From NCBI RefSeq assembly GCF_007362955.1, contig NZ_CP041696.1, positions 1,674,001 through 1,738,000 on the forward strand: a stretch of 64,000 nucleotides of DNA. Reading direction: 5' to 3'. This stretch comes from Lysinibacillus fusiformis. GTDB lineage: Bacteria; Bacillota; Bacilli; Bacillales_A; Planococcaceae. The notes under the pieces are model-generated. The model worked only from the letters and a program-made list of their open reading frames with translations. It was not told the origin of the DNA and searched no databases. Below, piece by piece: positions 1-64,000 of the stretch; position 1 is the stretch's first letter; every line of letters starts with the position of its first letter. A program made the translations under genes and the position numbers.

Positions 1-296
1 CGGACAACTTCTGTAGGAAACGGTTCGCCAACACCTGTTGCATCTGAGCGTAGTAAATTCAACTGTAATAACTCATTATCCGCCTCATCAATACGAATAT
101 GACTTAGTTTTCCAAATCCTGTATTCACACCATAAATTGCTTGCCCTTCCGCTAAACGCTTTTCAATGCGCTCCCTACTTAATTGAATGCGCTTCTCACT
201 TTCAGTGGATAACGCAACATTGGCATGCCCATTCACGATTCCTTCTACTTGCTGTCTTGTTAAAGTATTGCCATCAAGCTCAATAATAGAAATCAT
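1..296 (-). CDS. hutH: Histidine ammonia-lyase, N-terminal part (runs off the window)
   Basis: The first ~98 residues are present on the minus strand; the rest lies before the window. They contain YGVNTGFGKLSHI and the later stretch NLLRSDATGVGEPFP, the N-terminal signature of the histidine/aromatic ammonia-lyase family, where the Tyr of YGVNTGFG belongs to the active-site loop. Histidine ammonia-lyase removes ammonia from histidine to give urocanate, the first step of histidine degradation, in the cytoplasm. The MIO cofactor triad (Ala-Ser-Gly) would be further on and cannot be seen. The ATG at 294-296 is preceded by an AAGGGGG ribosome binding site. The gene diverges from the frameshifted regulator at 499. 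An aromatic-amino-acid lyase or mutase of the same fold is the main alternative. Confidence 0.85.
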   Translation of the reverse strand, partial: MISIIELDGNTLTRQQVEGIVNGHANVALSTESEKRIQLSRERIEKRLAEGQAIYGVNTGFGKLSHIRIDEADNELLQLNLLRSDATGVGEPFPTEVV

Positions 297-498
297 TAAA
301 TATCCCCCTTGTTCTATATCTTGGGTAAATCATCTATATGGATAGGAATTCCTCTATTAATATTGTACAAACTCCTTTTTTCTGAAAATAGAGAATTTTA
401 AAAGAGAAAACAGGAATTATCTTTGATTTTTATGTTATTTTCAATAATATAATATGACTTTTTTACGAAACTAGATTATTTTAAGGCGGTTAATTGTT

Positions 499-1954
499 AT
501 GCGAATTTTATTGATTGATAGAGACCCTACAGAACTATCAGGTATTCGATGGTTTTTACAAACGTATTTCCCTGGAGATATTATTGTGGAGATGTGTACG
601 GTTATTTCTGAAGCAACTGAGAGCATTCAACAGTTTGAGCCTGAGGTAATATTACTGAATATCGATTTAATTCCTAACAACCGATTAACGAAGCTTTATC
701 AGCTATTACAAAAACACTCAGGCACTATTTTTGCAATAACGACAGAACCATTCTTTAAAAATGCGATGAAAGCAATTGATTTGCAGGTTGCACCACCTTT
801 TTGTAAAACCCATTGATTTAGAAATTTTAAAGCACAAGCTTGCTACAATTTCGATTCATACAGCGAAGGTAAAGAAAGGCAATACCCAAGCTACAGATGA
901 AACATTTTACGATAAATTATTTTTAGATAGTGAGACTAGCTCTTTAGATACAGATATGCACTTCACGATGATTGAACCTGAGCATACAGAAACGTTGAAT
1001 ACATTGTACAATTGGCTCCAGCAAACACCTATTTATCATCATATGAAAATCTATCCATTATCAGATATTATTGTCTGCCTGTTTCAAATAAACGGTATGA
1101 AAATAGTTGAAAAAAATATGCGTACATTGATGAAGGAATGGCGACTTACGAATAATAGTTCACTTAATATCAGTATGTACGACTGTGCACCTACAACACT
1201 AAAAAATATGTACGCCTTAACAAAGCGAGCACTTCATCAAAGTTTTTACGAAGGCTTTGGCCATATTTTTTATGCAAACAGACAGTTAGCCACACAACCA
1301 TTTGACCCTTTACTAACACCCGAAGAGCAACAGTTACTCATTAAAAGTTTAGAGGACGGTAATCTCGAGGAAATCAAAGCCTTTTTATATCGATTAGCTA
1401 AAGAAGGGGTTTATTACGAACAGGATGACTTACGTATCCATTTGACAAGTGTATTGGCTCAAATTCGGCGTTTTATGCTGAAATATAAATTGCATGAGAA
1501 AGCCGCTATCGGACAAAACTATCGCCAGCTTTTTCATTTAATTATTGAACACCCCTTACTTTATACAATTCTGAATGGCATTATTTCATTCACACAAACA
1601 CTTATGACATTAGCGCGAGAGGCTCGAATGGAGAAAAAAGCAGACTATGTAGAATTGGCACTAGAGATTATCGAGCAACAGTTCCAGGATAGTTCACTAA
1701 CCTTGCCCTTCGTCGCCTATAAAATGGGGATTAGCCCCAATTATTTGAGCACTATTTTCTCCAAAAAGCAGGGCTTACCATTTAAACGCTTTTTACAACA
1801 AATACGTATTCAAAATGCAACGAAAATGCTTGTCGAAACAGATTTTGCTATTAGTGAGATCGCGCTTCTAAATGGCTTCGATGACCCAAATTACTTCATT
1901 AAAATATTCAAGCGGCAAATCGGTACTACTCCTAATCGTTATCGTAAAACTTGA
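499..1954 (+). pseudogene. AraC-type (YesN-like) response regulator broken by one frameshift
   Basis: Two overlapping frames make up one protein. Positions 499-816 give a receiver-like domain starting MRILLIDRDP. The frame from about 776 to 1954 continues with FVKPIDLEILKHKL, which is the conserved Lys-Pro end of a receiver, and ends with a double helix-turn-helix of the AraC family (IAYKMGISPNYLSTIF-like first helix pair, NGFDDPNYFIKIFK second). Removing one base near 787-790 (in GGTTGCACC) joins the frames as DLQVHHLFVKPID, so the break is a single extra base. The usual phospho-accepting Asp is Asn54 (VILLNIDLIP), so even the repaired protein may not be phosphorylated. The rest of the reading frame is intact, so the break is recent or a sequencing error. 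It diverges from hutH; its target is unknown. Confidence 0.75.
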
Positions 1955-2212
1955 AAAATACAGCCACTACAAGTCAACACATTTTCAATTAGCACACTCT
2001 ATTTTCAACACGTGTATAGTAGAAACAAAATAGAAACTTCCTTCTATCTGTTTAAAATCATTTTAGTATTCATAAGAATCGCTACAGAAAGTGCCAACTA
2101 ACAATATTTAAAGTCATTTCGATAAATCTTTTTTAATTTTTTTCATTAATGCATAATCTTATTAGATTGAACATATATTAATAGTTTGTATCTTAATATA
2201 AAAATTCTTTAA

Positions 2213-2227
2213 CGATAATTATTATAA
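2213..2227 (+). promoter_or_regulatory. PerR-type operator upstream of katA
   Basis: CGATAATTATTATAA matches the PerR box TTATAATnATTATAA at 12 of 14 positions. It overlaps a TATAAT hexamer at 2223-2228 and lies 81 bp before the catalase start, as expected for peroxide-inducible repression by PerR. It also resembles a Fur box, but the right half ends in TATAA (PerR-like) rather than TATCA (Fur-like). The remainder of the 353-bp gap 1955-2308 shows only AT-rich DNA. Confidence 0.6.
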
Positions 2228-2308
2228 TCTACTAGCAATTCTATTTTAGATTTGTTATAGTTATAAATGAAGAGTTTGACCCACTATATTTCCAGGAGGT
2301 AAACTATT

Positions 2309-3814
2309 ATGACAAACGCAAATGATCGTAGCCGTCGCTTTACAACAGCAGGTGGTGCCCCAGTAGTAAGTAACCATGACTCAATGTCTGCAGGTCCTCG
2401 AGGGCCACTTTTACTTCAAGATGTATGGTTAGTTGAAAAATTAGCAAATTTCAACCGTGAAGTTATTCCTGAACGTCGCATGCACGCAAAAGGTTCGGGC
2501 GCATTTGGTACCTTTACTGTAACGCATGATATTACGCAATATACAAAAGCAAATATCTTCTCTGAGATTGGCAAGAAAACAGAAATGTTCGCCCGTTTCT
2601 CTACAGTGGCCGGTGAACGTGGTGCTGCTGATGCAGAGCGTGATATTCGTGGATTCGCACTTAAATTTTATACTGAAGAAGGCAACTGGGATTTAGTTGG
2701 TAACAACACACCTGTATTCTTCTTCCGTGATCCACTACACTTTACAGATTTAAACCATGTAGTAAAACGTGATCCACGTACAAATATGAAAAATGCAAAT
2801 TCAAATTGGGATTTCTGGACTTCATTACCAGAAGCGCTTCACCAAGTAACAATCGTTATGTCCGACCGTGGTATTCCAAATGGTTTCCGCAATATGCATG
2901 GTTTTGGTTCTCACACTTACAGCTTTATCAATGCTCAAAATGAGCGTGTATGGGTGAAATTCCACTTCCGTACAGAACAAGGCATTAAGAACTTAACAGG
3001 TGCTGAAGCTACTGAGTTAATCGGTAATGACCGTGAATCTTCTCAACGCGACCTTTACGGGGCAATTGAAAAAGGTGATTTCCCGAAATGGAAAATGTAC
3101 ATTCAAGTAATGACAGAAGAACAAGCGCGTGAATTACCTTACAATCCATTTGATTTAACAAAAGTTTGGTACAAAGGTGACTTCCCACTAATTCCAGTTG
3201 GTGAGTTTGAGTTAAACAAAAATCCTGACAACTACTTTGCAGAAGTAGAGCAAGCGGCATTCGCACCTTCTAACATAGTTCCTGGCGTTAGCTTCTCTCC
3301 AGATAAAATGCTACAAGGTCGTATCTTTGCTTATGCAGATGCACAACGTTACCGCCTAGGCGTAAATCACTATATGCTACCTGTAAACGCACCAAAATGT
3401 CCATTCCGTACATTCCATCGTGATGGTGCTATGCGATTTGATGGCAATCTCGGCTCCACAATGAGTTACGAGCCAAATAGCTATGGTGAATGGGAACATA
3501 ATCTGGACCATAAAGAACCTGAATTACGCATCGATGGCAATGCTGGTATTCATGACTTCCGTGAAGATGACAACAACTATTTCGAGCAGCCAGGTAAATT
3601 ATTCCGCTTAATGACTGCGGAAGAACAACAACGTTTATTTGAAAATACAGCAAATGATATGGCTACTGTTGAAGAATTCATTAAACGCCGCCACATCTTA
3701 CACTGCTATTTAGCTGATCCGGCATACGGTGAAGGTGTAGCTAAAGCAATGGGTCTTTCATTAGAGGGTATGGACCTTGCAAATCCATATGTAAAACAAG
3801 CTACTAACGTTTAA
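2309..3814 (+). CDS. katA: Heme catalase (KatA type)
   Basis: A 501-residue monofunctional heme catalase, which turns hydrogen peroxide into water and oxygen in the cytoplasm. Visible family landmarks are [14 protein letters not shown] with the distal active-site His, [16 protein letters not shown] with the active-site Asn, and [14 protein letters not shown] with the proximal heme-ligand Tyr. Length matches small-subunit clade 3 catalases (about 480-510). The ATG has a good site, CCAGGAGGTAAACTATT. It is a single-gene unit: a PerR-type box lies upstream and a strong terminator follows at 3853. Codon use looks highly adapted (few rare codons), as expected for an abundant enzyme. Peroxide induction through PerR is inferred from the operator. 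Confidence 0.96.
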
Positions 3815-3852
3815 ACATCCATTTTTATTGATATCCAAATCCAACTTTTTAC

Positions 3853-3887
3853 CCCATGCGAAATGAAAACTTCGCATGGGTTTTTTT
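3853..3887 (+). terminator. Rho-independent terminator of katA
   Basis: CCCATGCGAA, an 8-base loop and TTCGCATGGG form a perfect 10-bp stem followed by seven T residues, 38 bp after the katA stop codon. Confidence 0.93.
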
Positions 3888-3928
3888 AATAGCTGGAATG
3901 CCATTTTGCAAAACATTACATTATAGTC

Positions 3929-3961
3929 AAAAGGCAGCCTAGAGATTATCACTAGGCTGCC
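3929..3961 (-). terminator. Rho-independent terminator of thiC
   Basis: On the minus strand GGCAGCCTAG, a 9-base loop and CTAGGCTGCC form a perfect 10-bp stem followed by TTTT, about 60 bp after the thiC stop. Confidence 0.88.
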
Positions 3962-4019
3962 CTCTTGCTGTCTTATTGATTAAGGAGCATAACTATCTTT
4001 GTCTTTTATCAAATCATTT

Positions 4020-5801
<1,782 letters not shown>

Positions 5802-5866
5802 CTACTTCGCTCCCTTTTACATATTTTAAGAAGGACCGAATCTAACTCACCCAACAATTTACTACA

Positions 5867-5902
5867 TAAAAAAAGCCGAATCCAAAAAATATTGGATCCG
5901 GC
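5867..5902 (-). terminator. Leader (attenuator) terminator between the TPP riboswitch and thiC
   Basis: On the minus strand GCCGGATCCAA, a short AT loop and TTGGATTCGGC pair over 11 bp (one G-T) and are followed by a T-rich run. It lies between the riboswitch and the thiC start, the usual place for the expression platform. TPP binding would favour this hairpin and stop transcription. Confidence 0.88.
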
Positions 5903-5954
5903 TAGGCATGTAAGGGTTTCATTTATCGCAAAGTACAAGTACTGCAATAATCAT

Positions 5955-6050
5955 TAACTTTCCCACGCTGGTATGAGCCAGATCAGGTCCAAAGGGTCAA
6001 GAAACCTCAAAGCGTTTCCCTCTCAGCCTGACTCATCAGACTCCCCTAGT
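5955..6050 (-). promoter_or_regulatory. TPP (thiamine pyrophosphate) riboswitch
   Basis: Read on the minus strand the leader contains AGGGGAGTC, CTGAGAGGG, ACCCTTTGGACCTGATCTGG and ATACCAGCGTGGGAA in order. These are the conserved blocks of the THI-box aptamer (P1, the CUGAGA pyrimidine-binding element, and the ACCUGAUCUGG/GGGAA end). It precedes thiC by about 150 bases with a terminator in between, so it acts in cis by premature termination. The rest of the gap 5799-6194 holds nothing else recognisable. Confidence 0.96.
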
Positions 6051-6194
6051 TAAAGCTATTCAATTTGATGCTAGTGTAGCAGATATCACTAATAGATGGA
6101 AGCCATATTTTACAATCCATCATGACAATGTTTGATATACATTTAGTAAACAATGGAATTTCGGCTGAGAAATTTCATGACTAGCGCAGATACT

Positions 6195-7124
6195 TTACGT
6201 AAAAAGTATTTCTGCAACGTAAATGACAATCGTCACTGTGATGCAACTAACAATTGTTGAAAATAAAACTGTTTGTGCAGCAGTCGCCGATTCAACATCG
6301 TATTCTAAAGCAAGGCTTGAGCTATTGCGTGACGTTGGAAAGGCACTAGCTATAAAGAGTGACTGAGCGACAACACCGTCTAAGCCAAGTGCAAAAATTA
6401 TGAGGAGTGCCACACTTGGACCAATTATCAGTCGTGTAAAACAACTGACAAAAACAGTTTTATTAAACATCGACTTGAATTCAAGCTGGGATAGTTGCGC
6501 GCCGAGTGTAATTAATGCAACAGCGATAAAGCCATCTACTACATGATCGATTGGAATACGAATAAATTGCGGGATACCTATTTCGAAGAAGTTCATTGCC
6601 ACACCAATAATAAGCGCATGAATAATAGGCATTTTCAGGAAGTCCTTCATGATGGCCAGCCCCGATTTTGTCGAGGAAATAAGATTGTACAAGCCATATG
6701 TATAGGTCGTCATATTTTGAAAAATAACTAGTATGACCTGTATGGCCACTCCAATAGGCTGTGTCGCGAATATCATTTGTGCCACTGGAATCCCATAATT
6801 ACCTGAGTTAATGAGTACAACACTGTTTTTAAACACCGCTGTCTCTGTTTTCACCAAACCAAGCCCCTTTGCTAAAAAGTGACTCAGCACCATTTGACTC
6901 CCGATAAAGAGGACGATAAACACCGCCACCTGTCCTAGTACCGAGAGCTCCACACTTGTTTCATATAAATTCACAAAAACCGCAGCTGGCATAAAGCAAT
7001 ATGTAATCAGTTGAGATAAGGCCTTTAAATTAAATCGAAATTTCTTCTGCAAAACGGCCCCAAGTACAAGAAGCACTAGAATCGGGGCAACAATTTGAAA
7101 GAAAATCATGCCGAGATACATCAT
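6195..7124 (-). CDS. AEC-family (auxin efflux carrier-like) permease
   Basis: A 309-residue very hydrophobic protein with about nine to ten membrane segments. The order of segments, the central NSGNYGIPVAQMIF stretch and the C-terminal SAFPTSRNSSSLALEYD match the Mem_trans/AEC family of secondary carriers (Bacillus YwkB/YfdV type). Such proteins export or exchange small organic acids such as malate; the substrate here is unknown. ATG-ATG start with AAAGGGGG eight bases upstream. It is a single gene, oriented like thiC but separated from it by the riboswitch region. No operator is visible. Confidence 0.85.
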   Translation of the reverse strand: MMYLGMIFFQIVAPILVLLVLGAVLQKKFRFNLKALSQLITYCFMPAAVFVNLYETSVELSVLGQVAVFIVLFIGSQMVLSHFLAKGLGLVKTETAVFKNSVVLINSGNYGIPVAQMIFATQPIGVAIQVILVIFQNMTTYTYGLYNLISSTKSGLAIMKDFLKMPIIHALIIGVAMNFFEIGIPQFIRIPIDHVVDGFIAVALITLGAQLSQLEFKSMFNKTVFVSCFTRLIIGPSVALLIIFALGLDGVVAQSLFIASAFPTSRNSSSLALEYDVESATAAQTVLFSTIVSCITVTIVIYVAEILFT

Positions 7125-7209
7125 ACAGCTGTCCCCCTTTTATCTCTTTCTATAGTAGTGCTATCCGTAATCTTGGTCAATGTACCTCAACCAACCTTAT
7201 TGGTGCATT

Positions 7210-7512
7210 TTACTGCGCCAATTTCAGCTGATTTACAACAACTATTAAAATAATGATGGGAATCGCCGCTACAATAGTGAATACAAGAATCTGATTATAG
7301 GTTTCAAGAACCTTAGATTTTGGTACAACTATTTGAACCGTCCAAGTTTCGTCGATTTTATCTAGAGCCTTAGGTGCAAAAGCATTATATGATTTATCTC
7401 CTAACTGCTTTGAACCCACATAAATACTATCTGTAGACGGTACAAATATACTAGTTGCAATCTGTTGGTCAAGTGTTAATAGTATCTTGGAAAATGGTAA
7501 GCCACTTGAAAA
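7210..7512 (-). pseudogene. Remnant of a methyl-accepting chemotaxis protein sensor domain
   Basis: An open stretch of 100 codons with no usable start upstream (in-frame TAA at 7513-7515). It reads LPFSKILLTLDQQ, then STDSIYVGSKQLG, then KIDETWTVQIVVPKSKVLE, followed by one membrane segment (ILVFTIVAAIPIIILIVVV) and a stop where a HAMP domain should begin. This is the end of an extracellular dCache domain plus TM2 of a chemoreceptor or similar sensor. Start, HAMP and signalling domain are all missing, so it is a decayed fragment. The flanking DNA (7125-7209, 7516-7636) contains nothing else recognisable. Confidence 0.6.
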
Positions 7513-7636
7513 TTAAAGCGATTCAAAGGAATATCATGTTTTTAGAGGAAAGGGTTATTTATATTGCTCCATTTTTACTAAATTATATAAAAATATGTTA
7601 TATTATCTATTAAATACTATGATTGGAGTGAATAAA

Positions 7637-9565
7637 TTGAAAAATAAAGCGCTAACTACATTTATGGCAACTGCTATTACAGCAACTATGGTATTACCAA
7701 TGCCGATTGCAAGTGCTGTTTCAAGCGAGTCATCTGTAAACCACTCAAATTTTAATGAAACTCTAATTGGTGGACAGGTAGCTGCAACAAAAACAAAGGT
7801 TTCAACAGGTGAAACAGTAACCATTTCGAGTATAACAAAAGACAAAGTACGTACATCCATTGGCCAATTTAATATTAGTCAGTCACTTAAACCACTCTTT
7901 AAAACAGCGAATAGCACAGCACTATTGAATGCCCAAGCAACAATTGTCGTGAAAAACAACGAAATTACAAGCATTACATCACTAACGCTAAATAAAGCTG
8001 GCACAAATAAAAAAGTAGTAAATTTTGATGCTGGTGACGCAACGATTGCTGGAAGCTTAACGGTAAATGCAGATTATGTGAAAGTTCAAAATGTAGATAT
8101 CGAAGATGAACTAATCGTAACTAATCGCGTAAAGAAAGCCATTACAATTGATAATGTTGCAGTTGGTGAGACCATCACTTTTAACCCCTTAGTAGCAAGA
8201 AAAATAAATTGGCTAAATGTTTCTCTAAGAGATATTAAATCACCAAATATTAACTTACACCGTACTAAAGTAAATCTTACATCTGACCAAACTATTTCCA
8301 AAATTGATGTGGTCGAAAAAGTTACATCACTTGAGATTTTGGCAAATGTTGAAAAGTTAACGATTGATGTTGATCAAGATTTTAGTCTTTATGGAGAAGG
8401 TAAAATTGAACAAGTAGTAGTCAAAAAGGGATCGAAAGTGGCATTAGATTCGGCGCATCAAATCAACAATGTACAAGTAGACGATAAAAATGCTTCCGTG
8501 ACCTTACCTTCGGTGAACAAGACTGCACTTAGTAAATTAGTAGCTTCACCTCCATACGTAGCTGTGTCCGTTTATGGTTCTGAAATTTCGACGTCTGAAA
8601 AATGGACGACACAAGCTGAACGAAATGTATTCGAAACTGTTGTAAATAGTGCAAGAGCAGTAGTCAATGATACAAAAGCATCACAAGAACAAGTGAACAA
8701 TTCCATTACACAATACAATAACGCTTTAGCAAACTATCAAGCTATTCAAAAATATGGTAAAAAATATACTACCGGCGATAAATCTTCACTTCAATCGCTC
8801 ATCAATTCTGTTCAATACGTAACTGTTTCTTATAGTAACGGCTCTGATGTAGCATACAATACGCCTTGGACAACACAGAGTGAAAAAGATTCTTTAGTTT
8901 CTGCTGTTTCATCCGCTCAATCAGTCGTAAATAATTACAATGCGACTCAGTATGACATTACAAATGCTATCAATTATTTAAACAATGCCATCTCAACTTA
9001 TAAAAATGCTTATAAATATGATACAAATGGTTACAATGGCAATAAATCTTCACTTCAATCACTCATCAATTCTGTTCAATACGTAACTGTTTCTTATAGT
9101 AACGGCTATGATGTAGCATACAATACGCCTTGGACAACACAGAGTGAAAAAAATACTTTAGTTTCAGCTGTTTCTTCCGCTCAATCAGTCGTGGACAATT
9201 ACAATACGACTCAGTATGACATTACAAATGCTATCAATTATTTAAACAATGCCATCTCAACTTATAAAAATGCTTATAAATATGATACGAATGGTTACAA
9301 TGGCGATAAATCTTCACTTCAATCGCTCATCAATTCTGTTCAATACGTAACTATTTCTTATAATAACGGCTATGATGTAGCATACAATGTGCCTTGGACA
9401 ACACAGAGTGAAAAAGATACTTTAGCTTCTGCTGTTTCTTCCGCTCAATCAGTCGTAAATAATTACAATGCAACTCAGTATGACATTACAAATGCAAACA
9501 ATTATTTAAACAATGCCATCTCAACATATAAAAATGCTTATAAATATGGTCCTTATTGGCACTGA
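7637..9565 (+). CDS. Secreted repeat protein with beta-rich domain and helical repeats
   Basis: A secreted protein of about 642 residues. The best start is TTG at 7637, six bases after GGAGTG; it gives a classical signal peptide (LKNKALTTFMATAITATMVLPMPIASAVSS). Residues ~40-300 form a beta-rich domain that resembles part of the SLH protein at 27769: both have S-x-x-x-LTLN-x-x-GT and a GEGxI turn. The rest is four units of about 85-88 residues with WTTQ(S/A)E(K/R) and NN(A/S)I motifs, resembling three-helix FIVAR-type repeats. The last three are nearly identical in DNA. There is no SLH domain or LPXTG anchor, so it is probably released or held by its partner proteins. Function unknown. Confidence 0.8.
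   Translation: MKNKALTTFMATAITATMVLPMPIASAVSSESSVNHSNFNETLIGGQVAATKTKVSTGETVTISSITKDKVRTSIGQFNISQSLKPLFKTANSTALLNAQATIVVKNNEITSITSLTLNKAGTNKKVVNFDAGDATIAGSLTVNADYVKVQNVDIEDELIVTNRVKKAITIDNVAVGETITFNPLVARKINWLNVSLRDIKSPNINLHRTKVNLTSDQTISKIDVVEKVTSLEILANVEKLTIDVDQDFSLYGEGKIEQVVVKKGSKVALDSAHQINNVQVDDKNASVTLPSVNKTALSKLVASPPYVAVSVYGSEISTSEKWTTQAERNVFETVVNSARAVVNDTKASQEQVNNSITQYNNALANYQAIQKYGKKYTTGDKSSLQSLINSVQYVTVSYSNGSDVAYNTPWTTQSEKDSLVSAVSSAQSVVNNYNATQYDITNAINYLNNAISTYKNAYKYDTNGYNGNKSSLQSLINSVQYVTVSYSNGYDVAYNTPWTTQSEKNTLVSAVSSAQSVVDNYNTTQYDITNAINYLNNAISTYKNAYKYDTNGYNGDKSSLQSLINSVQYVTISYNNGYDVAYNVPWTTQSEKDTLASAVSSAQSVVNNYNATQYDITNANNYLNNAISTYKNAYKYGPYWH
8780..9553 (+). repeat. Three tandem near-identical 264-bp repeats inside the secreted protein gene
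   Basis: Copies begin at 8780, 9044 and 9308, each at AAATCTTCACTTCAATC, a period of exactly 264 bp (88 codons). They differ at only a few positions per unit, whereas the unit before them (8520-8775) is clearly diverged in DNA and protein. This pattern points to recent tandem duplication or gene conversion and allows easy expansion or contraction. Confidence 0.93.
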
Positions 9566-9673
9566 GGTGTTAAATCATCACTTCCAGCGTTCTCAGATCC
9601 TGTAAAGTATTTCTATAGACGTTATGAACTTTTCATACGCTACACAGGAGCAAATCTATACGGCAATAAGTAA
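9566..9673 (+). other. In-frame decayed repeat beyond the stop codon
   Basis: Directly after the TGA at 9563-9565 the same frame stays open for 35 codons to a TAA at 9671. It begins GVKSSLPAFSDPVKYFY, which lines up with the start of the repeat unit (DKSSLQSLINSVQYV). It looks like the stump of a further repeat that was cut off by the stop. It is unlikely to be translated except by readthrough. Confidence 0.45.
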
Positions 9674-9715
9674 TTAACAAAAATGCAATGACCACTTGTG
9701 AGATTCTCTAAATTT

Positions 9716-9743
9716 AAGGACCCTGCAAATGCAGGGTCCTTTA
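9716..9743 (+). terminator. Terminator after the repeat protein gene
   Basis: GGACCCTGCA-AA-TGCAGGGTCC forms a perfect 10-bp stem with a tiny loop, followed by only TTT. The rest of the gap 9566-10145 holds the repeat stump and AT-rich DNA with no gene visible. Confidence 0.7.
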
Positions 9744-10145
9744 GACTCTAGACATAAGAACATTTAAACAAAAAGTTAATCCTTACTAATGCGCATTACT
9801 GAATTTTTCATATTTTTTGCCTTTATATAGGCTAATAAAATACTAAATGTTACACTTTACAGAAATATTTTGACATAGTGCATAAATTGCTTCTGTGATA
9901 ATGTCCTCAATCTATATGGCAATGAACTGTTTCTACACATAAAAAAACAAGCATGTAGCATCCAATCGAAACACTTCAGCTGTTTTAACACTAATCCTTT
10001 ATAAGTTCTACTATTTTCATAGGTACATAAGATGCACAAATCTATAAATAACACACTACCTATCTACCTATTCCCCCAAAATATGCATAAAAAATCCCTA
10101 GTCTATGATAAAATTAGTAATTATAGAAATAGGAGGTATTCCCAT

Positions 10146-11447
10146 ATGATGAAACACAAAAGAAGCCTTGCCTTACTTGCTTTAGTAGCGGTTCCTTCGC
10201 TTATTTTTACGACACCTACTTCATCAGCTGCTGATTTCTCAGCAAATTCAAAGACAGCGTACATATACAATAATTCTTATTACTACAACGCTAATGTTTC
10301 GAACGTTGTACAGCTTATTTCAAACATTAATGATACAGCTTCCTCTTTCCAGACTACCTTAGAAGCAGCTATCAAAGCTTACAATGCTTTAACAGAAACA
10401 GAGAAGCAATACGTAACGAATTATGGGACACTATCATATCACCAACAAACGAGGGTGGCCTATCGTCGACTGGCGACACAAATTGAAGAAAAGTTAGCTT
10501 CTGTCGAATCCACATCCATTAATTACTATCAAAACGTGATTGAAACAAGAGATTGGTACAACACATTGAATGCCGCGCAAAAATCTTTTGTTAGCACCGC
10601 AACACAAAAAATACTGTCATCTTATATCACGCCGAATACCTCAATTGATAAAGTTGTTAATAAAATTCAATTGTTGAATTCATCTCGCATTAACTTTCAT
10701 AAAGATGTCGCTGAAGCAAGAGCTGAATATAATGCCTTACGTAAATTTTCTAACATCTCTTTACCTACTGGTACTGAACAACTTTTACTAGATGCTGAAC
10801 AACTTGTAGTGCAAGATAAAGCCGCCGCTAAAGAAGTGGAAAACTCCATTGCTGCTTTATCGCCAAAGACATCCACTGCTCAAGATGTACAAGCAGTCAA
10901 AACAGCCTTTGAAGCGTTAACACCTGTTCAACAGCAACTTGTTCCGAATGTATGGACATTAGTAGACTATGTCAATGGCAAATATAAGCTTCCGACTAAG
11001 GGGAATACGATAAAAACGCCTATTTTATCAGACACAGCAGCCGTACCAGGTAAAAACACGGAGATGTCCAAAAGCAAAAATACCTATAAAGCGAAGATCA
11101 ATGTTGCTGACTCTGAAATCAAGTCAGAGCGCTTTGTTTTAACAACAAAAGCAAACATGACCGTTATCATTCCACCACTAAGTACTCTAGTTAATGAAGA
11201 CTCTGGCGTAATGGATATCCAGCTCACAAGAAATTTAAACCGTATCACCTTCCAAGCAACATTGAATAAAAAGACTGTCAAATTCGATGCTGATATGGAA
11301 GTGATTATTGAGAATTTACCAAAGGATGCTTCTATCGTTCGATTCAATGATTTTGGTGAACAAGAACCAGCTTCTTACACAGTCAATGGCAATCAACATA
11401 TCATTCAAACGACAACGTCTGGTACATTCCAAATAATTAGAAATTAA
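10146..11447 (+). CDS. Secreted protein, helical repeats plus C-terminal beta domain
   Basis: A 433-residue exported protein of unknown function. The ATG at 10146 follows ATAGGAGGTATTCCCAT and gives a signal peptide (KRSLALLALVAVPSLIFTTPTSSAA). Residues ~45-320 are mainly helical, with repeated segments carrying AY-NAL-x-x-x-x-x-YV or WYNTLNAAQKSFV. These are spaced helical repeats like those of S-layer-associated proteins of this group. Residues ~330-433 look beta-rich (FVLTTKANMTVIIPP, then VIIENLPKDASIVRF). It has no anchor motif. It sits just downstream of, and in the same direction as, the repeat protein at 7637 but has its own upstream gap and terminator. Confidence 0.75.
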   Translation: MMKHKRSLALLALVAVPSLIFTTPTSSAADFSANSKTAYIYNNSYYYNANVSNVVQLISNINDTASSFQTTLEAAIKAYNALTETEKQYVTNYGTLSYHQQTRVAYRRLATQIEEKLASVESTSINYYQNVIETRDWYNTLNAAQKSFVSTATQKILSSYITPNTSIDKVVNKIQLLNSSRINFHKDVAEARAEYNALRKFSNISLPTGTEQLLLDAEQLVVQDKAAAKEVENSIAALSPKTSTAQDVQAVKTAFEALTPVQQQLVPNVWTLVDYVNGKYKLPTKGNTIKTPILSDTAAVPGKNTEMSKSKNTYKAKINVADSEIKSERFVLTTKANMTVIIPPLSTLVNEDSGVMDIQLTRNLNRITFQATLNKKTVKFDADMEVIIENLPKDASIVRFNDFGEQEPASYTVNGNQHIIQTTTSGTFQIIRN

Positions 11448-11528
11448 CATACGAAGCACAATACTATTTTGTGTTATTATTCTAAGTAAATTATTTTCAA
11501 CAGCTCTACAATTACCATAAGCCTAAAA

Positions 11529-11572
11529 ATTCTCTCAAGTCTCATCAGAGCGCTGAGAGAATTTTTATTTTA
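11529..11572 (+). terminator. Terminator after the gene at 10146
   Basis: ATTCTCTCA and TGAGAGAAT pair over 9 bp around a 16-base loop that may fold further, followed by TTTTATTTT. Confidence 0.75.
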
Positions 11573-11689
11573 AGCATTACTTTTAAAGAGCTCATTTACT
11601 CAAAGTATCAACGAAAATATGACCGCTGATCCCCTTCTCTTTTTCGTTATCCCGTAATTCCAAGTAGAAATTCTGTTACTGCTAAAACA

Positions 11690-11725
11690 CAAAATGCTCC
11701 CTTGCTCACTAGTAAACAAGGAAGC
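11690..11725 (-). terminator. Terminator after the binding protein at 11733
   Basis: On the minus strand GCTTCCTTG, a 12-base loop and CAAGGGAGC form a 9-bp stem (one G-T) followed by ATTTTGTGTTTT, a few bases after the stop codon. Confidence 0.75.
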
Positions 11726-11732
11726 CGCTTCT

Positions 11733-12692
11733 TTATTTTTGTTGATTGATAAGCCAATTAGTTAATTCTTCAACCTGAGCTAATACAGCTGTCGGATCAT
11801 AGTACCAAGAACGCTCTTCTGGCCAAACATACAGACGATCGTTCTTTACAGCAGGCAAGGTCCCCCATAGTGGATCCGCCTTGAAATCTTCAACCGTACG
11901 ACTGTCTGAGGTCATAATAATATAGTCGCCCGCATAGCTTGCCAACATTTCTTCTGAAATTTCAGCCCATTGTTTCTCCATAATTTCATCTGCTATATTT
12001 GCAGGGGGCTTGCGTCCAAGTGCTTGATAAATGGGCTGTCCACCACGACCGAAATTATCACCATACACATAAGTCTCCTTGTCCGTATATTCCATAATAG
12101 AGAAGCTTAACCCTTCCTCAAGAACTGCATCAACTTTTACTTTAGCATCTGCAATCTTTTGATCGTAATGATCTAACCATGCTTCAGCCTCTTTTTCTTT
12201 TCCGAGTAATTGACCGAAATAAGTCAGCTCTTCATGAGCATTTTTTAGTTCACCGTATGGAACAACAACTGTAGGAGCTATTTTACTTAATGCCTCATAG
12301 TTATCTCCATTCCCAGTAATGATTAAATCTGGGCTAAGCGCAAGAATACTTTCAGTAGATGGTGCGCCGTAATCACCTATATCAGTAATTCCAGTTAGCG
12401 CGTCTTTAAAATAATAGTTTTTCAGCGTTAATCCAGGCGCACCTACTGGAACGATGTCTAATGCGATTAGACTACCTATGTATTCTTCCGCTACTATGCG
12501 TTTTGGTTGTACAGGAATTGTAATTTCTCCATTTACTGTGGTCATCGTTTTCGTCATGCTAGTTTGTTCTGTTTCTTCATTTGCCGCAGAGTTCGTCGTA
12601 CTTTTTGTTTCTCCACAGGCAGTTAAGATTAACAGTAAGATCAGAAATAATGGAATGATAAACTTCCTATGTTGATATTGTGCTAAGCGCAA
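11733..12692 (-). CDS. Ferric-siderophore-binding lipoprotein (type A)
   Basis: A lipoprotein of about 319 residues that captures an iron-siderophore outside the membrane for an ABC importer. The start is taken as TTG at 12692, seven bases after GGAGGG. The signal ends in LLLILTAC, with the lipid-carrying Cys. The mature part is a complete Peripla_BP_2 (FhuD/FepB-like) fold: PKRIVAEEYIGSLIALDIVPVGAP, then SPDLIITGNGDN, then YGDNFGRGGQPIYQALG. The GRGGQ version is shared with the proteins at 24322 and 16927 (called type A here). A Fur box precedes it. Its upstream neighbour is a Btr-like regulator carrying a related domain. No cognate permease or ATPase is in the window, so it must use one encoded elsewhere. 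Confidence 0.9.
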   Translation of the reverse strand: MRLAQYQHRKFIIPLFLILLLILTACGETKSTTNSAANEETEQTSMTKTMTTVNGEITIPVQPKRIVAEEYIGSLIALDIVPVGAPGLTLKNYYFKDALTGITDIGDYGAPSTESILALSPDLIITGNGDNYEALSKIAPTVVVPYGELKNAHEELTYFGQLLGKEKEAEAWLDHYDQKIADAKVKVDAVLEEGLSFSIMEYTDKETYVYGDNFGRGGQPIYQALGRKPPANIADEIMEKQWAEISEEMLASYAGDYIIMTSDSRTVEDFKADPLWGTLPAVKNDRLYVWPEERSWYYDPTAVLAQVEELTNWLINQQK

Positions 12693-12717
12693 TTTTAAAC
12701 CCTCCAAATATAATAAT

Positions 12718-12732
12718 TGATAATCTTTCTCA
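12718..12732 (-). promoter_or_regulatory. Fur box before the binding protein at 11733
   Basis: The 15-mer TGATAATCTTTCTCA (plus-strand text) matches the Bacillus Fur core TGATAATnATTATCA at 12 of 14 positions. It lies 25 bp before the TTG start. The same 15-mer occurs before the binding protein at 24322. Confidence 0.75.
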
Positions 12733-12797
12733 TTTGCAATTGTAAGATGGAGAGTTCATATTGTCTATGCACTAGAATGATCTATAGTCCTTCATTT

Positions 12798-14387
12798 TTA
12801 TGATGTTAACACCTTCATTATTTCATGTAGCTGTGACTTTGTGGACAACGGGTCATATCCATAAAACAAGTTTGATTGGTTAATCACATATACTTGCTTC
12901 CGTTGCACTGCCTCCATCTTTAGCCAAGATTCTGATTGAAATAATTGCTTTACCCGCCTTCTCCCCTCCCTATGTGTAGGAAGTGCCGTAATAAATATAT
13001 GATCAGCTGGGTAATTTGCGATAGCCTCAATATCTTTCTCAATATAGCCGTATTTTTCTATATTATGATTAAGCATAGAGGTGGGTAAATGAAATCCCAT
13101 TTCGTCATACAAAATTTGGCTTCCTCTGCCATAGCTGCTATTAATACAATATGCGGTATTTTCACCGATTTCCCATACAATGGCTGTCCCTCTTATGCCT
13201 AGAAAGTGATCAAGTTGCTCGTTACAATGCAAAATCAATTTATCATAATGACTAAACCATTCCTCCGCTTGTTGCTGTCTATCTACTATATCTGCAATAA
13301 GGCGAAACTGCTCACGCCAACTACTATGCATAAATGGAACTTCAAGTATTGGAGCCAATGAAAGCAATGACTTATTTCCCTTCGCTGTATTATAGTTAAT
13401 GATTAAATCAGGCCGCACTGCTGCGATGTTTTTATAGATGGACGTTGGATCATGTTCATAATTACTTAGCTTGTATACGGGGCTTACTTGCTTAACAGCA
13501 TCTAGCCATTCAGAATACACCCCCAACTCAGGTGTAACACCAAGTGCAAGTAGACACGCAGTATGATTCGTATTAAGCGAAACCACTCGCTTTTGCTTAT
13601 TATAAAAAGCAGAAGGAGACATCCCCACCAACTGCTTAAATTTGCGGCTTAAATAGGTACCTTCTTTGTAGCCAACTTCCTGCGCGAGATTATCTAATTT
13701 AGGCATATTATAGAGCAACCTTTGCTGAGATTCACGAATTCGTAGTAAGGAGAGATATGCACTAAAAGTTTGGCCTGTCTGTTTGCGAAAAGCACGTGAG
13801 AAGTGCTCTGGACTGACTTGTGCTAGTTGGGCCATCTGTTCCCGCGTTAAATCCTTATGAAAATGTGTATCCATATAATTGAGTGTTTGTTCTAGCCAGG
13901 ATTCACTAGGCCGAATTCTATCTTCCAATTCTTTGTAAAGTGCTTCAAGAAGTTCTAAAAATAATTTTTGAACATGAAATGGGTTACTTTTCATAGATTC
14001 GTTGGATATTATTTCTAACTCTGAAGCCATACGAATTATCTCGTAAGAGCAGTCCGAAAGCGGTTCGGAATGCTTCAGTATGCTTGGTTCTGATTGGTCG
14101 TTCGTTAAACCACGGTATTGGATTAGCATTCCTCGAAGTCTAGCATGTAACTTGGTTGTGATGTCTAATTCTTTTGCATTTTGCCAAAGTACCACGCATC
14201 CACGTGATAGCTTGTATTGCTCTCCCTTTAAAGTTAGAAATCCATGTCCATCATAAATAACTAAAATAGATGGTAACGAAGAGATTTCCTCAGATTTATT
14301 AAGGACCTTTTCTAACCTAGTAATTTGTATCGGATAATAAAATGTTTGCGATAAAAGTGCTCCATCTTGTGAAATCAGATTAGCCAT
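12798..14387 (-). CDS. Btr-like AraC regulator with cytoplasmic siderophore-binding domain
   Basis: A 529-residue soluble regulator. Residues 1-160 are a cupin-like arm, ~163-265 a complete AraC DNA-binding domain (HFHKDLTREQMAQLAQVSPEHFSRAFRKQ; EVGYKEGTYLSRKFKQ), and ~268-529 a Peripla_BP_2 domain with no signal peptide (LNTNHTACLLALGVTPELG; NSSYGRGSQILYDEMGF). This is the layout of Bacillus subtilis Btr, which activates bacillibactin uptake genes after binding the iron-siderophore inside the cell. Its start overlaps the stop of the AraC gene at 14380 by 8 bp, so the two are co-transcribed and translationally coupled. Its likely target is the adjacent receptor gene at 11733 (inference from position and shared fold). 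Confidence 0.88.
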   Translation of the reverse strand: MANLISQDGALLSQTFYYPIQITRLEKVLNKSEEISSLPSILVIYDGHGFLTLKGEQYKLSRGCVVLWQNAKELDITTKLHARLRGMLIQYRGLTNDQSEPSILKHSEPLSDCSYEIIRMASELEIISNESMKSNPFHVQKLFLELLEALYKELEDRIRPSESWLEQTLNYMDTHFHKDLTREQMAQLAQVSPEHFSRAFRKQTGQTFSAYLSLLRIRESQQRLLYNMPKLDNLAQEVGYKEGTYLSRKFKQLVGMSPSAFYNKQKRVVSLNTNHTACLLALGVTPELGVYSEWLDAVKQVSPVYKLSNYEHDPTSIYKNIAAVRPDLIINYNTAKGNKSLLSLAPILEVPFMHSSWREQFRLIADIVDRQQQAEEWFSHYDKLILHCNEQLDHFLGIRGTAIVWEIGENTAYCINSSYGRGSQILYDEMGFHLPTSMLNHNIEKYGYIEKDIEAIANYPADHIFITALPTHREGRRRVKQLFQSESWLKMEAVQRKQVYVINQSNLFYGYDPLSTKSQLHEIMKVLTS

Positions 14388-15396
14388 CTATGTCCCCTAC
14401 AAGCCTTTGACCTCTAACTAATTGGCTAGGATTGATTCCATATTTATCTTTGAAAGTTTGTGCAAAATAACTAGGGTTAGCGTAACCTACTTGACTACAT
14501 ACTTCATTCACATTCATCTTTCCTTCCTGTAATAATAAATACGCCTTTTCCATGCGTTTTTCTCGTAAATAACCAAAAACCGTTGTGCCAAACATCTCTT
14601 TAAAGCCCTTTTTTAATTTAAAATCGTTAAGTCCTATTGAACGTGATAATTCCATTAATGTGGGTGGATCTATCATATGCTCAATAATCATTGACTGAGC
14701 TAGTTTGATTTTTGATATATCACTTTTTGAGAATTCTGATGGTCTTGGAGATTTATCAAATAGGAAAGAACGAAATGTCATAGATAGTAGTTGTAATGCA
14801 CAACATTCTAACTCTAAATTTGTCATATGTTTGCTGTCTACTGCATCCAACATTTGCTTAACAATAATAGATGCGGATGGTTCCATTTTTTCTTGAAAAA
14901 TTCGGTACGATTTCTTTCCAATAACATGGGAAAATTCATTCACAATACCTCTACCACCACCCGTTTCTTGCATAAAATGATTGAAAGTTGAAACTGGTAT
15001 GCCAATGCCTACCATTTTATAACATTCGTTTTTATGAAAAGAAAAATTTGCTACTACTTGCTCTATAAATTGAAGAGAGCATGTCCCTGAAGCCATTTCG
15101 TGCTCTAATCCTGAAATCAAAATTCCTCTAGCACCTTGCATACAAAAGCTAAGTTCAACCATTGGGTGTTTCGTAGACATTTGCATTTGATAATTTTGAT
15201 AAAAAGCATAGTCGGAGATGACCACTTCTAAATCTGAACGCGGAATCAAGCGATGTATCGTTCCCTCTTTAATATTGGATTGGAATGTCATAGACTCTGG
15301 TGGGACGCCATGTTTCTTTGATATGTCCAACGCATTGAAAAAATGGCTAAAGTTCTGATGAAAGTTAGTTGTCAATGTTTCATCACCATCCTTCAC
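14380..15396 (-). CDS. AraC-family regulator, PchR-like
   Basis: A transcription regulator of about 338 residues with a C-terminal AraC domain (IDPPTLMELSRSIGLNDFKLKKGFKEMFG; EVCSQVGYANPSYFAQTFKDKYG). Its N-terminal part (MVELSFCMQGARGILISGLEHEM) resembles the ligand-binding part of PchR/YbtA-type regulators, which switch on siderophore genes. It differs from the other regulators here in lacking a binding-protein domain. GTG at 15396 has no clear ribosome site; TTG at 15375, behind AAGGATGG, is an alternative start. A Fur box lies just upstream, and it forms an operon with the Btr-like gene at 12798. Confidence 0.85.
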   Translation of the reverse strand: MKDGDETLTTNFHQNFSHFFNALDISKKHGVPPESMTFQSNIKEGTIHRLIPRSDLEVVISDYAFYQNYQMQMSTKHPMVELSFCMQGARGILISGLEHEMASGTCSLQFIEQVVANFSFHKNECYKMVGIGIPVSTFNHFMQETGGGRGIVNEFSHVIGKKSYRIFQEKMEPSASIIVKQMLDAVDSKHMTNLELECCALQLLSMTFRSFLFDKSPRPSEFSKSDISKIKLAQSMIIEHMIDPPTLMELSRSIGLNDFKLKKGFKEMFGTTVFGYLREKRMEKAYLLLQEGKMNVNEVCSQVGYANPSYFAQTFKDKYGINPSQLVRGQRLVGDIDG

Positions 15397-15405
15397 AACT
15401 TTTAT

Positions 15406-15420
15406 TGAGAATGATTTTCA
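15406..15420 (-). promoter_or_regulatory. Fur box before the PchR-like regulator
   Basis: TGAGAATGATTTTCA matches TGATAATnATTATCA at 12 of 14 positions and is a symmetric variant. It lies 10 bp upstream of the annotated GTG. Confidence 0.75.
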
Positions 15421-15519
15421 TTATCTATCGAAAGTATAGCAAATTCATAATTCTTTTGCTATTAAATGAAAAATAAAAAAGGGATTGGTCAGATTACTTT
15501 ATTGTTACTAACAATACCT

Positions 15520-16707
15520 TTACTGCACTTCTTTCGATTGAAGCATCATTGCAATAAGTACACACAAGAAAAACATAACTGCACCGAAACTGTAAGCAGA
15601 CATATAACCACCAGCGTATTCAATTAGTCCACCAGCAAGCACAGGGCCAATCATTTGGCCAACTGCATAAAAAATAGATATAAAGCCAATGGCAGTTGCA
15701 ACATACTTTGGTTGCACTTGTTGACTGGCTTTCATTTGGATTAGCACGAGAACACCGCCAAGTGAAGAACCCCAAATAACTGCTGATACAATAAATCCTG
15801 CTATAGTTCCGTATACAATTGGAAGAATATCTCCAACCGCAGACAATACTAAAGCTGCAAGTAACGCTTTTTTCACACTTATTCGATCAGCGAGCATTCC
15901 CCATAACGGAGCTCCTCCAATTGAAACAATACCCGCTATCGCATAAACAGTTCCTGCCATTGCGTTAGAAAGCCCAAGCTCTTTCATATAGCTCGTTTGA
16001 TATAAGTTCGGTATTAAATAGACAATACCAACAATAAAATAGAGCACTGCAATGAAATACAGTTCTTTACTTCTCCACCCATTTGTTTTTTCGTCACCAT
16101 TTACATTTTCATGCGATGCATGTGGCGTTTTTAAAACAAACGCTGCAAGTAGCACTACAATGATTGTTATGCTTGCAAATATTAGCCAAGGGCCTCGCCA
16201 TCCAAGCTGTGGGAAATGCTGTAACATAAATGGCACAAGTATTCCAGATAATAGCATCCCAATACCTGCCCCACTCATTAACAGTCCCATCACTGTTCCT
16301 CTTTTCTTTGGGAACGAGCCAATTGCTATTGATAGAAGAGGTGTATAAACAAGTGCACTACCAGCACCTGCTAAAAACAAACTTATAGCTGCCCACCAAA
16401 AGTTCGTGATAAATACAAGACCTGCCAATCCTGCAACAACAAGTCCACTACCTAACAGCAGCACTTTTTTCGCCCCTAAACGCAGCGTCAAAATGCCTGC
16501 CATCCCTACAGTTAACAAATAACCTAAAAATAACATTGTTCCTAATAATCCAGACTCTGTCGTAGTGAGTGACAGACCCTCCTGCATGAAAGGTAACATA
16601 ATGCCATAGGCCATTCTGGCGAAACCCGTGGTTGTAATGATTAAAAACATACCTGTCAAAATGAACATCCAAAAGTGTTGCCTGTCTTTCTTTAACTGAC
16701 TATTCAT
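15520..16707 (-). CDS. MFS transporter (YbfB/YjiJ-like)
   Basis: A 395-residue membrane protein with about twelve hydrophobic segments, in two halves separated by a hydrophilic loop at residues ~190-215 (KTPHASHENVNGDEKTNGWRSKEL). It has the MFS loop 2-3 signature in altered form (LTLRLGAKKVLLLGSG). FARMAYGIMLPFMQEGLSLTTTESGLLGT near the start is typical of the YbfB/YjiJ group. ATG with AGGAGGAATTTAGAA upstream. It sits inside the iron island behind a weak Fur-like site, so a role in siderophore export or uptake is plausible but not shown. The substrate is unknown. Confidence 0.8.
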   Translation of the reverse strand: MNSQLKKDRQHFWMFILTGMFLIITTTGFARMAYGIMLPFMQEGLSLTTTESGLLGTMLFLGYLLTVGMAGILTLRLGAKKVLLLGSGLVVAGLAGLVFITNFWWAAISLFLAGAGSALVYTPLLSIAIGSFPKKRGTVMGLLMSGAGIGMLLSGILVPFMLQHFPQLGWRGPWLIFASITIIVVLLAAFVLKTPHASHENVNGDEKTNGWRSKELYFIAVLYFIVGIVYLIPNLYQTSYMKELGLSNAMAGTVYAIAGIVSIGGAPLWGMLADRISVKKALLAALVLSAVGDILPIVYGTIAGFIVSAVIWGSSLGGVLVLIQMKASQQVQPKYVATAIGFISIFYAVGQMIGPVLAGGLIEYAGGYMSAYSFGAVMFFLCVLIAMMLQSKEVQ

Positions 16708-16738
16708 TTCTAAATTCCTCCTATACTCTTTCTACAAA

Positions 16739-16753
16739 TAACAATGATTAACA
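16739..16753 (-). promoter_or_regulatory. Weak Fur-like site before the MFS gene
   Basis: TAACAATGATTAACA matches the Fur core at 11 of 14 positions, 32 bp upstream of the ATG. A nearby AACAAT/ATTGTT dyad (16751-16778) adds symmetry. It is weaker than the other boxes in the island. Confidence 0.4.
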
Positions 16754-16926
16754 ATATAAACATTGTTATCGTACCCCCTTGCTTATTTGTTCTCTACCAA
16801 TTGGCGGATAAAATAGTGGTTTCCTGGATTTTTATGATTTAGCAATTTCCATAGCAACAAAAAAGCTCCCATACCTTATGTAGGCACGAGAGATTTTTAA
16901 AGGCTAATCCTTTTTAAGTAAACATA

Positions 16927-17901
16927 TTATTTTTCCCTTTCCAGTAAACTATTCACAATAAATTCAAGCTGTTTATCTAAGGAAATAGGATCACTGAAGA
17001 AAGAATCATATTCATCTATGATGAATACACGGTTATTTTTTATAGCCGGTAGATCCTTCCACAAAACCCCAGATGTTGATTTTTCAAAATCGGCGTTATC
17101 TTCAACAAATATATAATCTCCTGCAAACTCTGGAAGTCGTTCTAAAGAAAAGGAAACCCATCCACCCTTTAAATCGATTGCTTCTCTTTGAATTAGCTCA
17201 GGCGCCTTTAAACCAAACTCCCCGTACATGATTTCTCCGCCTCTTCCAAATTTATCACCATATGCATATATCTCTTTTTCACCCACACCGAGAATTGCTA
17301 TAGTTTTATTGCCTACCTTCTCTTGAATAAGTGTTTGGTACTCTGCAATTTTTCTATTCCAATTAGCAATCCATTCTTCTGCAACTTCTTCTTTCCCAAA
17401 CATTTTTCCAAATTCAAGGAATTGCTCTTTAAAATCCTTTTCTTTAGGCTTAATAGCAATGGTTGGGGCTATTTTTTGTAGGTTTTCAATATTTTCAGAA
17501 GACGTTTTTGTAATGATTAAATCTGGCTTTAATTCGAGAATTTTTTCGAGTGATTCATCATCCCCAATATTTTCGATACCATCCACTAATCCATCAAAGT
17601 ATCGATTTCTTAAACCAAATTGAGACAATCCAACTGGTTTTATGCCAAGTGCTAGTAAGTAACCAGCATAACTTTCTGCAGTGACAACAATCCTCTGTGG
17701 ATTTTCTGGGATTTCAACTTCGCCATTACCAGTAGTAATAATTTTAGTTCTTGTTTGGACTTCTTCGGACTGAGAAGTTGTTGTTTTTGCGCTTCCGTTT
17801 GTTGAACTATTTTCTATTGCCCGCTCAGAACATGCACTCAATAACAAAGAGAAGCATAAAAATAAAGTTGCAAGCATGTGCATTTTTGTAGGTTTAACCA
17901 T
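16927..17901 (-). CDS. Siderophore-binding lipoprotein from an internal start
   Basis: The C-terminal 324 residues of the fused frame can be made on their own. ATG at 17899-17901 follows AAAAAAGGAGAATTATTA, a strong ribosome site. It gives a normal type II signal peptide with lipobox LLSAC and then a full Peripla_BP_2 domain ending DPISLDKQLEFIVNSLLEREK. Its own Fur box and -10/-35 lie just upstream. This is probably the main source of the surface receptor under iron starvation (inference); the same DNA also encodes the end of the longer frame. Confidence 0.7.
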   Translation of the reverse strand: MVKPTKMHMLATLFLCFSLLLSACSERAIENSSTNGSAKTTTSQSEEVQTRTKIITTGNGEVEIPENPQRIVVTAESYAGYLLALGIKPVGLSQFGLRNRYFDGLVDGIENIGDDESLEKILELKPDLIITKTSSENIENLQKIAPTIAIKPKEKDFKEQFLEFGKMFGKEEVAEEWIANWNRKIAEYQTLIQEKVGNKTIAILGVGEKEIYAYGDKFGRGGEIMYGEFGLKAPELIQREAIDLKGGWVSFSLERLPEFAGDYIFVEDNADFEKSTSGVLWKDLPAIKNNRVFIIDEYDSFFSDPISLDKQLEFIVNSLLEREK

Positions 17902-18861
17902 TAATAATTCTCCTTTTTTAGTATATTGATAATGATTATCACCAATATATCGTTGAGAGGCTTGTCCAACAATGGAGAATTCTATGAAGTTATCTGGAGA
18001 ATCTTCTGCTTTTCGCTGAATTAATGCTACTTTTCTATATTTCGCAGGTGAAACATCCTTATATTTTTTAAAAAGGCGGCTAAAGTAATACGAGTCTTTA
18101 TACCCAACACTTTCGGCAATCTCACTGACTGTCGCATCGGTTTCAATTAACATCATTTCAGCCTTTTCAATTCTGGTAAAAATTAAATATTCAATTGGGC
18201 TAAATCCCGTCTTTTTTTTAAATAAGGAAGATAAATGAGGTACACTGTAGTTCAAATTTTCTGCAAGGGATTCTAACATGATGTTTTCAGCATAATGCTC
18301 CTGTATATAGACAATGACTTGGTCGGCAAGCTCTGGCAGCTTCACCTCAACTCCCTGTACGTGGAGCTGTTCCAAAATATTATAAGCAAATTGATAGAAT
18401 TGCGCTTTCACATGGAATCGATCAATCAACTGTGGTTGATGCCATGTTTGATTCATCAATTTCACCTGATAAAAAAGGGTGCTTGGATAATTCGGCAAAA
18501 AACTATATTGCATATGGAATGGATTACTTTTCTCCATCTTCTCTATGATGTTCTTTGCACATGGTAGTGGCATTGTTGCTCGATAAAATATCATATAAAA
18601 CTCAAATTCTGCTTCTGTTAAGGATATGCTCAGGTGAATTCCTTTGCCGCTATGTATCACTTGAAATTTTCGGAAAATATATTCAATATTATTCAGTTGC
18701 ACCACAGCACTGCCGCGTGTTGCAAAAAGAAATACACTAGCAGGCAACTTATAAGCATTCAAAGATTCATACTTTTTCAACCTATTATGACGTACATCCA
18801 ATACTTTAATAGAAGCATGATTCCATAGAAAAATATGATGATTAATGTCCAATGCATTCAC
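16927..18861 (-). CDS. AraC regulator and siderophore-binding lipoprotein in one reading frame
   Basis: One uninterrupted frame of 644 codons. Residues ~175-280 are a full AraC DNA-binding domain (HYAENIMLESLAENLNYSVPHLSSLFKKK; SVGYKDSYYFSRLFKKYKDVSPAKYRK). Residues 281-320 are a linker that coincides with a promoter and Fur box in the DNA. Residues 321-344 are a lipoprotein signal (MHMLATLFLCFSLLLSAC), and the rest is a complete type A siderophore-binding fold (YGDKFGRGGEIMYGEFGL). A fusion product would place the DNA-binding part inside and the receptor outside, joined by one membrane span. Equally, these may be two genes whose stop codon has been lost: a start codon, ribosome site and Fur promoter for the lipoprotein are all present. 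The GTG start has only a weak ribosome site. The frame at 22187 has the same design. Confidence 0.75.
   Translation of the reverse strand: MNALDINHHIFLWNHASIKVLDVRHNRLKKYESLNAYKLPASVFLFATRGSAVVQLNNIEYIFRKFQVIHSGKGIHLSISLTEAEFEFYMIFYRATMPLPCAKNIIEKMEKSNPFHMQYSFLPNYPSTLFYQVKLMNQTWHQPQLIDRFHVKAQFYQFAYNILEQLHVQGVEVKLPELADQVIVYIQEHYAENIMLESLAENLNYSVPHLSSLFKKKTGFSPIEYLIFTRIEKAEMMLIETDATVSEIAESVGYKDSYYFSRLFKKYKDVSPAKYRKVALIQRKAEDSPDNFIEFSIVGQASQRYIGDNHYQYTKKGELLMVKPTKMHMLATLFLCFSLLLSACSERAIENSSTNGSAKTTTSQSEEVQTRTKIITTGNGEVEIPENPQRIVVTAESYAGYLLALGIKPVGLSQFGLRNRYFDGLVDGIENIGDDESLEKILELKPDLIITKTSSENIENLQKIAPTIAIKPKEKDFKEQFLEFGKMFGKEEVAEEWIANWNRKIAEYQTLIQEKVGNKTIAILGVGEKEIYAYGDKFGRGGEIMYGEFGLKAPELIQREAIDLKGGWVSFSLERLPEFAGDYIFVEDNADFEKSTSGVLWKDLPAIKNNRVFIIDEYDSFFSDPISLDKQLEFIVNSLLEREK
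17927..17972 (-). promoter_or_regulatory. Internal promoter and perfect Fur box within the fused frame
   Basis: On the minus strand TTGTTG (17967-17972), a 17-bp spacer and TATATT (17944-17949) are followed by TGATAATCATTATCA (17927-17941), a perfect match to the Fur core. The ribosome site and ATG of the lipoprotein come next. In the long frame the operator is translated as DNHYQY. Confidence 0.8.
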
Positions 18862-18903
18862 TCATTTCTTTTGTTTGCAATTACTAACATAACTATTATA
18901 AAT

Positions 18904-18923
18904 GATAATGATAATTATTATCA
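18904..18923 (-). promoter_or_regulatory. Fur operator before the fused gene at 16927
   Basis: GATAATGATAATTATTATCA contains a perfect core (18909-18923) overlapped by a second partial one shifted by six bases. Overlapping cores of this kind are typical of strong Fur sites. It lies about 45 bp upstream of the GTG start. Confidence 0.85.
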
Positions 18924-19011
18924 ATCATCTATCTAACCTTTCCATTACTATACGTCTACCTCTTTTAGAGCATTTTGTATAAAAATCAATTAGACTACTT
19001 TAGTTTCTCCA

Positions 19012-19040
19012 TTGTGCAAAATAACCGGCTACATTATGCT
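19012..19040 (+). promoter_or_regulatory. Likely sigma-A promoter of the binding protein at 19098
   Basis: TTGTGC, a 17-bp spacer and TATGCT lie directly upstream of the perfect Fur operator. The spacing is ideal although both hexamers deviate from consensus. Confidence 0.55.
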
Positions 19041-19050
19041 TTCTTATATC

Positions 19051-19069
19051 GATAATGATAATCATTATC
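19051..19069 (+). promoter_or_regulatory. Perfect 19-bp Fur operator
   Basis: GATAATGATAATCATTATC is the full 19-bp Fur consensus palindrome without a mismatch. It begins 10 bases after the predicted -10 box and 47 bp before the ATG. Confidence 0.93.
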
Positions 19070-19097
19070 TATTTCACTTTTATATGGAGGAACTAAC

Positions 19098-20060
19098 ATG
19101 AAAAAGCTAAATCGATATATGCTCATCTGTAGCGTACTATTAATCTTTGGGGTATTACTATCGGCTTGTAGCTCAAAGAACGAAGCAACAGATAAGAAAG
19201 AAGAAAATCCAGTGGAGGAAGCAAAGGTACGTGTTTATAAGGATACTGTAGGCCATGAGGTTGAAATTCCTGTTTCACCGGAAAGAGTGATTTATCATGG
19301 TGAAGGATATGGTGATCTACTTGCTTTAGATGTAAAAACAGTTGGTGCCGGCTTCGCATGGATTACGAATTATGCATGGGAAGATCGTGTACAAAATGTA
19401 GAGGATGTAGGCTTCCCTATTAATGTAGAAAAAACACTAGCTTTAAAGCCTGACCTTATTATCATTGCAACTACCGATGAAAAAATATATACACAACTTT
19501 CCAAAATCGCACCAACTATAGTACTTGATACATTCGCTCCTTTAGAAAAACGTTTATCAGAGCTTGGCGATATACTAGGAAAGAAACAAGAGGCCACTGC
19601 ATGGTTAAACAACTATAATGAAAAAGCTGAAAAAATGTGGAAATCACTGGTTGATGACGGCACTATCCAACCCAATGAAACAGCTTCTGTTTTGACTTAT
19701 TATCCTGGGGACCGTTTGTTTGTCATGGCACGTGCTGGTCTCTCACAAGTTCTTTATGAATCAGAAGGTGGCTTCAAACCAGGTGCAAATATCCAACAAA
19801 TTCTTGATGAAGAGAAAGGCTTTGTTGAAATTTCCACAGAACTTCTCCCGGAGTATGCTGGAGATCGAATTTTCATACTTACTCCGGTAGATGATGAAGC
19901 GAAACAATCGACTAGTGATATGATGGAAAGTAATATATGGATAAATTTACCTGCTGTCAAAAATGGACATGTCTACACGATTGATATTCAAAAAGGTGAC
20001 AGTGATGCTTCGACAAGAGAATGGTTACTAGACGAAATTCCTACTATGTTAAAAAAATAA
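19098..20060 (+). CDS. Ferric-siderophore-binding lipoprotein (type B)
   Basis: A 320-residue lipoprotein; the signal ends in GVLLSAC and the ATG follows ATGGAGGAACTAAC. The mature part is a Peripla_BP_2 domain: PVSPERVIYHGEGYGDLLALDVKTVGAG, then KPDLIIIATTDEKIY, then LPEYAGDRIFIL. It lacks the YGDxxGRGG stretch of the type A proteins and instead has LFVMARAGLSQVLYESEGGF. The sensor domain of the regulator immediately downstream (20166) matches it along its whole length (VIYHGETFGDIL; FVMGCTGLSTALYHPNGF; LPQYAGDRIFML). That suggests both bind the same ligand. It is expressed from a Fur-controlled promoter and followed by a strong terminator. Confidence 0.92.
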   Translation: MKKLNRYMLICSVLLIFGVLLSACSSKNEATDKKEENPVEEAKVRVYKDTVGHEVEIPVSPERVIYHGEGYGDLLALDVKTVGAGFAWITNYAWEDRVQNVEDVGFPINVEKTLALKPDLIIIATTDEKIYTQLSKIAPTIVLDTFAPLEKRLSELGDILGKKQEATAWLNNYNEKAEKMWKSLVDDGTIQPNETASVLTYYPGDRLFVMARAGLSQVLYESEGGFKPGANIQQILDEEKGFVEISTELLPEYAGDRIFILTPVDDEAKQSTSDMMESNIWINLPAVKNGHVYTIDIQKGDSDASTREWLLDEIPTMLKK

Positions 20061-20070
20061 ATTATTTGTT

Positions 20071-20108
20071 AAGAGGCAATTCAACTATAGTTGAATTGCC
20101 TCTTTATA
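20071..20108 (+). terminator. Terminator after the binding protein at 19098
   Basis: AAGAGGCAATTCAACT and its exact complement (20071-20104) make a 16-bp perfect hairpin with almost no loop, followed by TATATTTTAT. Confidence 0.85.
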
Positions 20109-20128
20109 TTTTATACAATACTAATAAT

Positions 20129-20143
20129 TGATAATCATTTTCA
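20129..20143 (+). promoter_or_regulatory. Fur box before the Btr-like regulator at 20166
   Basis: TGATAATCATTTTCA matches the Fur core at 13 of 14 positions, 22 bp before the ATG. The regulator therefore has its own iron control separate from the receptor gene upstream. Confidence 0.85.
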
Positions 20144-20165
20144 TTTACATAAAGGAGTGAAAAAG

Positions 20166-21815
20166 ATGGAGAATAAAAAGCCGATTTCCTTTCAAACTGC
20201 CCTGCTTTTTCATCTATCCGACATTGACTATATTACTCGCTCTACACAATCGAGTTACCAGCAAATCTTCGCTAAGCAGCATACATTGATTATTTTTATT
20301 ACTGGTAGTGGAACACTTACTATTGATGATGCTCAATTTATTGTCGCAACTGGCAAAATTTTTCTCCTTCCGCCTGATTCCGTCATGGATTTATCAGATA
20401 TAGATAAGCATAATTATAGTTTTTATAAGATATCATTTACAACCATACAACTACAACAACAAGTACCTTCTACATACAAAGAGAGTTTATTTTCTGATCA
20501 GGTAGCGTATGCAATCTATCCTTACGCTCGCATAATTCGACTCGCGGAAGAGCTTTATAAAACACAGCGCCAGTCAAATCCAATTAAACAACAAAGTCTT
20601 TTATACGAATTACTTAGCGATTTGTTTGAGTATCACCTGCAAACAAATCATAAATATGATGTTTCACAAGCTGTTGAGCAAACAATCGAATATATCCACA
20701 AGCACTATCAAAAGTCACTAACTGTTAAACAATTAGCAAGTTTAGCTCAAGTTGCCCAATGGCAGTACAGTACAATCTTCCAAACATTAACAGGCAAAAA
20801 ACCTCTTGATTATGTAACTGAATTACGATTAGAACACGCACAAGTACTGCTTCAACAAACAAATGAACCGTTAAAGGACATTGCACAGTTAGTGGGATTT
20901 AATGATGAATATTATTTTAATCGACGTTTTAAGCAAATGATCGGTATGCCTCCAAAGCAGTTTGCACGTAAGCAAAAGCAAAAAGTTGTTGTAAAGGACT
21001 GGACGGGTCATGAAGTTGTAATCCCTTCTGCCCCTAGCCGTGTCATTTATCATGGAGAGACATTTGGGGATATACTCATTTTTGATATACAACCGATTGG
21101 TGGAGATAAAACTGCTATTAATAAAACGCTCTATAAAAATCGTGTGCCACTTGTTCAAGATGTAAACTTTCCAATTGATTTTGAAAAATCTTCTGTGCTA
21201 AAACCAGATTTAATTATCTTTACGAATGCTGACGAACAGCAGTATCAAGTTTTATCAGCAATTGCCCCTACAGTCACACATAATTCTTGGGGAACACTTG
21301 AAGAGCGTATCGCACTCTTAGGACAATGGCTTGGCAAGGAATCGGAGGCAGAGGATTGGCTAATGCGTTTTAAGCAAAAAGAAGATAGGATGTGGCAGCA
21401 GTTGCAAACCACTCTTGAACCAGGTGAAACAGCCTCTGTTTTTATTTTCGACCGGGGTAAACGCCTTTTTGTGATGGGATGCACAGGCTTATCAACAGCT
21501 CTTTATCATCCAAACGGATTTCAACCAAATAAATTAATAGAGCAATTAATTCAGTCAAAAGCAGGGTACAAAGAAATATCTATAGAGTTACTACCTCAAT
21601 ACGCAGGAGATCGGATTTTTATGTTATTCTCAGATAATCTTGAATCAAGGCTCGCTACAGAGGAACTCATAAACAGCTTCATATGGGAAAGCCTACCCGC
21701 AGTTAAGAAAGGTAATTTTTATTTTGTAGACGCGAGGAAATGGAATTATAGCGATGCTTACACAAGGGAAAAGTTACTTAGAGCTTTACCGCGATTGATT
21801 GGACAGACAATTTAA
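20166..21815 (+). CDS. Btr-like AraC regulator with cytoplasmic siderophore-binding domain
   Basis: A 549-residue soluble regulator; the ATG at 20166 follows AAAGGAGTGAAAAAG. Residues 1-165 are a cupin-like sensor arm, ~170-270 the AraC DNA-binding domain (HYQKSLTVKQLASLAQVAQWQYSTIFQ; LVGFNDEYYFNRRFKQMIG), and ~275-549 a binding-protein fold without signal peptide or membrane span. It follows the type B receptor gene at 19098, and its sensor domain is the closest match to that receptor in the window. The inferred job is to report intracellular iron-siderophore and activate the receptor gene. It is likely Fur-repressed through the box at 20129. Confidence 0.9.
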   Translation: MENKKPISFQTALLFHLSDIDYITRSTQSSYQQIFAKQHTLIIFITGSGTLTIDDAQFIVATGKIFLLPPDSVMDLSDIDKHNYSFYKISFTTIQLQQQVPSTYKESLFSDQVAYAIYPYARIIRLAEELYKTQRQSNPIKQQSLLYELLSDLFEYHLQTNHKYDVSQAVEQTIEYIHKHYQKSLTVKQLASLAQVAQWQYSTIFQTLTGKKPLDYVTELRLEHAQVLLQQTNEPLKDIAQLVGFNDEYYFNRRFKQMIGMPPKQFARKQKQKVVVKDWTGHEVVIPSAPSRVIYHGETFGDILIFDIQPIGGDKTAINKTLYKNRVPLVQDVNFPIDFEKSSVLKPDLIIFTNADEQQYQVLSAIAPTVTHNSWGTLEERIALLGQWLGKESEAEDWLMRFKQKEDRMWQQLQTTLEPGETASVFIFDRGKRLFVMGCTGLSTALYHPNGFQPNKLIEQLIQSKAGYKEISIELLPQYAGDRIFMLFSDNLESRLATEELINSFIWESLPAVKKGNFYFVDARKWNYSDAYTREKLLRALPRLIGQTI

Positions 21816-21870
21816 AGTTTACTCAATAAATTCCGGCAATTTTAGATTTTTGGCTGTGAGGTGGATTCTC

Positions 21871-22107
21871 ATGTTGAATAAGGGGAAAACTCCTAGCACG
21901 ATAATCGGGAATGATGTTCGAAATTATATGGCAAACCATTTTGATGAGCAGCTATCTATTGATTATCTAGCGTTGATAACAGGCTTAAACCCAAACTATT
22001 TTGGCGAAGTGTTTAAGAAAGCTTATGTGCAATTTGCTGTGGAAGAACATGTTAGTGTCCTTCCCTGCATGCTTAGCAGACTTCCTCGATTTTTAAATTC
22101 TAAATGA
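21871..22107 (+). pseudogene. Truncated AraC DNA-binding fragment
   Basis: A 78-residue frame whose middle (VRNYMANHFDEQLSIDYLALITGLNPNYFGEVFKKAY) is the first helix-turn-helix of an AraC protein. The second helix pair is missing: after the first motif the sequence becomes unrelated (VEEHVSVLPCMLSRLPRFLNSK). A GTGAGGTGG ribosome-site-like stretch precedes the ATG. It is most likely the remains of another AraC gene of this island; expression as a small DNA-binding protein cannot be excluded. Confidence 0.55.
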
Positions 22108-22113
22108 CAGTGC

Positions 22114-22150
22114 AAAACCCAAGTGGCGTTAACGCCACTTGGGTTTTTTT
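22114..22150 (+). terminator. Bidirectional terminator between convergent genes
   Basis: A perfect 14-bp inverted repeat (AACCCAAGTGGCGT at 22116-22129 and its complement) with a tiny loop is followed by a T run on the plus strand and flanked by AAAA on the other side. It can serve the AraC fragment and the gene at 22187. Confidence 0.9.
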
Positions 22151-22186
22151 AAGCATCAAAATATTTAAATCATTAGAAGGATAACG

Positions 22187-23179
22187 CTATTTCACTAACA
22201 TATTCGGAAATTCCTCCAACAACATTTCACTCGTTGTCATATCATCATAATTCCATTTATCCTCAATATAATATATTTTATTGTTTTTTACGGCAGGCAA
22301 AGAGTTCCACAAAGGCTTTTGTTGTAATTCTTCAAAAGCTTTTTGAGCCTCTTTATCCGCAGAAAGTAATACAAATAAATAATCACCAACAAGCGTATCG
22401 TGCATGGATTCTTCAGAAATTTGAATGTATGGTCCACTATTTGGCTGTAACGCTTGTACCTTTTCATCCATAGCAAAACCTGTAGGCTGATACAGCAGAT
22501 CAGCTACCCCTCCTGTTTTCATCACATACATATTTTTATTCCAAAAATATTGAAGTACCACCGCTGTTTCACCTTCTGCTACCGTGCCATTTGCACGAAG
22601 CTTTTGCCACATAGCTTCTACATCTTCTTCATACTTTTTCAGTTGTTGCTCTCCTTCTGCTTTTTTACCAACAATATCAGCAATAATAGGGAATCGTTCC
22701 TTTAATGGAAGCATACCATCGAAAACAACAGTTGGTGCGATTTTAGAGGCTTCTTCAACTTCCTTATCCATAACGTATGACAACATAATCAAATCTGGAT
22801 TTAACGAAAGCACCTTCTCCAAATTTGTTGGGAAGCCAATATCGGTTGCACTAATTTTCCCTTTATTCTCTAATACACCGCTATCAATAAAACGGTGATC
22901 CACCCCTACAGGCTCTATACCTAATGCAAGTAAATCACCAATGGCATTCCCCTGAAGCACAATTTGTTCTGGCTTTGTTGGAATGTCTATTTCGGTTCCT
23001 TGACTATCTTTATAAACTCTTGTCTCAGAAGAGCTAGCCGCCTGATTTTCTAAAACAGTTTGATTTTGTCCTGTCGTTTCATTATTCAAATTTGCAGCGC
23101 CCCCTGTACAAGCACTTAGTAATAATGTAATGCAAAGCAATGCTGTTGCCGCAAGTGATGCTTTCGACCCTCTATGCAT
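22187..23179 (-). CDS. Siderophore-binding lipoprotein from an internal start (second copy)
   Basis: ATG at 23177-23179 follows GTGGAGAGGAAGATTTACAT, an adequate ribosome site, and gives a 330-residue lipoprotein: a short signal (GSKASLAATALLCITLLLSAC), then a full Peripla_BP_2 domain ending MTTSEMLLEEFPNMLVK. The end resembles that of 19098 (REWLLDEIPTMLKK), so it belongs to the same type B group. The Fur box lies at the same distance from the start codon as in the first copy (26 bases). Confidence 0.7.
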   Translation of the reverse strand: MHRGSKASLAATALLCITLLLSACTGGAANLNNETTGQNQTVLENQAASSSETRVYKDSQGTEIDIPTKPEQIVLQGNAIGDLLALGIEPVGVDHRFIDSGVLENKGKISATDIGFPTNLEKVLSLNPDLIMLSYVMDKEVEEASKIAPTVVFDGMLPLKERFPIIADIVGKKAEGEQQLKKYEEDVEAMWQKLRANGTVAEGETAVVLQYFWNKNMYVMKTGGVADLLYQPTGFAMDEKVQALQPNSGPYIQISEESMHDTLVGDYLFVLLSADKEAQKAFEELQQKPLWNSLPAVKNNKIYYIEDKWNYDDMTTSEMLLEEFPNMLVK

Positions 23180-24133
23180 ATGTAAATCTTCCTCTCCACT
23201 ATATTGATAATGATTATCACTATCAATATATCGCCAAATTTGGCGCCAAACAATGGACAATCCAATGGCATTTTGAGGACTATCTACTTCTTGCAGAAGG
23301 TTGACTTCCCGTTTTCTAAAGCGTAAAGGTGAAACCCCTTTATACTTTTTAAAAAGACGACTAAAATAATACGGGTCTTTATAACCAATACTTAAGGCAA
23401 TTTCCTTTAATGTTGCATCTGTCTCTACCAATAGCTTTGCTGCTATATCAAGTCGAGTTCTGATTAAATAATCAATTACACTGTATCCTGTTTTCTTTTT
23501 GAACAATGAAGATACATGAGGAACACTGTAATTCAAATTTGCTGAAATAGACTCCAATGTAATCGATTGCGCATAATGTTCTTGTATATACATGACTACT
23601 TGCGCTACAAGGTCAGGCTCTATGACGTCAACTTCTTGCCTCTGAAGCTGTTTTAATACACTGTAAATAAATTGATAAAACAATGACTTAACATAGAATC
23701 GATCCAAGGCTTCTGCCCGATTCCATTCCTGCTCCATTAACTTAACCCTATGAAATAGAGAAATTGGATAACTTGGTACAAAACTATATTGTAAATGAAA
23801 TGGATTATTCGTTTCCAACAGACGCAATATCTCTTGACGACTAGAGCTTGGAATCGATGCTTTATAGAAAATTAAATAATATTCCAGTTCATTCTCTGTA
23901 AGAATTATATCTAAAATAGTCCCTTTCCCACTATGTATGACTTGAAACTGTTGAATGATATATTCAATATGATCAAGCTGAACTTGTGCTTGACCACGCG
24001 AGATAAAAATAAAACCATTAGAGGGCATTTTGTAATTGCGTAAATCCTCTCCCCACCTCAAAATCTTACGGCGTACATCTAACACTTTTATTGAGGCATT
24101 ATCCCAAAGTAAAGTATGGTCTTTTCCGTTCAT
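22187..24133 (-). CDS. AraC regulator and siderophore-binding lipoprotein in one reading frame (second copy)
   Basis: A 648-codon frame from ATG at 24133 (AAAGGAGGGGGACTATTAAA upstream). An AraC domain lies at ~178-275 (HYAQSITLESISANLNYSVPHVSSLFKKK; SIGYKDPYYFSRLFKKYKGVSPLRFRK). A linker at ~276-318 is translated across a promoter and Fur box. Then come a lipoprotein signal (LAATALLCITLLLSAC) and a type B binding domain (KPEQIVLQGNAIGDLLALGIEPVGV; YMQ-like VMKTGGVADLLYQPTGF; LVGDYLFVLLSADKEAQ). The AraC half is closely related to that of 16927, but the receptor halves are of different types. Keeping the frame open in both despite divergence suggests it is either selected or inherited from one fused ancestor whose receptor half was swapped. 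Confidence 0.77.
   Translation of the reverse strand: MNGKDHTLLWDNASIKVLDVRRKILRWGEDLRNYKMPSNGFIFISRGQAQVQLDHIEYIIQQFQVIHSGKGTILDIILTENELEYYLIFYKASIPSSSRQEILRLLETNNPFHLQYSFVPSYPISLFHRVKLMEQEWNRAEALDRFYVKSLFYQFIYSVLKQLQRQEVDVIEPDLVAQVVMYIQEHYAQSITLESISANLNYSVPHVSSLFKKKTGYSVIDYLIRTRLDIAAKLLVETDATLKEIALSIGYKDPYYFSRLFKKYKGVSPLRFRKREVNLLQEVDSPQNAIGLSIVWRQIWRYIDSDNHYQYSGEEDLHMHRGSKASLAATALLCITLLLSACTGGAANLNNETTGQNQTVLENQAASSSETRVYKDSQGTEIDIPTKPEQIVLQGNAIGDLLALGIEPVGVDHRFIDSGVLENKGKISATDIGFPTNLEKVLSLNPDLIMLSYVMDKEVEEASKIAPTVVFDGMLPLKERFPIIADIVGKKAEGEQQLKKYEEDVEAMWQKLRANGTVAEGETAVVLQYFWNKNMYVMKTGGVADLLYQPTGFAMDEKVQALQPNSGPYIQISEESMHDTLVGDYLFVLLSADKEAQKAFEELQQKPLWNSLPAVKNNKIYYIEDKWNYDDMTTSEMLLEEFPNMLVK
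23205..23253 (-). promoter_or_regulatory. Internal promoter and perfect Fur box within the second fused frame
   Basis: On the minus strand TTGTTT (23248-23253), a 17-bp spacer and TATATT (23225-23230) are followed by TGATAATCATTATCA (23205-23219), a perfect Fur core. The arrangement and distances are the same as at 17927-17972, and the operator is again read as DNHYQY in the long frame. The spacer contains the palindrome TTTGGCGCCAAA. Confidence 0.8.
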
Positions 24134-24169
24134 TTTAATAGTCCCCCTCCTTTCTATCATCATTATAAT

Positions 24170-24184
24170 TGATAATTATTATCA
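24170..24184 (-). promoter_or_regulatory. Perfect Fur box before the fused gene at 22187
   Basis: TGATAATTATTATCA is a perfect Fur core 37 bp before the ATG at 24133. The fused frame therefore has two Fur boxes, one before the AraC part and one in the middle. Confidence 0.88.
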
Positions 24185-24321
24185 ATTATACTTAAAGTAT
24201 GTAGAGGTAAAATTACTTTATACTAATAGAAAATCCACTTGATTTCGAAGGATACTTTGGAAATCAAGTGGATTCTTAATGTATATTCTAGATAATGTGT
24301 TTACAAAAACGTTATGAGGCC

Positions 24322-25308
24322 TTACTTTTCCTTATCTAAATAATCCTTGAGCATACTAGCTATTTCTTCGACCTGTGCCTCTACTGCGATTGGATCATAG
24401 GGCCAGAATCGTTCTGGATTCAATTGAAAGACGCGTTTATTTTTTACGGCATCCAATGTTGACCATACCGATGAATCCTCATCAAATTCTGCGCCACCAG
24501 ATATATCCAAAAAGATATAGTCGCCTGCATAATCAGCAATTTTCTCCTGTGAGATATTCAAAGCATTTATTTTGGAATCAATTAAATCCTTACGAACTGT
24601 CTCAGGTGGTGTTAAACCTAGCTGCTGATAAATCGCCTGCCCGCCTCTATTTACACCATCACCGTAAATATAAAAATCCTTACCAAAAGGACCCATAAGC
24701 GAAAAGGTTGTCCCTTCCTTAATTAACCCTTGTATCGAAGCTTTTGCGCTTTCTACCTTTGAATCGAATCCTTTTAGCCACTTTTCAGCTTCCCTTTCCT
24801 TACCTAGTATCTCTCCAAATGCTCTCATTTCTTCATGAACTTCATGATAGGTTCCATAGGGTATGACTAATGTCGGGGCAATTTTTCGATATTGTTCATT
24901 TAATTTTTCATCTCCACCAACAGTTACTATTAAGTCCGGTTTTAGAGACAAGATTTTTTCCACAGAGCCTCCATCAATTTGTCCAATGTCTGTGATACCA
25001 TCGCTCATTTCTATCGTATAAGGACTTTCTAACTCCCAATATGGAGCCCCTACTGGCTTAACTCCAAAAACTAAGAAGTTTGCTAAATAGCCCTGCGTTA
25101 CAATCCTTTGTGGATTTGCAGGTATTTCAACATCTCCATCAATTGTTTTGATGATTTTCGTTTCTAAATTCGTAGTCGTATTACTATCCGATTTAGATGA
25201 ATAGCTGTTTAAATCGCTCTCTCCTGTACTCCCGCATCCACTTAAAGTGAATACTAGCAGGACTGTTAAAATAATACCTGCACAAATGTCGCGTTTAGCC
25301 TTGCACAT
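24322..25308 (-). CDS. Ferric-siderophore-binding lipoprotein (type A)
   Basis: A lipoprotein of about 328 residues; ATG at 25308 follows TTGAGGAGAGATAAG. The signal ends in VFTLSGC. The mature Peripla_BP_2 domain has NPQRIVTQGYLANFLVFGVKPVGAP, then KPDLIVTVGGDEKLNEQ, then YGDGVNRGGQAIYQQLGLTPP, then YAGDYIFLDISGGAEF. It is a close relative of 11733, including the same Fur-box variant and the same order: receptor downstream of a Btr-like regulator (25443). The two receptor/regulator pairs look like products of one duplication. Its job is to deliver a ferric siderophore to an importer that is not encoded here. Confidence 0.9.
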   Translation of the reverse strand: MCKAKRDICAGIILTVLLVFTLSGCGSTGESDLNSYSSKSDSNTTTNLETKIIKTIDGDVEIPANPQRIVTQGYLANFLVFGVKPVGAPYWELESPYTIEMSDGITDIGQIDGGSVEKILSLKPDLIVTVGGDEKLNEQYRKIAPTLVIPYGTYHEVHEEMRAFGEILGKEREAEKWLKGFDSKVESAKASIQGLIKEGTTFSLMGPFGKDFYIYGDGVNRGGQAIYQQLGLTPPETVRKDLIDSKINALNISQEKIADYAGDYIFLDISGGAEFDEDSSVWSTLDAVKNKRVFQLNPERFWPYDPIAVEAQVEEIASMLKDYLDKEK

Positions 25309-25330
25309 CTTATCTCTCCTCAATCGATAA

Positions 25331-25345
25331 TGATAATCTTTCTCA
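25331..25345 (-). promoter_or_regulatory. Fur box before the binding protein at 24322
   Basis: TGATAATCTTTCTCA matches the Fur core at 12 of 14 positions and is identical to the box at 12718. It overlaps GATAATGATAATC, giving a longer site from 25326. Confidence 0.78.
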
Positions 25346-25442
25346 ACTATTGCTTTTATCGTATCGATTTATTGGACACCCGTCTATTTCAAAATGTGAC
25401 AATCTCTACATGGACAATCGTTACATCGGTAAATTCATCAAA

Positions 25443-27023
25443 CTACGTATTAAGGAGTTTTTCAAGCATAATATCTAATTGTTTTTCTAAAGCAACGCCA
25501 TCATTACACCAGAAATCATTGAGTTTAATAGGGTAAACTTTCTTTGAAGGATCATTTAATAGCTCCCTCCACGCCTTCCGCTTTCGTAGCTTTTCTGGGA
25601 AATGGTCATAGTATTCCTCTGTGAGGACAATAAACATATGGTCTGCAGCATATTCAGACAATAATGCTTCAGTGATAAATAGATGATTATTCACATCTAG
25701 CACCTCTTGCCGAATACGCGGATGTGGCTTCAATTTTAATCCATTGTATAAATTATAAGTTGCTCTAGCAGTCGTATTCCAGATACAAATTGTTTGATCT
25801 TCCCAAACCTCATATAATCCTACAGTCTCGCCCACCTGGACAACGGATTCAAGCTTAGAACTAGCACAATGAGTAATTGCTAAATAATGCTGTACCCACT
25901 CATCTGCCGTAGCCTCACGTCCAACAATTCGCCCCATAAGCTGAACCGCTTCTAATCGATCTAACTGATTCCATGGAAGCACCAATACTGGTGCAAGCTG
26001 TTCCAACTTTTCTAGCTTTCCTGGCCAATAATATAAATATTCAGGGGCAACAATTAAATCTATGTTTGTATTTTCTAATTGTTGCATCCCATTTTCCTGT
26101 TCTAAATCAATCGTACTGCAAAGCTCCTCTCGTAAAAGAGGAGATACTTCCCAAGGGGTAAAGGGAGCAGCTATCGGCTGAATGCCAAGAGCAAGTAAAT
26201 CACCACTATATTGTAGAGCAACAATATGCGTAGGTTTAGGCTGTCGGCGATATTCCCTTGGCGCTATACCCACAATTTGTTTGAACTTACGGCTTAAATA
26301 TAAACCATCTGCATAGCCTACCTTGCTTGCAATGTCATTTAATGTGGCATCACTTGAAAGCAAATACATCTTTGCTTTATCCACCCTCACCCTAGTCAGA
26401 TGATTGGAAAAGCTACGCCCTACCTGCTTTTGAAACAATCTTGAAAAATAACTCGTATTAAATCCCATCAGCTCTGCCAATTGAGAGCGAGTCAGATTTT
26501 GATCGTAGTGTCGATTCATATAGTCCAGTGCTTCCCGCATAATAAAATCTACCTTTTTCCCATAAGGTTTCAGGGCTTGAGTAAACAAATGTAAAAGTTC
26601 CTCTAATAAATAATTTTGTTTTGCTACTAAGTAGGGTTCACTTGAAATTTGGTTTGCTGTAAGCTCTTGTAGAATAGTAATTGCACGATACGGTAAAGTT
26701 TCGGAGCCCGCAACTACCCAGTTAGCAGGCAGTTCATTACCCGCCTGATAAAGTAATACATCATCATTTTCTTCTACAAGATTATAGTTTTGATAGGAAA
26801 CGATATTTAAATGAACAAATTGATGAGCCTCTTTCACCAACTTCACTTTTTTATCTGCACAAAGGAAAATCATTTCCCCCTTCGCAAGGAATAGCCTCTC
26901 GTCACCGAAATAAATTTTTATAGAGGTATCGCTACTTAACAATGATGGAAATTTGCTAAGGAGTATGTGTTGTTCATTACCCTCTCGCCATTTCATTACT
27001 TCCGCGTTCTTTAGTATGTACAT
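25443..27023 (-). CDS. Btr-like AraC regulator with cytoplasmic siderophore-binding domain
   Basis: A 526-residue soluble regulator. Residues 1-155 are the sensor arm, ~160-262 the AraC domain (HYDQNLTRSQLAELMGFNTSYFSRLFQKQ; KVGYADGLYLSRKFKQIVGIAPREYRR), and ~265-526 a binding-protein fold (IVALQYSGDLLALGIQPIAAP; IWNTTARATYNLYNGL). There is no signal peptide. GRGG is replaced by TTARATYN, so the ligand may differ from that of 12798. The ATG follows GAGGTGATCGTAAT. It lies upstream of, and in the same direction as, the receptor at 24322, its likely target. No Fur box is evident, but a 9-bp inverted repeat lies 49 bp upstream. Confidence 0.88.
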   Translation of the reverse strand: MYILKNAEVMKWREGNEQHILLSKFPSLLSSDTSIKIYFGDERLFLAKGEMIFLCADKKVKLVKEAHQFVHLNIVSYQNYNLVEENDDVLLYQAGNELPANWVVAGSETLPYRAITILQELTANQISSEPYLVAKQNYLLEELLHLFTQALKPYGKKVDFIMREALDYMNRHYDQNLTRSQLAELMGFNTSYFSRLFQKQVGRSFSNHLTRVRVDKAKMYLLSSDATLNDIASKVGYADGLYLSRKFKQIVGIAPREYRRQPKPTHIVALQYSGDLLALGIQPIAAPFTPWEVSPLLREELCSTIDLEQENGMQQLENTNIDLIVAPEYLYYWPGKLEKLEQLAPVLVLPWNQLDRLEAVQLMGRIVGREATADEWVQHYLAITHCASSKLESVVQVGETVGLYEVWEDQTICIWNTTARATYNLYNGLKLKPHPRIRQEVLDVNNHLFITEALLSEYAADHMFIVLTEEYYDHFPEKLRKRKAWRELLNDPSKKVYPIKLNDFWCNDGVALEKQLDIMLEKLLNT

Positions 27024-27071
27024 ATTACGATCACCTCAAGGTTGTGTCATGTATCTCTACTTTAGTTATCG

Positions 27072-27096
27072 GAACTATTATAAATGTTAATAGTTC
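27072..27096 (-). promoter_or_regulatory. Inverted repeat upstream of the regulator at 25443
   Basis: GAACTATTA, seven bases and TAATAGTTC form a perfect 9-bp dyad 49 bp before the start codon. One half extended (TGAGAACTATTAACA) matches the Fur core at 11 of 14 positions. It could be a weak Fur box or an autoregulatory site; the sequence alone does not decide. Confidence 0.4.
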
Positions 27097-27191
27097 TCAA
27101 TAAAATCCAAAATAAGGTAGATATCCACAATAGTTTGGCCTATTATTTTTCGGAGCACTTACTATTTTACAATCCAAAATAGCCTGAGGGT

Positions 27192-27262
27192 TTATTTTAT
27201 ATTTTCAAAAGTATCTTCAATGAACTCTAATTGCTTCTTCAATGACACAGGTTCAATCAATT
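27192..27262 (-). pseudogene. C-terminal remnant of another siderophore-binding protein
   Basis: Read on the minus strand the frame is LIEPVSLKKQLEFIEDTFENIK followed by a stop. It lines up with the end of the protein at 16927 (SDPISLDKQLEFIVNSLLEREK). The sequence stops matching at about 27262, exactly where the dispersed repeat begins. So a further receptor gene was present and has been removed up to its last ~22 codons. Confidence 0.55.
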
Positions 27263-27531
27263 ATGCCCCGGCATAATTGCGTTCAGATTCGGTTTTGTGC
27301 TTAGGCCTACACGATGCAGATCAGTTAGCCTAAAAGAACTCCTTTCCGATTCCATGACATCCTCCGGAGGCTTTAGGCCAACATGATGTTGGTCACTCAG
27401 TCGTGTGTTGCTGTCGCTTCGCTTTCGTACAGATAAATTGCCACAGGACGTGGCGTTCTTAGACTGAGTTCCTCTATTTCAGCAGATGTTTTATGTGCGA
27501 AAGCATAGCGACAGCAACAGGTGTTTAGACA
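27258..27531. repeat. Dispersed hairpin-rich repeat, copy 1
   Basis: A segment with several short palindromes: CCTCCGGAGG, GGCCAACATGATGTTGGTC, GCCACAGGACGTGGC and a longer pair CTGTCGCTTCGCTTTCG / CGAAAGCATAGCGACAG. Long blocks recur at 43012-43400 (for example CCAACATGATGTTGGTCACTCA and GAGTTCCTCTATTTCAGCAG, in parts) and shorter ones near 34890. It has no open frame and separates two gene remnants, so it probably marks an insertion or recombination point. Confidence 0.7.
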
Positions 27532-27735
27532 CCTGCGAATATTCAACTCTTCTAATACTTGTTTGATGGGAGTCCCTGCTAATCTCATTTCAATTGCTTT
27601 CATTTTCACTTCTATGGGATAACTCACTCTTGTCCCCATAGAAAAACACCTCCACGTTGATTTGATAAGGTACAATACCCGTTTTTCAACGAAAGGTGTT
27701 TTTATTGTCTCAAATTTTTAGTTCAGTGCAACATG
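27532..27735 (-). mobile_element. Truncated IS3-family insertion sequence (left end and start of orfA)
   Basis: On the minus strand the frame from ATG at 27639 reads MGTRVSYPIEVKMKAIEMRL and continues AGTPIKQVLEELNIRR. This is the helix-turn-helix start of an IS3-family OrfA, which then breaks off into the dispersed repeat. Upstream, TGCACTGAACTAAAAATTTG at the outer edge (about 27716-27735) looks like an IS3-type terminal end beginning TG. The rest of orfA, orfB and the other end are missing, so the element is dead. Confidence 0.6.
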
Positions 27736-27768
27736 TAATTCTCTAGCTTTTTTTAGATTATTTTCTAA

Positions 27769-30700
27769 TTACGGTGATTTTATTATTTCCACATATTGTT
27801 GTGAAGTAGGACCTGTGCCATTTGTATCTTTTTGATAAGCCCATACAATATTTCCATATTGATCTTTTGTGAATAGGAATACTCGTTGACCAGTTTTAAA
27901 TACATTTTTAACACTAGGTACAGTAGAAGGGTTAGCTACAAGAGGTAAAATTGCACTACCATCTGCTGCTTTAATAATAGATCCTTTACCAAATAATAAT
28001 ATTCCATTATCAGCTGGCTCATTATTTTTAACACTATCTAAAATTAATTGTGGATCTAGTGTCGTTTTATTTGCAGCTGTAACCGCATAGAAGTATTCTT
28101 GCTTCAATTCGATAGCTGCTAAAATATTTACAGAAACATCCATGGTTGTTGAATTATATTCTGCTGGTACTCCATTTATCGTGCCAGTTAAATTAGCATA
28201 AGACATTGTATTATAAACCGTTTTCCCTGGATATATATACTTACCAAAGTCTGCAACGTTAAATTTATTACCAGTGTAGCCTGTGATTTTATAGTCTACT
28301 GCTTCGTCCTTCATCTTCACAGTAAATGTTTTATCCGCCGTACCCGATGAAGTCGGCTTGATAATTAGCTTACTTTCATCAGTTGTTTTTGTACCATTTG
28401 TATAAGAGACAAATTGATATTGTGATGTAATATCATTATTAGCTTCGTCAGAAATAGTTAATAAACTTAAATCGCTGATATTTGAAGTGCCATTCTCATC
28501 ACGCATAATCGCTTCACTAAAAGTAATCGTGAACGTATCATCTGGATTGCGGTAAATGATATTACGTTTCTTTTCCTTATCAACAGTCATTTCGAAACGT
28601 GGTGCCGTTCCATCTGAGTAGAAATCTTGCTTCATCCAACCCGCATTCGTTTCATCATGATTATCTCCTGCTGCATTGGCTTTGTAGACCGTGATATTAC
28701 CGTAAGTATCCTCTGCACCTAAATAAACAACGTAGTCTGTATGTGGTGTTGCGGTGAAACCTGAAGCCTCTGTTAATGGGAATGCCCCTTTTCCACTCTT
28801 TGTAACAGATGGACTAGATTTAAGTTTTTCCTCTAAGAATTTACGTTCTGCTGGCGTATTAATTGTTAAATTAGCTGAATCATTTGTTGTGCCATCTGTA
28901 TTTTTTTTCGGTACAAACCAATAATGTAGTTTTGTCGTTTCATCGGTATGGAAACTAATCATAGCCTTAGTATCATCGTTTTCTTTTGGTTTCACTACTA
29001 AATCATTAATTAAAGGTGCTTTCGTGTCGCCAATTATTTCTTTCGATGTTATTTTCGAGATTTCTCCACCACGATCCTTTAACACCATATAAACAGAATA
29101 ACTTAAGAATGGATTAAGATCGTCTTTTGAAATAGAGATTGGGAACTTTTTTGTTTTCTCCTCTAAATCAGCTGGTCCAGAGCCGCGTTCAATATAAATG
29201 TCCTGCCCGCCAATTTGGAAATAGCCGGATTTGATTGCTGAATCAGACGCAAATTCATTAACGAAATCGCGTTCCGTAATTCCTTTATCTGTTAAATATT
29301 GCTTAAACGTTTTCGTTTCACCATTATCTACGATGGTATCAGGTAACACCATGTAAAAGTACGTACCAGCTTTATTTGGTTTAAATTCAACTTCTACACG
29401 TTTAAAATTATCAGATTGATCGGGTTTGCTAACAACATTTTCAATTGAAATAACCGGCATATCCAATTTTTCATGTATATATTCAGCATAGTTTCGAATT
29501 TTTTTACCAGGCTCGATAGTATTAGCACTTTCAAAATCATTGCCTGCTAAATCTTTTACGTTAGGTAATATCGTTACACGTAATGTATCCCCATAAACAA
29601 AACCTGTTTCAGATGGAATTGTTAATAATACCTTTTTATCGCCTTCTTTATATTCCACCGCAGATGGTTTAATTTTACTTTGTCCCGTTGTATTTACAAT
29701 TACTGTTCCTGATAAATCATAGTTATTTACATTTCGTGCACTTTCAGGGTCCAAAGCTTCATTTAAATACACATAGAATTGGTTTTCCTTACCGGCTGGT
29801 TCGAGTTTCGTCTTATCCACAAACGGGTGAATGTTATCCAATGCACCTGTCTTAAATTCTTTTATAGCCTCTTTTGGGATCGGATCTACCGAGTTATTAC
29901 CAGAACTGTCCTTCATTACTACATAAAGTTGATAATCTGTTTCAGCCTCTAAGCCTGTTAGTATTTCCGTTATTGCTAGTTCACCCGCTACTGCCTTACC
30001 TTTTCCTGTTGGGTTGGCGATGATATCTGCGGTTGTCGGATCTGCAGCAGTTGTTTTCTTACGTACATAGTAATAGTAGTCTCCAGGCTCACTTGCGGCG
30101 AATTTCATTTCAGCCCGTTTACCACCATGAAGAGGTAACACGGTTAAGCTACTCACTTTCGGCGGCGAAGCATCTTTCATTTGGAATGCTTGCGATACAA
30201 TGTCGGAAGCGTTTTTCGCACCGTCGACTACCATCACATAGATAACGTATTCTTTTTTCTCACCTAAATTACTAACTTTAATAGAGTTCGTACCATTTAC
30301 GGCTGCTCCTGTACCACTCGCCACATTCTCAACAGAATGACGGTTCACCATTTCTCGTTTTGTCGGTACTTCAGCGCCTTTTTCACGGACAATATAGTAG
30401 TACGTACCGACTTCATTGGAGTGGAAGTCTGCCTGAATTTCACTGCCGTTCAGTACCTTGACGCCTGTGATACTAATAATTGGCTTGGTTTTGTCATCTG
30501 GCTTTTGATTCTCAATATCGTCCTTATCAATCGGTTTGCCGTCTGGATCTGTAATATTGCCTATATTATCTTTATCCTCTAGGAAGTCATCGAAAATGTT
30601 ATTCGGTGATTCGCCCTTCGGAATAATGACTTTGTCAATATACGTATAGTCACCGATGTCAAACCAGCCATAGGCATTGTCGACATACAACGTGCCTACT

Positions 30701-32151
30701 CGACCATCTATATACAGCTCTAAATCTGTATAGCTATTGTAATTGATCCAGTCAATATTGCCCTCGCCGTATATTGTTAGCTTTGTCTCTGTATCAAGGT
30801 TTAGCGTTCCAATATTGCCTTGAATTTCAAATTCACTGACATTCCCAATAATGTCTACACGTGGTAGTTTCGTATCTGTCTCGATTTTCGTACCGCTTTG
30901 AGACACGACTAGACGTGACACCGAGCTATTGTAAAATTCAATGTGCTTTTCAATATTTTTCATCGTTACTTTGTCTTTAGACCAGTTCTCAAATGGCTTG
31001 TTTTCATCAGGATTCGGTTTCGTCCAATTTTGAAGATCTGTTGATGGATTACTGTTTGTCGAATTATCCTCTTCTGGTTTATCTGGGTTAGACCAGTTGA
31101 TAAATGAAAAATTATTGCTGGCTACACGTCCAATGGATAATGGCTTATAGGTAGAAGCATTTAAATGTAAAGGTGGACGTACGGTTTCGTTGACAAGCAT
31201 TGTACCCGTTAATGTTACATTCGAAAATTCAATATAGTTGCCATTGACAACGATTGTCGCGCCAAAAGATCCGTACTCACCATTTAGCTCTAAAAATCTA
31301 GAGCTTGTCCCACTCGCATTCAACGTTAACTTGGATACAGAGTAAAGCGTTTTACCTGAAAGGTCCCCTTCAATCAGTGCACCCTTTAACACATCAGCAT
31401 TATACTCGTTAAAAATATGAGCAAGACTTTCTGGTACTGTGTATGGTTCAGCATTTATGTAGATAATGTCATCTTCAACACCTGTAACCTTGTAAGATGT
31501 TGCATTACTCTTTTTATCTTGAGAACGCACAATGAAAGACGCAATTTGTCCTCGTGTTACGGCGTTAAATGGAGAGAATGTAACAGGTGTTGTCCCTTCC
31601 GTAACTTTTAAATCTACTAATGTTTGAATATAGGCTGCGTTACTTGTTTGACTATTCACATCTTGGAAAATGTGGTTGTAATTAGAAGCCACTTCAAATT
31701 TAAAGCCAAGTACTAAAATTTTCGCTAATTGCCCACGCGTTACAACTTCATTTGGCATAAATGTTCCATTTGAATAACCAGACATAATGCCTGCATTTTG
31801 AAGAGCAGCGACATATTTATAATATTCATTCCCCTTTGGAACGTCTTTAAAGTAGGGATCTTCGATATTTTTTAAATCCAATTTTAACACCGTCGCCAGC
31901 ATTTTAGCTGCTTGGCCTCGTGTTACATTTTGATTTGGACGGAAGGTTTTATCTGCAAACCCACTAATAGCACCCTGAGAGTATAATTTTAATATATTTT
32001 CATAATGGCTAGAATACTGGTTAATATCTATAAAGGGTGAAGTAGCAGCGGCTACCTTTTGCGGTGGGGGTATCACAACCGCAATTCCACTTGTAGCAAA
32101 AACAGTCGCAATAAGCGCCTTGTTTACTTTTTGGATTTTTGTTTTATCCAT
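27769..32151 (-). CDS. Large S-layer-homology (SLH) surface protein
   Basis: A 1460-residue exported protein. A signal peptide (residues ~1-35, ending KVAAA) is followed by three SLH domains at ~38-85, 98-150 and 165-212 (GFADKTFRPNQNVTRGQAAKML; GYSNGTFMPNEVVTRGQLAKIL; TFSPFNAVTRGQIASFIV), which hold it to pyruvylated wall polymer. Residues ~220-540 are a beta-rich domain related to the protein at 7637. The remainder is a series of ~90-110-residue beta-sandwich-like units with recurring T-x-YYYxVR, SGNNS and FxxSEA motifs, like Ig/bacterial fibronectin-type linkers, ending VEIIKSP. It is transcribed alone; the ATG follows GAAAGGAAGAGTGAG. Surface adhesin or S-layer-associated role is inferred; no enzyme motif is seen. 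Confidence 0.9.
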   Translation of the reverse strand: MDKTKIQKVNKALIATVFATSGIAVVIPPPQKVAAATSPFIDINQYSSHYENILKLYSQGAISGFADKTFRPNQNVTRGQAAKMLATVLKLDLKNIEDPYFKDVPKGNEYYKYVAALQNAGIMSGYSNGTFMPNEVVTRGQLAKILVLGFKFEVASNYNHIFQDVNSQTSNAAYIQTLVDLKVTEGTTPVTFSPFNAVTRGQIASFIVRSQDKKSNATSYKVTGVEDDIIYINAEPYTVPESLAHIFNEYNADVLKGALIEGDLSGKTLYSVSKLTLNASGTSSRFLELNGEYGSFGATIVVNGNYIEFSNVTLTGTMLVNETVRPPLHLNASTYKPLSIGRVASNNFSFINWSNPDKPEEDNSTNSNPSTDLQNWTKPNPDENKPFENWSKDKVTMKNIEKHIEFYNSSVSRLVVSQSGTKIETDTKLPRVDIIGNVSEFEIQGNIGTLNLDTETKLTIYGEGNIDWINYNSYTDLELYIDGRVGTLYVDNAYGWFDIGDYTYIDKVIIPKGESPNNIFDDFLEDKDNIGNITDPDGKPIDKDDIENQKPDDKTKPIISITGVKVLNGSEIQADFHSNEVGTYYYIVREKGAEVPTKREMVNRHSVENVASGTGAAVNGTNSIKVSNLGEKKEYVIYVMVVDGAKNASDIVSQAFQMKDASPPKVSSLTVLPLHGGKRAEMKFAASEPGDYYYYVRKKTTAADPTTADIIANPTGKGKAVAGELAITEILTGLEAETDYQLYVVMKDSSGNNSVDPIPKEAIKEFKTGALDNIHPFVDKTKLEPAGKENQFYVYLNEALDPESARNVNNYDLSGTVIVNTTGQSKIKPSAVEYKEGDKKVLLTIPSETGFVYGDTLRVTILPNVKDLAGNDFESANTIEPGKKIRNYAEYIHEKLDMPVISIENVVSKPDQSDNFKRVEVEFKPNKAGTYFYMVLPDTIVDNGETKTFKQYLTDKGITERDFVNEFASDSAIKSGYFQIGGQDIYIERGSGPADLEEKTKKFPISISKDDLNPFLSYSVYMVLKDRGGEISKITSKEIIGDTKAPLINDLVVKPKENDDTKAMISFHTDETTKLHYWFVPKKNTDGTTNDSANLTINTPAERKFLEEKLKSSPSVTKSGKGAFPLTEASGFTATPHTDYVVYLGAEDTYGNITVYKANAAGDNHDETNAGWMKQDFYSDGTAPRFEMTVDKEKKRNIIYRNPDDTFTITFSEAIMRDENGTSNISDLSLLTISDEANNDITSQYQFVSYTNGTKTTDESKLIIKPTSSGTADKTFTVKMKDEAVDYKITGYTGNKFNVADFGKYIYPGKTVYNTMSYANLTGTINGVPAEYNSTTMDVSVNILAAIELKQEYFYAVTAANKTTLDPQLILDSVKNNEPADNGILLFGKGSIIKAADGSAILPLVANPSTVPSVKNVFKTGQRVFLFTKDQYGNIVWAYQKDTNGTGPTSQQYVEIIKSP

Positions 32152-32319
32152 CTCACTCTTCCTTTCGATTAAAGATTGATGCGGGCAATATTATTTTCAT
32201 CATATCTTTTATATCGACAGGTTGATAGCGTACCTTCATAGATAATTCTAAAATAATGAGAGGAAAAGCATTGATAATTTCCTAGGTGTAAGTACGTCAT
32301 CTACCCCACTGCATGAGGG

Positions 32320-32545
32320 CAATAAAGTGAAACTTCAAACAGTGGGGTTTTCTTCACCCCACTGTTTGGTAGTTGAACCAATCGGGCTTTTACGGTCAGT
32401 TGATTGCCCACCTCGTTGACTCGTTCTCATCTTTCCACTTGAGGTGGGCGTCTTACTGACCGTTACTGCGGGATAAAACTGTCGTGAGTAGCCAACAAAA
32501 AAACAGTTTGGACACTGTACGCTGCAGCAATCCAAACCGTTCAAC
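32320..32545 (-). mobile_element. Possible right-end remnant of an IS200/IS605-type (TnpB) element
   Basis: A highly structured stretch without a complete gene. On the minus strand it has a 9-11-bp hairpin around TTTGGA/TCCAAAC, a nested stem with outer GGTCAGT/ACTGACC and inner GCCCACCT/AGGTGGGC (32394-32461), then GGTTCAAC, and a final 12-bp hairpin CAAACAGTGGGG/CCCCACTGTTTG (32336-32368). This order of hairpins with a GGTTCAAC box is like the right end of TnpB elements, where the guide (omega) RNA is encoded. The 69-codon frame across it would be the stub of tnpB. No transposase domain remains. The gap 32546-32914 has only a small hairpin. Confidence 0.4.
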
Positions 32546-32675
32546 TAACCAACCACTTATCTTTTCCCGTTTTTTAATTTCGTCAATCTAATACAATATT
32601 GGACCAAAAAATATATTCACGATAGATTGTGCGAAATCACTTATATCGAACTACTCTTCACGTGAATTATAAAAA

Positions 32676-32702
32676 GCCAAGAAGCATCGGTGCTCTCTTG
32701 GC
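32676..32702 (+). terminator. Isolated hairpin, terminator-like
   Basis: GCCAAGA-AGCA and TGCT-CTTGGC pair around a 4-base loop with small mismatches, followed by CTTTACG. The T run is poor, and no gene ends immediately before it on either strand. Confidence 0.35.
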
Positions 32703-32914
32703 CTTTACGATATATAGGCATACATCAATTCGTCCTTGTGTTGTCATAAGGGAAAGGGGGATAACCTTACGTCTTGCCAAGTCGATCGAGAGATGTGTCC
32801 CGAGATTACGTATTATTTGAACGAGGTTTTTAAGTCATATGGCGAATGACTAAAAATAGCTTGCCCAAATGATCGTTGCATTAATCATGTACCCCAATAA
32901 TTAGACATGTAAGC

Positions 32915-34501
32915 CTATTTTCTTTCATTATTTTGCATTTGTTCTTGTCCTACTACCTTGACTCGATTTCGTCCAGCCTGTTTTGCGAGATATAGAGCAC
33001 CATCTGCTGCTTCTATAAGCCCTTCTGTCGTATCGGCCATCTGCGGATACACTGCAATCCCCGCTGATAACGTCACTGGACGACCACATGGCTTAAGGGA
33101 ATTGGCTAAAGTTTCACGTAGTTGCTCAGCTACTTGTGCCGCTTCACTGGCTGTTGTATTTGGCAATAGCATGATGAATTCTTCACCACCGTAGCGACAA
33201 CAAATGTCTCCATCTCGTGCAACTGTCTTCATATTATTGGCTAAATATTGTAGTACCTTGTCCCCCACAGCATGGCCATACGTATCATTAACACTCTTAA
33301 AATGATCCAAATCCATCAAAATAATGGCATGCGGTAATTTTTCTTCCTGCCATTTTGCTAACACTGTATCCATTGTCCGGCGATTCGTGACACCTGTTAA
33401 AGGATCAGTCGTGGATTGATCCTTAAAATACGACACTTGACCCTGTAAAAACGACAAGCTTCGGACAAGCGCACTTTTCAAATAATAGGCTTCAAAATAC
33501 CAGCTGCGAACGGATTTTAACCCTTCTACATTTTTCTTATCCAAGCTCTCCTCTGTTAAGGTCGCTAATTGCTGCAATGGATGTGCAATACGTGCTGCCG
33601 CCCAAAGTACAATAATAATGGATACCAACATAAGAGGTAACGCTTTTATTCCTACATCCTGTACACGATCGAATGACGGTTCTAATGCAACGTTTAATGG
33701 TCGCTGTGAGACGACACCCCATCCTGCCACTGGAACAGCACTATAACCTGCAAGCATTTCAACACCTTTAGTATTAACAATTTGCAGTGACCCGCTCTTT
33801 CCAGCAACAACCGCCTGAACAACTTTATTTTCAATCGCGATATCATTGATGCGACTAGCATCTTGGTGATAAATAATACGTCCATCCGCATCCACTACAT
33901 ACACATAAGAACCATCATGATAAAAATGCTCTCCCAGTAGCGAGTAAAAGACATTTTGTTCCTTCAAATAGATTGTTCCAGCTACCATCCCAAGGTATTC
34001 ATCGGTTTCCGAAAAAATAGGATAAGATATAAAAATTATAAGTCGTCCTGTTATCCCCTCATAAGGCTTGGATACAAGGGGGATTTTCTTGGTTAATGCT
34101 TCTTGTGCCCCTTCAGAGGTTAACACTTCCCCCTTCACTTCTTCAGAGGGAGGAGAAACTGATAACACTAGACCGTCTGCATTGGTTACAAGCACCGAAT
34201 TAAACATATTATTTTGCATTTTCAGTCGTTCCGTTACTTCATTTAACGCAGTTTCGTCATTCATTTTAGACGCAATGGTATCAGCACTATAGCCTAAAAT
34301 CTGAAACGACTCTTCTAAATATAAACTAGCAGTTGTCGCTAACTTTTGCGCATATACACGGTTCGTTTCTAGAGAATTTTCCTTTATGGAATCGACATTC
34401 ATTCGATAGCCGCTCCAAATGCTACCTATACTCGTAAAAAAGAATGCAGCCATCGCCACACCCATAATCAAATGTTTCAATTTTATTTGTCTTGATTTCA
34501 T
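32915..34501 (-). CDS. Membrane diguanylate cyclase (dCache-GGDEF)
   Basis: A 528-residue protein that makes cyclic di-GMP in response to an outside signal. A membrane segment at ~10-32, an extracellular dCache-like sensor at ~35-280 (VYVVDADGRIIYHQDASRIND; GYSAVPVAGWGVVSQRP) and a second membrane segment at ~285-305 precede the GGDEF domain (~365-520). The active site reads RYGGEEF, an active variant of GGDEF, with MDLDHFKSVNDTYGH upstream. RDGD five residues before GGEEF is a product-inhibition I-site (RxxD). There is no EAL domain. The ATG has a poor ribosome site. It is a single gene; no target or operator is visible. Confidence 0.93.
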   Translation of the reverse strand: MKSRQIKLKHLIMGVAMAAFFFTSIGSIWSGYRMNVDSIKENSLETNRVYAQKLATTASLYLEESFQILGYSADTIASKMNDETALNEVTERLKMQNNMFNSVLVTNADGLVLSVSPPSEEVKGEVLTSEGAQEALTKKIPLVSKPYEGITGRLIIFISYPIFSETDEYLGMVAGTIYLKEQNVFYSLLGEHFYHDGSYVYVVDADGRIIYHQDASRINDIAIENKVVQAVVAGKSGSLQIVNTKGVEMLAGYSAVPVAGWGVVSQRPLNVALEPSFDRVQDVGIKALPLMLVSIIIVLWAAARIAHPLQQLATLTEESLDKKNVEGLKSVRSWYFEAYYLKSALVRSLSFLQGQVSYFKDQSTTDPLTGVTNRRTMDTVLAKWQEEKLPHAIILMDLDHFKSVNDTYGHAVGDKVLQYLANNMKTVARDGDICCRYGGEEFIMLLPNTTASEAAQVAEQLRETLANSLKPCGRPVTLSAGIAVYPQMADTTEGLIEAADGALYLAKQAGRNRVKVVGQEQMQNNERK

Positions 34502-34847
34502 TTCTATTCTTTGCCCCTATTTATAGTATTTCATTGAATCGTGGCCGTCTCTCCACAATAAAAAATCCAAAATATTTTATCTATTCATCTATTAAAGCAC
34601 AAAATATTCCCAATTAAATATAATTCCTTGTTTTTTGCAGATAAGAATATGTCAAAATAGGGTTATTTCTCAAGTGTGACTATAACCAAAGTAATATAAT
34701 AGGAGAAATACCAAATTCTTTATATCGTATAACAGGCAAAAGTATAGTAATTTTATATCAGAATCAATTTCATAATTCACTTTAATATCGATAAAGGCGA
34801 ATATTATGAAAGAAAATAAATTAATTGTTCCTATCACATAGTTATAT

Positions 34848-35016
34848 TCCGCTACAGGCGGACGCTTTTCGCTGGCTTCGGGGCAATAGGATGTTGGTCA
34901 TGAAGGCGTTGTCACAGGACGTGACGCTTTTAGCCTTCGTTCCCATAAAAGCTCAGTTCAGGGTCTAGGTTTGCTTGCTTATCCCGCTGGAGTCGCCGCC
35001 TTACGCTCCTACCAAA
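34848..35016. repeat. Dispersed hairpin-rich repeat, copy 2
   Basis: The segment starts with CGCTACAGGCGGACGCTTTTCGC, similar to 40618-40645, and continues with GGATGTTGGTCATGAAGGCG, GTCACAGGACGTGAC and CTTTTAGCCTTCGTTCC, similar to blocks in 27258-27531 and 43012-43400. It lies in the 630-bp gap between the cyclase gene and the CAP gene; the rest of the gap is AT-rich with no gene visible. Confidence 0.6.
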
Positions 35017-35132
35017 ATGTTCGTATTTCTTTATAGAAAAACTATTTATGAAATGAATACATCTATAAAGCTACTACATTTTTGATATATTTCTATTATA
35101 ATTGTGATTTTATTAAAGAGGGTTTGATATAT

Positions 35133-36059
35133 ATGTTGCGTAGAGCTGCTCCAATGATTTTCAGCTTCAGTATGGCTTTTTGGGCGAACGCTTCTCTTGT
35201 TCAAAAAAAGGCCTCGTCTTCTAAAATGACTAGAAATAAATTTCAAGCTTCGCTGTTCAAGTCTTTACCGCTTGCAAGCTACCAAAGTGAATATGATATG
35301 GTGTGGCATCGTTACTATGAGGATTACGCTCAATTTCATCTTATTGGTACGCACCTTGGCAAAGAGATTGGTGGCTATGAAACACGTATTAGGTATAACG
35401 TTTTTGGTATTCACATTGGCGCTAATCGCACCGATGTAGAAAAGAAGTACGGCTTGCCACTCACAGCTATTCACGGTCACAGTACGCGTTATTTGCTTAA
35501 TTATAATGACCAAACAGGTCGCCCTACCCATGGGACTTATCTAATTAATCAACACTATGTCACGTTTTTCTATGATTTGCATAAAAATGATATTGTCCGC
35601 TCAGTTACGTGGGTATCCGTTGCAACTGAAATGACCAAGCCTGGTTATTATAATAGTCCTTCAGAATTACTGCGTGCAGGGTTTGAGGATTTGATGGTTG
35701 AACTCATTAACCATGATCGGGTAGAAGAGGGATTACAGCCCCTGATCTATGAAAAAAGATATAAACGTATTGCTCGTCAACACAGCAGTAACATGATCAC
35801 ACATAATTTCTTTAGTCATGAGGATCACCTAGGCAATCATTCCAATAATCGCCTAGCGGCTGATAAGGTAAATTTCTACTGGTACGGCGAGAATATTGCC
35901 TATGGTCAGTTTAACAGTATCTTTGCCCATGAAGCACTGATGAATTCAGCAGGACATCGAAGAAATATTTTGAGAAAAGAATTTACACATGTTTTTGTTG
36001 GTGTTTCTTTTAAGGAAAATGGTGCGCCATATTACACGATTAACTTCTATTCCGAGTAA
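35133..36059 (+). CDS. CAP/SCP domain protein (YkwD/YlbC-like)
   Basis: A 308-residue protein. ATG at 35133 follows AAAGAGGGTTTGATATAT; the N-terminal 20 residues are hydrophobic (APMIFSFSMAFWANASL) and probably an export signal. Residues ~60-170 match the CAP-associated domain (GTHLGKEIGGYETRIRYNVFGIHIG; VEKKYGLPL). Residues ~185-308 are a CAP (SCP/PR1) domain with the conserved His and Glu residues in HNFFSHEDHLG, YGENIAYG and NSAGHRRNIL. Proteins of this type in Bacillus are secreted or membrane-linked; their activity is not settled. It is a single gene followed by a terminator. Confidence 0.9.
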   Translation: MLRRAAPMIFSFSMAFWANASLVQKKASSSKMTRNKFQASLFKSLPLASYQSEYDMVWHRYYEDYAQFHLIGTHLGKEIGGYETRIRYNVFGIHIGANRTDVEKKYGLPLTAIHGHSTRYLLNYNDQTGRPTHGTYLINQHYVTFFYDLHKNDIVRSVTWVSVATEMTKPGYYNSPSELLRAGFEDLMVELINHDRVEEGLQPLIYEKRYKRIARQHSSNMITHNFFSHEDHLGNHSNNRLAADKVNFYWYGENIAYGQFNSIFAHEALMNSAGHRRNILRKEFTHVFVGVSFKENGAPYYTINFYSE

Positions 36060-36140
36060 TTTAGATTCAAGCGAGCTATTAGGAGTTGAGGTCCTATCTA
36101 GTTAAAAGCAATGCCCACTCCTATCTGTAATACTAAAAAT

Positions 36141-36174
36141 CTCTATGCACAACCTTGTACATAGAGGTTTTTTG
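36141..36174 (+). terminator. Terminator after the CAP gene
   Basis: CTCTATGCACAA and TTGTACATAGAG pair over 12 bp with one mismatch, followed by GTTTTTTG. The remaining gap to 36479 shows AT-rich DNA with TATAAT-like hexamers near 36276 and 36300 that could serve the next gene. Confidence 0.8.
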
Positions 36175-36479
36175 TGTCTATTTCGCGACTGAATTTTCAA
36201 AAAATAGCTGATTATTATCTGAATTTTGCTAAGAAATCTATATTCTAAATTTTTTTACTTTTATTGTTATGCTGACATATAATTTTCAGAAAAATTATTT
36301 TATAATGAAATTTAACATAGTCAAGCCAATTGCACATCTGTTATAATACTGATAAATTCATAATATTCTGTATTAATACAGAAATAAGTAAAACACGCTT
36401 TTCACAATATGGGGATAATGAGAAAAGTGCTACAATGACTGCTTGCTTTTGTAGCCTACACAAAAAGGGGTTGGGAGAT

Positions 36480-37664
36480 TTGGGTATTTTAAAGGGGTTA
36501 AAAATTCTCGATTTTTCTGCATTAATACCGGGGCCAATGGCGACAATGATATTTGCTGACTTAGGCGCTGAGGTTATTCACGTTGAATCTTCTAAGCGTG
36601 TAGATTTAACACGCATTATGCCTCCATATGATGAGGATCATGAGGCGTATATTCATCAACATTTAAACCGTTCCAAAAAGTCACTCACATTAAATTTAAA
36701 ATCACCGGAGGCTGTGGAAATAGTAAAGTCGCTTGTCCAAGAGTACGACGTGATTCTTGAAGGTTTTCGACCTGGGGTAATGCAACGTCTCGGTATCGGT
36801 TATGAGGCGTTAAAAGAAGTGAATCCCAAGATAATTTATTGCGCTATTACAGGCTATGGTCAAACAGGTCCCTATAGCAATCGACCTGGACATGACAACA
36901 ACTATCTTTCACTTGCAGGAGTACTCGATTACTCACGTCATAAAGACAAAAAACCTGTCTCAATGGGTATTCAGCTCGCAGATATTGCAGGTGGCACGAT
37001 GCACGCGGCAATTGGGGTACTTGCTGCTGCATTACATCGTGAAAAAACCGGGGAGGGGCAATATGTCGATATTAGCATGACTGATGCTGTATTTTCACTC
37101 AATGCTATGTACGGCTCGGCCTATATAGGTGGCGATCGTGTACCACAACCTGAGCAAGAAATTTTAAATGGTGGTAGCTATTACGATTTCTACAAAACAA
37201 AGGATGGACGCTTTTTCTCAGTAGGTAGCCTAGAACCACAATTTCGCAAACTACTGTGTGAGGCACTTGATATTCCTGAATTGATTGATAACACCTTTAA
37301 TGACTCGTACTACACACAAATTCGTTTTAAAGAGGCTGTTCACGATGCATTTTTATCAAAAACCTATGAAGAATGGCTTGAGGTCTTTAACGAAAATTTC
37401 GAAGGTTGTGTGGAACCAGTGCTAACCTTCCCAGAAGCATGTAAGCACCCACAGCTACAGGCTCGTGACATGATTGTTGAGATTCCAAAGAATGACGGCA
37501 CTACACAAAAACAAATTGCTTCGGCTTTTAAGTTCGATGGTTACAAGCCTGTGTATAAACATGTCGGCGCTAAACTGGGCGAGCATAATGAAGAACTTCT
37601 TTCCGCTCTTGGCTATAGTGCTGAAAAAATTGCTGCTCTACAAGAAAATGGTGTTTTAGAATAA
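36480..37664 (+). CDS. CaiB/BaiF (class III) CoA transferase
   Basis: An enzyme of about 394 residues that moves coenzyme A between carboxylic acids, or a racemase of the same fold. TTG at 36480 is preferred: AAAGGGG lies nine bases upstream and the protein then begins LGILKGLKILDFSALIPGPMA like family members. Other landmarks are FADLGAEVIHVES, GYGQTGPYSNRPGHDNNY and MGIQLADIAGGTMHAAIGVLAAAL; Asp168 in QLADIAGG lines up with the catalytic Asp. The region before 36480 in the same frame is not protein-like. It stands alone between terminators, without an acyl-CoA dehydrogenase or ligase nearby, so the substrate cannot be named. Confidence 0.88.
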   Translation: MGILKGLKILDFSALIPGPMATMIFADLGAEVIHVESSKRVDLTRIMPPYDEDHEAYIHQHLNRSKKSLTLNLKSPEAVEIVKSLVQEYDVILEGFRPGVMQRLGIGYEALKEVNPKIIYCAITGYGQTGPYSNRPGHDNNYLSLAGVLDYSRHKDKKPVSMGIQLADIAGGTMHAAIGVLAAALHREKTGEGQYVDISMTDAVFSLNAMYGSAYIGGDRVPQPEQEILNGGSYYDFYKTKDGRFFSVGSLEPQFRKLLCEALDIPELIDNTFNDSYYTQIRFKEAVHDAFLSKTYEEWLEVFNENFEGCVEPVLTFPEACKHPQLQARDMIVEIPKNDGTTQKQIASAFKFDGYKPVYKHVGAKLGEHNEELLSALGYSAEKIAALQENGVLE

Positions 37665-37666
37665 AA

Positions 37667-37716
37667 AGAGAGTGTCCAATGACGTCTTTATATGACGCAT
37701 TAGGCACTCTTTTTTG
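37667..37716 (+). terminator. Bidirectional terminator between the CoA transferase and the gene at 37729
   Basis: AGAGTG...ATGACGTC and ATGACGCAT...CACTCT form a long stem (about 18 bp with two mismatches) followed by TTTTTT. It is preceded by AAAAA, so it can also end the convergent gene. Confidence 0.85.
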
Positions 37717-37728
37717 TATATAAAATGA

Positions 37729-39249
37729 TTATACGTAAGCTCTTATAAACAGTCGTAGCTTACCAAAATGATCATCAATGAGTAAATATTTTTTATATAC
37801 TTCCATTAATTTTTCAAATAGCTCATACTGTTCAGTCACAAATAAAACCTTCAAAATATTTAACATGTGTAAAGAAGAGCTCTGTGCTACAAAATAATAA
37901 GGTGCATCTGACTCACGGTAATTTTGACGCCACTCTTCAACAGATAGACCAATATGTTGCAACGAATTGTTAACTTGTAGCGCAATATCTTGTTGAACTG
38001 ACGCCTCAATCGCTATAAATTGCTCATTACTAAAGTTTTGTTGGACTAAAGCCGCATGTATTTTTTTGTTGGATGCCAGCACATTCTCTCTGATCAGCGT
38101 TAGTGCCTCTTGATAACGTTCCATTTTCACATAATTATCAAGTAATACTGCATATAAATTTTCTAGATAATTTAACGTATAATTTTTTATAATCGCTGGT
38201 GGTGTTGGCTTTCGATTTGGCAGTAAATCTTTATACTCTAGCATAATCTCTATTGCATAATTATTCAGTCGTTCATCTTCTAATAAATATTCGCCGTAAT
38301 GAATAACGGTTTCATGATCCTGCTCCTCATGCCCCATATGCAATAATATGTACGAAATGAGTACTTTTTCTTTTTCTGTTAATGCGTACATTGAATAACG
38401 CCAGTCTGCTTCAAAAGAAGTTATCAATTCCTTCACACTTTGATAATCTCCTACCGACAAACGGTAGTGCGTCACAATTTGATAAAGGCGCAGTTGCTTT
38501 TTTGCCAAACAACTAGCATTGTGCTTATCCACATAAGTTATGCACTTATCCAGGTTTTTTCTGTAATTATACACAAAGTTATTCACATGTGCATAAGTTA
38601 TTTGCGCTGAACGTTCAAAATGGCGCATCATTTCGTGGATAAATGTGAATTGTTCTAATGGTTTGTGGATAAGTAGTGAATACACTTTTTTAGTAAAGAG
38701 CCAGTGCCAAAATAAAGCTTCTTCTTTATAAATCATATGCACAAAATATTCATCTTTAAATTTATATAAGAATATTGTTTGTAAGTCATCCACAGGCAAT
38801 GTTACCTGCCAACGTTTTCCGAAAACAAGCCAGATTAATCGCTCTAAGTCCATTGTATGCTGTGCGAAAAGTTGCTCAAAAAAAGTTTCTTTCCCTTTTT
38901 GCGTATAAAAAAAGGCATTGAGTCGGTCATGTACAAATTTTTCATCAAGGCCATGCTTTTCAAAAAAAAGTTGCAGTTCTGTGGATACTCGTCCCCAATA
39001 TTTCCGAGCTGTAGAAAATGCAATATTCATCGCAGCTTCCTCATTGACCAAAAATAAGTCTGGTGACAGTGTAGTTCCTAGTATTTTCGGATCCGTATGT
39101 GTGCTGATTTCCGCCCATTTTGAAAGTAATTTTTCCGCACCTTTTTCGCCACTTTGACTATATGTCATGCATAATTGCTCATCACAATCCAACAGCATAC
39201 AACCGGAGCCCCCCATCAAATTCTCCCAACAAAGATCTTCCCCCGTCAT
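37729..39249 (-). CDS. Unknown cytoplasmic helical (TPR-like) protein
   Basis: A protein of about 506 residues that I do not recognise. It is soluble, almost entirely helical by composition, and rich in Leu, Tyr and Glu. The C-terminal two thirds show repeated helix pairs with tetratricopeptide-like features (YQIVTHYRLSVGDYQSVKELI; NYLENLYAVLLDNYVKMERYQEALTLI; LKVLFVTEQYELFEKLMEVY). Residues ~15-60 carry several Cys and acidic residues (GCMLLDCDEQLCM). ATG at 39249 with AGAGGA eleven bases upstream is preferred over the TTG at 39291, which lacks a ribosome site. TPR-like scaffolds in Bacillaceae often serve regulation. A function cannot be given. Confidence 0.7.
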   Translation of the reverse strand: MTGEDLCWENLMGGSGCMLLDCDEQLCMTYSQSGEKGAEKLLSKWAEISTHTDPKILGTTLSPDLFLVNEEAAMNIAFSTARKYWGRVSTELQLFFEKHGLDEKFVHDRLNAFFYTQKGKETFFEQLFAQHTMDLERLIWLVFGKRWQVTLPVDDLQTIFLYKFKDEYFVHMIYKEEALFWHWLFTKKVYSLLIHKPLEQFTFIHEMMRHFERSAQITYAHVNNFVYNYRKNLDKCITYVDKHNASCLAKKQLRLYQIVTHYRLSVGDYQSVKELITSFEADWRYSMYALTEKEKVLISYILLHMGHEEQDHETVIHYGEYLLEDERLNNYAIEIMLEYKDLLPNRKPTPPAIIKNYTLNYLENLYAVLLDNYVKMERYQEALTLIRENVLASNKKIHAALVQQNFSNEQFIAIEASVQQDIALQVNNSLQHIGLSVEEWRQNYRESDAPYYFVAQSSSLHMLNILKVLFVTEQYELFEKLMEVYKKYLLIDDHFGKLRLFIRAYV

Positions 39250-39655
39250 GTAAAAATTCGTTCCTCTAAAACTTGAACACTCTTTCTCCAATATAACAAA
39301 TCCTATCCAACATATGCTAAAAAATTATGGATATGCCCAACAAAAGTGCAAAAGTGTTTGCTCCAATTCGACATAACGCCTTATTAACAACATAAAAAGC
39401 CATCTAAAAGCATGCAGATGCATCCCCATAGATGGTTCGTAAAATTTTAAAATTAACTTGTTCCAATAGGACAAAAATAAGGCAATTGAGCGCAATGGAC
39501 AGTCGCTCATAAGTTGGTAGCCCAATCGCACTGTCACAAATAGCTCATTGCCTATGTTATATGTATAACTTCAAGAAAGTTATACACAATACCCAATTGT
39601 AAATCGAGAAACTCTACATTCTCATAGCAGTAGACGTACAGTCAAAAAAATAGTT

Positions 39656-39689
39656 ACAAAAAAAGTGTCTCAGCTGAGACACTTTTTTG
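39656..39689 (-). terminator. Terminator downstream of the HPP gene
   Basis: AAAAGTGTCTCAG and its exact complement (39661-39686) form a 13-bp perfect hairpin with A and T runs on both sides, so it works in either direction; on the minus strand it follows the HPP gene. The rest of the gap 39250-39756 holds no gene I can support. Confidence 0.85.
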
Positions 39690-39756
39690 GACCGAAGGCA
39701 AATCCACAAGCGCAATGACTTTCTCCAACGAAAACCAGACTTTCATGCTAGAAATT

Positions 39757-40311
39757 TCACCAAAACATTGGATATTTTCGAGTTTCACGTAAATTATTTA
39801 TCAGCAAACCAAAAACTACGATAATGAGGGCACCGATGAGTACAGGCATGACTAAATAGCTCCAGCCATAGCCTCCTAAAATAATAATAATCGGATTGGC
39901 TCCAGCTGGGGGATGTATCACCCCTGAAAGTGCCATACAAAAGATTGTTAAACCTACACCAAGGCTAATAGATACAATACCCGATCCTAACAGAGAATAC
40001 ATAGACAACCCAATTACTGCCGATATAAAATGCCCACCAATAATGTTTCGCGGTTGCGATAATGGTGCATTCCATACAACAAATACAAGAACACAGCTGC
40101 CGCCAAGAGATGCCATAAGCCACGGTGCTCCTGTATAGTTCGTTAAACAAAGCAAGACAAAAATACATATTAGTCCACCAAAAGCGCCTGTTGCAGCATC
40201 AGCAAAATTTGTTCTTGAGGGAGCATGTCCTCCTCCATTCATCTTGGCTATGTATGTTTTTATACGATGATTTTTTTCTTCCTTTTCCTGCACACGAATG
40301 AAGTCTGCCAT
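39757..40311 (-). CDS. HPP-family integral membrane protein
   Basis: A 184-residue protein with four to five membrane segments after a charged N-terminal tail of about 30 residues. The family signature is clear: GAPWLMASLGGSCVLVF, PLSQPRNIIGGH and GVIHPPAGANPIIII, which contains the HPP triplet that names the family. Plant and cyanobacterial members transport nitrite in plastids; bacterial ones are uncharacterised, so a transport role is only suggested. ATG follows AAAGGATGGCGAGTA. Single gene, ending at a strong terminator. Confidence 0.9.
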   Translation of the reverse strand: MADFIRVQEKEEKNHRIKTYIAKMNGGGHAPSRTNFADAATGAFGGLICIFVLLCLTNYTGAPWLMASLGGSCVLVFVVWNAPLSQPRNIIGGHFISAVIGLSMYSLLGSGIVSISLGVGLTIFCMALSGVIHPPAGANPIIIILGGYGWSYLVMPVLIGALIIVVFGLLINNLRETRKYPMFW

Positions 40312-40515
40312 TACTCGCCATCCTTTATATACAATAATTCAGTCGAACATAATCTTTTTTCTACCTTTTCTGAGCATTTCCTATTATATCAGCTAGTGAC
40401 TAGAATTCAATTTCTATTTGTCATATTTTAGACAAAACTAAACTTTATGAGCAACTCTATTAATTACCCAAGAGATATCTTGCCATGTCTGTGTTTTCTT
40501 TCTGTTTTCAATATA

Positions 40516-40856
40516 AAAAAGCCTACCCTAAGTGGTAGGCTTGCTGTAGACAAACTCACAAAATTGAGTTTGTTTACAGAATTTTTTCATTTAAACAGAA
40601 GTATCTATATGAACCCGTTGCTTTCCGCTACGGCGGACGCTTTTCACGGGCACAGCTTCAGTCAACTAGTGTACGTCTATAAATTCAAGGACATTAAACA
40701 AATCAATGTACGTCGAAAAGAAACGATTGAACGTTATTTGCAGATACGAAAGAAAAGCATGGTATGCGTTGGACAACCTTACGAGGGATAAAAATTTGTC
40801 CATGCAGGTGATGCTTACTTTTGTCTTCAATCTGGAGCCTACCACTAAGGGGAGGC
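40516..40856. repeat. Segment bounded by mutually inverted hairpins, with dispersed repeat inside
   Basis: GCCTACCCTAAGTGGTAGGC at 40520-40539 is a hairpin. A near-exact inverted version, GCCTACCACTAAGGGGAGGC, lies at 40835-40854. Between them are a second hairpin (40545-40578, around CAAACTCA/TGAGTTTG) and the motif CTTTCCGCTACGGCGGACGC shared with 34855. The first hairpin has a T run on the minus strand and can act as terminator for the formamidase gene. The layout looks like an insertion into a terminator or a small non-autonomous element. No gene is supported here. Confidence 0.5.
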
Positions 40857-40863
40857 TCATGCA

Positions 40864-42225
40864 TTAATCATATTGTTTTTTCACTGGTTTAAAAATTCGC
40901 GCTTTCTTCAGCACCGTTTTCGGCACTTGGAAGGTTGCTGTTACAACGCCAGGATGACGACCGATTTCAATGGAACCTGTTATCGTTGCACGATTCATGA
41001 CTTCCGGCTCGCTCATCTCAAACAACCGTGCAGCCCGACGAATGGCATTATCTGTTGCCCCATTTAATGTTGTACCTGACCCGACAACGGATACCGGGAA
41101 AGCTTCCTCCACCTGCTTGACACCGAATTCCTCAGCTAATTCACGTGCACGTCGCTTTTCTTCTTTCGTAAATGGCTTCGCTGTGTATGGCAAATCCTCT
41201 TCATTTGGTAAAATAATCGGACCTTCTATTGCCACTTTTTTCAAGACATTCACCTGAAGCTGAACAATACCTGCTACATCTGTTGTATGCCCAGCGATTT
41301 CCCCATCACCCTGCATCGCATGCATATCACCAATATACACGCCGCCACCTGGTACCTTAACAGGACAAATAATCGTGGCTCCCTCGCGTACTCGGCTAAT
41401 ATCCATATGACCATCTGTTCGATGTGTATCGAGCTCAGCCTGTGTAAAGGCATATTCATGCGGTGCGCCAATCAAAAATGACCCAAAATCACCAGCATTA
41501 TGGGAATCTGGCATCGCCTTCGAAGGTGTTGTCCCTAGCTGTCCTAAAAACGGACGCATTCTAGCCATAATACCTACTAAATCGCTTGGTGCCAAAGCTA
41601 CCACTGGATTTTGCACAGAATTTTCAGGAGTTCGCATATAATTTTTAGCATCGAGTGCAACACGACGAGCACCTTCACGGCCAACCGTCACACCGATATT
41701 GCCCTTTTGATCTAGTGCCATTGTATAACCATTTGTCATTTTAAATGGTGAAGTTTCTGTATCGCAGGTTGAGCAACGAATTGCCTGCGAACCTATGCCT
41801 TTTACTATAGTACTTGGGTGAAGCTTACCACAGCCTGGGCATTTTACTGACACGAATGGATCCCCAATAAATCGATCGATGATTGCTTCATCATGACCCG
41901 ATGCGGTTGCAAGAGATGTCACCTGAATCGACTTAATTGTAATGACAATGGCGTCGCCCACCTCAGCACCTTCTACAAAAACTGGCTTTGTTACTTCGTG
42001 TCCACCTCGAATCTTAGGTGTCAGCATTGGCCCCCAACATCCTGGTGTTGTGTTAGCAATGATCGTACCCCCATCTTTTACAGGGCCAAGCATTTTCTGT
42101 TGCGGGTCTAAAATACCATCTATGAACTCATTGACGAATAATGTTTCCACAGATTGCGCTTGCTGTACAATACCCTCATCTTCCGGTTGTTTAACTTTCT
42201 CATGCAAATGCAATTCGGTTACCAT
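40864..42225 (-). CDS. Acetamidase/formamidase family amidohydrolase
   Basis: A 453-residue enzyme expected to hydrolyse formamide or a similar short amide to ammonia and acid in the cytoplasm. FmdA/AmdA family features: FVEGAEVGDAIVITIKSIQ, SHNAGDFGS, VPGGGVYIGDMHAMQGDGEIAGHTTDV. An insertion at ~125-160 has two Cys pairs (CPGCGKLHPS...CSTC) that look like a small zinc ribbon, which is absent from the shortest family members. ATG with GGAGTGGATAATC upstream. It is a single gene followed by the inverted-hairpin segment. The exact substrate is not determined by sequence. Confidence 0.9.
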   Translation of the reverse strand: MVTELHLHEKVKQPEDEGIVQQAQSVETLFVNEFIDGILDPQQKMLGPVKDGGTIIANTTPGCWGPMLTPKIRGGHEVTKPVFVEGAEVGDAIVITIKSIQVTSLATASGHDEAIIDRFIGDPFVSVKCPGCGKLHPSTIVKGIGSQAIRCSTCDTETSPFKMTNGYTMALDQKGNIGVTVGREGARRVALDAKNYMRTPENSVQNPVVALAPSDLVGIMARMRPFLGQLGTTPSKAMPDSHNAGDFGSFLIGAPHEYAFTQAELDTHRTDGHMDISRVREGATIICPVKVPGGGVYIGDMHAMQGDGEIAGHTTDVAGIVQLQVNVLKKVAIEGPIILPNEEDLPYTAKPFTKEEKRRARELAEEFGVKQVEEAFPVSVVGSGTTLNGATDNAIRRAARLFEMSEPEVMNRATITGSIEIGRHPGVVTATFQVPKTVLKKARIFKPVKKQYD

Positions 42226-42286
42226 GATTATCCACTCCAGTTCCTAAATTTTTAATATGTAGTAATTTACTCCCTAAACAAGGGTA

Positions 42287-42317
42287 AAAGAGAGCTCTCC
42301 ACTTAAACGAGCAGAGA
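42287..42317 (-). terminator. Likely terminator after the PH-domain gene
   Basis: On the minus strand AGCTCTC, a 14-base loop and GAGAGCT pair over 7 bp, followed by CTCTTTTACC, just after the stop codon. Confidence 0.6.
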
Positions 42318-42327
42318 GCTATGGCAA

Positions 42328-42942
42328 TTATTTATTAATGTACAAATCAAAAATATGTGAGAAATCTTCTTTTACATACTTCTCCTTATGGTCTATCATC
42401 CACTTACTTGCGAAGCTTGTAATTTCTTTAAATGACGAAGCTGGTGATATATTATCATTACCAATGCGCCCCATTGATGCAGATGCAATAGTCAGGCTCT
42501 GCTCCGCAACACTAAACTTGTAGGCATCCTGCTTTTGTTCGTAACTAATGGCATGTAACGCCTTATATAAGTCCTTAATTTCGTCAATATAACGCTTATG
42601 AATGTCGATAGATAGCTTATTATTGCCGATTGTAAACTTAATTTCGACATCGAGGTCAATAGTTCCTGCTGTTTCGAGTAAAACCTCACTAATTTTAAAC
42701 ATTGAATAGTCGTATCGACGTAGTAATCGTTTTTTACTCATCGCATTTTCACCATCTACATGAATGAGAGCTCGATTTGTAAAACAATATTCATCTGCTT
42801 TTGTTTTAATTAGAAAATAGATTTTCTCGTCAATTTCGTGCAGGATAAAATCATCTGCATCCGTTTTGTCAAAATCTTCATGAGATACGACTACGCCGAT
42901 ATCTGAAAGCCCTAGTGCATCTGCTGCAATTTTTTTGAACAT
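42328..42942 (-). CDS. yvbH: YvbH-like PH-domain protein
   Basis: A soluble protein of about 204 residues. It begins MFKKIAADALGLSDIGVVV and matches the Bacillus YvbH type: an N-terminal bacterial PH-like (bPH) domain with IYFLIKTKADEYCFTNRALIHVDGENA, then a helical C-terminal half of about 90 residues. ATG at 42942 lies seven bases behind AGGAGG and is preferred over the ATG six bases earlier, which overlaps the ribosome site. It is cytoplasmic; the function is not known for the family. It stands alone next to a dispersed repeat. Confidence 0.82.
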   Translation of the reverse strand: MFKKIAADALGLSDIGVVVSHEDFDKTDADDFILHEIDEKIYFLIKTKADEYCFTNRALIHVDGENAMSKKRLLRRYDYSMFKISEVLLETAGTIDLDVEIKFTIGNNKLSIDIHKRYIDEIKDLYKALHAISYEQKQDAYKFSVAEQSLTIASASMGRIGNDNISPASSFKEITSFASKWMIDHKEKYVKEDFSHIFDLYINK

Positions 42943-43011
42943 CTTCATTCCTCCTGGATTGTTATTACTACTTACTACGCTTAGGCTCCCTGGAAAGTTT
43001 CATATAAATCT

Positions 43012-43400
43012 ATTTCGCCTTGGCGTAATTGCGTCCGGATTTTGAATTGTACTATTTGTAGGAAGTTAACCTAAAACCGTCACTTCCTGTGACAACGGTT
43101 AACTGACCTGCATCGGTAAAAACACCACGTCCTGTGGCATTACCGAAATGACCGACATCGTGTCGGCCCTCGTGCAGGCCTCCTTTCAAAATCCGTGACA
43201 TCCACCGGAGGCTTTGGGCCAACATGATGTTGGTCACTCAGGCGTTTTCACAGGATGTGAAGTTCTTAGCCTGAGTTCCTCTATTTCAGCAGGTGTTAGG
43301 ACACCCACTGAAAAGAAACCACATCGGCATTCATCTCACCACCTTTAGGGTAGGAGTCTTCTGTACCTGTCGCTACGCTTTCGGTACAAAAAATATCTGC
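43012..43400. repeat. Dispersed hairpin-rich repeat, copy 3 (longest)
   Basis: About 390 bp made of consecutive small hairpins: GTCACTTCCTGTGAC, CCACGTCCTGTGG, CCGACATCGTGTCGG, GGCCAACATGATGTTGGTC and CACAGGATGTG, with a final GTCGCTACGCTTTCGGTAC. Blocks match 27258-27531 in the same order (TTGCGT, the CGGAGGCTTT...GGTCACTCA block, GAGTTCCTCTATTTCAGCAG). It fills the gap 42943-43410 and contains no credible gene. Confidence 0.75.
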
Positions 43401-43410
43401 TGAATGAAGA

Positions 43411-43448
43411 TAAAAAGATCTTTGTGTACGGTTATACACAAAGACCTT
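43411..43448 (-). terminator. Terminator of the sigma/anti-sigma operon
   Basis: AAGGTCTTTGTGTA, a 6-base loop and TACACAAAGATCTT pair over 14 bp (one G-T), followed by TTT on the minus strand, right after the anti-sigma stop. Confidence 0.85.
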
Positions 43449-43455
43449 AGATAGA

Positions 43456-44487
43456 TTATTGTAAAGGTATTGTCACAGGATCCATTTTTTTTATGTCCGT
43501 ACCTTTTCCTGAACCTAGGGAGAAGTAGATGACAGGCACAACAGTAATGGATGTAGCTGCTGGATCGATGGCTAGCACTGTAGCACTTGATTTGTATGAG
43601 ATGCCACTGTCTTTACTTTGAGCACCATTCCCATTCACAACATACGAATGCCCTAGATTATCCTGAAGTTCATCAAATTGTACAGTAATTTCTTGCCACT
43701 TACTCAGCACTTCTGGATCTACTTCATATTCATAATGAATCACTGTTGACATATCATTTTTTCCAATGGCTGTGAATCTCGTTGTGACATTATAGTTTTT
43801 AACTGTTTCATTTACTAGCTGTAGCTCAGCTGCCAACTTTGACACTGTAAAATGAAAGTCCCAATCCCCTTTAAACCCTGTATTGGTATTTATGTTGGTA
43901 AATGCTTGGGGTTTCCATGTTATATCTATTTCATCTGGTGCTTCCTTATCGAAATATGGTGTTAAATTGGCAAGCCCAATATATTTAGTTTCACTTATCT
44001 TTTCAAGGCGGGCACCTCCTCCCATCGCTACTGAGTCCTTAATATGAATAAAATCACCTTCGATAAATGGATTTGTCCCTAAATCAATCTCTGTTTCAAG
44101 CGCATAAGAAATCGTAACTGACGTCCCATCATATACAGCGCTTTCAATCATCATCGATATACCGTTACTCGTTTGCACTTGTCCAATCTCCGTCGCATGA
44201 CTCTGGAAATTTTCGAACATTGTATTTTTATTATCAAAATAGCTAGCGATATTGTTCATAAATGGAATTTGCGTGGCAAGTGTTGGAAAAGCAAAATTAA
44301 TAGTTGTAAACGCGCTCACGCCTATTATTGCTGCCGCCGTGAAATGACGAACCCATTTCGCTGGACGCTTTTTCTTCGTCTTGTTTAAAATAGTTTGTTT
44401 TAGCTGCACCTTCTGCGTTGAAGATAATTCCATCGGTTCAATTGCATCCACATCTATATCTAACCAATCTTTATGGCTTTTCGTCAT
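43456..44487 (-). CDS. Membrane-bound anti-sigma factor-like protein (DUF4179 type)
   Basis: A 343-residue single-span membrane protein. A cytoplasmic N-terminus of ~45 residues (WLDIDVDAIEPMELSSTQKVQLKQTIL), one membrane segment (FTAAAIIGVSAFTTINFAF) and an extracellular beta-rich region follow. The extracellular part matches the DUF4179 layout (QVQTSNGISMMIESAVYDGTSVTISYALE) plus a second domain (FTAIGKNDMSTVIHYEYEVD). The start overlaps the stop of the sigma factor gene by 4 bp (ATGA), the classic coupling of an ECF sigma factor with the protein that holds it inactive. The signal it responds to is unknown. Confidence 0.85.
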   Translation of the reverse strand: MTKSHKDWLDIDVDAIEPMELSSTQKVQLKQTILNKTKKKRPAKWVRHFTAAAIIGVSAFTTINFAFPTLATQIPFMNNIASYFDNKNTMFENFQSHATEIGQVQTSNGISMMIESAVYDGTSVTISYALETEIDLGTNPFIEGDFIHIKDSVAMGGGARLEKISETKYIGLANLTPYFDKEAPDEIDITWKPQAFTNINTNTGFKGDWDFHFTVSKLAAELQLVNETVKNYNVTTRFTAIGKNDMSTVIHYEYEVDPEVLSKWQEITVQFDELQDNLGHSYVVNGNGAQSKDSGISYKSSATVLAIDPAATSITVVPVIYFSLGSGKGTDIKKMDPVTIPLQ

Positions 44488-45047
44488 GTTAATGCCTCCT
44501 TTAGTTGAATTGTCGTCGCTAATTTTTTCTTCCCTCGGTAAAGACGATTTTCAACAGCTGCCTTCGTCAAATGCAAGGCCTCTGCAATTTCCCTAGTGGA
44601 TAATTGTAGATAGTATTTCATCATAAAAATATCCCGATCAATACTTTCTAATTGACTAATTGCCAACAGTAATTCGTTTCTTTGTTCTTTTTTCACAAGC
44701 TCCTCCTGTACGTCTCCTAAATCGGATTTCTGAGCAAGCCCCTCATCACTTTGCTCACGCGCTTGCTGTTTTTCAAGCTTACGAAATACATCAATAGCTT
44801 TATATTTGGTCAGCATTCCCATCCACTTTTTAAAATCTTCAGGCTCCCCTTTAAATTGTTTTGCATTTTGCCAAACTGCTAAAAACACATCATTCACACA
44901 GTCATCGACAGCATCTTTACTAATGCCAGACAACACCTTAAAAGCGATAGCGTGCACAAAACCCGAATAATATTCAATTACGTATTCAAGCGCATCTTCC
45001 TTTTGTTTCTGTAATCGATTTATAAAATTTTTAGCATTACAACCCAT
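44484..45047 (-). CDS. ECF-type RNA polymerase sigma factor
   Basis: A 187-residue sigma-70 family factor with only regions 2 and 4. Region 2 shows YYSGFVHAIAFKVL, DDCVNDVFLAVWQNAKQF and WMGMLTKYKAIDVFRK. Region 4 shows LESIDRDIFMMKYYLQLSTREIAEALHLTKAAVENRLYRGKKKL, a helix-turn-helix for -35 recognition. ATG follows GGAGGCGAGAAG. It is coupled to the downstream anti-sigma gene. Positive autoregulation is usual for the family, but no convincing own-type promoter (TGAAAC with 16-17-bp spacing to CGT) was found. Confidence 0.94.
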   Translation of the reverse strand: MGCNAKNFINRLQKQKEDALEYVIEYYSGFVHAIAFKVLSGISKDAVDDCVNDVFLAVWQNAKQFKGEPEDFKKWMGMLTKYKAIDVFRKLEKQQAREQSDEGLAQKSDLGDVQEELVKKEQRNELLLAISQLESIDRDIFMMKYYLQLSTREIAEALHLTKAAVENRLYRGKKKLATTIQLKEALT

Positions 45048-45285
45048 CTTCTCGCCTCCTTTGTTTCGTTCAAATTCTTTTTCAATAACTATATCGAAGC
45101 ACGCAGGCTAAAACTCTCATTTATTTTAGTACGACATTTCGTGTTCTTAGCGGGTTTCATTTATAATTAATTTCATAATGAAGAATTGCACTCCATGCTA
45201 CTTCCCAAAATACAAGCTATGCGCTATTCTTTAAGTTCTATCGGTTATGAACATCAATTATAAAATTGAAAGGGCGTGCGAAATC

Positions 45286-46008
45286 ATGCAGGAACCAATT
45301 ATTTTAGTTGTGGATGACGAGGCTGACTTAGCAAATCTACTAAAGGCTAGTCTCCAAAAAGAGGGCTTCAAACATATCCATACAGCTGGCTCAATTACCG
45401 ATGCCTGGACGAGCTTTCAACAGCATTCCCCTAATATCGTACTACTGGATGTGATGCTACCAGACGGTGAAGGATACGATTTATGCAGACGTATTCGAGA
45501 AGTATCACATGTACCTGTGCTTTTCATGTCGGCTAAAACAGAAGAAATAGATAAAATTTTAGGCCTCGCTATTGGTGGTGATGATTATATTACAAAGCCC
45601 TTTAGCCCAAAGGAGGTAGCCTACCGTGTGAAGGCACAGCTACGCCGAGCAGGCTATCAAACACAAGAAGCACCGCCAACCAATACATCGGAAGCCTTAC
45701 AGGTTGGACCTTTTCTACTAAATGGTGATGAAACCGAAGTACATAAGGATGGCACATTATTGGAACTAACTGCTAAAGAGATTGGTTTACTGGCCTGCTT
45801 TATGCACAATCCAAATCGCATTTTAAGCAAGGAAACGCTGTTTGAACGTGTATGGGGTGAAGATTTCTTTGGCTCTGACAACACGGTCATGGTACACATT
45901 CGACGTCTCCGCGAGAAGATTGAAAACGATGCATCGAAACCTGTTTTCATTACGACTGTCAAAGGACTCGGTTATAAATTCATTGTGACGAAAGAGGCAC
46001 AGACATGA
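45286..46008 (+). CDS. OmpR-family response regulator (YxdJ-like)
   Basis: A 240-residue regulator. ATG at 45286 is chosen because AAAGGGC lies 11 bases upstream and the protein then starts with the receiver (MQEPIILVVDDEADLAN). The phospho-accepting residue is Asp55 (IVLLDVMLPDGEG), with Thr in MSAKTEE and Lys in ITKPFSP. Residues ~140-240 are the winged-helix DNA-binding domain (GLLACFMHNPNRILSKETLFERVWG; TTVKGLGYKF). Its stop overlaps the kinase start by 4 bp. Neighbouring ABC exporter genes and YxeA make it the likely counterpart of YxdJ, which controls yxdLM-yxeA in Bacillus subtilis. Confidence 0.9.
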   Translation: MQEPIILVVDDEADLANLLKASLQKEGFKHIHTAGSITDAWTSFQQHSPNIVLLDVMLPDGEGYDLCRRIREVSHVPVLFMSAKTEEIDKILGLAIGGDDYITKPFSPKEVAYRVKAQLRRAGYQTQEAPPTNTSEALQVGPFLLNGDETEVHKDGTLLELTAKEIGLLACFMHNPNRILSKETLFERVWGEDFFGSDNTVMVHIRRLREKIENDASKPVFITTVKGLGYKFIVTKEAQT

Positions 46009-47405
46009 AGTGGCGACTTACGGCTCGCTTTTTATTTTCTGTGATATCTATTGTCATCATCGTTATTTTCGTGAATACTGCAATTCTTATAGGACTCCTT
46101 ATTTATCAGCAGGTAAGCCACTTTGATAGTACTACCGCTAGTACAGAAGAGGCCTTTGTCCGAGCATTTGAGCAGTACATTGATGAGAGTGGTACTATCA
46201 GTAATGAAGGGCTACAGCAATTACATCAACGGAATGCATGGATTCAATTGCTTGATCCAAATGGGCAGGTCATTGATTCACATTTCGCCCCAGAGAACGC
46301 CCTTTCTCATTATGCACCTGTCGATTTAATTCAAGTTTACAAATATAAGGAATTCGATTTTGACACAACCGTTTATGTAGGAAGTAAAAGTGAAAATGAT
46401 ATCAACTATCTAATCGGTATTAAAGGTAGTGGCGTTTCAAGGTATGTCGCCCACCTGTCTGGCGAATCGACTTTACAACTTATCGGGAAATACGGTCTAC
46501 TGATTGTCTTCGCTGATTTACTTGTGGCGACTCTTGTAGGTTGGCTATTCGGCCGTGCTTTAACCAAGCCTCTTTACGCAATGATTGAACGCATTCAACA
46601 TTTAAAAAATCACAAGCATTTACCTATAAAAACGCCAAAGGGTGTCTATCAGCCTGTATTTGAAAATTTAAATGAGGTGTCGAGCGAGCTAGCTGCATAT
46701 GAGCAGGAGCGTAAACGATTGGAAATAATGCGGGAGGAATGGATTAGTAATGTCTCACACGATATGAAAACGCCACTCGCTTCCATTCGAGGTTATGCAG
46801 AGCTGCTGAATGATGAGAGCCTAACGCCAAGCGAACAGACCAAATACGCGCGTATCATCGAAAAACAGTCATTGCATATGCAAGATTTACTTGATGATTT
46901 GAACTTAACGATGCGACTAAGACATCAGCAGTTACCACTGTCATTTACCGAGGTCAACATGGTTCAGTTTATACGCGAAATTGTTATCGATACACTCAAT
47001 ATGCCTCAATATGAGCAAGCTAATATTGATTTTGATGCCAATGCTAACCTAATCCAGCATAGTATTGACATACACTTTATGCGCCGTGCTGTCATGAATT
47101 TTTTACACAATGCGTTGCTCCATAATCCGCCAGATGTAAATGTACATGTCCTTGTCGAAGAGCATTCAATTACAATTTCTGACGATGGCAATGGTATTTC
47201 CGCTGAAGATCTTTCCCATATTTTTGAGCGCTACTACCGTGGTACAAATACCGAACTAACACATGGCACGGGACTTGGTACTGCCATTGCTCGAGATATT
47301 ATAGAAGCCCATGGGGGATCCGTGACCATTACTTCTGAAGAACGACAAGGGACAACGGTTAGCATTCAATTAAAAGAAACTTTCCAAAAAGCCAAAACAG
47401 ATTAA
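46005..47405 (+). CDS. Sensor histidine kinase partner of the regulator at 45286
   Basis: A 466-residue membrane kinase. Membrane segments lie at ~9-34 and ~162-184, enclosing an extracellular sensor of about 125 residues. Then come a HAMP-like linker, the HisKA helix with His252 (SNVSHDMKTPLASIRGYAELL) and the ATPase domain (NFLHNALLHNPP; ISDDGNGISAEDL; HGTGLGTAIARDIIEAHGG). The large outside domain differs from the tiny loop of BceS-type kinases, so it can probably sense a ligand or stress directly. Coupled to the regulator by ATGA overlap and convergent with the ABC exporter it is likely to control. Confidence 0.93.
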   Translation: MKWRLTARFLFSVISIVIIVIFVNTAILIGLLIYQQVSHFDSTTASTEEAFVRAFEQYIDESGTISNEGLQQLHQRNAWIQLLDPNGQVIDSHFAPENALSHYAPVDLIQVYKYKEFDFDTTVYVGSKSENDINYLIGIKGSGVSRYVAHLSGESTLQLIGKYGLLIVFADLLVATLVGWLFGRALTKPLYAMIERIQHLKNHKHLPIKTPKGVYQPVFENLNEVSSELAAYEQERKRLEIMREEWISNVSHDMKTPLASIRGYAELLNDESLTPSEQTKYARIIEKQSLHMQDLLDDLNLTMRLRHQQLPLSFTEVNMVQFIREIVIDTLNMPQYEQANIDFDANANLIQHSIDIHFMRRAVMNFLHNALLHNPPDVNVHVLVEEHSITISDDGNGISAEDLSHIFERYYRGTNTELTHGTGLGTAIARDIIEAHGGSVTITSEERQGTTVSIQLKETFQKAKTD

Positions 47406-47473
47406 AAGTATTTGTCGATGCTTTGCCTATGCACAGAGCTTAGATATTGCTGACACGCTTAATATTCACACAA

Positions 47474-47512
47474 AAGGAGGTGCCTCAGCATATTTGCTGA
47501 GACACCTCCTTG
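47474..47512 (+). terminator. Bidirectional terminator between the kinase and yxeA-like genes
   Basis: AAGGAGGTGCCTCAGCA and TGCTGAGACACCTCCTT pair over 17 bp with one mismatch and a 4-base loop. T and A stretches on the flanks allow use by both convergent genes. Confidence 0.85.
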
Positions 47513-47519
47513 CTCGTTT

Positions 47520-47879
47520 TTATTTCAAATGTTTTTGTACCTTTGCAGGCATATCCTCAAACTGTACTTCATCATATGATGTAACTACGTTTTCTTTTTT
47601 CACATAAAGCTTTAAATAGGCATCATGACGTAAATTTTTTTGTGCAGAAAACTTCAGTGTCGTTTCGTCGCCCTTGTCATTAAAGGCTGGAAGCTCGTAC
47701 CAATACGACTCTAAAATCTGTCCGTCACCCGCCTTATATTCCTCTACTTCACCATCAGAAGTAATATGCACATAATATGTGTCTTTATTTAAACGGTTAA
47801 AGTCAACTGTCATGAGCACTATTAGACCTGCCACAAATAATATAAACAATGCTCCAATACCAAAGAAAACTTTTTTCAT
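47520..47879 (-). CDS. YxeA-family (DUF1093) small exported protein
   Basis: A 119-residue protein with an N-terminal membrane segment or uncleaved signal (KKVFFGIGALFILFVAGLIVLMTVDFNRL) and a small extracellular domain (DTYYVHITSDGEVEEY; SYWYELPAFNDKGDETTLKFSA; YDEVQFEDMPAKVQKHL) typical of YxeA/DUF1093. It starts one base after the permease stop, so it is the last gene of the exporter operon, as yxeA follows yxdLM in Bacillus subtilis. Its precise role is unknown. Confidence 0.85.
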   Translation of the reverse strand: MKKVFFGIGALFILFVAGLIVLMTVDFNRLNKDTYYVHITSDGEVEEYKAGDGQILESYWYELPAFNDKGDETTLKFSAQKNLRHDAYLKLYVKKENVVTSYDEVQFEDMPAKVQKHLK

Positions 47880-47880
47880 T

Positions 47881-49752
47881 TTATTTGGCCTCCTGTCTCA
47901 CAATTTTATAAAATGATCGTACTGTAAAGATATAATATAAACCATAGATTGCTGAATATGCGACCATCCATAGCATAACTGGCTTTGTCATATCCATATT
48001 AAATAACTTCGAAAAGGCTATCAGCGCAAATGAACTATGCACGATGCCCACAACGAGTGGAGCACCAAATATCACGGCAACTTGCCCTGCAACAGTTTTC
48101 AATATTTGCTTGCTGTTAACACCAATTTTATTTAAAATTGCATATTTCGCCTGATCTTCTTCCGCTTCCGTTAAAATTTTAAAGTAAATGATGCTACCTG
48201 TAGCCGCTAGGAATACGAGCCCTAAAAAGCTTCCCACAAATAGTAGTGATCCAACTGTAGCTATACTGTCTTTATAGCTTTGCGGTACGCTTGAAAATCC
48301 TTCTTGTTGATCGCTCGAAAGCTGTTCGTAGATTTCCTGCGATACGCTCTGTTGCTTCAAGTCATTATCCATACCTACTACCTGCATCATAATCTCGTCT
48401 GCATTTGCTGCTGTAAACTCCTTGTCATTCACAACAAGAACTGTACCAGCTGCAATAAAGTTTAACACACTATCTGTATACATTTCATCGACATGGAATG
48501 AGTCACCGTTTTTCAACATAAAATTTTCACCTGTAAAATCATGTGAAAAGCGTTCATCATAACTAGCATCTAGTAAGATTGTTGAACCATCTACAATGTG
48601 TAACTCATGTTCTTTTCCCTGCAATTTTGCCAAACGATTGTAATCAGATTCCTTCAATAATGTATATTCAAAATACGCAAATTCATTATCGACCCGTAAA
48701 CTTTTCGCAGTAAGCGATTCATTGTACAACACATTCTTTTGAGAAAATTCTACAGGCTCACCCTTCCACATGAATGTATTAGGCAGCATTTGGCGTACTG
48801 ACGCCTCTGTATTGTAATACATCCCAAAAACGCCACCACCTGCTGTAATGGTTGTTGCACTTAAAATCGCAATGATAGACAGCGATTTCGCATTTGCTCG
48901 AATGCGATACAACAATTGCGATACACCAATTAAATTCAAGCCTTTCCAAGACCAGGAAGTCGCCTTTTTCAGCGCTGTAAGTACAAATACACTGACACTA
49001 TGGAACAGTAAGTATGTCCCAGCGATTGTCACACCAATGACCAAAAGTGGTGTACCCAGTATTGTGAATAAACGCCAAATAGGACTCGTAAAAATATCCG
49101 AAGCCGCTGTATAATATCCAAATGCAATGAGCGCCGTCCCAAGTATAGCCGCCACTAATGATGCACGAGGAATTTTCTCTCCCTGCTTCTCTGCATGGAA
49201 TAAATCAATCAGCTTAAACTGATAAATCACTCGGTAACCCTGTAATGATGTGAATAAGAACAACACTGCAAAAATCCCTGCCGTATTTAGAATTGCTTCT
49301 GACGAAAACGGTAAATTCGCTACAACCTCATAGCCCATGAGGCGTACTAAGATTGTGAGTAGCACCTTCGACATAAAGAATCCGATGACTATGCCTAGTA
49401 CTAGTGACACCAATCCAATGACTAAATTCTCAAAAAAGAGCATTAAGCCAATTTTTTGTTTACGAACACCTAGCAGCGAATACAGTGCCACCTCTTTTTT
49501 CCGCTTCTTCATAAAAAATGAATTCGAATAAGCAATAAAAATAACAATAAAGAAGAGTAGTACAACCGATGATGCACTCATCAACCCTTTAATTTGCTGC
49601 GACATTCCTGTTACGGAAGAAATATCTTCATTATATTTTAATGTCACAAATGTGAAGTAAATCATGATACTAAATACCATCGAGGCAATATATAAAAAGT
49701 AATTTGACAAATTGCGCTGTACATTTTTGCGAGCTAAGCTAAATAACGTCAT
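47881..49752 (-). CDS. ABC transporter permease, BceB/YxdM type
   Basis: A 623-residue membrane protein with ten predicted segments: one, then a block of three ending near 160, then four more to ~310, a large extracellular domain (~315-510) and three at the end. This is the BceB/VraE layout with FtsX-like domains. The large outer domain between segments 7 and 8 binds peptide antibiotics or passes them to the sensor in this family. The first residues ([21 protein letters not shown]) are diagnostic. It overlaps the ATPase gene by 14 bp. Role (inference): defence against cell-wall-active or cationic peptides. Confidence 0.92.
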   Translation of the reverse strand: MTLFSLARKNVQRNLSNYFLYIASMVFSIMIYFTFVTLKYNEDISSVTGMSQQIKGLMSASSVVLLFFIVIFIAYSNSFFMKKRKKEVALYSLLGVRKQKIGLMLFFENLVIGLVSLVLGIVIGFFMSKVLLTILVRLMGYEVVANLPFSSEAILNTAGIFAVLFLFTSLQGYRVIYQFKLIDLFHAEKQGEKIPRASLVAAILGTALIAFGYYTAASDIFTSPIWRLFTILGTPLLVIGVTIAGTYLLFHSVSVFVLTALKKATSWSWKGLNLIGVSQLLYRIRANAKSLSIIAILSATTITAGGGVFGMYYNTEASVRQMLPNTFMWKGEPVEFSQKNVLYNESLTAKSLRVDNEFAYFEYTLLKESDYNRLAKLQGKEHELHIVDGSTILLDASYDERFSHDFTGENFMLKNGDSFHVDEMYTDSVLNFIAAGTVLVVNDKEFTAANADEIMMQVVGMDNDLKQQSVSQEIYEQLSSDQQEGFSSVPQSYKDSIATVGSLLFVGSFLGLVFLAATGSIIYFKILTEAEEDQAKYAILNKIGVNSKQILKTVAGQVAVIFGAPLVVGIVHSSFALIAFSKLFNMDMTKPVMLWMVAYSAIYGLYYIFTVRSFYKIVRQEAK

Positions 49753-50506
49753 TTACTCCACCCCCGATGCTAGAAAGCACCTGTAAAATCTCTTGGAAAA
49801 ACTGCTTTCTTGTTTGTGTACCACGATGAATTTCCTTAGAAAGCTGCCCATCCTGGATGAATAGAATGCGCTGGCAAAAACTTGCCGCAAACGCATCATG
49901 CGTAACCATCATAATTGTGGAAGCCTGAGATTGATTTAAATCACTTAAACTTTCTAATAAATCTGTCGCCGATTTTGAATCCAACGCCCCTGTTGGCTCG
50001 TCAGCAAAGATCAGCTTCGGCTCCGTTACTAACGCACGTGATGATGCTGTACGTTGTTTTTGTCCACCGGAAATTTGGTACGGATATTTATCGAGTAAAT
50101 CGCGAATGCCAAACAACGCTGCTATACGGTCTACTCTTTCGTTTATTTCCTTGGTTGATACCTTCGCAATGGCTAGTGGTAAAACTATATTTTCACGAAC
50201 CGTCAAAGAATCGAGCAAATTATAATCTTGGAAGATAAATCCCAAATTGTCTCGACGAAAATCTGCGAGCTCGGTATCTTTCATGTGTGCTAAACTTACA
50301 TTTCCAATGACAATCTCACCAGTCGTTGGCGTATCAATTGTCGCTAACACATTGAGCAATGTGGATTTTCCGGCACCCGAAGGCCCCATTACCCCAACAA
50401 ACTCACCTTTTTCTACTTGAAACGTTATATTCGATAGCGCTGTAAATGTATTCGCACCCTTGCCATATCTTTTCCCTACATTTTCTACTTTTAATAATGG
50501 CGTCAT
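49739..50506 (-). CDS. ABC transporter ATPase, BceA/YxdL type
   Basis: A 255-residue ATP-binding protein with Walker A ([12 protein letters not shown]), Q-loop ([12 protein letters not shown]), signature ([15 protein letters not shown]) and Walker B ([13 protein letters not shown]). It is of the MacB/BceA group that pairs with BceB-type permeases. The signature ISGGQKQR and the following TASSRAL (rather than the usual VAIARAL) are a small deviation. ATG follows GAGGTGAGCGTAT. First gene of the operon with permease and YxeA, facing the two-component genes. Confidence 0.93.
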
Positions 50507-50533
50507 ATACGCTCACCTCTTCCTTCTGACTAC

Positions 50534-50570
50534 AGTATACAACCCTAAACTTACAGCAAAATTGTCGTAA
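50534..50570 (-). promoter_or_regulatory. Likely promoter and operator of the exporter operon
   Basis: On the minus strand a TATACT -10 (50534-50539) has a poor -35 region. Overlapping that -35 is the dyad TTACGACAATTTTGCTGTAA (50551-50570), with a further TGTAAG just upstream (50571-50577). A weak -35 covered by repeats is what an OmpR-type activator needs, so this is the candidate site for the regulator at 45286. It is inferred from layout only. Confidence 0.45.
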
Positions 50571-50645
50571 GCTTACATCAACCTTAAATCAAACACAAGT
50601 TATCGAGACATTTTAGAAGTTTATCGCCTAACTTTCCGAGAACAT

Positions 50646-50681
50646 TAAAAAAAGATCCATACACAAAAATGTGTATGAATC
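50646..50681 (-). terminator. Terminator after the flavoprotein at 50718
   Basis: On the minus strand GATTCATACACA, a 5-base loop and TGTGTATGGATC pair over 12 bp (one G-T), followed by TTTTTTT. Confidence 0.9.
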
Positions 50682-50717
50682 CGTCATATCTTATACCCTT
50701 ATAACGCGCCAAGTTAA

Positions 50718-52052
50718 CTACAAACGCCCATTCATTCTTGCAGCCTGCTGTAGTGGATCCCAAACCCCATTGTATGGTGGCGCATACGCTAAATCTAAAT
50801 CTAGTAAATCAGGTAAGGTCATTTTGTTGTATAACGCTGTTGCAAAGACATCGATACGTTTATCGACTCCAGCTGGTCCCACAATTTGTGCACCCAGTAG
50901 CTGTTGGTCTCGCTTCCGTACAACAATTTTAATATACAACCGTTGAGCTCCCGGATAATAGCCAGCGATATGACGCGCTGATAATTTAAATGCTTCATAT
51001 TCAAAGCCAAGTTCTTTTGCCATATGTTCATTAATACCAGTTGTACCTACTGATAAATTGAAGAACTTCATAATAGACGTACCCACAATGCCACGGAATG
51101 GCGCAAACTTCCCAGCCATATTCAAGCCTGCTAGTCGCCCCTGCTTATTCGCGGTCGTTCCTAGTGGTATATAATCCAAGCGTTCCTTAACAATGTTGAA
51201 ATGCATCGCACAGTCACCTGCTGCATAAATATTTTCAACAGAAGTTTCTAGATGACGATTGACGATAACTGCACCATTTTTAGCAAGTACAATTCCTGCC
51301 CCCTCTAAAAATTGCGTATTGGGTTTAATACCAGTCGCAACAATCACCAAATCAGTATCTAGCGCCCCAGTCTCTGTAATAACACGCTCTACTCGCCCAT
51401 TCCCCTCAAATGCCTGCACGGTTGTATTTAGCAAAAGTTCAATGTCCTGCTTTTTTGCTTCATCATGGATATGCTGCGCTAGCTCTGCATCTAAGATTTT
51501 CGTAACATGACTGCCACGTTGAATAAGCCTTACTTTTTTACCACAAGCATGTATGGTTTCTGCCATCTCAAGTCCAATATAGCCACCACCCATGATTGTC
51601 ACCTGTTCAATATCAGATGTTAAATCTGACAGTAAATCCTCTAATTGTGGAATGGTTTTAACAGTGTGTATACCCGCTAAATCCGCTCCTTTTTTTACAG
51701 GCATCGTAGGATCCGCTCCCGTTGCGATGAGTAGCTTATCGTATGCTATTTCGAACGGCTCTCCGGATGCTTGTGTACCTAAAACAAGCTGCTTATCTAC
51801 GTCAATTCGTTCCACCTCATGGCCAACTCGTGCATCAATGCCATACTTATCACGAAAAGTCTCCACATCTCTAGCAATAAGACGTTTTGTCGATGAAATA
51901 CGACCATCTACAACATAGGGCAATCCGCACTGTCCATATGAGTATATAAATCCACGTTCTAAGGAGGTAATCTCTGCCCCCGGTACATTTCGATAAATTT
52001 CCATTGCAGCTGACATTCCAGCCGCATCTCCCCCGATAATTACGTATTTCAT
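50718..52052 (-). CDS. CoA-disulfide-reductase-like FAD/NAD(P)H oxidoreductase
   Basis: A 444-residue flavoprotein of the pyridine-nucleotide disulfide family. FAD-binding start (YVIIGGDAAGMSAAMEIYRN), single redox Cys at ~43 in YSYGQCGLPY, NAD(P)H motif (VTIMGGGYIGLEMAETIHACG) and second FAD motif (ENIYAAGDCAMHFN) are all present. One active Cys and no C-terminal rhodanese domain match coenzyme A disulfide reductase or NADH oxidase of the CoADR group, which keep CoA-SH reduced in bacteria that use CoA as a thiol. It begins 14 bases after the stop of the VanZ/RDD gene and probably shares its transcript. Confidence 0.88.
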   Translation of the reverse strand: MKYVIIGGDAAGMSAAMEIYRNVPGAEITSLERGFIYSYGQCGLPYVVDGRISSTKRLIARDVETFRDKYGIDARVGHEVERIDVDKQLVLGTQASGEPFEIAYDKLLIATGADPTMPVKKGADLAGIHTVKTIPQLEDLLSDLTSDIEQVTIMGGGYIGLEMAETIHACGKKVRLIQRGSHVTKILDAELAQHIHDEAKKQDIELLLNTTVQAFEGNGRVERVITETGALDTDLVIVATGIKPNTQFLEGAGIVLAKNGAVIVNRHLETSVENIYAAGDCAMHFNIVKERLDYIPLGTTANKQGRLAGLNMAGKFAPFRGIVGTSIMKFFNLSVGTTGINEHMAKELGFEYEAFKLSARHIAGYYPGAQRLYIKIVVRKRDQQLLGAQIVGPAGVDKRIDVFATALYNKMTLPDLLDLDLAYAPPYNGVWDPLQQAARMNGRL

Positions 52053-52065
52053 CGTACAAGCCCCC

Positions 52066-53211
52066 TTATTTTTTTCTCGTCGCTACTAATTTTGCATATT
52101 CATCAATATACAGTCGGCGTTTACCGCCACTCACAATCACACGCACAACATGTATGGCGATAACTAACCATAATAAGAATGCTGCTGTAGAAGCTAAGAT
52201 TGTTAAGACAATTTGCAGTACATAAAATGGTGAATCCATATCTAACTTAATTTGGCCTAGTATATGAAAAACCTCAAAAATAGTGATTGTCGCTAGAATG
52301 GCCACACAGCGGCGCCATGACTGCACAATGATATCTTTCGTTTTATCGCTTATCATCGTAAAGCGCATAACCCTCATTCCAAATGTTGCCCCCCGCGTGA
52401 TGCTCGGTACAACACCAAATAGAAGAATATATAAAACGATTTTTACGACAAATTCAAGTATATCGCTATAACCAGTTACAGCACCTACTAGGAGCCATAC
52501 CATGTTTACAATAAACATATCTATAACAAGTGCTAATAGAATCGACAGAGGCTTGACGATATCTTTTTTTGCTACTTCTGCAGCCTTTGCCTCAACTGCC
52601 TCCTGTGATGGAAACAAAGCCCACACTATTGGCGCTAACAAGAAGCCAATCAGTGCACCTATACTATTAAGCAATAAATCATCCACATCAAAAATTCGAT
52701 ATGCACAATTAAAGATGCCATAAATACCCGTTACTTGTGTTGTCTCATAAAACAATGTTAACAAAAAGCTGAACATAAATGCACGTTTCCAGTACCTGCG
52801 ATTTTTTAAAAAATAGCGCAAGTATACACCAAATGGCATCAGCAATAAAAAGTTAAAGAATGCCTGAAAAAATGCTGGTTGTTTAGTCAAATAGAGCCAT
52901 GTTGCGGGACTTGTCAGCACAATACCACTATCTTTCATAATATCTGCAATAAATTGAAATGGGCGCAAATTATAATGTACTGTGTCTGCTGGCTGTAATG
53001 AGCATGTATCACGTGTTTCCGGAAATGGTAACAACACTAAGCATAAGGCCGTTAAAAAATAAAAAATAAATGAGAACATAATGATTGTTTTCGATACTGA
53101 CAAAAAACTATATTTACGATATGTATAAATGAGCCATGGCACAAATAATACAAATGACAATAGTATGGTTATCAACATTGCCACTAAAATGGAATTTGTA
53201 TAAGTTGACAT
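52066..53211 (-). CDS. VanZ-like membrane protein with C-terminal RDD domain
   Basis: A membrane protein of about 381 residues; ATG at 53211 follows AAAAGAGGTGCTATT, so the earlier frame start at 53244 is dropped. Residues ~1-190 are a VanZ-like domain with five segments (LRPFQFIADI; FSFLLTLFYETTQVTGIYGIFNCAYRIFDVDDLLLNSIGALIG). Residues ~215-365 are an RDD domain (DMFIVNMVWLLVG; TRGATFGMRVMRFTMI). VanZ proteins are linked to glycopeptide or envelope tolerance, and RDD proteins to small-molecule transport; the function of the fusion is not known. It lies upstream of, and probably in one operon with, the CoADR-like gene. Confidence 0.88.
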   Translation of the reverse strand: MSTYTNSILVAMLITILLSFVLFVPWLIYTYRKYSFLSVSKTIIMFSFIFYFLTALCLVLLPFPETRDTCSLQPADTVHYNLRPFQFIADIMKDSGIVLTSPATWLYLTKQPAFFQAFFNFLLLMPFGVYLRYFLKNRRYWKRAFMFSFLLTLFYETTQVTGIYGIFNCAYRIFDVDDLLLNSIGALIGFLLAPIVWALFPSQEAVEAKAAEVAKKDIVKPLSILLALVIDMFIVNMVWLLVGAVTGYSDILEFVVKIVLYILLFGVVPSITRGATFGMRVMRFTMISDKTKDIIVQSWRRCVAILATITIFEVFHILGQIKLDMDSPFYVLQIVLTILASTAAFLLWLVIAIHVVRVIVSGGKRRLYIDEYAKLVATRKK

Positions 53212-53508
53212 AATAGCACCTCTTTTGTTTAAAAGAGAACTCAATAACCTTTCAGTTCTCTCCGTTTAACTTCTCCACATCAAGCTTAACCTATAATTAC
53301 AACGATAATATGTCATCAAACTTAAAAAATTCTTAAATTGAAAACAAACTGCCCCCCTTTTAAATTCAGAGGAATACAGCAAGTTCAAGCTTATGCCATA
53401 CACTAAACACGTTTGCTTAGTCGAAGAAATCAACCAACTACTTTAGGAAGAATTAAAAGGCAGATAATGATAAACCTTCGTTTCCCATTACCTGCTGCCA
53501 TATTGTAC

Positions 53509-53796
53509 TTATGCTTTTGTGATTTCTTCCTTACAGAACGCTAAAATTTCTTCTAACTCTTCGTCTTCCAGTGCGAAGTCTAAATACTCGCCCTTGGCTT
53601 TTTCCATGAGGAAATAATTTAATATAAACGGCTCACTATCTTTTTCCCCAATTAGTACACGAATCTCGATGCCTGCTTCATGGTACAGTTCATCTTCTTC
53701 ATCAACCTCTACATCCAAAATGAACTCAAAGCGTTTACCTTCAATAATATTCGTCGGATCTAAAATTTCTTCCCTTGAAAATTGTGTAATATTCAT
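53509..53796 (-). CDS. DUF6509-type small acidic protein
   Basis: A cytoplasmic protein of about 95 residues. ATG at 53796 follows AAAGGAGCTAGCGCAA, so the longer frame is not needed. It reads MNITQFSREEILDPTNIIEG, then RFEFILDVEVDEEDELY, then LDFALEDEELEEILAFCKEEI, the pattern of the DUF6509 family of Bacillaceae. Very acidic, with no membrane segment or catalytic motif. Function unknown. It diverges from the alanyl-tRNA editing gene. The 264-bp gap 53245-53508 shows nothing. Confidence 0.75.
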   Translation of the reverse strand: MNITQFSREEILDPTNIIEGKRFEFILDVEVDEEDELYHEAGIEIRVLIGEKDSEPFILNYFLMEKAKGEYLDFALEDEELEEILAFCKEEITKA

Positions 53797-53936
53797 TTGC
53801 GCTAGCTCCTTTATCTTTACCTGTTCTTTTATATAATAAATCAATTTCAGCATGGGTCAACTAGAAAACCCGTATACACCCTAAAGCAATTATGCCACAA
53901 TAAGGTGAAACGCCCATTAGCAGGCTAAGCTTAGCC

Positions 53937-54002
53937 CCTGATGGCTCATTGAATCAAAGGGCTTCATGCGCGCTCAAGCCATGAAATGAGGGGTTTTTCT
54001 GC
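53937..54002 (+). terminator. Terminator-like leader structure before the alanyl-tRNA editing gene
   Basis: Outer CCCCT/AGGGG, inner CTCATT/AATGAG-type pairing and a TTCATG/CATGAA stem enclose a ~60-base region that ends in GGGGTTTTTCT, 45 bp before the GTG start. A perfect GGCTAAGCTTAGCC palindrome precedes it (53922-53935). An intrinsic terminator ahead of a gene suggests a regulated leader or read-in protection. It lacks the full T-box signature, so no regulator class is assigned. Confidence 0.45.
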
Positions 54003-54047
54003 TCATTAATTTACACTATATGACTTACATAAAGGAGGCTTTTTACA

Positions 54048-55232
54048 GTGAAAGAGCTACTATATTATCAAGATGCGATGCTACGCGACTTTGACGCAAC
54101 AATTGCACGGACAGGCACGGAGGAAGACGGCCGCCAATACGTTGTGCTGTCAAATACTGCTTTTTATCCTACAGGTGGTGGTCAACCACATGATACTGGC
54201 ACCTTAAATAATATTCCGGTCGTTGATGTTGAAAAAATTAACGATGAAATCCGACATTATATCGAGTATGAAGCTTCAACTTTAACTGGAGAAGTTCATG
54301 GCAAATTGAATTGGCAACGACGCTTCGACCATATGCAACAGCACGCTGGTCAACATATTTTAACTGCAGCATTTGTAGAATTATTTGATGCGCAAACGGT
54401 AAGCTTTCACTTAGGAAGTGAGCAAGTAACAATCGATATTGTCGCCGACATTCTGACAGATGAACAGCTTGTTGCGGCTGAAGTGAGAGCAAATGAAATT
54501 ATTTTAGAAAATCGCCCAATTGAGACGAAATGGATTACGGAGTATGAACTTGTAGATTACAACTTACGAAAAGAGGTAGCAGTCACAGGAGATATTCGCC
54601 TTGTTATTATTCCTGATTATGATTACAACGGCTGTGGTGGTACGCATCCACGCTCTACCGGTCAAGTCAGCGCTATTAAAATTCTTGGCACAGAAAAAAT
54701 GAAGGGCAATGTGCGTGTCTCCTTTGTCTGCGGGCAACGTGTATTAGCTGAGCTGGCAATGCGCAAAGCCGTACTGGCTGATGTTGCGCGGCAACTGAGC
54801 GTTCCTGAAGTTGACGCAGCGAACGCGCTCACAAAAATACTAGCAACACAAAAGACTACTGAAAAGGCACTTGTGGCGGCAAAAGAGGAATTACTGCGCT
54901 TTGAAGCGAAAGCATTGGCTTCTAATACCAACCTCATTATTACTGCCTCATTTAGTCAACGCACTGTACAAGAACTTCAAAAATTAGCACGTTTTATCGT
55001 AGCTGAGCGTTCAGATGCCACTGCATTACTTGTCTCCCAAAATGAAGACAAGCTACAGTTTGTGGCAGCTCGTGGCGCACACGTAGAAACAAGCATGAAG
55101 GACATTGCCGCACATGTACTTCCACTTATTAATGGAAAAGGCGGCGGTAGTGAGCAAATGGTCCAAGGTGGTGGTGAATGTATCATTGCTACTGAACAAT
55201 TACTCACTGCCATGCAAGAAGCCCTTTGTTGA
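54048..55232 (+). CDS. alaX: Alanyl-tRNA editing protein (AlaX, long form)
   Basis: A 394-residue protein that removes wrongly attached Ser or Gly from tRNA-Ala in trans. The editing core is related to the second half of AlaRS: zinc ligands in FDHMQQHAGQHIL (HxxxH) and in NGCGGTHPRSTGQV (Cys and His), and FYPTGGGQPHDTG near the start. The C-terminal ~130 residues are a DHHA1-like domain ending in GKGGGSEQMVQGGG, so this is the long AlaX type. GTG start behind AAAGGAGGCTTTTTACA. Single gene with a structured leader and a downstream terminator. Confidence 0.93.
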   Translation: MKELLYYQDAMLRDFDATIARTGTEEDGRQYVVLSNTAFYPTGGGQPHDTGTLNNIPVVDVEKINDEIRHYIEYEASTLTGEVHGKLNWQRRFDHMQQHAGQHILTAAFVELFDAQTVSFHLGSEQVTIDIVADILTDEQLVAAEVRANEIILENRPIETKWITEYELVDYNLRKEVAVTGDIRLVIIPDYDYNGCGGTHPRSTGQVSAIKILGTEKMKGNVRVSFVCGQRVLAELAMRKAVLADVARQLSVPEVDAANALTKILATQKTTEKALVAAKEELLRFEAKALASNTNLIITASFSQRTVQELQKLARFIVAERSDATALLVSQNEDKLQFVAARGAHVETSMKDIAAHVLPLINGKGGGSEQMVQGGGECIIATEQLLTAMQEALC

Positions 55233-55277
55233 CTACAATTAAAAATATAACCGTTAAAACGACCAACACCAATTTAG

Positions 55278-55319
55278 AAGGAGCTACCAAAGTCATTTGG
55301 ACAGCTCCTGAATTTTTTT
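55278..55319 (+). terminator. Terminator after the alanyl-tRNA editing gene
   Basis: AGGAGCT...CAAA and TTTG...AGCTCCT pair in two segments, followed by GAATTTTTTT, about 45 bp after the stop codon. Confidence 0.85.
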
Positions 55320-55424
55320 ATAGTTTAAATTTCGGTATTGCACCATTTAAATGCTTTTCATCGCAAATGCCTCTCCCTCCACGAACAATAGTTTCCTATA
55401 TGGTAAAATATGCGAAAACGCGAC

Positions 55425-55560
55425 TCACTTTCCGCATGCAAGGCATGTGTCATTGAGACAACTGGATTTAGGTCACGAAGGCGTGTGCTCTTGTCGCTAC
55501 ATTTCTACTTACGCTTTCGTCGCAAATACGATTCATTGAGTCTACGCGGACCTTTCCTTT
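55425..55560. repeat. Dispersed repeat, degenerate copy 4
   Basis: GGTCACGAAGGCGTG, TTGTCGCTAC and ACGCTTTCGTCGCAAA are recognisable as degraded versions of blocks in the copies at 34890, 27413 and 43370. Other parts are not alignable by eye. It fills part of the 760-bp gap 55233-55996. Confidence 0.45.
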
Positions 55561-55594
55561 ATATCAAAAAAGCATGCCCTGAGTACCCCTAGCA

Positions 55595-55790
55595 CTATTT
55601 TACTTTTTGAACAGCCCCTTCTATGTATTTTGGAACATCCTCAGCCCACAACGTTAAATTCAATTCAACCTGATTGTTGACTGCCAATGTACTAGTAGTC
55701 TAAGTTGATAAACCCAAAATGCTACAAGCCACCATGCCAAGTGCAGCTATTGCAAGGTTCTTAACTTACCGCCAATACCTTTATCCACAT
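55595..55790 (-). pseudogene. Decayed family 1 (sugar-type) solute-binding lipoprotein, N-terminus only
   Basis: On the minus strand GAGAGGAAGGTAAAT precedes an ATG at 55790. After a frameshift the sequence reads KNLAIAALGMVACSILGLST, stop, TTSTLAVNNQVELNLTLWAE, then DVPKYIEGAVQKVK and a stop. That is a lipoprotein signal followed by the first beta strand and helix of an ABC sugar-binding protein (LTLWAEDVPKYIEGAVQKF-type). With a frameshift, an internal stop and most of the gene missing, it is dead. No transporter genes accompany it. Confidence 0.55.
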
Positions 55791-55996
55791 ATTTACCTTC
55801 CTCTCTTTTCACGAATACGTCCTTGATGTAAATAATTTATTACCTCCCTATCAACTTTCAGTAATTATGCTTAAATTGGTTTTATTCTACTGGATAAAAT
55901 TAAAAATTTCCCCACATGTGATTGATTATAATTTGCTTTTTTTGCTGATTATAAATGATAGAACTTAATCTATTTATTTTTGAGGGGAGGATTTAT

Positions 55997-56740
55997 ATGA
56001 GTACTGAAAATAACGTTTCACGTCGTGACTTTTTAAAAACTACTGGAATTGCTGCTGGTACATTAGTCGGTGGTGGATTAATAGGTGGGCTTGTAGGTTA
56101 TAACATGAATGGCAAAGGGACTGCTACTTTAGATCATGGTAATGGGACTACAAATGAAGCCACTGGATCGCCTAAAGCTAAAATGTTTTTCATGAATGAA
56201 CGAGATTTTAGTGTTTTATCTAATGCTACTGAACGCATTTTCCCAGAGGATGATTTAGGTCCAGGTGCGATTGGTTTAGATGTACCTTATTTTATAGATC
56301 ATCAATTAGCAGGACAATATGGCAGTAATTCTAAGGAATATATGCATGGCCCATTTGCTGAAGGTGCACCGACACAAGGCTATCAAAGTCGATTAACGCG
56401 CGCAGAAATCTTCAAGCAAGGTGTTCAAAAAATAGAGGCGGAAGCACAAAATCGATTCAAAAAAGGTTTTAGCGATTTAGAAGGAAAGCAGATGGATGAA
56501 ATTTTAACAGCTTTTCAAAAGGGTGAAATTCAGATGAGTGGTGTCACATCGGCATTCTTCTTCATTTTACTTCGTGCCGCTACTTTAGAGGGGGCTTATG
56601 CTGATCCCATGTATGGTGGGAATCGAAATATGGATGGCTGGCGTATGAAGGGCTTCCCAGGACATCAGATGACTTATGCTACACAAATTGAAGATGCCAA
56701 GTTCCAAAAAATTGAGCCTAACCCATTAGGCAACCACTAG
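55997..56740 (+). CDS. Gluconate 2-dehydrogenase subunit 3-like protein with Tat signal
   Basis: A 247-residue protein; ATG at 55997 follows GAGGGGAGGATTTAT. The N-terminus has a twin-arginine export signal (SRRDFLKTTGIAAGTLVGGGLIGGLVG). The rest matches the small (gamma) subunit of membrane-associated sugar or gluconate dehydrogenases (DFSVLSNATERIFPEDDLGPGAIGLDVPYFIDHQLAG; GGNRNMDGWRMKGFPGHQMTY). It precedes the GMC flavoprotein by 13 bp, and that flavoprotein has no signal of its own. So the pair is probably folded together and exported by Tat on this subunit's signal. Confidence 0.92.
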   Translation: MSTENNVSRRDFLKTTGIAAGTLVGGGLIGGLVGYNMNGKGTATLDHGNGTTNEATGSPKAKMFFMNERDFSVLSNATERIFPEDDLGPGAIGLDVPYFIDHQLAGQYGSNSKEYMHGPFAEGAPTQGYQSRLTRAEIFKQGVQKIEAEAQNRFKKGFSDLEGKQMDEILTAFQKGEIQMSGVTSAFFFILLRAATLEGAYADPMYGGNRNMDGWRMKGFPGHQMTYATQIEDAKFQKIEPNPLGNH

Positions 56741-56753
56741 GAGGTTATTTTAG

Positions 56754-58466
56754 ATGGTAACAACATTACCAAGTGTAGACGTGGTAACAGTCGGTGTAGG
56801 TTGGACTGGTGGCATTGTCGCTGCGGAGTGCTCAAAGGCCGGCTTAAAGGTTGTAGGTTTAGAACGCGGTCAAAAACGTGGAACTGAAGATTATCTAAAT
56901 GTCCACGATGAATATCGTTATGCAATTCGATATGACATAATGCAAAATCTTTCGAAGGAGACTGTATCCTTCCGAAATAACAGTAAAATGAGAGCATTAC
57001 CAATGCGCCAGCTTGGTTCCTTTTTACTTGGAGAGGGTCTAGGGGGGTCTGGGACGCACTGGAACGGTATGTCTTATCGTTTTTTACCGTATGATTTCCA
57101 GATTAAAACACTGACCGATGAACGCTATGGTCCAAACAAATTAGATCCCGATTATTTACTACAAGATTGGGCATTAACCTATGATCAGCTGGAGCCCTAT
57201 TTCGATAAATTCGAAAAAACAGCAGGCATTTCAGGGGAAGATAAGAATCCTTTTGCTGGAAAACGAGCTAATCCTTTTCCAACACCTCCTATGAAAATGA
57301 CGCCGATGCTAGAACAATTTGAAAAAGCAGCAAAAAATCTAAAATTATCACCTTATATGGTTCCTTCTGCTAACGTATCAGAAGTCTATAAAAATCCTGA
57401 TGGTGAAACGATTAACGCCTGTCAATATTGCGGATTCTGTGAGCGTTTCGGTTGTGAGTATGGCGCAAAATCTTCAGCAGAAATTACAGTTGTACCGACT
57501 GCTTTAAAAACAGGGAATTTCGACTTACGCTTCAATTCCAACGTGGTTGAAATTTTAAAGCAAGGCAACAAGGTTACGGGTGTCAAATATATCGATACAA
57601 TTTCTGGCGAAGAATTTATTCAACCTGCAAATGTTGTGGTCTTAACAAGCTATGTCTTTAATAATGCCAAACTATTAATGATCTCTAACATAGGGCAACC
57701 ATATGATCCAACAACAGGAAAAGGAACACTTGGTCGAAACTATTGCTATCAAATTTTACCGGGTGCTGCCGGATTCTTTGATGAGCAATACAACACATTT
57801 ATGGGTGCAGGCTCACTTGGTATGACCGTGGACGACTATAACGGTGATAACTTCGATCATAGTGAATTAGATTTCATACATGGTGGAAATATTGCCTTAA
57901 CACAAACCGGTACTCGTCCTATTGGCTCGAACCCAACTCCTCCTGATACACCAACATGGGGACCTGAGTTTAAAAAACAATCGATTCACTACTACACACG
58001 TTCATTCGGTATTGGTGCGCAAGGTGCTTCTATGCCACATAAAGAAAACTATATGTCACTTGATACGGTATACAAGGATGCTTATGGTTTGCCATTAATG
58101 CAATTAACATACAACTTTACTGATCAGGACCGTGCACTTCATAAATTCATCTCAGCACGTGCGGCTGACATTATGAAAGAAATGGGCGCCAAAACAATTG
58201 TCCCGAGTGCAGAGATTACAGATTACAATATTGTGCCATATCAAACGACACACAATACGGGTGGAACAGTTATGAGCTCAACGCCGGAGAATGGTGTAGT
58301 GAATAACTACCTACAACATTGGGACGTAGAAAACCTTTTCGCTGTGAGTGCCGGAAACTTCGCACATAATAGTGGCTATAACCCTACAGGCACTTTAGGT
58401 GCGCTAGCCTATCGTTGTGCAGAGGGAATTATTAATTACAGCAAATCTGGTGGGTCTTTAGTTTAA
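56754..58466 (+). CDS. GMC-family FAD dehydrogenase, large subunit
   Basis: A 570-residue flavoprotein that oxidises a sugar, sugar acid or alcohol outside the membrane. The FAD-binding start is TVGVGWTGGIVAAECSKAG, and GGSGTHWNGMSYRF and the C-terminal AGNFAHNSGYNPTGTLGALAYRCA are family blocks. The catalytic His is likely in TTHNTGGTVMSS. A Cys-rich stretch CQYCGFCERFGCEYGAK (57418-57468) resembles the iron-sulfur region of bacterial FAD-glucose dehydrogenases. The cytochrome c subunit of the Gram-negative enzymes is absent here. ATG follows AGGAGGTTATTTTAG. The substrate cannot be told from sequence. Confidence 0.9.
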   Translation: MVTTLPSVDVVTVGVGWTGGIVAAECSKAGLKVVGLERGQKRGTEDYLNVHDEYRYAIRYDIMQNLSKETVSFRNNSKMRALPMRQLGSFLLGEGLGGSGTHWNGMSYRFLPYDFQIKTLTDERYGPNKLDPDYLLQDWALTYDQLEPYFDKFEKTAGISGEDKNPFAGKRANPFPTPPMKMTPMLEQFEKAAKNLKLSPYMVPSANVSEVYKNPDGETINACQYCGFCERFGCEYGAKSSAEITVVPTALKTGNFDLRFNSNVVEILKQGNKVTGVKYIDTISGEEFIQPANVVVLTSYVFNNAKLLMISNIGQPYDPTTGKGTLGRNYCYQILPGAAGFFDEQYNTFMGAGSLGMTVDDYNGDNFDHSELDFIHGGNIALTQTGTRPIGSNPTPPDTPTWGPEFKKQSIHYYTRSFGIGAQGASMPHKENYMSLDTVYKDAYGLPLMQLTYNFTDQDRALHKFISARAADIMKEMGAKTIVPSAEITDYNIVPYQTTHNTGGTVMSSTPENGVVNNYLQHWDVENLFAVSAGNFAHNSGYNPTGTLGALAYRCAEGIINYSKSGGSLV

Positions 58467-58567
58467 GAAAAACATATTCCTTACTATAAGACGGGGGCTA
58501 TGTTGAAAATCCTCCGCGTTTTCGCGCAGTTAGTTCAATACTTTAACATTTAAGAGGAGGTTGAAAT

Positions 58568-58771
58568 ATGGGAGGTCTTGGTGCAATTGGTGTTCCCGGA
58601 TTAATCATTATTTTGGTTATTGTGTTAATCGTTTTTGGCCCGAAAAAACTACCCGAAATTGGTGGTGCAGTTGGTAAAACTTTTGCAGAATTTAAAAAAT
58701 CGACAAAAGGCTTAATGGATGACGACGATGAACCAACAAAAAAGGTAGAAAAAAAATCTGACGTTTCGTAG
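58568..58771 (+). CDS. tatA: Sec-independent translocase subunit TatA
   Basis: A 67-residue protein with one membrane segment ([28 protein letters not shown]), the FGPKKLPE hinge and an amphipathic helix ([11 protein letters not shown]), then an acidic tail (MDDDDEP). It forms the pore-like part of the twin-arginine translocase. ATG follows AAGAGGAGGTTGAAAT. It sits between the Tat-signal-bearing dehydrogenase pair and tatC, a dedicated Tat system for that substrate as seen with phoD-tatAdCd in Bacillus subtilis. Confidence 0.96.
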
Positions 58772-58782
58772 GAGGTGTTCCT

Positions 58783-59625
58783 ATGGATCCATATGAAGAA
58801 AGAAAATATTTAAGTCCGCTTGATAAAAAGTTAGACGAGCCTCCCCTATCTGTGGAGGCTTCAATTGAAATTCCGACAATTTCAATTGAACAGGAAATCG
58901 TTACAAATGAACCGCTTATTCCTGTGGAATCTTTGCTTGCGCATATTACCGAACTCCGTAAGCAAATCATTAAGGCTCTTGTCGTATTTACACTATTTTT
59001 TATTGTCGTATTTTCTACAATTAATGTTTGGTTTCCATACGTAACTCGTGGACACTCACTCATTATTTTAGGTCCACTTGAGGTCGTTAAATTTTATATG
59101 ACGATTTCCACAACACTCGCACTCGGACTATCCATGCCATTTTTCGTGCACTTTCTTTGGAGTTTTGTTAAGCCAGGTTTAAAAGAAGATGAAAGTCGAT
59201 TTCTTGGTCTGTATGCACCTGTTATGTTTTTGCTTTTCGTATTAGGCGTGGCGTTCGGCTATTTCGTCGTCAACCCACTCAGCTATACTTTTTTAGTAAG
59301 CATTGGTGCAGCTAATTTCAACGTCATGGTATCAGCGAGTGAATATATGCATTTTTTAATTATGACAACAGTGCCGCTTGGACTATTATTTGAATTACCT
59401 ATTGTCGCAATCTTTTTATCATCTATTGGCCTATTAACTGCTGATTCCATGAAAAAAATTCGAGGCTGGTCATATATCGCGATGGGCGTCGGCTCTGCTG
59501 TCATTACACCACCAGATTTTATTAGTCAGCTACTCGTTTTAATTCCAATGATTATTCTCTATGAAATAAGTATTTTCCTAGTCAAACGCTTGGAACGAAA
59601 GCAAATAGAGGGCGCTGTCCAATAA
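58783..59625 (+). CDS. tatC: Sec-independent translocase subunit TatC
   Basis: A 280-residue membrane protein with six segments, the receptor for twin-arginine signals. The conserved first-loop region is ESLLAHITELRKQIIKAL, followed by FVHFLWSFVKPGLKEDESRF and SYIAMGVGSAVITPPDFISQLLVLIPMIILYE near the end. About 45 extra cytoplasmic residues precede the core (ERKYLSPLDKKLDEPPLSVEASIEIP), longer than in most TatC proteins. ATG follows AGGAGGTGTTCCT. It is the last gene of the dehydrogenase-tatA-tatC operon and is closed by a terminator. Confidence 0.96.
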   Translation: MDPYEERKYLSPLDKKLDEPPLSVEASIEIPTISIEQEIVTNEPLIPVESLLAHITELRKQIIKALVVFTLFFIVVFSTINVWFPYVTRGHSLIILGPLEVVKFYMTISTTLALGLSMPFFVHFLWSFVKPGLKEDESRFLGLYAPVMFLLFVLGVAFGYFVVNPLSYTFLVSIGAANFNVMVSASEYMHFLIMTTVPLGLLFELPIVAIFLSSIGLLTADSMKKIRGWSYIAMGVGSAVITPPDFISQLLVLIPMIILYEISIFLVKRLERKQIEGAVQ

Positions 59626-59627
59626 GC

Positions 59628-59665
59628 AAAAGAGGTAGTCTCATTCTTGAGACTACCTCTTTTTT
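59628..59665 (+). terminator. Bidirectional terminator after tatC
   Basis: AGAGGTAGTCTCA-TTCT-TGAGACTACCTCT is a perfect 13-bp hairpin with A and T runs on both sides. It overlaps the end of the convergent phosphoesterase gene (stop at 59653). Confidence 0.93.
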
Positions 59666-60480
59666 GTCTTTAATTCCATGACGACAATCTCTGGTAAATT
59701 AAATACCCGATATGGTACGGTGCTATTGCCTAAACCTCGACTCACGACCATTTTTGTCTCCTGTCCCTCGTAAATACCAGCTGTATATTTTGGGAGCATG
59801 CCCTGACCCGGCGCAACAAGTCCACCAAGTCCTGGGATACGAATTTGTCCACCATGTGCATGCCCTGTAAATGCCAGGTCAATACCGCTTGCTACATACA
59901 CATTAAACACTTCAGGTCGATGAGCAAGTAATAGCTTTAGCATCTCTTGTGGTACATAAGTTGTCGCAATCTCCAGCATTTCTTCTGTCGATCTACCCAT
60001 TAACGGATCTTCAATCCCAACAATCGCCAAGCGCTCCCCGTTGCGCTCTAATACGGTCGATTCATTGGCCATTACATGTACACCTACCGATGACAGCGCC
60101 TCGTAAATTTCACTAATCTTATTCGTCGCCACTTCATGGTTCCCTAGTACATAATAAACATCCGCCAATTCAACTAGCCCTCGAACTGCCTGCAAGCTCT
60201 GCTCCAAATCGAAGCGATTGCTATCTATGACATCACCCGTAATAAAAATAATGTCTGGCTGCGTCGCTCTCACCTTGGCTATCAGCCTCTCTTGATTGTC
60301 GCCAAAGAGCGCATCATGTAAATCTGATACTTGTACAATACGTAGCCCATCAAAGCTTTCTGGGACCTTCTCTGATTCGAATACATGCTCACTTACAACC
60401 AGCCAGTGATTGTTTACGTACAAAAAAATGACTATAAAGACTAGAAAAAAACCTACGTATAATAATTTTTTCAATCGCAA
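59653..60480 (-). CDS. Membrane-anchored metallophosphoesterase (YkuE/YaeI-like)
   Basis: A 275-residue protein with an N-terminal membrane anchor (LLYVGFFLVFIVIFLYVNNHWLV) and a calcineurin-type phosphoesterase domain outside. Metal-binding motifs are in order: VQVSDLHDALFG (DxH), ITGDVIDSNRF (GD), VLGNHE (GNHE), LLLAHRPEVF and FTGHAHGGQIRIPG (GHxHGGQ). The GHAHGGQ ending is typical of YkuE/YaeI, linked to lipid or UDP-diacylglucosamine hydrolysis; the substrate is not certain. The start is taken as TTG at 60480, with a weak ribosome site. Confidence 0.88.
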   Translation of the reverse strand: MRLKKLLYVGFFLVFIVIFLYVNNHWLVVSEHVFESEKVPESFDGLRIVQVSDLHDALFGDNQERLIAKVRATQPDIIFITGDVIDSNRFDLEQSLQAVRGLVELADVYYVLGNHEVATNKISEIYEALSSVGVHVMANESTVLERNGERLAIVGIEDPLMGRSTEEMLEIATTYVPQEMLKLLLAHRPEVFNVYVASGIDLAFTGHAHGGQIRIPGLGGLVAPGQGMLPKYTAGIYEGQETKMVVSRGLGNSTVPYRVFNLPEIVVMELKTKKR

Positions 60481-60699
60481 TCGCTCACTTCATGGCTACT
60501 TATTCAGAAAATCTTCTGCATCTACTATTATAAGCAAAAAACAACCTGATTGTAAGTACATACTCCGAAAATCTACTAGATTGCAAAAAAGACTAACCCC
60601 GGTAGTAACTTTTAGTTAGTCTCCTCAACATTTCTACGGACCTATTGCACAGCAAATTTCACCTCATAACTTCCCTAAAACTGGCTTTTCACCATAACT

Positions 60700-60768
60700 T
60701 GTGGTTGACTTCCGCTCTGCCAGTGTGCTTTCCTGGGGGCACCCGATGAGCCGCTTCACTCGCGTTGC
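60700..60768. repeat. Short dispersed repeat (GCTTTCC...GGGCAC type)
   Basis: GTGCTTTCCTGGGGGCACCC within 60724-60744, followed by GATGAGCCGCTTCACTCGCGTTGC, resembles the CGCTTTTC...GGGCAC segments at 34860 and 40630. It immediately precedes, and probably cut off, the regulator fragment at 60769. The gap 60481-60699 shows nothing else. Confidence 0.4.
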
Positions 60769-60996
60769 TGGGAAGAAGAGAGTATTGGACAAACTCAAGC
60801 CTTAAAAGTACATATAAGTAATCTTAGAAAAAAATTAGACTCCATCTCCGGTCATTCAGCCAAAATTTTAACCGTAAGAGGCTTTGGCTATCAACTTCTA
60901 TTTGATAAAAACTTGGCAAATAAAATAATAGAGGGCTGTATCACAGTTAACATTCATTGTGATGCAACTCTTTCACTTAATGGGATTGTTGAATAG
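60769..60996 (+). pseudogene. C-terminal remnant of an OmpR-type winged-helix regulator
   Basis: The frame has no start and begins WEEESIGQTQALKVHISNLRKKLDSISGHS, then AKILTVRGFGYQLLF. This is the recognition helix and wing of an OmpR/PhoB DNA-binding domain (compare MVHIRRLREKIENDASKP and TVKGLGYKF in the regulator at 45286). After LLF it continues with unrelated residues to a TAG. The receiver domain is missing, replaced by a dispersed repeat. Confidence 0.6.
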
Positions 60997-61012
60997 TTTC
61001 TTTCAGTTGCTG

Positions 61013-62080
61013 TTAATCGTCTAAATGAAATCTAGAAAATATTTTCCATACTAATTCATTGCGGTTTGAAACATCTACTTTTTGAAAAATCATTTTCAAA
61101 TGATCTTGTACAGTATAATTTGAAATCGCAAGGTTCTGTGCAATCTCTTTTGTTGGAATACCTTTAATAATTTCAAATACAACCTCTTTTTCTCTTAATG
61201 TAAGATTATAGGCTGTAATTAAAAAGGCTAACATCTCTTTTGAAGATGCTTCACTCAGAAATATAGCTAATTGCTGTTCATTGCTACTGGTCATCACAAA
61301 GGATGCACGAATCGCAATATAACCTGTATCTTTAATTGGTACGAGTAACGATGTATGAGCATTTAATTTGTCAGCCAAGAGCTTGGCACAAATCGCTTGT
61401 ATAGGTTTAGGTATTTGATATTGTGATAATCCTTCATTATTTCTTAAGAGGGACAGCAAATATGAAGCCTTGGCATTAATAGAAATAACAGTTAATCCCT
61501 TGTCAAAAATAAGAATGCCTTTTTCTCCTTCTTCAGAAGGAATCCGCTCCTCAATAATAAAATGATGATACTCCTTTAAGGCCTCCCCCATTACTGGCAG
61601 CAGTATTTTTACTTGTGCCAACTCCGCATCTTGAAACAATGGCATCACATTATTAGCCTTTTTAAAGAGCGTTAAAAAGCCGTAGCATTGCCCTTGAAAC
61701 ATCAGTGCAGCTCTTATTTCATCACTAAAACCATTTGGTTGAAGTACCTCTATAAATCGTAAACTTTGCGATAAATGATTATTGTCGGCGTCACTCAATC
61801 TACCTATTAGCTGACCACTCGTTACCAAAAACTCATATTTATTTACATCCGTTGATTCATACTCTAATGACATTATTTTATGATGAATCGCCTCAACTGA
61901 ATGCTCTGTTACTGCACCGACTGAAAAAAGCGTAGAGGTATCTGTTAATGTACAACAATATGCATCAAAGCTTACATGCTGTTGAAGTATTTTAATCATC
62001 GATTGTCGGTATATAAATGAACTCTGACTTTCCTGTAAACATTGTTTCGATTTTCTACGCCAATACTGTATATCTTTCAT
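61013..62080 (-). CDS. LuxR-family transcription regulator with unknown sensor region
   Basis: A regulator of about 355 residues; ATG at 62080 lies nine bases after GAAGGGG. The last ~65 residues are a LuxR (GerE) helix-turn-helix: LTLREKEVVFEIIKGIPTKEIAQNLAISNYTVQDHLKMIFQKVDVSNRNELVWKIF, a good full-length match. The N-terminal 280 residues resemble a GAF/PAS-type ligand domain arrangement (AYCCTLTDTSTLFSVGAVTEHSVEAIHHK; GILIFDKGLTVISINAKA), but I cannot assign it with certainty. It diverges from the methyltransferase operon at 62390 and may control it. Confidence 0.82.
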   Translation of the reverse strand: MKDIQYWRRKSKQCLQESQSSFIYRQSMIKILQQHVSFDAYCCTLTDTSTLFSVGAVTEHSVEAIHHKIMSLEYESTDVNKYEFLVTSGQLIGRLSDADNNHLSQSLRFIEVLQPNGFSDEIRAALMFQGQCYGFLTLFKKANNVMPLFQDAELAQVKILLPVMGEALKEYHHFIIEERIPSEEGEKGILIFDKGLTVISINAKASYLLSLLRNNEGLSQYQIPKPIQAICAKLLADKLNAHTSLLVPIKDTGYIAIRASFVMTSSNEQQLAIFLSEASSKEMLAFLITAYNLTLREKEVVFEIIKGIPTKEIAQNLAISNYTVQDHLKMIFQKVDVSNRNELVWKIFSRFHLDD

Positions 62081-62293
62081 CAACTTATACCCCTTCTCCA
62101 ATACATCCAAAAATTAAACCTCTTATGATCCCCATTAAAAATTCAACATTTAGCACTCAACCATTGGCTTGGTACAGAGTCGCCTTGCGCTTGAGCTTAC
62201 CCTAGGAGACACTACGCTAAATCCTTTAATGAAAATAAATTTTCAATGCCCCCCAGATTTATGGGATAGTACATTTTGAATAACAAATTATAA

Positions 62294-62310
62294 TTGAGAA
62301 TAGTTCTTAA
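62294..62310 (+). promoter_or_regulatory. Inverted repeat before the methyltransferase gene
   Basis: TTGAGAA-TAG-TTCTTAA is a perfect 7-bp dyad lying 80 bp before the ATG, in the 309-bp gap between divergent genes. Its GAATAGTTCTTAA part resembles TAATAGTTCTCAA upstream of the regulator at 25443. TTGAGA could also serve as a -35 hexamer. The rest of the gap shows nothing. Confidence 0.35.
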
Positions 62311-62389
62311 TTATATTGTACAAGAGTACAGCACGAAGAAATACAGTTCACAAGTGCTGTGAAATAAAAATTTTTAGGAGGTCCTTTTT

Positions 62390-63106
62390 ATGAAAGAACC
62401 ATTACAGAGTTGGCATAATCCAACTGTTTACACGTATCAACAAACCATTCGCCAAAAAATTATAGGCTACGACCTTATCTATGATTTAATGACAAATATG
62501 CTGCATAATCATCCATGTACGGATCGTATGCTCATTGTCGGTGCAGGGGGAGGGCAGGAGCTTTTAACACTAGGAAGAACATTTCCTACTACTAAATTTA
62601 CTGCTGTTGATACTTCAAGCTCCATGTTGCAACTAGCCGAACAACAAATTGGTCAACTTCATGTTCCACTCGATGTAGTGTGGCATGCAACAGACTTAAG
62701 TTCACTTAAGATGAATGAACCATTCGACATAGCTACCTGTCATTTAATGTTACATTTTATTGAAGACCTTCATGAAAAGAAAGCTTTGCTAAAAAAAATC
62801 GCAGACAGTTTAAAGGATGGTGCTGTTTTATTCGTTTCATCTATTAATGCTGATTTAACAGCGCTTACTTTTAAACACCAGCTACGCCATTGGCAAAGTT
62901 CAATGCTCCAAAATGGCATTTCTCAAAATGATTGGCAACGTTTTGAGCAATCATTTTGCATGACGACCCATCCCATTAAACTTGAAACACTGATCGATTT
63001 ACTACAAGAGGTGGGATTTACAACAGTTATACCTTACTTTAAAACACATATGATTGATGCTTTAATTGCTACTAAAGAAGAGGCTAAAGAAGTTGTTAAA
63101 TGCTAA
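62390..63106 (+). CDS. Class I SAM-dependent methyltransferase
   Basis: A 238-residue soluble enzyme. SAM-binding motif I is MLIVGAGGGQELLTLG; the acidic residue after strand 2 is in FTAVDTSSSMLQLAEQQ, and ATCHLMLHFIEDLHEKKALL and DSLKDGAVLFVSS are further family blocks. Fold and motif order point to a small-molecule methyltransferase (Methyltransf_12/25). ATG follows AGGAGGTCCTTTTT. It overlaps the next gene by 7 bp, so the two are translationally coupled and probably act in one pathway. Neither substrate nor product is known. Confidence 0.85.
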   Translation: MKEPLQSWHNPTVYTYQQTIRQKIIGYDLIYDLMTNMLHNHPCTDRMLIVGAGGGQELLTLGRTFPTTKFTAVDTSSSMLQLAEQQIGQLHVPLDVVWHATDLSSLKMNEPFDIATCHLMLHFIEDLHEKKALLKKIADSLKDGAVLFVSSINADLTALTFKHQLRHWQSSMLQNGISQNDWQRFEQSFCMTTHPIKLETLIDLLQEVGFTTVIPYFKTHMIDALIATKEEAKEVVKC

Positions 63107-64000
63107 AAGAAAATATATTAATTGTAGGTGGCTATGGTGAGGTCGGTGGTAAAATTGCAAAATTACTACTCCGAAAGTATCCAAATCGAGTATGGATTGC
63201 TGGCAGAAACATAGAAAAAGCTAAACAATTTTGTGCACAGCAAAATAACTTGGCTACGCCTATTCAACTTGATATCACGAATACAATCAATGGTCAACAA
63301 TTAGCCAACGTAGCCCTTGTCATCATGTGTCTGGAGCAAGAAAATACGCAATTCGCGGAACTCTGCCTAGAAAAAGGGATTCAGTATATTGATATTTCTG
63401 CAAGCTATTCCTTTTTACAAAAGTTAGAGTTACTACACCCTATCGCCGTTAAACACAACACAACTGCAATACTTAGTGTCGGTTTAGCTCCTGGGCTGAC
63501 GAATTTAATGGCGATGCATGTGGCACAACAATTTTCCTCGCTAGAGGAACTTCATATTTCTATTTTACTCGGGGCAGGCGATTCTCATGGCACAGCCGCT
63601 ATTCATTGGATTTTAAATCAATTAAATAACAGCTACACGATCGCTTATCAAAACGACACGCAAGAAGTCACTAATTTTACAAATAAGCGTGTAGTAAATT
63701 TCGCAAGTATAGGAAATCGTAGTTTATATCAATTTAATTTTTCTGATCAACATACACTATCTAAACATCTCCCTACAAGTACTATCGCTACTAGAATGGG
63801 TTTTGATGTTGAATGGCTCAATTTACTTGTCTTCTTTTTACAAAAGAGTCGTCTCTCCATATTTTTAAAATGGAAATGGCTAAAAAATATAGTGGCATCT
63901 CTCATTCAAAAGATGAAGATTGGTTCTCCTATATGTGCTATCAAAATTGAGGCTACAGGAATAAAGCAGCATGAAAAAGCTGCTGCATCGTTAACCTTTG
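63100..64000 (+). CDS. Saccharopine-dehydrogenase-like NAD(P)-binding protein (runs off the window)
   Basis: At least 300 residues, with the end beyond the window. The ATG overlaps the methyltransferase stop (ATGCTAA). It starts with a Rossmann motif (ILIVGGYGEVGGKIAKLLL) and continues VWIAGRNIEKAKQF, ELCLEKGIQYIDISASYSFL and LSVGLAPGLTNLMAMHVAQQF, the layout of the saccharopine dehydrogenase NADP-binding family. Members act on amino-acid or imine compounds, but many are uncharacterised. Coupling to a methyltransferase suggests a small biosynthetic or modification operon; no metallophore synthase is visible in the part that can be read. Confidence 0.82.
   Translation, partial: MLKENILIVGGYGEVGGKIAKLLLRKYPNRVWIAGRNIEKAKQFCAQQNNLATPIQLDITNTINGQQLANVALVIMCLEQENTQFAELCLEKGIQYIDISASYSFLQKLELLHPIAVKHNTTAILSVGLAPGLTNLMAMHVAQQFSSLEELHISILLGAGDSHGTAAIHWILNQLNNSYTIAYQNDTQEVTNFTNKRVVNFASIGNRSLYQFNFSDQHTLSKHLPTSTIATRMGFDVEWLNLLVFFLQKSRLSIFLKWKWLKNIVASLIQKMKIGSPICAIKIEATGIKQHEKAAASLTF

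Follow-up and report, generated by a model that had tools for sequence, protein, structure and literature searches.

A reading frame joining an AraC-type regulator to a lipoprotein receptor in Lysinibacillus fusiformis and its relatives, with a candidate Fur-controlled start at the joint

The stretch of Lysinibacillus fusiformis DNA analysed here (64,000 nucleotides, hereafter the window) contains a gene that probably gives two products from one reading frame: a long siderophore sensor that links an AraC-type regulator with a siderophore-binding protein (SBP), and a Fur-controlled lipoprotein receptor that would be translated from an internal start. Related bacteria keep this layout, which suggests that it is used. 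As judged by sequence comparison, the frame, the linker, the start signals, the lipobox and both protein halves are conserved. The comparison shows the unbroken AraC-SBP chain to be under selection and the predicted internal lipoprotein start to be preserved. From these observations we infer that both products are made and that the AraC half activates uptake genes. Two products had been proposed in an earlier note on this DNA; the proposal is well supported at the level of comparison, with the joint, the internal Fur box, the Shine-Dalgarno sequence (SD), the start and the lipobox all conserved.

Parts of the long frame and its nested start signals

The long open reading frame (16927..18861, minus strand, as are all features given below for this frame and for the second fusion) starts with GTG and encodes 644 aa in the order AraC regulator, linker, lipoprotein signal and FhuD-like binding protein. 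According to Pfam and an AlphaFold model, the AraC half (aa 1-286; 18004..18861) consists of a beta-rich N-domain and the two-HTH DNA-binding domain that characterises the AraC/XylS family, with Pfam matches over the 644-aa frame to HTH_18 at aa 199-277 (1.2e-20) and to HTH_AraC (4.2e-21, best stretch aa 241-277). It is followed by a linker (aa 287-326; 17884..18003), predicted to be disordered, in which most of the nested promoter and start signals lie, and by a lipoprotein signal (aa 321-344; 17830..17901) with the lipobox LLSAC and Cys344. The FhuD-like binding domain (aa 379-640; 16942..17727) matches Peripla_BP_2 at aa 391-617 (2.1e-25) and contains E439 and E574, which, from FhuD2 and BtuF work, we take to be the conserved permease-docking glutamates. 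The gene therefore carries the three features by which a siderophore-binding lipoprotein was defined here, namely the Peripla_BP_2 domain, the lipobox signal and the two presumed docking glutamates. The 644-codon frame from AraC to lipoprotein claimed in the earlier note is thus present, with Pfam domains in agreement.

The AlphaFold model of the 644-aa protein (24-sequence alignment, mean pLDDT 80.8, pTM 0.45) gave, in order, the beta-rich N-domain, HTH helices up to residue 286, a disordered linker (pLDDT <50 at aa 287-327), a single 18-residue helix (327-344) and, after a disordered stalk at 345-369, the binding domain, folded from about residue 371; at a pTM of 0.45, the relative placement of the domains is not given by the model. 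The solved structures nearest to the SBP half are the hydroxamate-siderophore receptors FhuD/FhuD2 (3hxp, 3g9q and FhuD2), which differ from it in standing alone.

Direct reading of the joint revealed a -35-like TTGTTG (17967..17972) separated by a 17-nt spacer from a -10-like TATATT (17944..17949, codons Y-I), a Fur box with the core TGATAATCATTATCA (17927..17941), the SD AAAAAAGGAG (17910..17919) and an ATG (17899..17901), from which a short lipoprotein binding protein corresponding to aa 321-644 (16927..17901) would be made. The internal Fur box, SD, ATG and LLSAC lipobox were all found where the earlier note had placed them, and the operator is indeed translated as DNHYQY in the frame. Another Fur box precedes the start of the long frame (18909..18923), and both boxes score 14/14, as expected of Fur-regulated promoters if these are recognised by a predicted Fur box. 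Across the window, 13 Fur sites score at least 12/14 and six at least 13/14, vs means of 1.2 and 0.05, respectively, in 20 first-order Markov simulations.

The window holds a second fusion of 658 aa (22187..24163) with the same open joint. Its internal Fur box (23205..23219) and its upstream Fur box (24170..24184) both score 14/14, and its internal ATG lies at 23177..23179. The two window fusions are 59% identical in the AraC half, 50% in the joint and 28% in the SBP half. Four full-length AraC-SBP fusions are present in the host genome; the copy at 3.60 Mb is preceded by genes for two FecCD permeases, an ATPase and an SBP, and the copy at 2.57 Mb is followed by an ABC exporter-type gene, an ATPase gene and two FecCD genes. 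FhuF-like genes lie downstream of fusions at loci L170 and L171.

Positions 11733-27023 of the window resemble a siderophore-receptor island that includes the two signal-bearing fusions, Btr-type AraC-SBP genes at 12798, 20091 and 25443, SBP lipoprotein genes at 11733, 19098 and 24322, an AraC gene and an MFS transporter gene. A 102-aa open reading frame at 21799-22107, flanked by a Btr-type gene and the second fusion, resembles a leftover piece of an AraC HTH domain. No FecCD domain was found among the 18 window open reading frames scanned with Pfam. Siderophore synthesis in the window was considered and discarded, the 1460-aa open reading frame encoding an S-layer-homology protein and not a synthetase.

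Conservation of the joint among relatives

Relatives of the gene were found in Lysinibacillus (L. parviboronicapiens, 94%), Paenibacillus, Brevibacillus, Cohnella, Aneurinibacillus and Metasolibacillus, and within Clostridia in Hungatella and Scatolibacter, so that the open frame occurs in both Bacilli and Clostridia, down to 28% identity. Among 116 distinct signal-type fusions, a joint Fur box of at least 11/14 was present in 112, every one in the same codon frame, and the joint box outscored all other sites of its open reading frame in 105. In 104/116, an SD of at least 4 nt accompanies a start codon located 15-26 codons ahead of the Cys (24.6% of control windows); with an SD of at least 5 nt, the figures were 60/116 and 7%. 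The best internal start candidate was ATG in 112 cases, GTG in two and TTG in two. The lipobox Cys was kept in 113/116 fusions and an h-region of at least 1.6 on the Kyte-Doolittle scale in 115/116, the signal showing positive residues ahead of the hydrophobic stretch; Fur box, SD and Cys occurred all three together in 100/116. In 98/116 fusions, the 300 nt ahead of the AraC start contain a Fur box scoring 12/14 or better, vs 0/116 control stretches. The promoter TTGTTG-17-TATATT described in the earlier note holds only in part as a conserved element: a -10-like hexamer matching at least 5/6 was found in 61/112 relatives (8% in the control), whereas the -35-like hexamer showed no enrichment over the control across relatives and was rejected as a conserved promoter part.

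Measured from Pro272 to the lipobox Cys, the linkers of the 116 fusions span 62-80 codons in 13 different lengths, that is, they change by whole codons, and their identity is low (median 25%). Stop codons numbered 0, 537 and 885 in frames 0, +1 and +2, respectively; only 3/116 linkers were free of stops in frame +1 and none in frame +2. As these fusions had been picked for openness, their lack of in-frame stops proves nothing alone, and the denominators come from the searches with the AraC half described below. Over 43 sister pairs, dN/dS was lowest in the SBP half (0.090), similar in the signal (0.159) and the AraC half (0.162), higher in the stalk (0.277) and highest in the linker (0.447, range 0.38-0.52). 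The linker ratio is well above those of both halves, and it favours a selected linker over the neutral evolution that the earlier note had named as a point against its reading. Synonymous change is also low in the linker (pS 0.17 vs 0.37), and in the promoter stretch (pS 0.155), so part of the constraint falls on the DNA; the linker appears to be conserved at the level of both DNA and protein. Between the window gene and its two nearest relatives, the linker ratios were 1.9 (8 changes) and 0.8, values that rest on few changes.

When the AraC half alone was used as query, all 64 matches of at least 108 bits, from 61 genomes, lay in frames of at least 602 aa; the 108-bit line was drawn after the list had been viewed, and below it the matches from a deep fused clade are interspersed with stand-alone AraC genes. 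Of these matches, 63 proved on reading to be full-length fusions whose joint is of the signal type, and one (L292) an AraC-SBP fusion without signal. The corresponding search of Paenibacillaceae (148 genomes, at least 150 matches, at most 16 candidates scored per genome) placed 144 of the 150 matches listed in frames of at least 609 aa, 28 of which were inspected as loci and the remainder judged by frame length. The 29 Paenibacillaceae loci inspected included 28 AraC-SBP fusions, 27 of them with a lipobox and a Fur box in the usual codon frame; the Cys is missing from the L230 fusion, and L217 belongs to the six exceptions. Among the exceptions, L248 and L249 have an open joint and a broken SBP, L245 and L247 have decayed joints, and L246 and L250 are clean splits with intact SBP frames, the AraC stop of L246 overlapping the SBP start. 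Stops or frameshifts in the linkers of relatives, which the earlier note had regarded as damaging, thus affect only 4 of the 150 Paenibacillaceae joints listed, a result that favours the open joint. A further candidate split, L207, was rejected, as its N-terminal part is absent and its frameshift falls after the open joint.

Occurrence in the clostridial class is patchy: of 245 genomes sampled there, only two, including Scatolibacter itself, contained a close relative of the clostridial AraC half. The 2.7-Mb genome of Scatolibacter rhodanostii holds six open fusions (L277, L279, L281, L283, L285 and L290) and one broken in the AraC half. Their joints are without Fur boxes and share a linker stretch around TTTGACGAACTCAA that may be another operator. 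Tandem arrays of two or three fused genes were seen at L198 (Metasolibacillus meyeri) and in genomes G018 and G031.

Losses of start signals and exchange of binding-protein halves

Several lineages have lost one of the signals at the joint and kept the chain. All ten clostridial loci analysed lack a joint Fur box (best scores 8-10/14) and keep the open frame and the lipobox; SD and ATG were seen in the five clostridial joints inspected with their DNA. The signal or its Cys was lost in three lineages in which the joining of AraC to SBP was retained, and four signal-less fusions fall inside the signal-bearing clade of the AraC tree, at two separate places. At L170, L173 and L182, a signal-less AraC-SBP gene is followed by a separate SBP lipoprotein gene, and it looks as if the gene had been split into sensor and receptor after duplication. 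By eye, the lipoprotein leader of these loci, in the SBP frame, resembles the fused linker with one stop. At L099 and L100, from two species, Tyr or Ser stands in place of the Cys, the SD has been lost and the hydrophobic stretch contains a Lys; the AraC and SBP halves each show a dN/dS of 0.16, and the Fur box of L099 is weak (10/14). L230 and L292 are further signal-less fusions, absent from the trees.

These cases bear on two readings in which the long chain would have no meaning. The first holds that two ordinary genes ran together when the stop between them was accidentally lost, and that the long product serves no purpose; this alternative was raised in the earlier note, and we give it very little credence. 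An unfused order of AraC, SBP and permeases does exist, and two clean splits were found. The alternative nevertheless fails on the AraC-half searches (64/64 matches, and 144/150 of those listed in Paenibacillaceae) and on the stops that crowd frames +1 and +2; an open frame kept across Bacilli and Clostridia down to 28% identity through 13 linker lengths, and a fusion retained after signal loss, likewise argue against it. It would be just as improbable that the linker is open merely because the Fur box and the promoter happen to be open in that frame. The low pS of the promoter stretch fits such a view, but linker length varies by whole codons, the L099 box is weak, and the clostridial loci are open without a Fur box, which indicates that the open frame is not a by-product of the box. 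In the clostridial loci, the signal-less fusions and L099/L100 alike, the chain persists where the Fur box or the lipoprotein signal has gone, which is hard to reconcile with a meaningless chain.

The SBP half of the signal-bearing fusions retains the appearance of a transport receptor. Both E439 and E574 were kept in all 112 signal-bearing fusions aligned and in 98/98 stand-alone SBPs, vs 3/4 signal-less fusions and 5/26 Btr-type proteins; four of the 116 fusions were left out of this count, three as near-copies (L063, L074, L081) and one by the length filter (L172_5956). The retention of these glutamates indicates continued resemblance to a receptor, for which the short product offers an explanation.

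The histories of the two halves were compared in trees. The AraC tree comprised 88 AraC halves, including 60 of 113 signal fusions after 80% thinning, 12 of 13 Btr-type and 12 stand-alone AraC proteins. In this tree, the AraC halves of the fusions form essentially one clade (4 label changes); L160 and L089 lie outside it on long branches and are either independent fusions or tree artefacts. The SBP halves are intermixed with stand-alone SBPs, with 18 label changes, of which strongly supported branches force at least 11, in a tree of 102 rows (72% thinning, Btr-type rows left out) built with a quick method and SH-aLRT support only. Either exchange of SBP modules behind the AraC module or loss of AraC could give this pattern, and the frame would have been kept through either.

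Possible roles and placement of the two products

In the mechanism that we propose, low iron would free both boxes of Fur. The upstream promoter would then give the long protein, an AraC-type regulator joined to a hydroxamate-siderophore-type binding protein and acting as a one-component siderophore sensor; the promoter, SD and in-frame ATG inside the linker would give the short lipoprotein, which would feed the permease of a FecCD-type ABC importer. The long form would sense ferric siderophore through its attached SBP, and its AraC half would activate uptake genes. Replacing the binding-protein module while the AraC module stays the same would retune the sensor.

Known systems share parts of this arrangement. 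Btr (YbbB) of Bacillus subtilis is an AraC-type regulator with a binding-protein domain (NCBIfam NF049932), and the window fusions resemble it in joining an AraC HTH to Peripla_BP_2, with siderophore sensing presumed. Btr-type proteins have no signal between the halves, whereas the window fusions carry a signal and a lipobox there; they also differ in seldom keeping both docking glutamates, and the 12 used form a clade of their own in the AraC tree (99/96), with the window AraC halves outside it. Against the Btr model, whose cut-off is 900, the window proteins reach just 96.6 and 118.9 bits. The 12 stand-alone AraC proteins used form a separate clade as well (100/97). Operons of separate araC, SBP lipoprotein and permease genes show the same order of parts. 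In L013, from the host's own genome, a Fur box, SD and ATG precede the SBP gene, and in L253, known from annotation and located on plasmid pMGMM7 of Lysinibacillus fusiformis, an unfused AraC gene heads an SBP-permease-permease-ATPase run; unlike in the fusions, AraC ends about 200 bp or more ahead of the SBP start. A layout like that of pMGMM7 (DinB-AraC-SBP-permease-permease) was seen at L254 on CP031730.1, a plasmid labelled Stenotrophomonas rhizophila, which may reflect a wrong label or a mixed sample; CP065518.1 was also among the matches listed.

Bacteroides hybrid two-component systems and CadC/ToxR-type regulators place a sensor outside and a DNA-binding part inside in a single chain, a likeness that holds if the long form spans the membrane. 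The fusion differs from them in having no kinase or receiver, an N-terminal DNA-binding part, a lipobox and a receptor that would also be made alone.

AraC-SBP fusions as such are already known. The co-occurrence of their domains has been published: in a survey of siderophore clusters, 229 of 6,023 Peripla_BP_2 genes had a further domain, HTH_18 in 98.7% (PMC13293324). The words 'fused' and 'fusion' are absent from its main text, and no mention of signals or joints was met in the part covered. In the literature searched, which included few subscription papers, no account of the lipoprotein signal, of the nested Fur promoter or of two products was found.

The location of the long form can be viewed in several ways. 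Our first choice, a plausible one, is that it spans the membrane, its AraC half facing the cytoplasm and its receptor half the exterior. The hydrophobic helix and the positive residues before it agree with this placement, but the lipobox is cleavable, and with a normal lipobox the long form would be expected to be cleaved into two pieces. The elevated dN/dS of the linker and the natural splits with both halves intact (L246, L250) also count against our main reading. If cleavage does occur, the long form may instead be a polyprotein, inserted, lipidated and cut at the lipobox to yield a tethered or later released AraC together with an equal amount of lipoprotein, so that supply of the regulator would be coupled to export. 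The near-universal Cys and h-region and the predicted helix of only 18 residues speak for such processing; however, the signal-less descendants, which could not be cut there, retain the fusion, and the short product alone also accounts for the lipobox, so we consider the polyprotein improbable. Somewhat less doubtful, though still unlikely in our judgement, is a cytoplasmic long form that senses imported siderophore like Btr, the buried signal acting in the short product only. Btr-type proteins and the three signal-losing lineages do manage with an AraC-SBP fusion that is not exported, but the positive residues precede the hydrophobic stretch in the long form too, and nothing visible blocks use of the signal there.

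Returning to the membrane-spanning form, we tentatively advance, as a proposal with rather less than an even chance of being right, that these fusions make up a class of membrane-spanning one-component sensors. In such a class, AraC would be tethered through a lipoprotein signal to an external receptor, which would also be made alone from the Fur promoter in the linker; receptor modules would be swapped, and Btr-like cytoplasmic sensors would repeatedly arise by loss of the signal.

Because the long form conceals a lipoprotein, such genes may be misread by programs for gene calling and signal-peptide prediction. The attachment of a receptor to a regulator offers a way to guess which siderophore induces which uptake genes. 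If the proposed reading is true, one bacterial gene would bring together a sensor and a part of a transporter; an operator, a ribosome site and a start codon would have been kept as protein-coding sequence over large distances; and the fusions would show one way for cytoplasmic AraC-SBP sensors to evolve.
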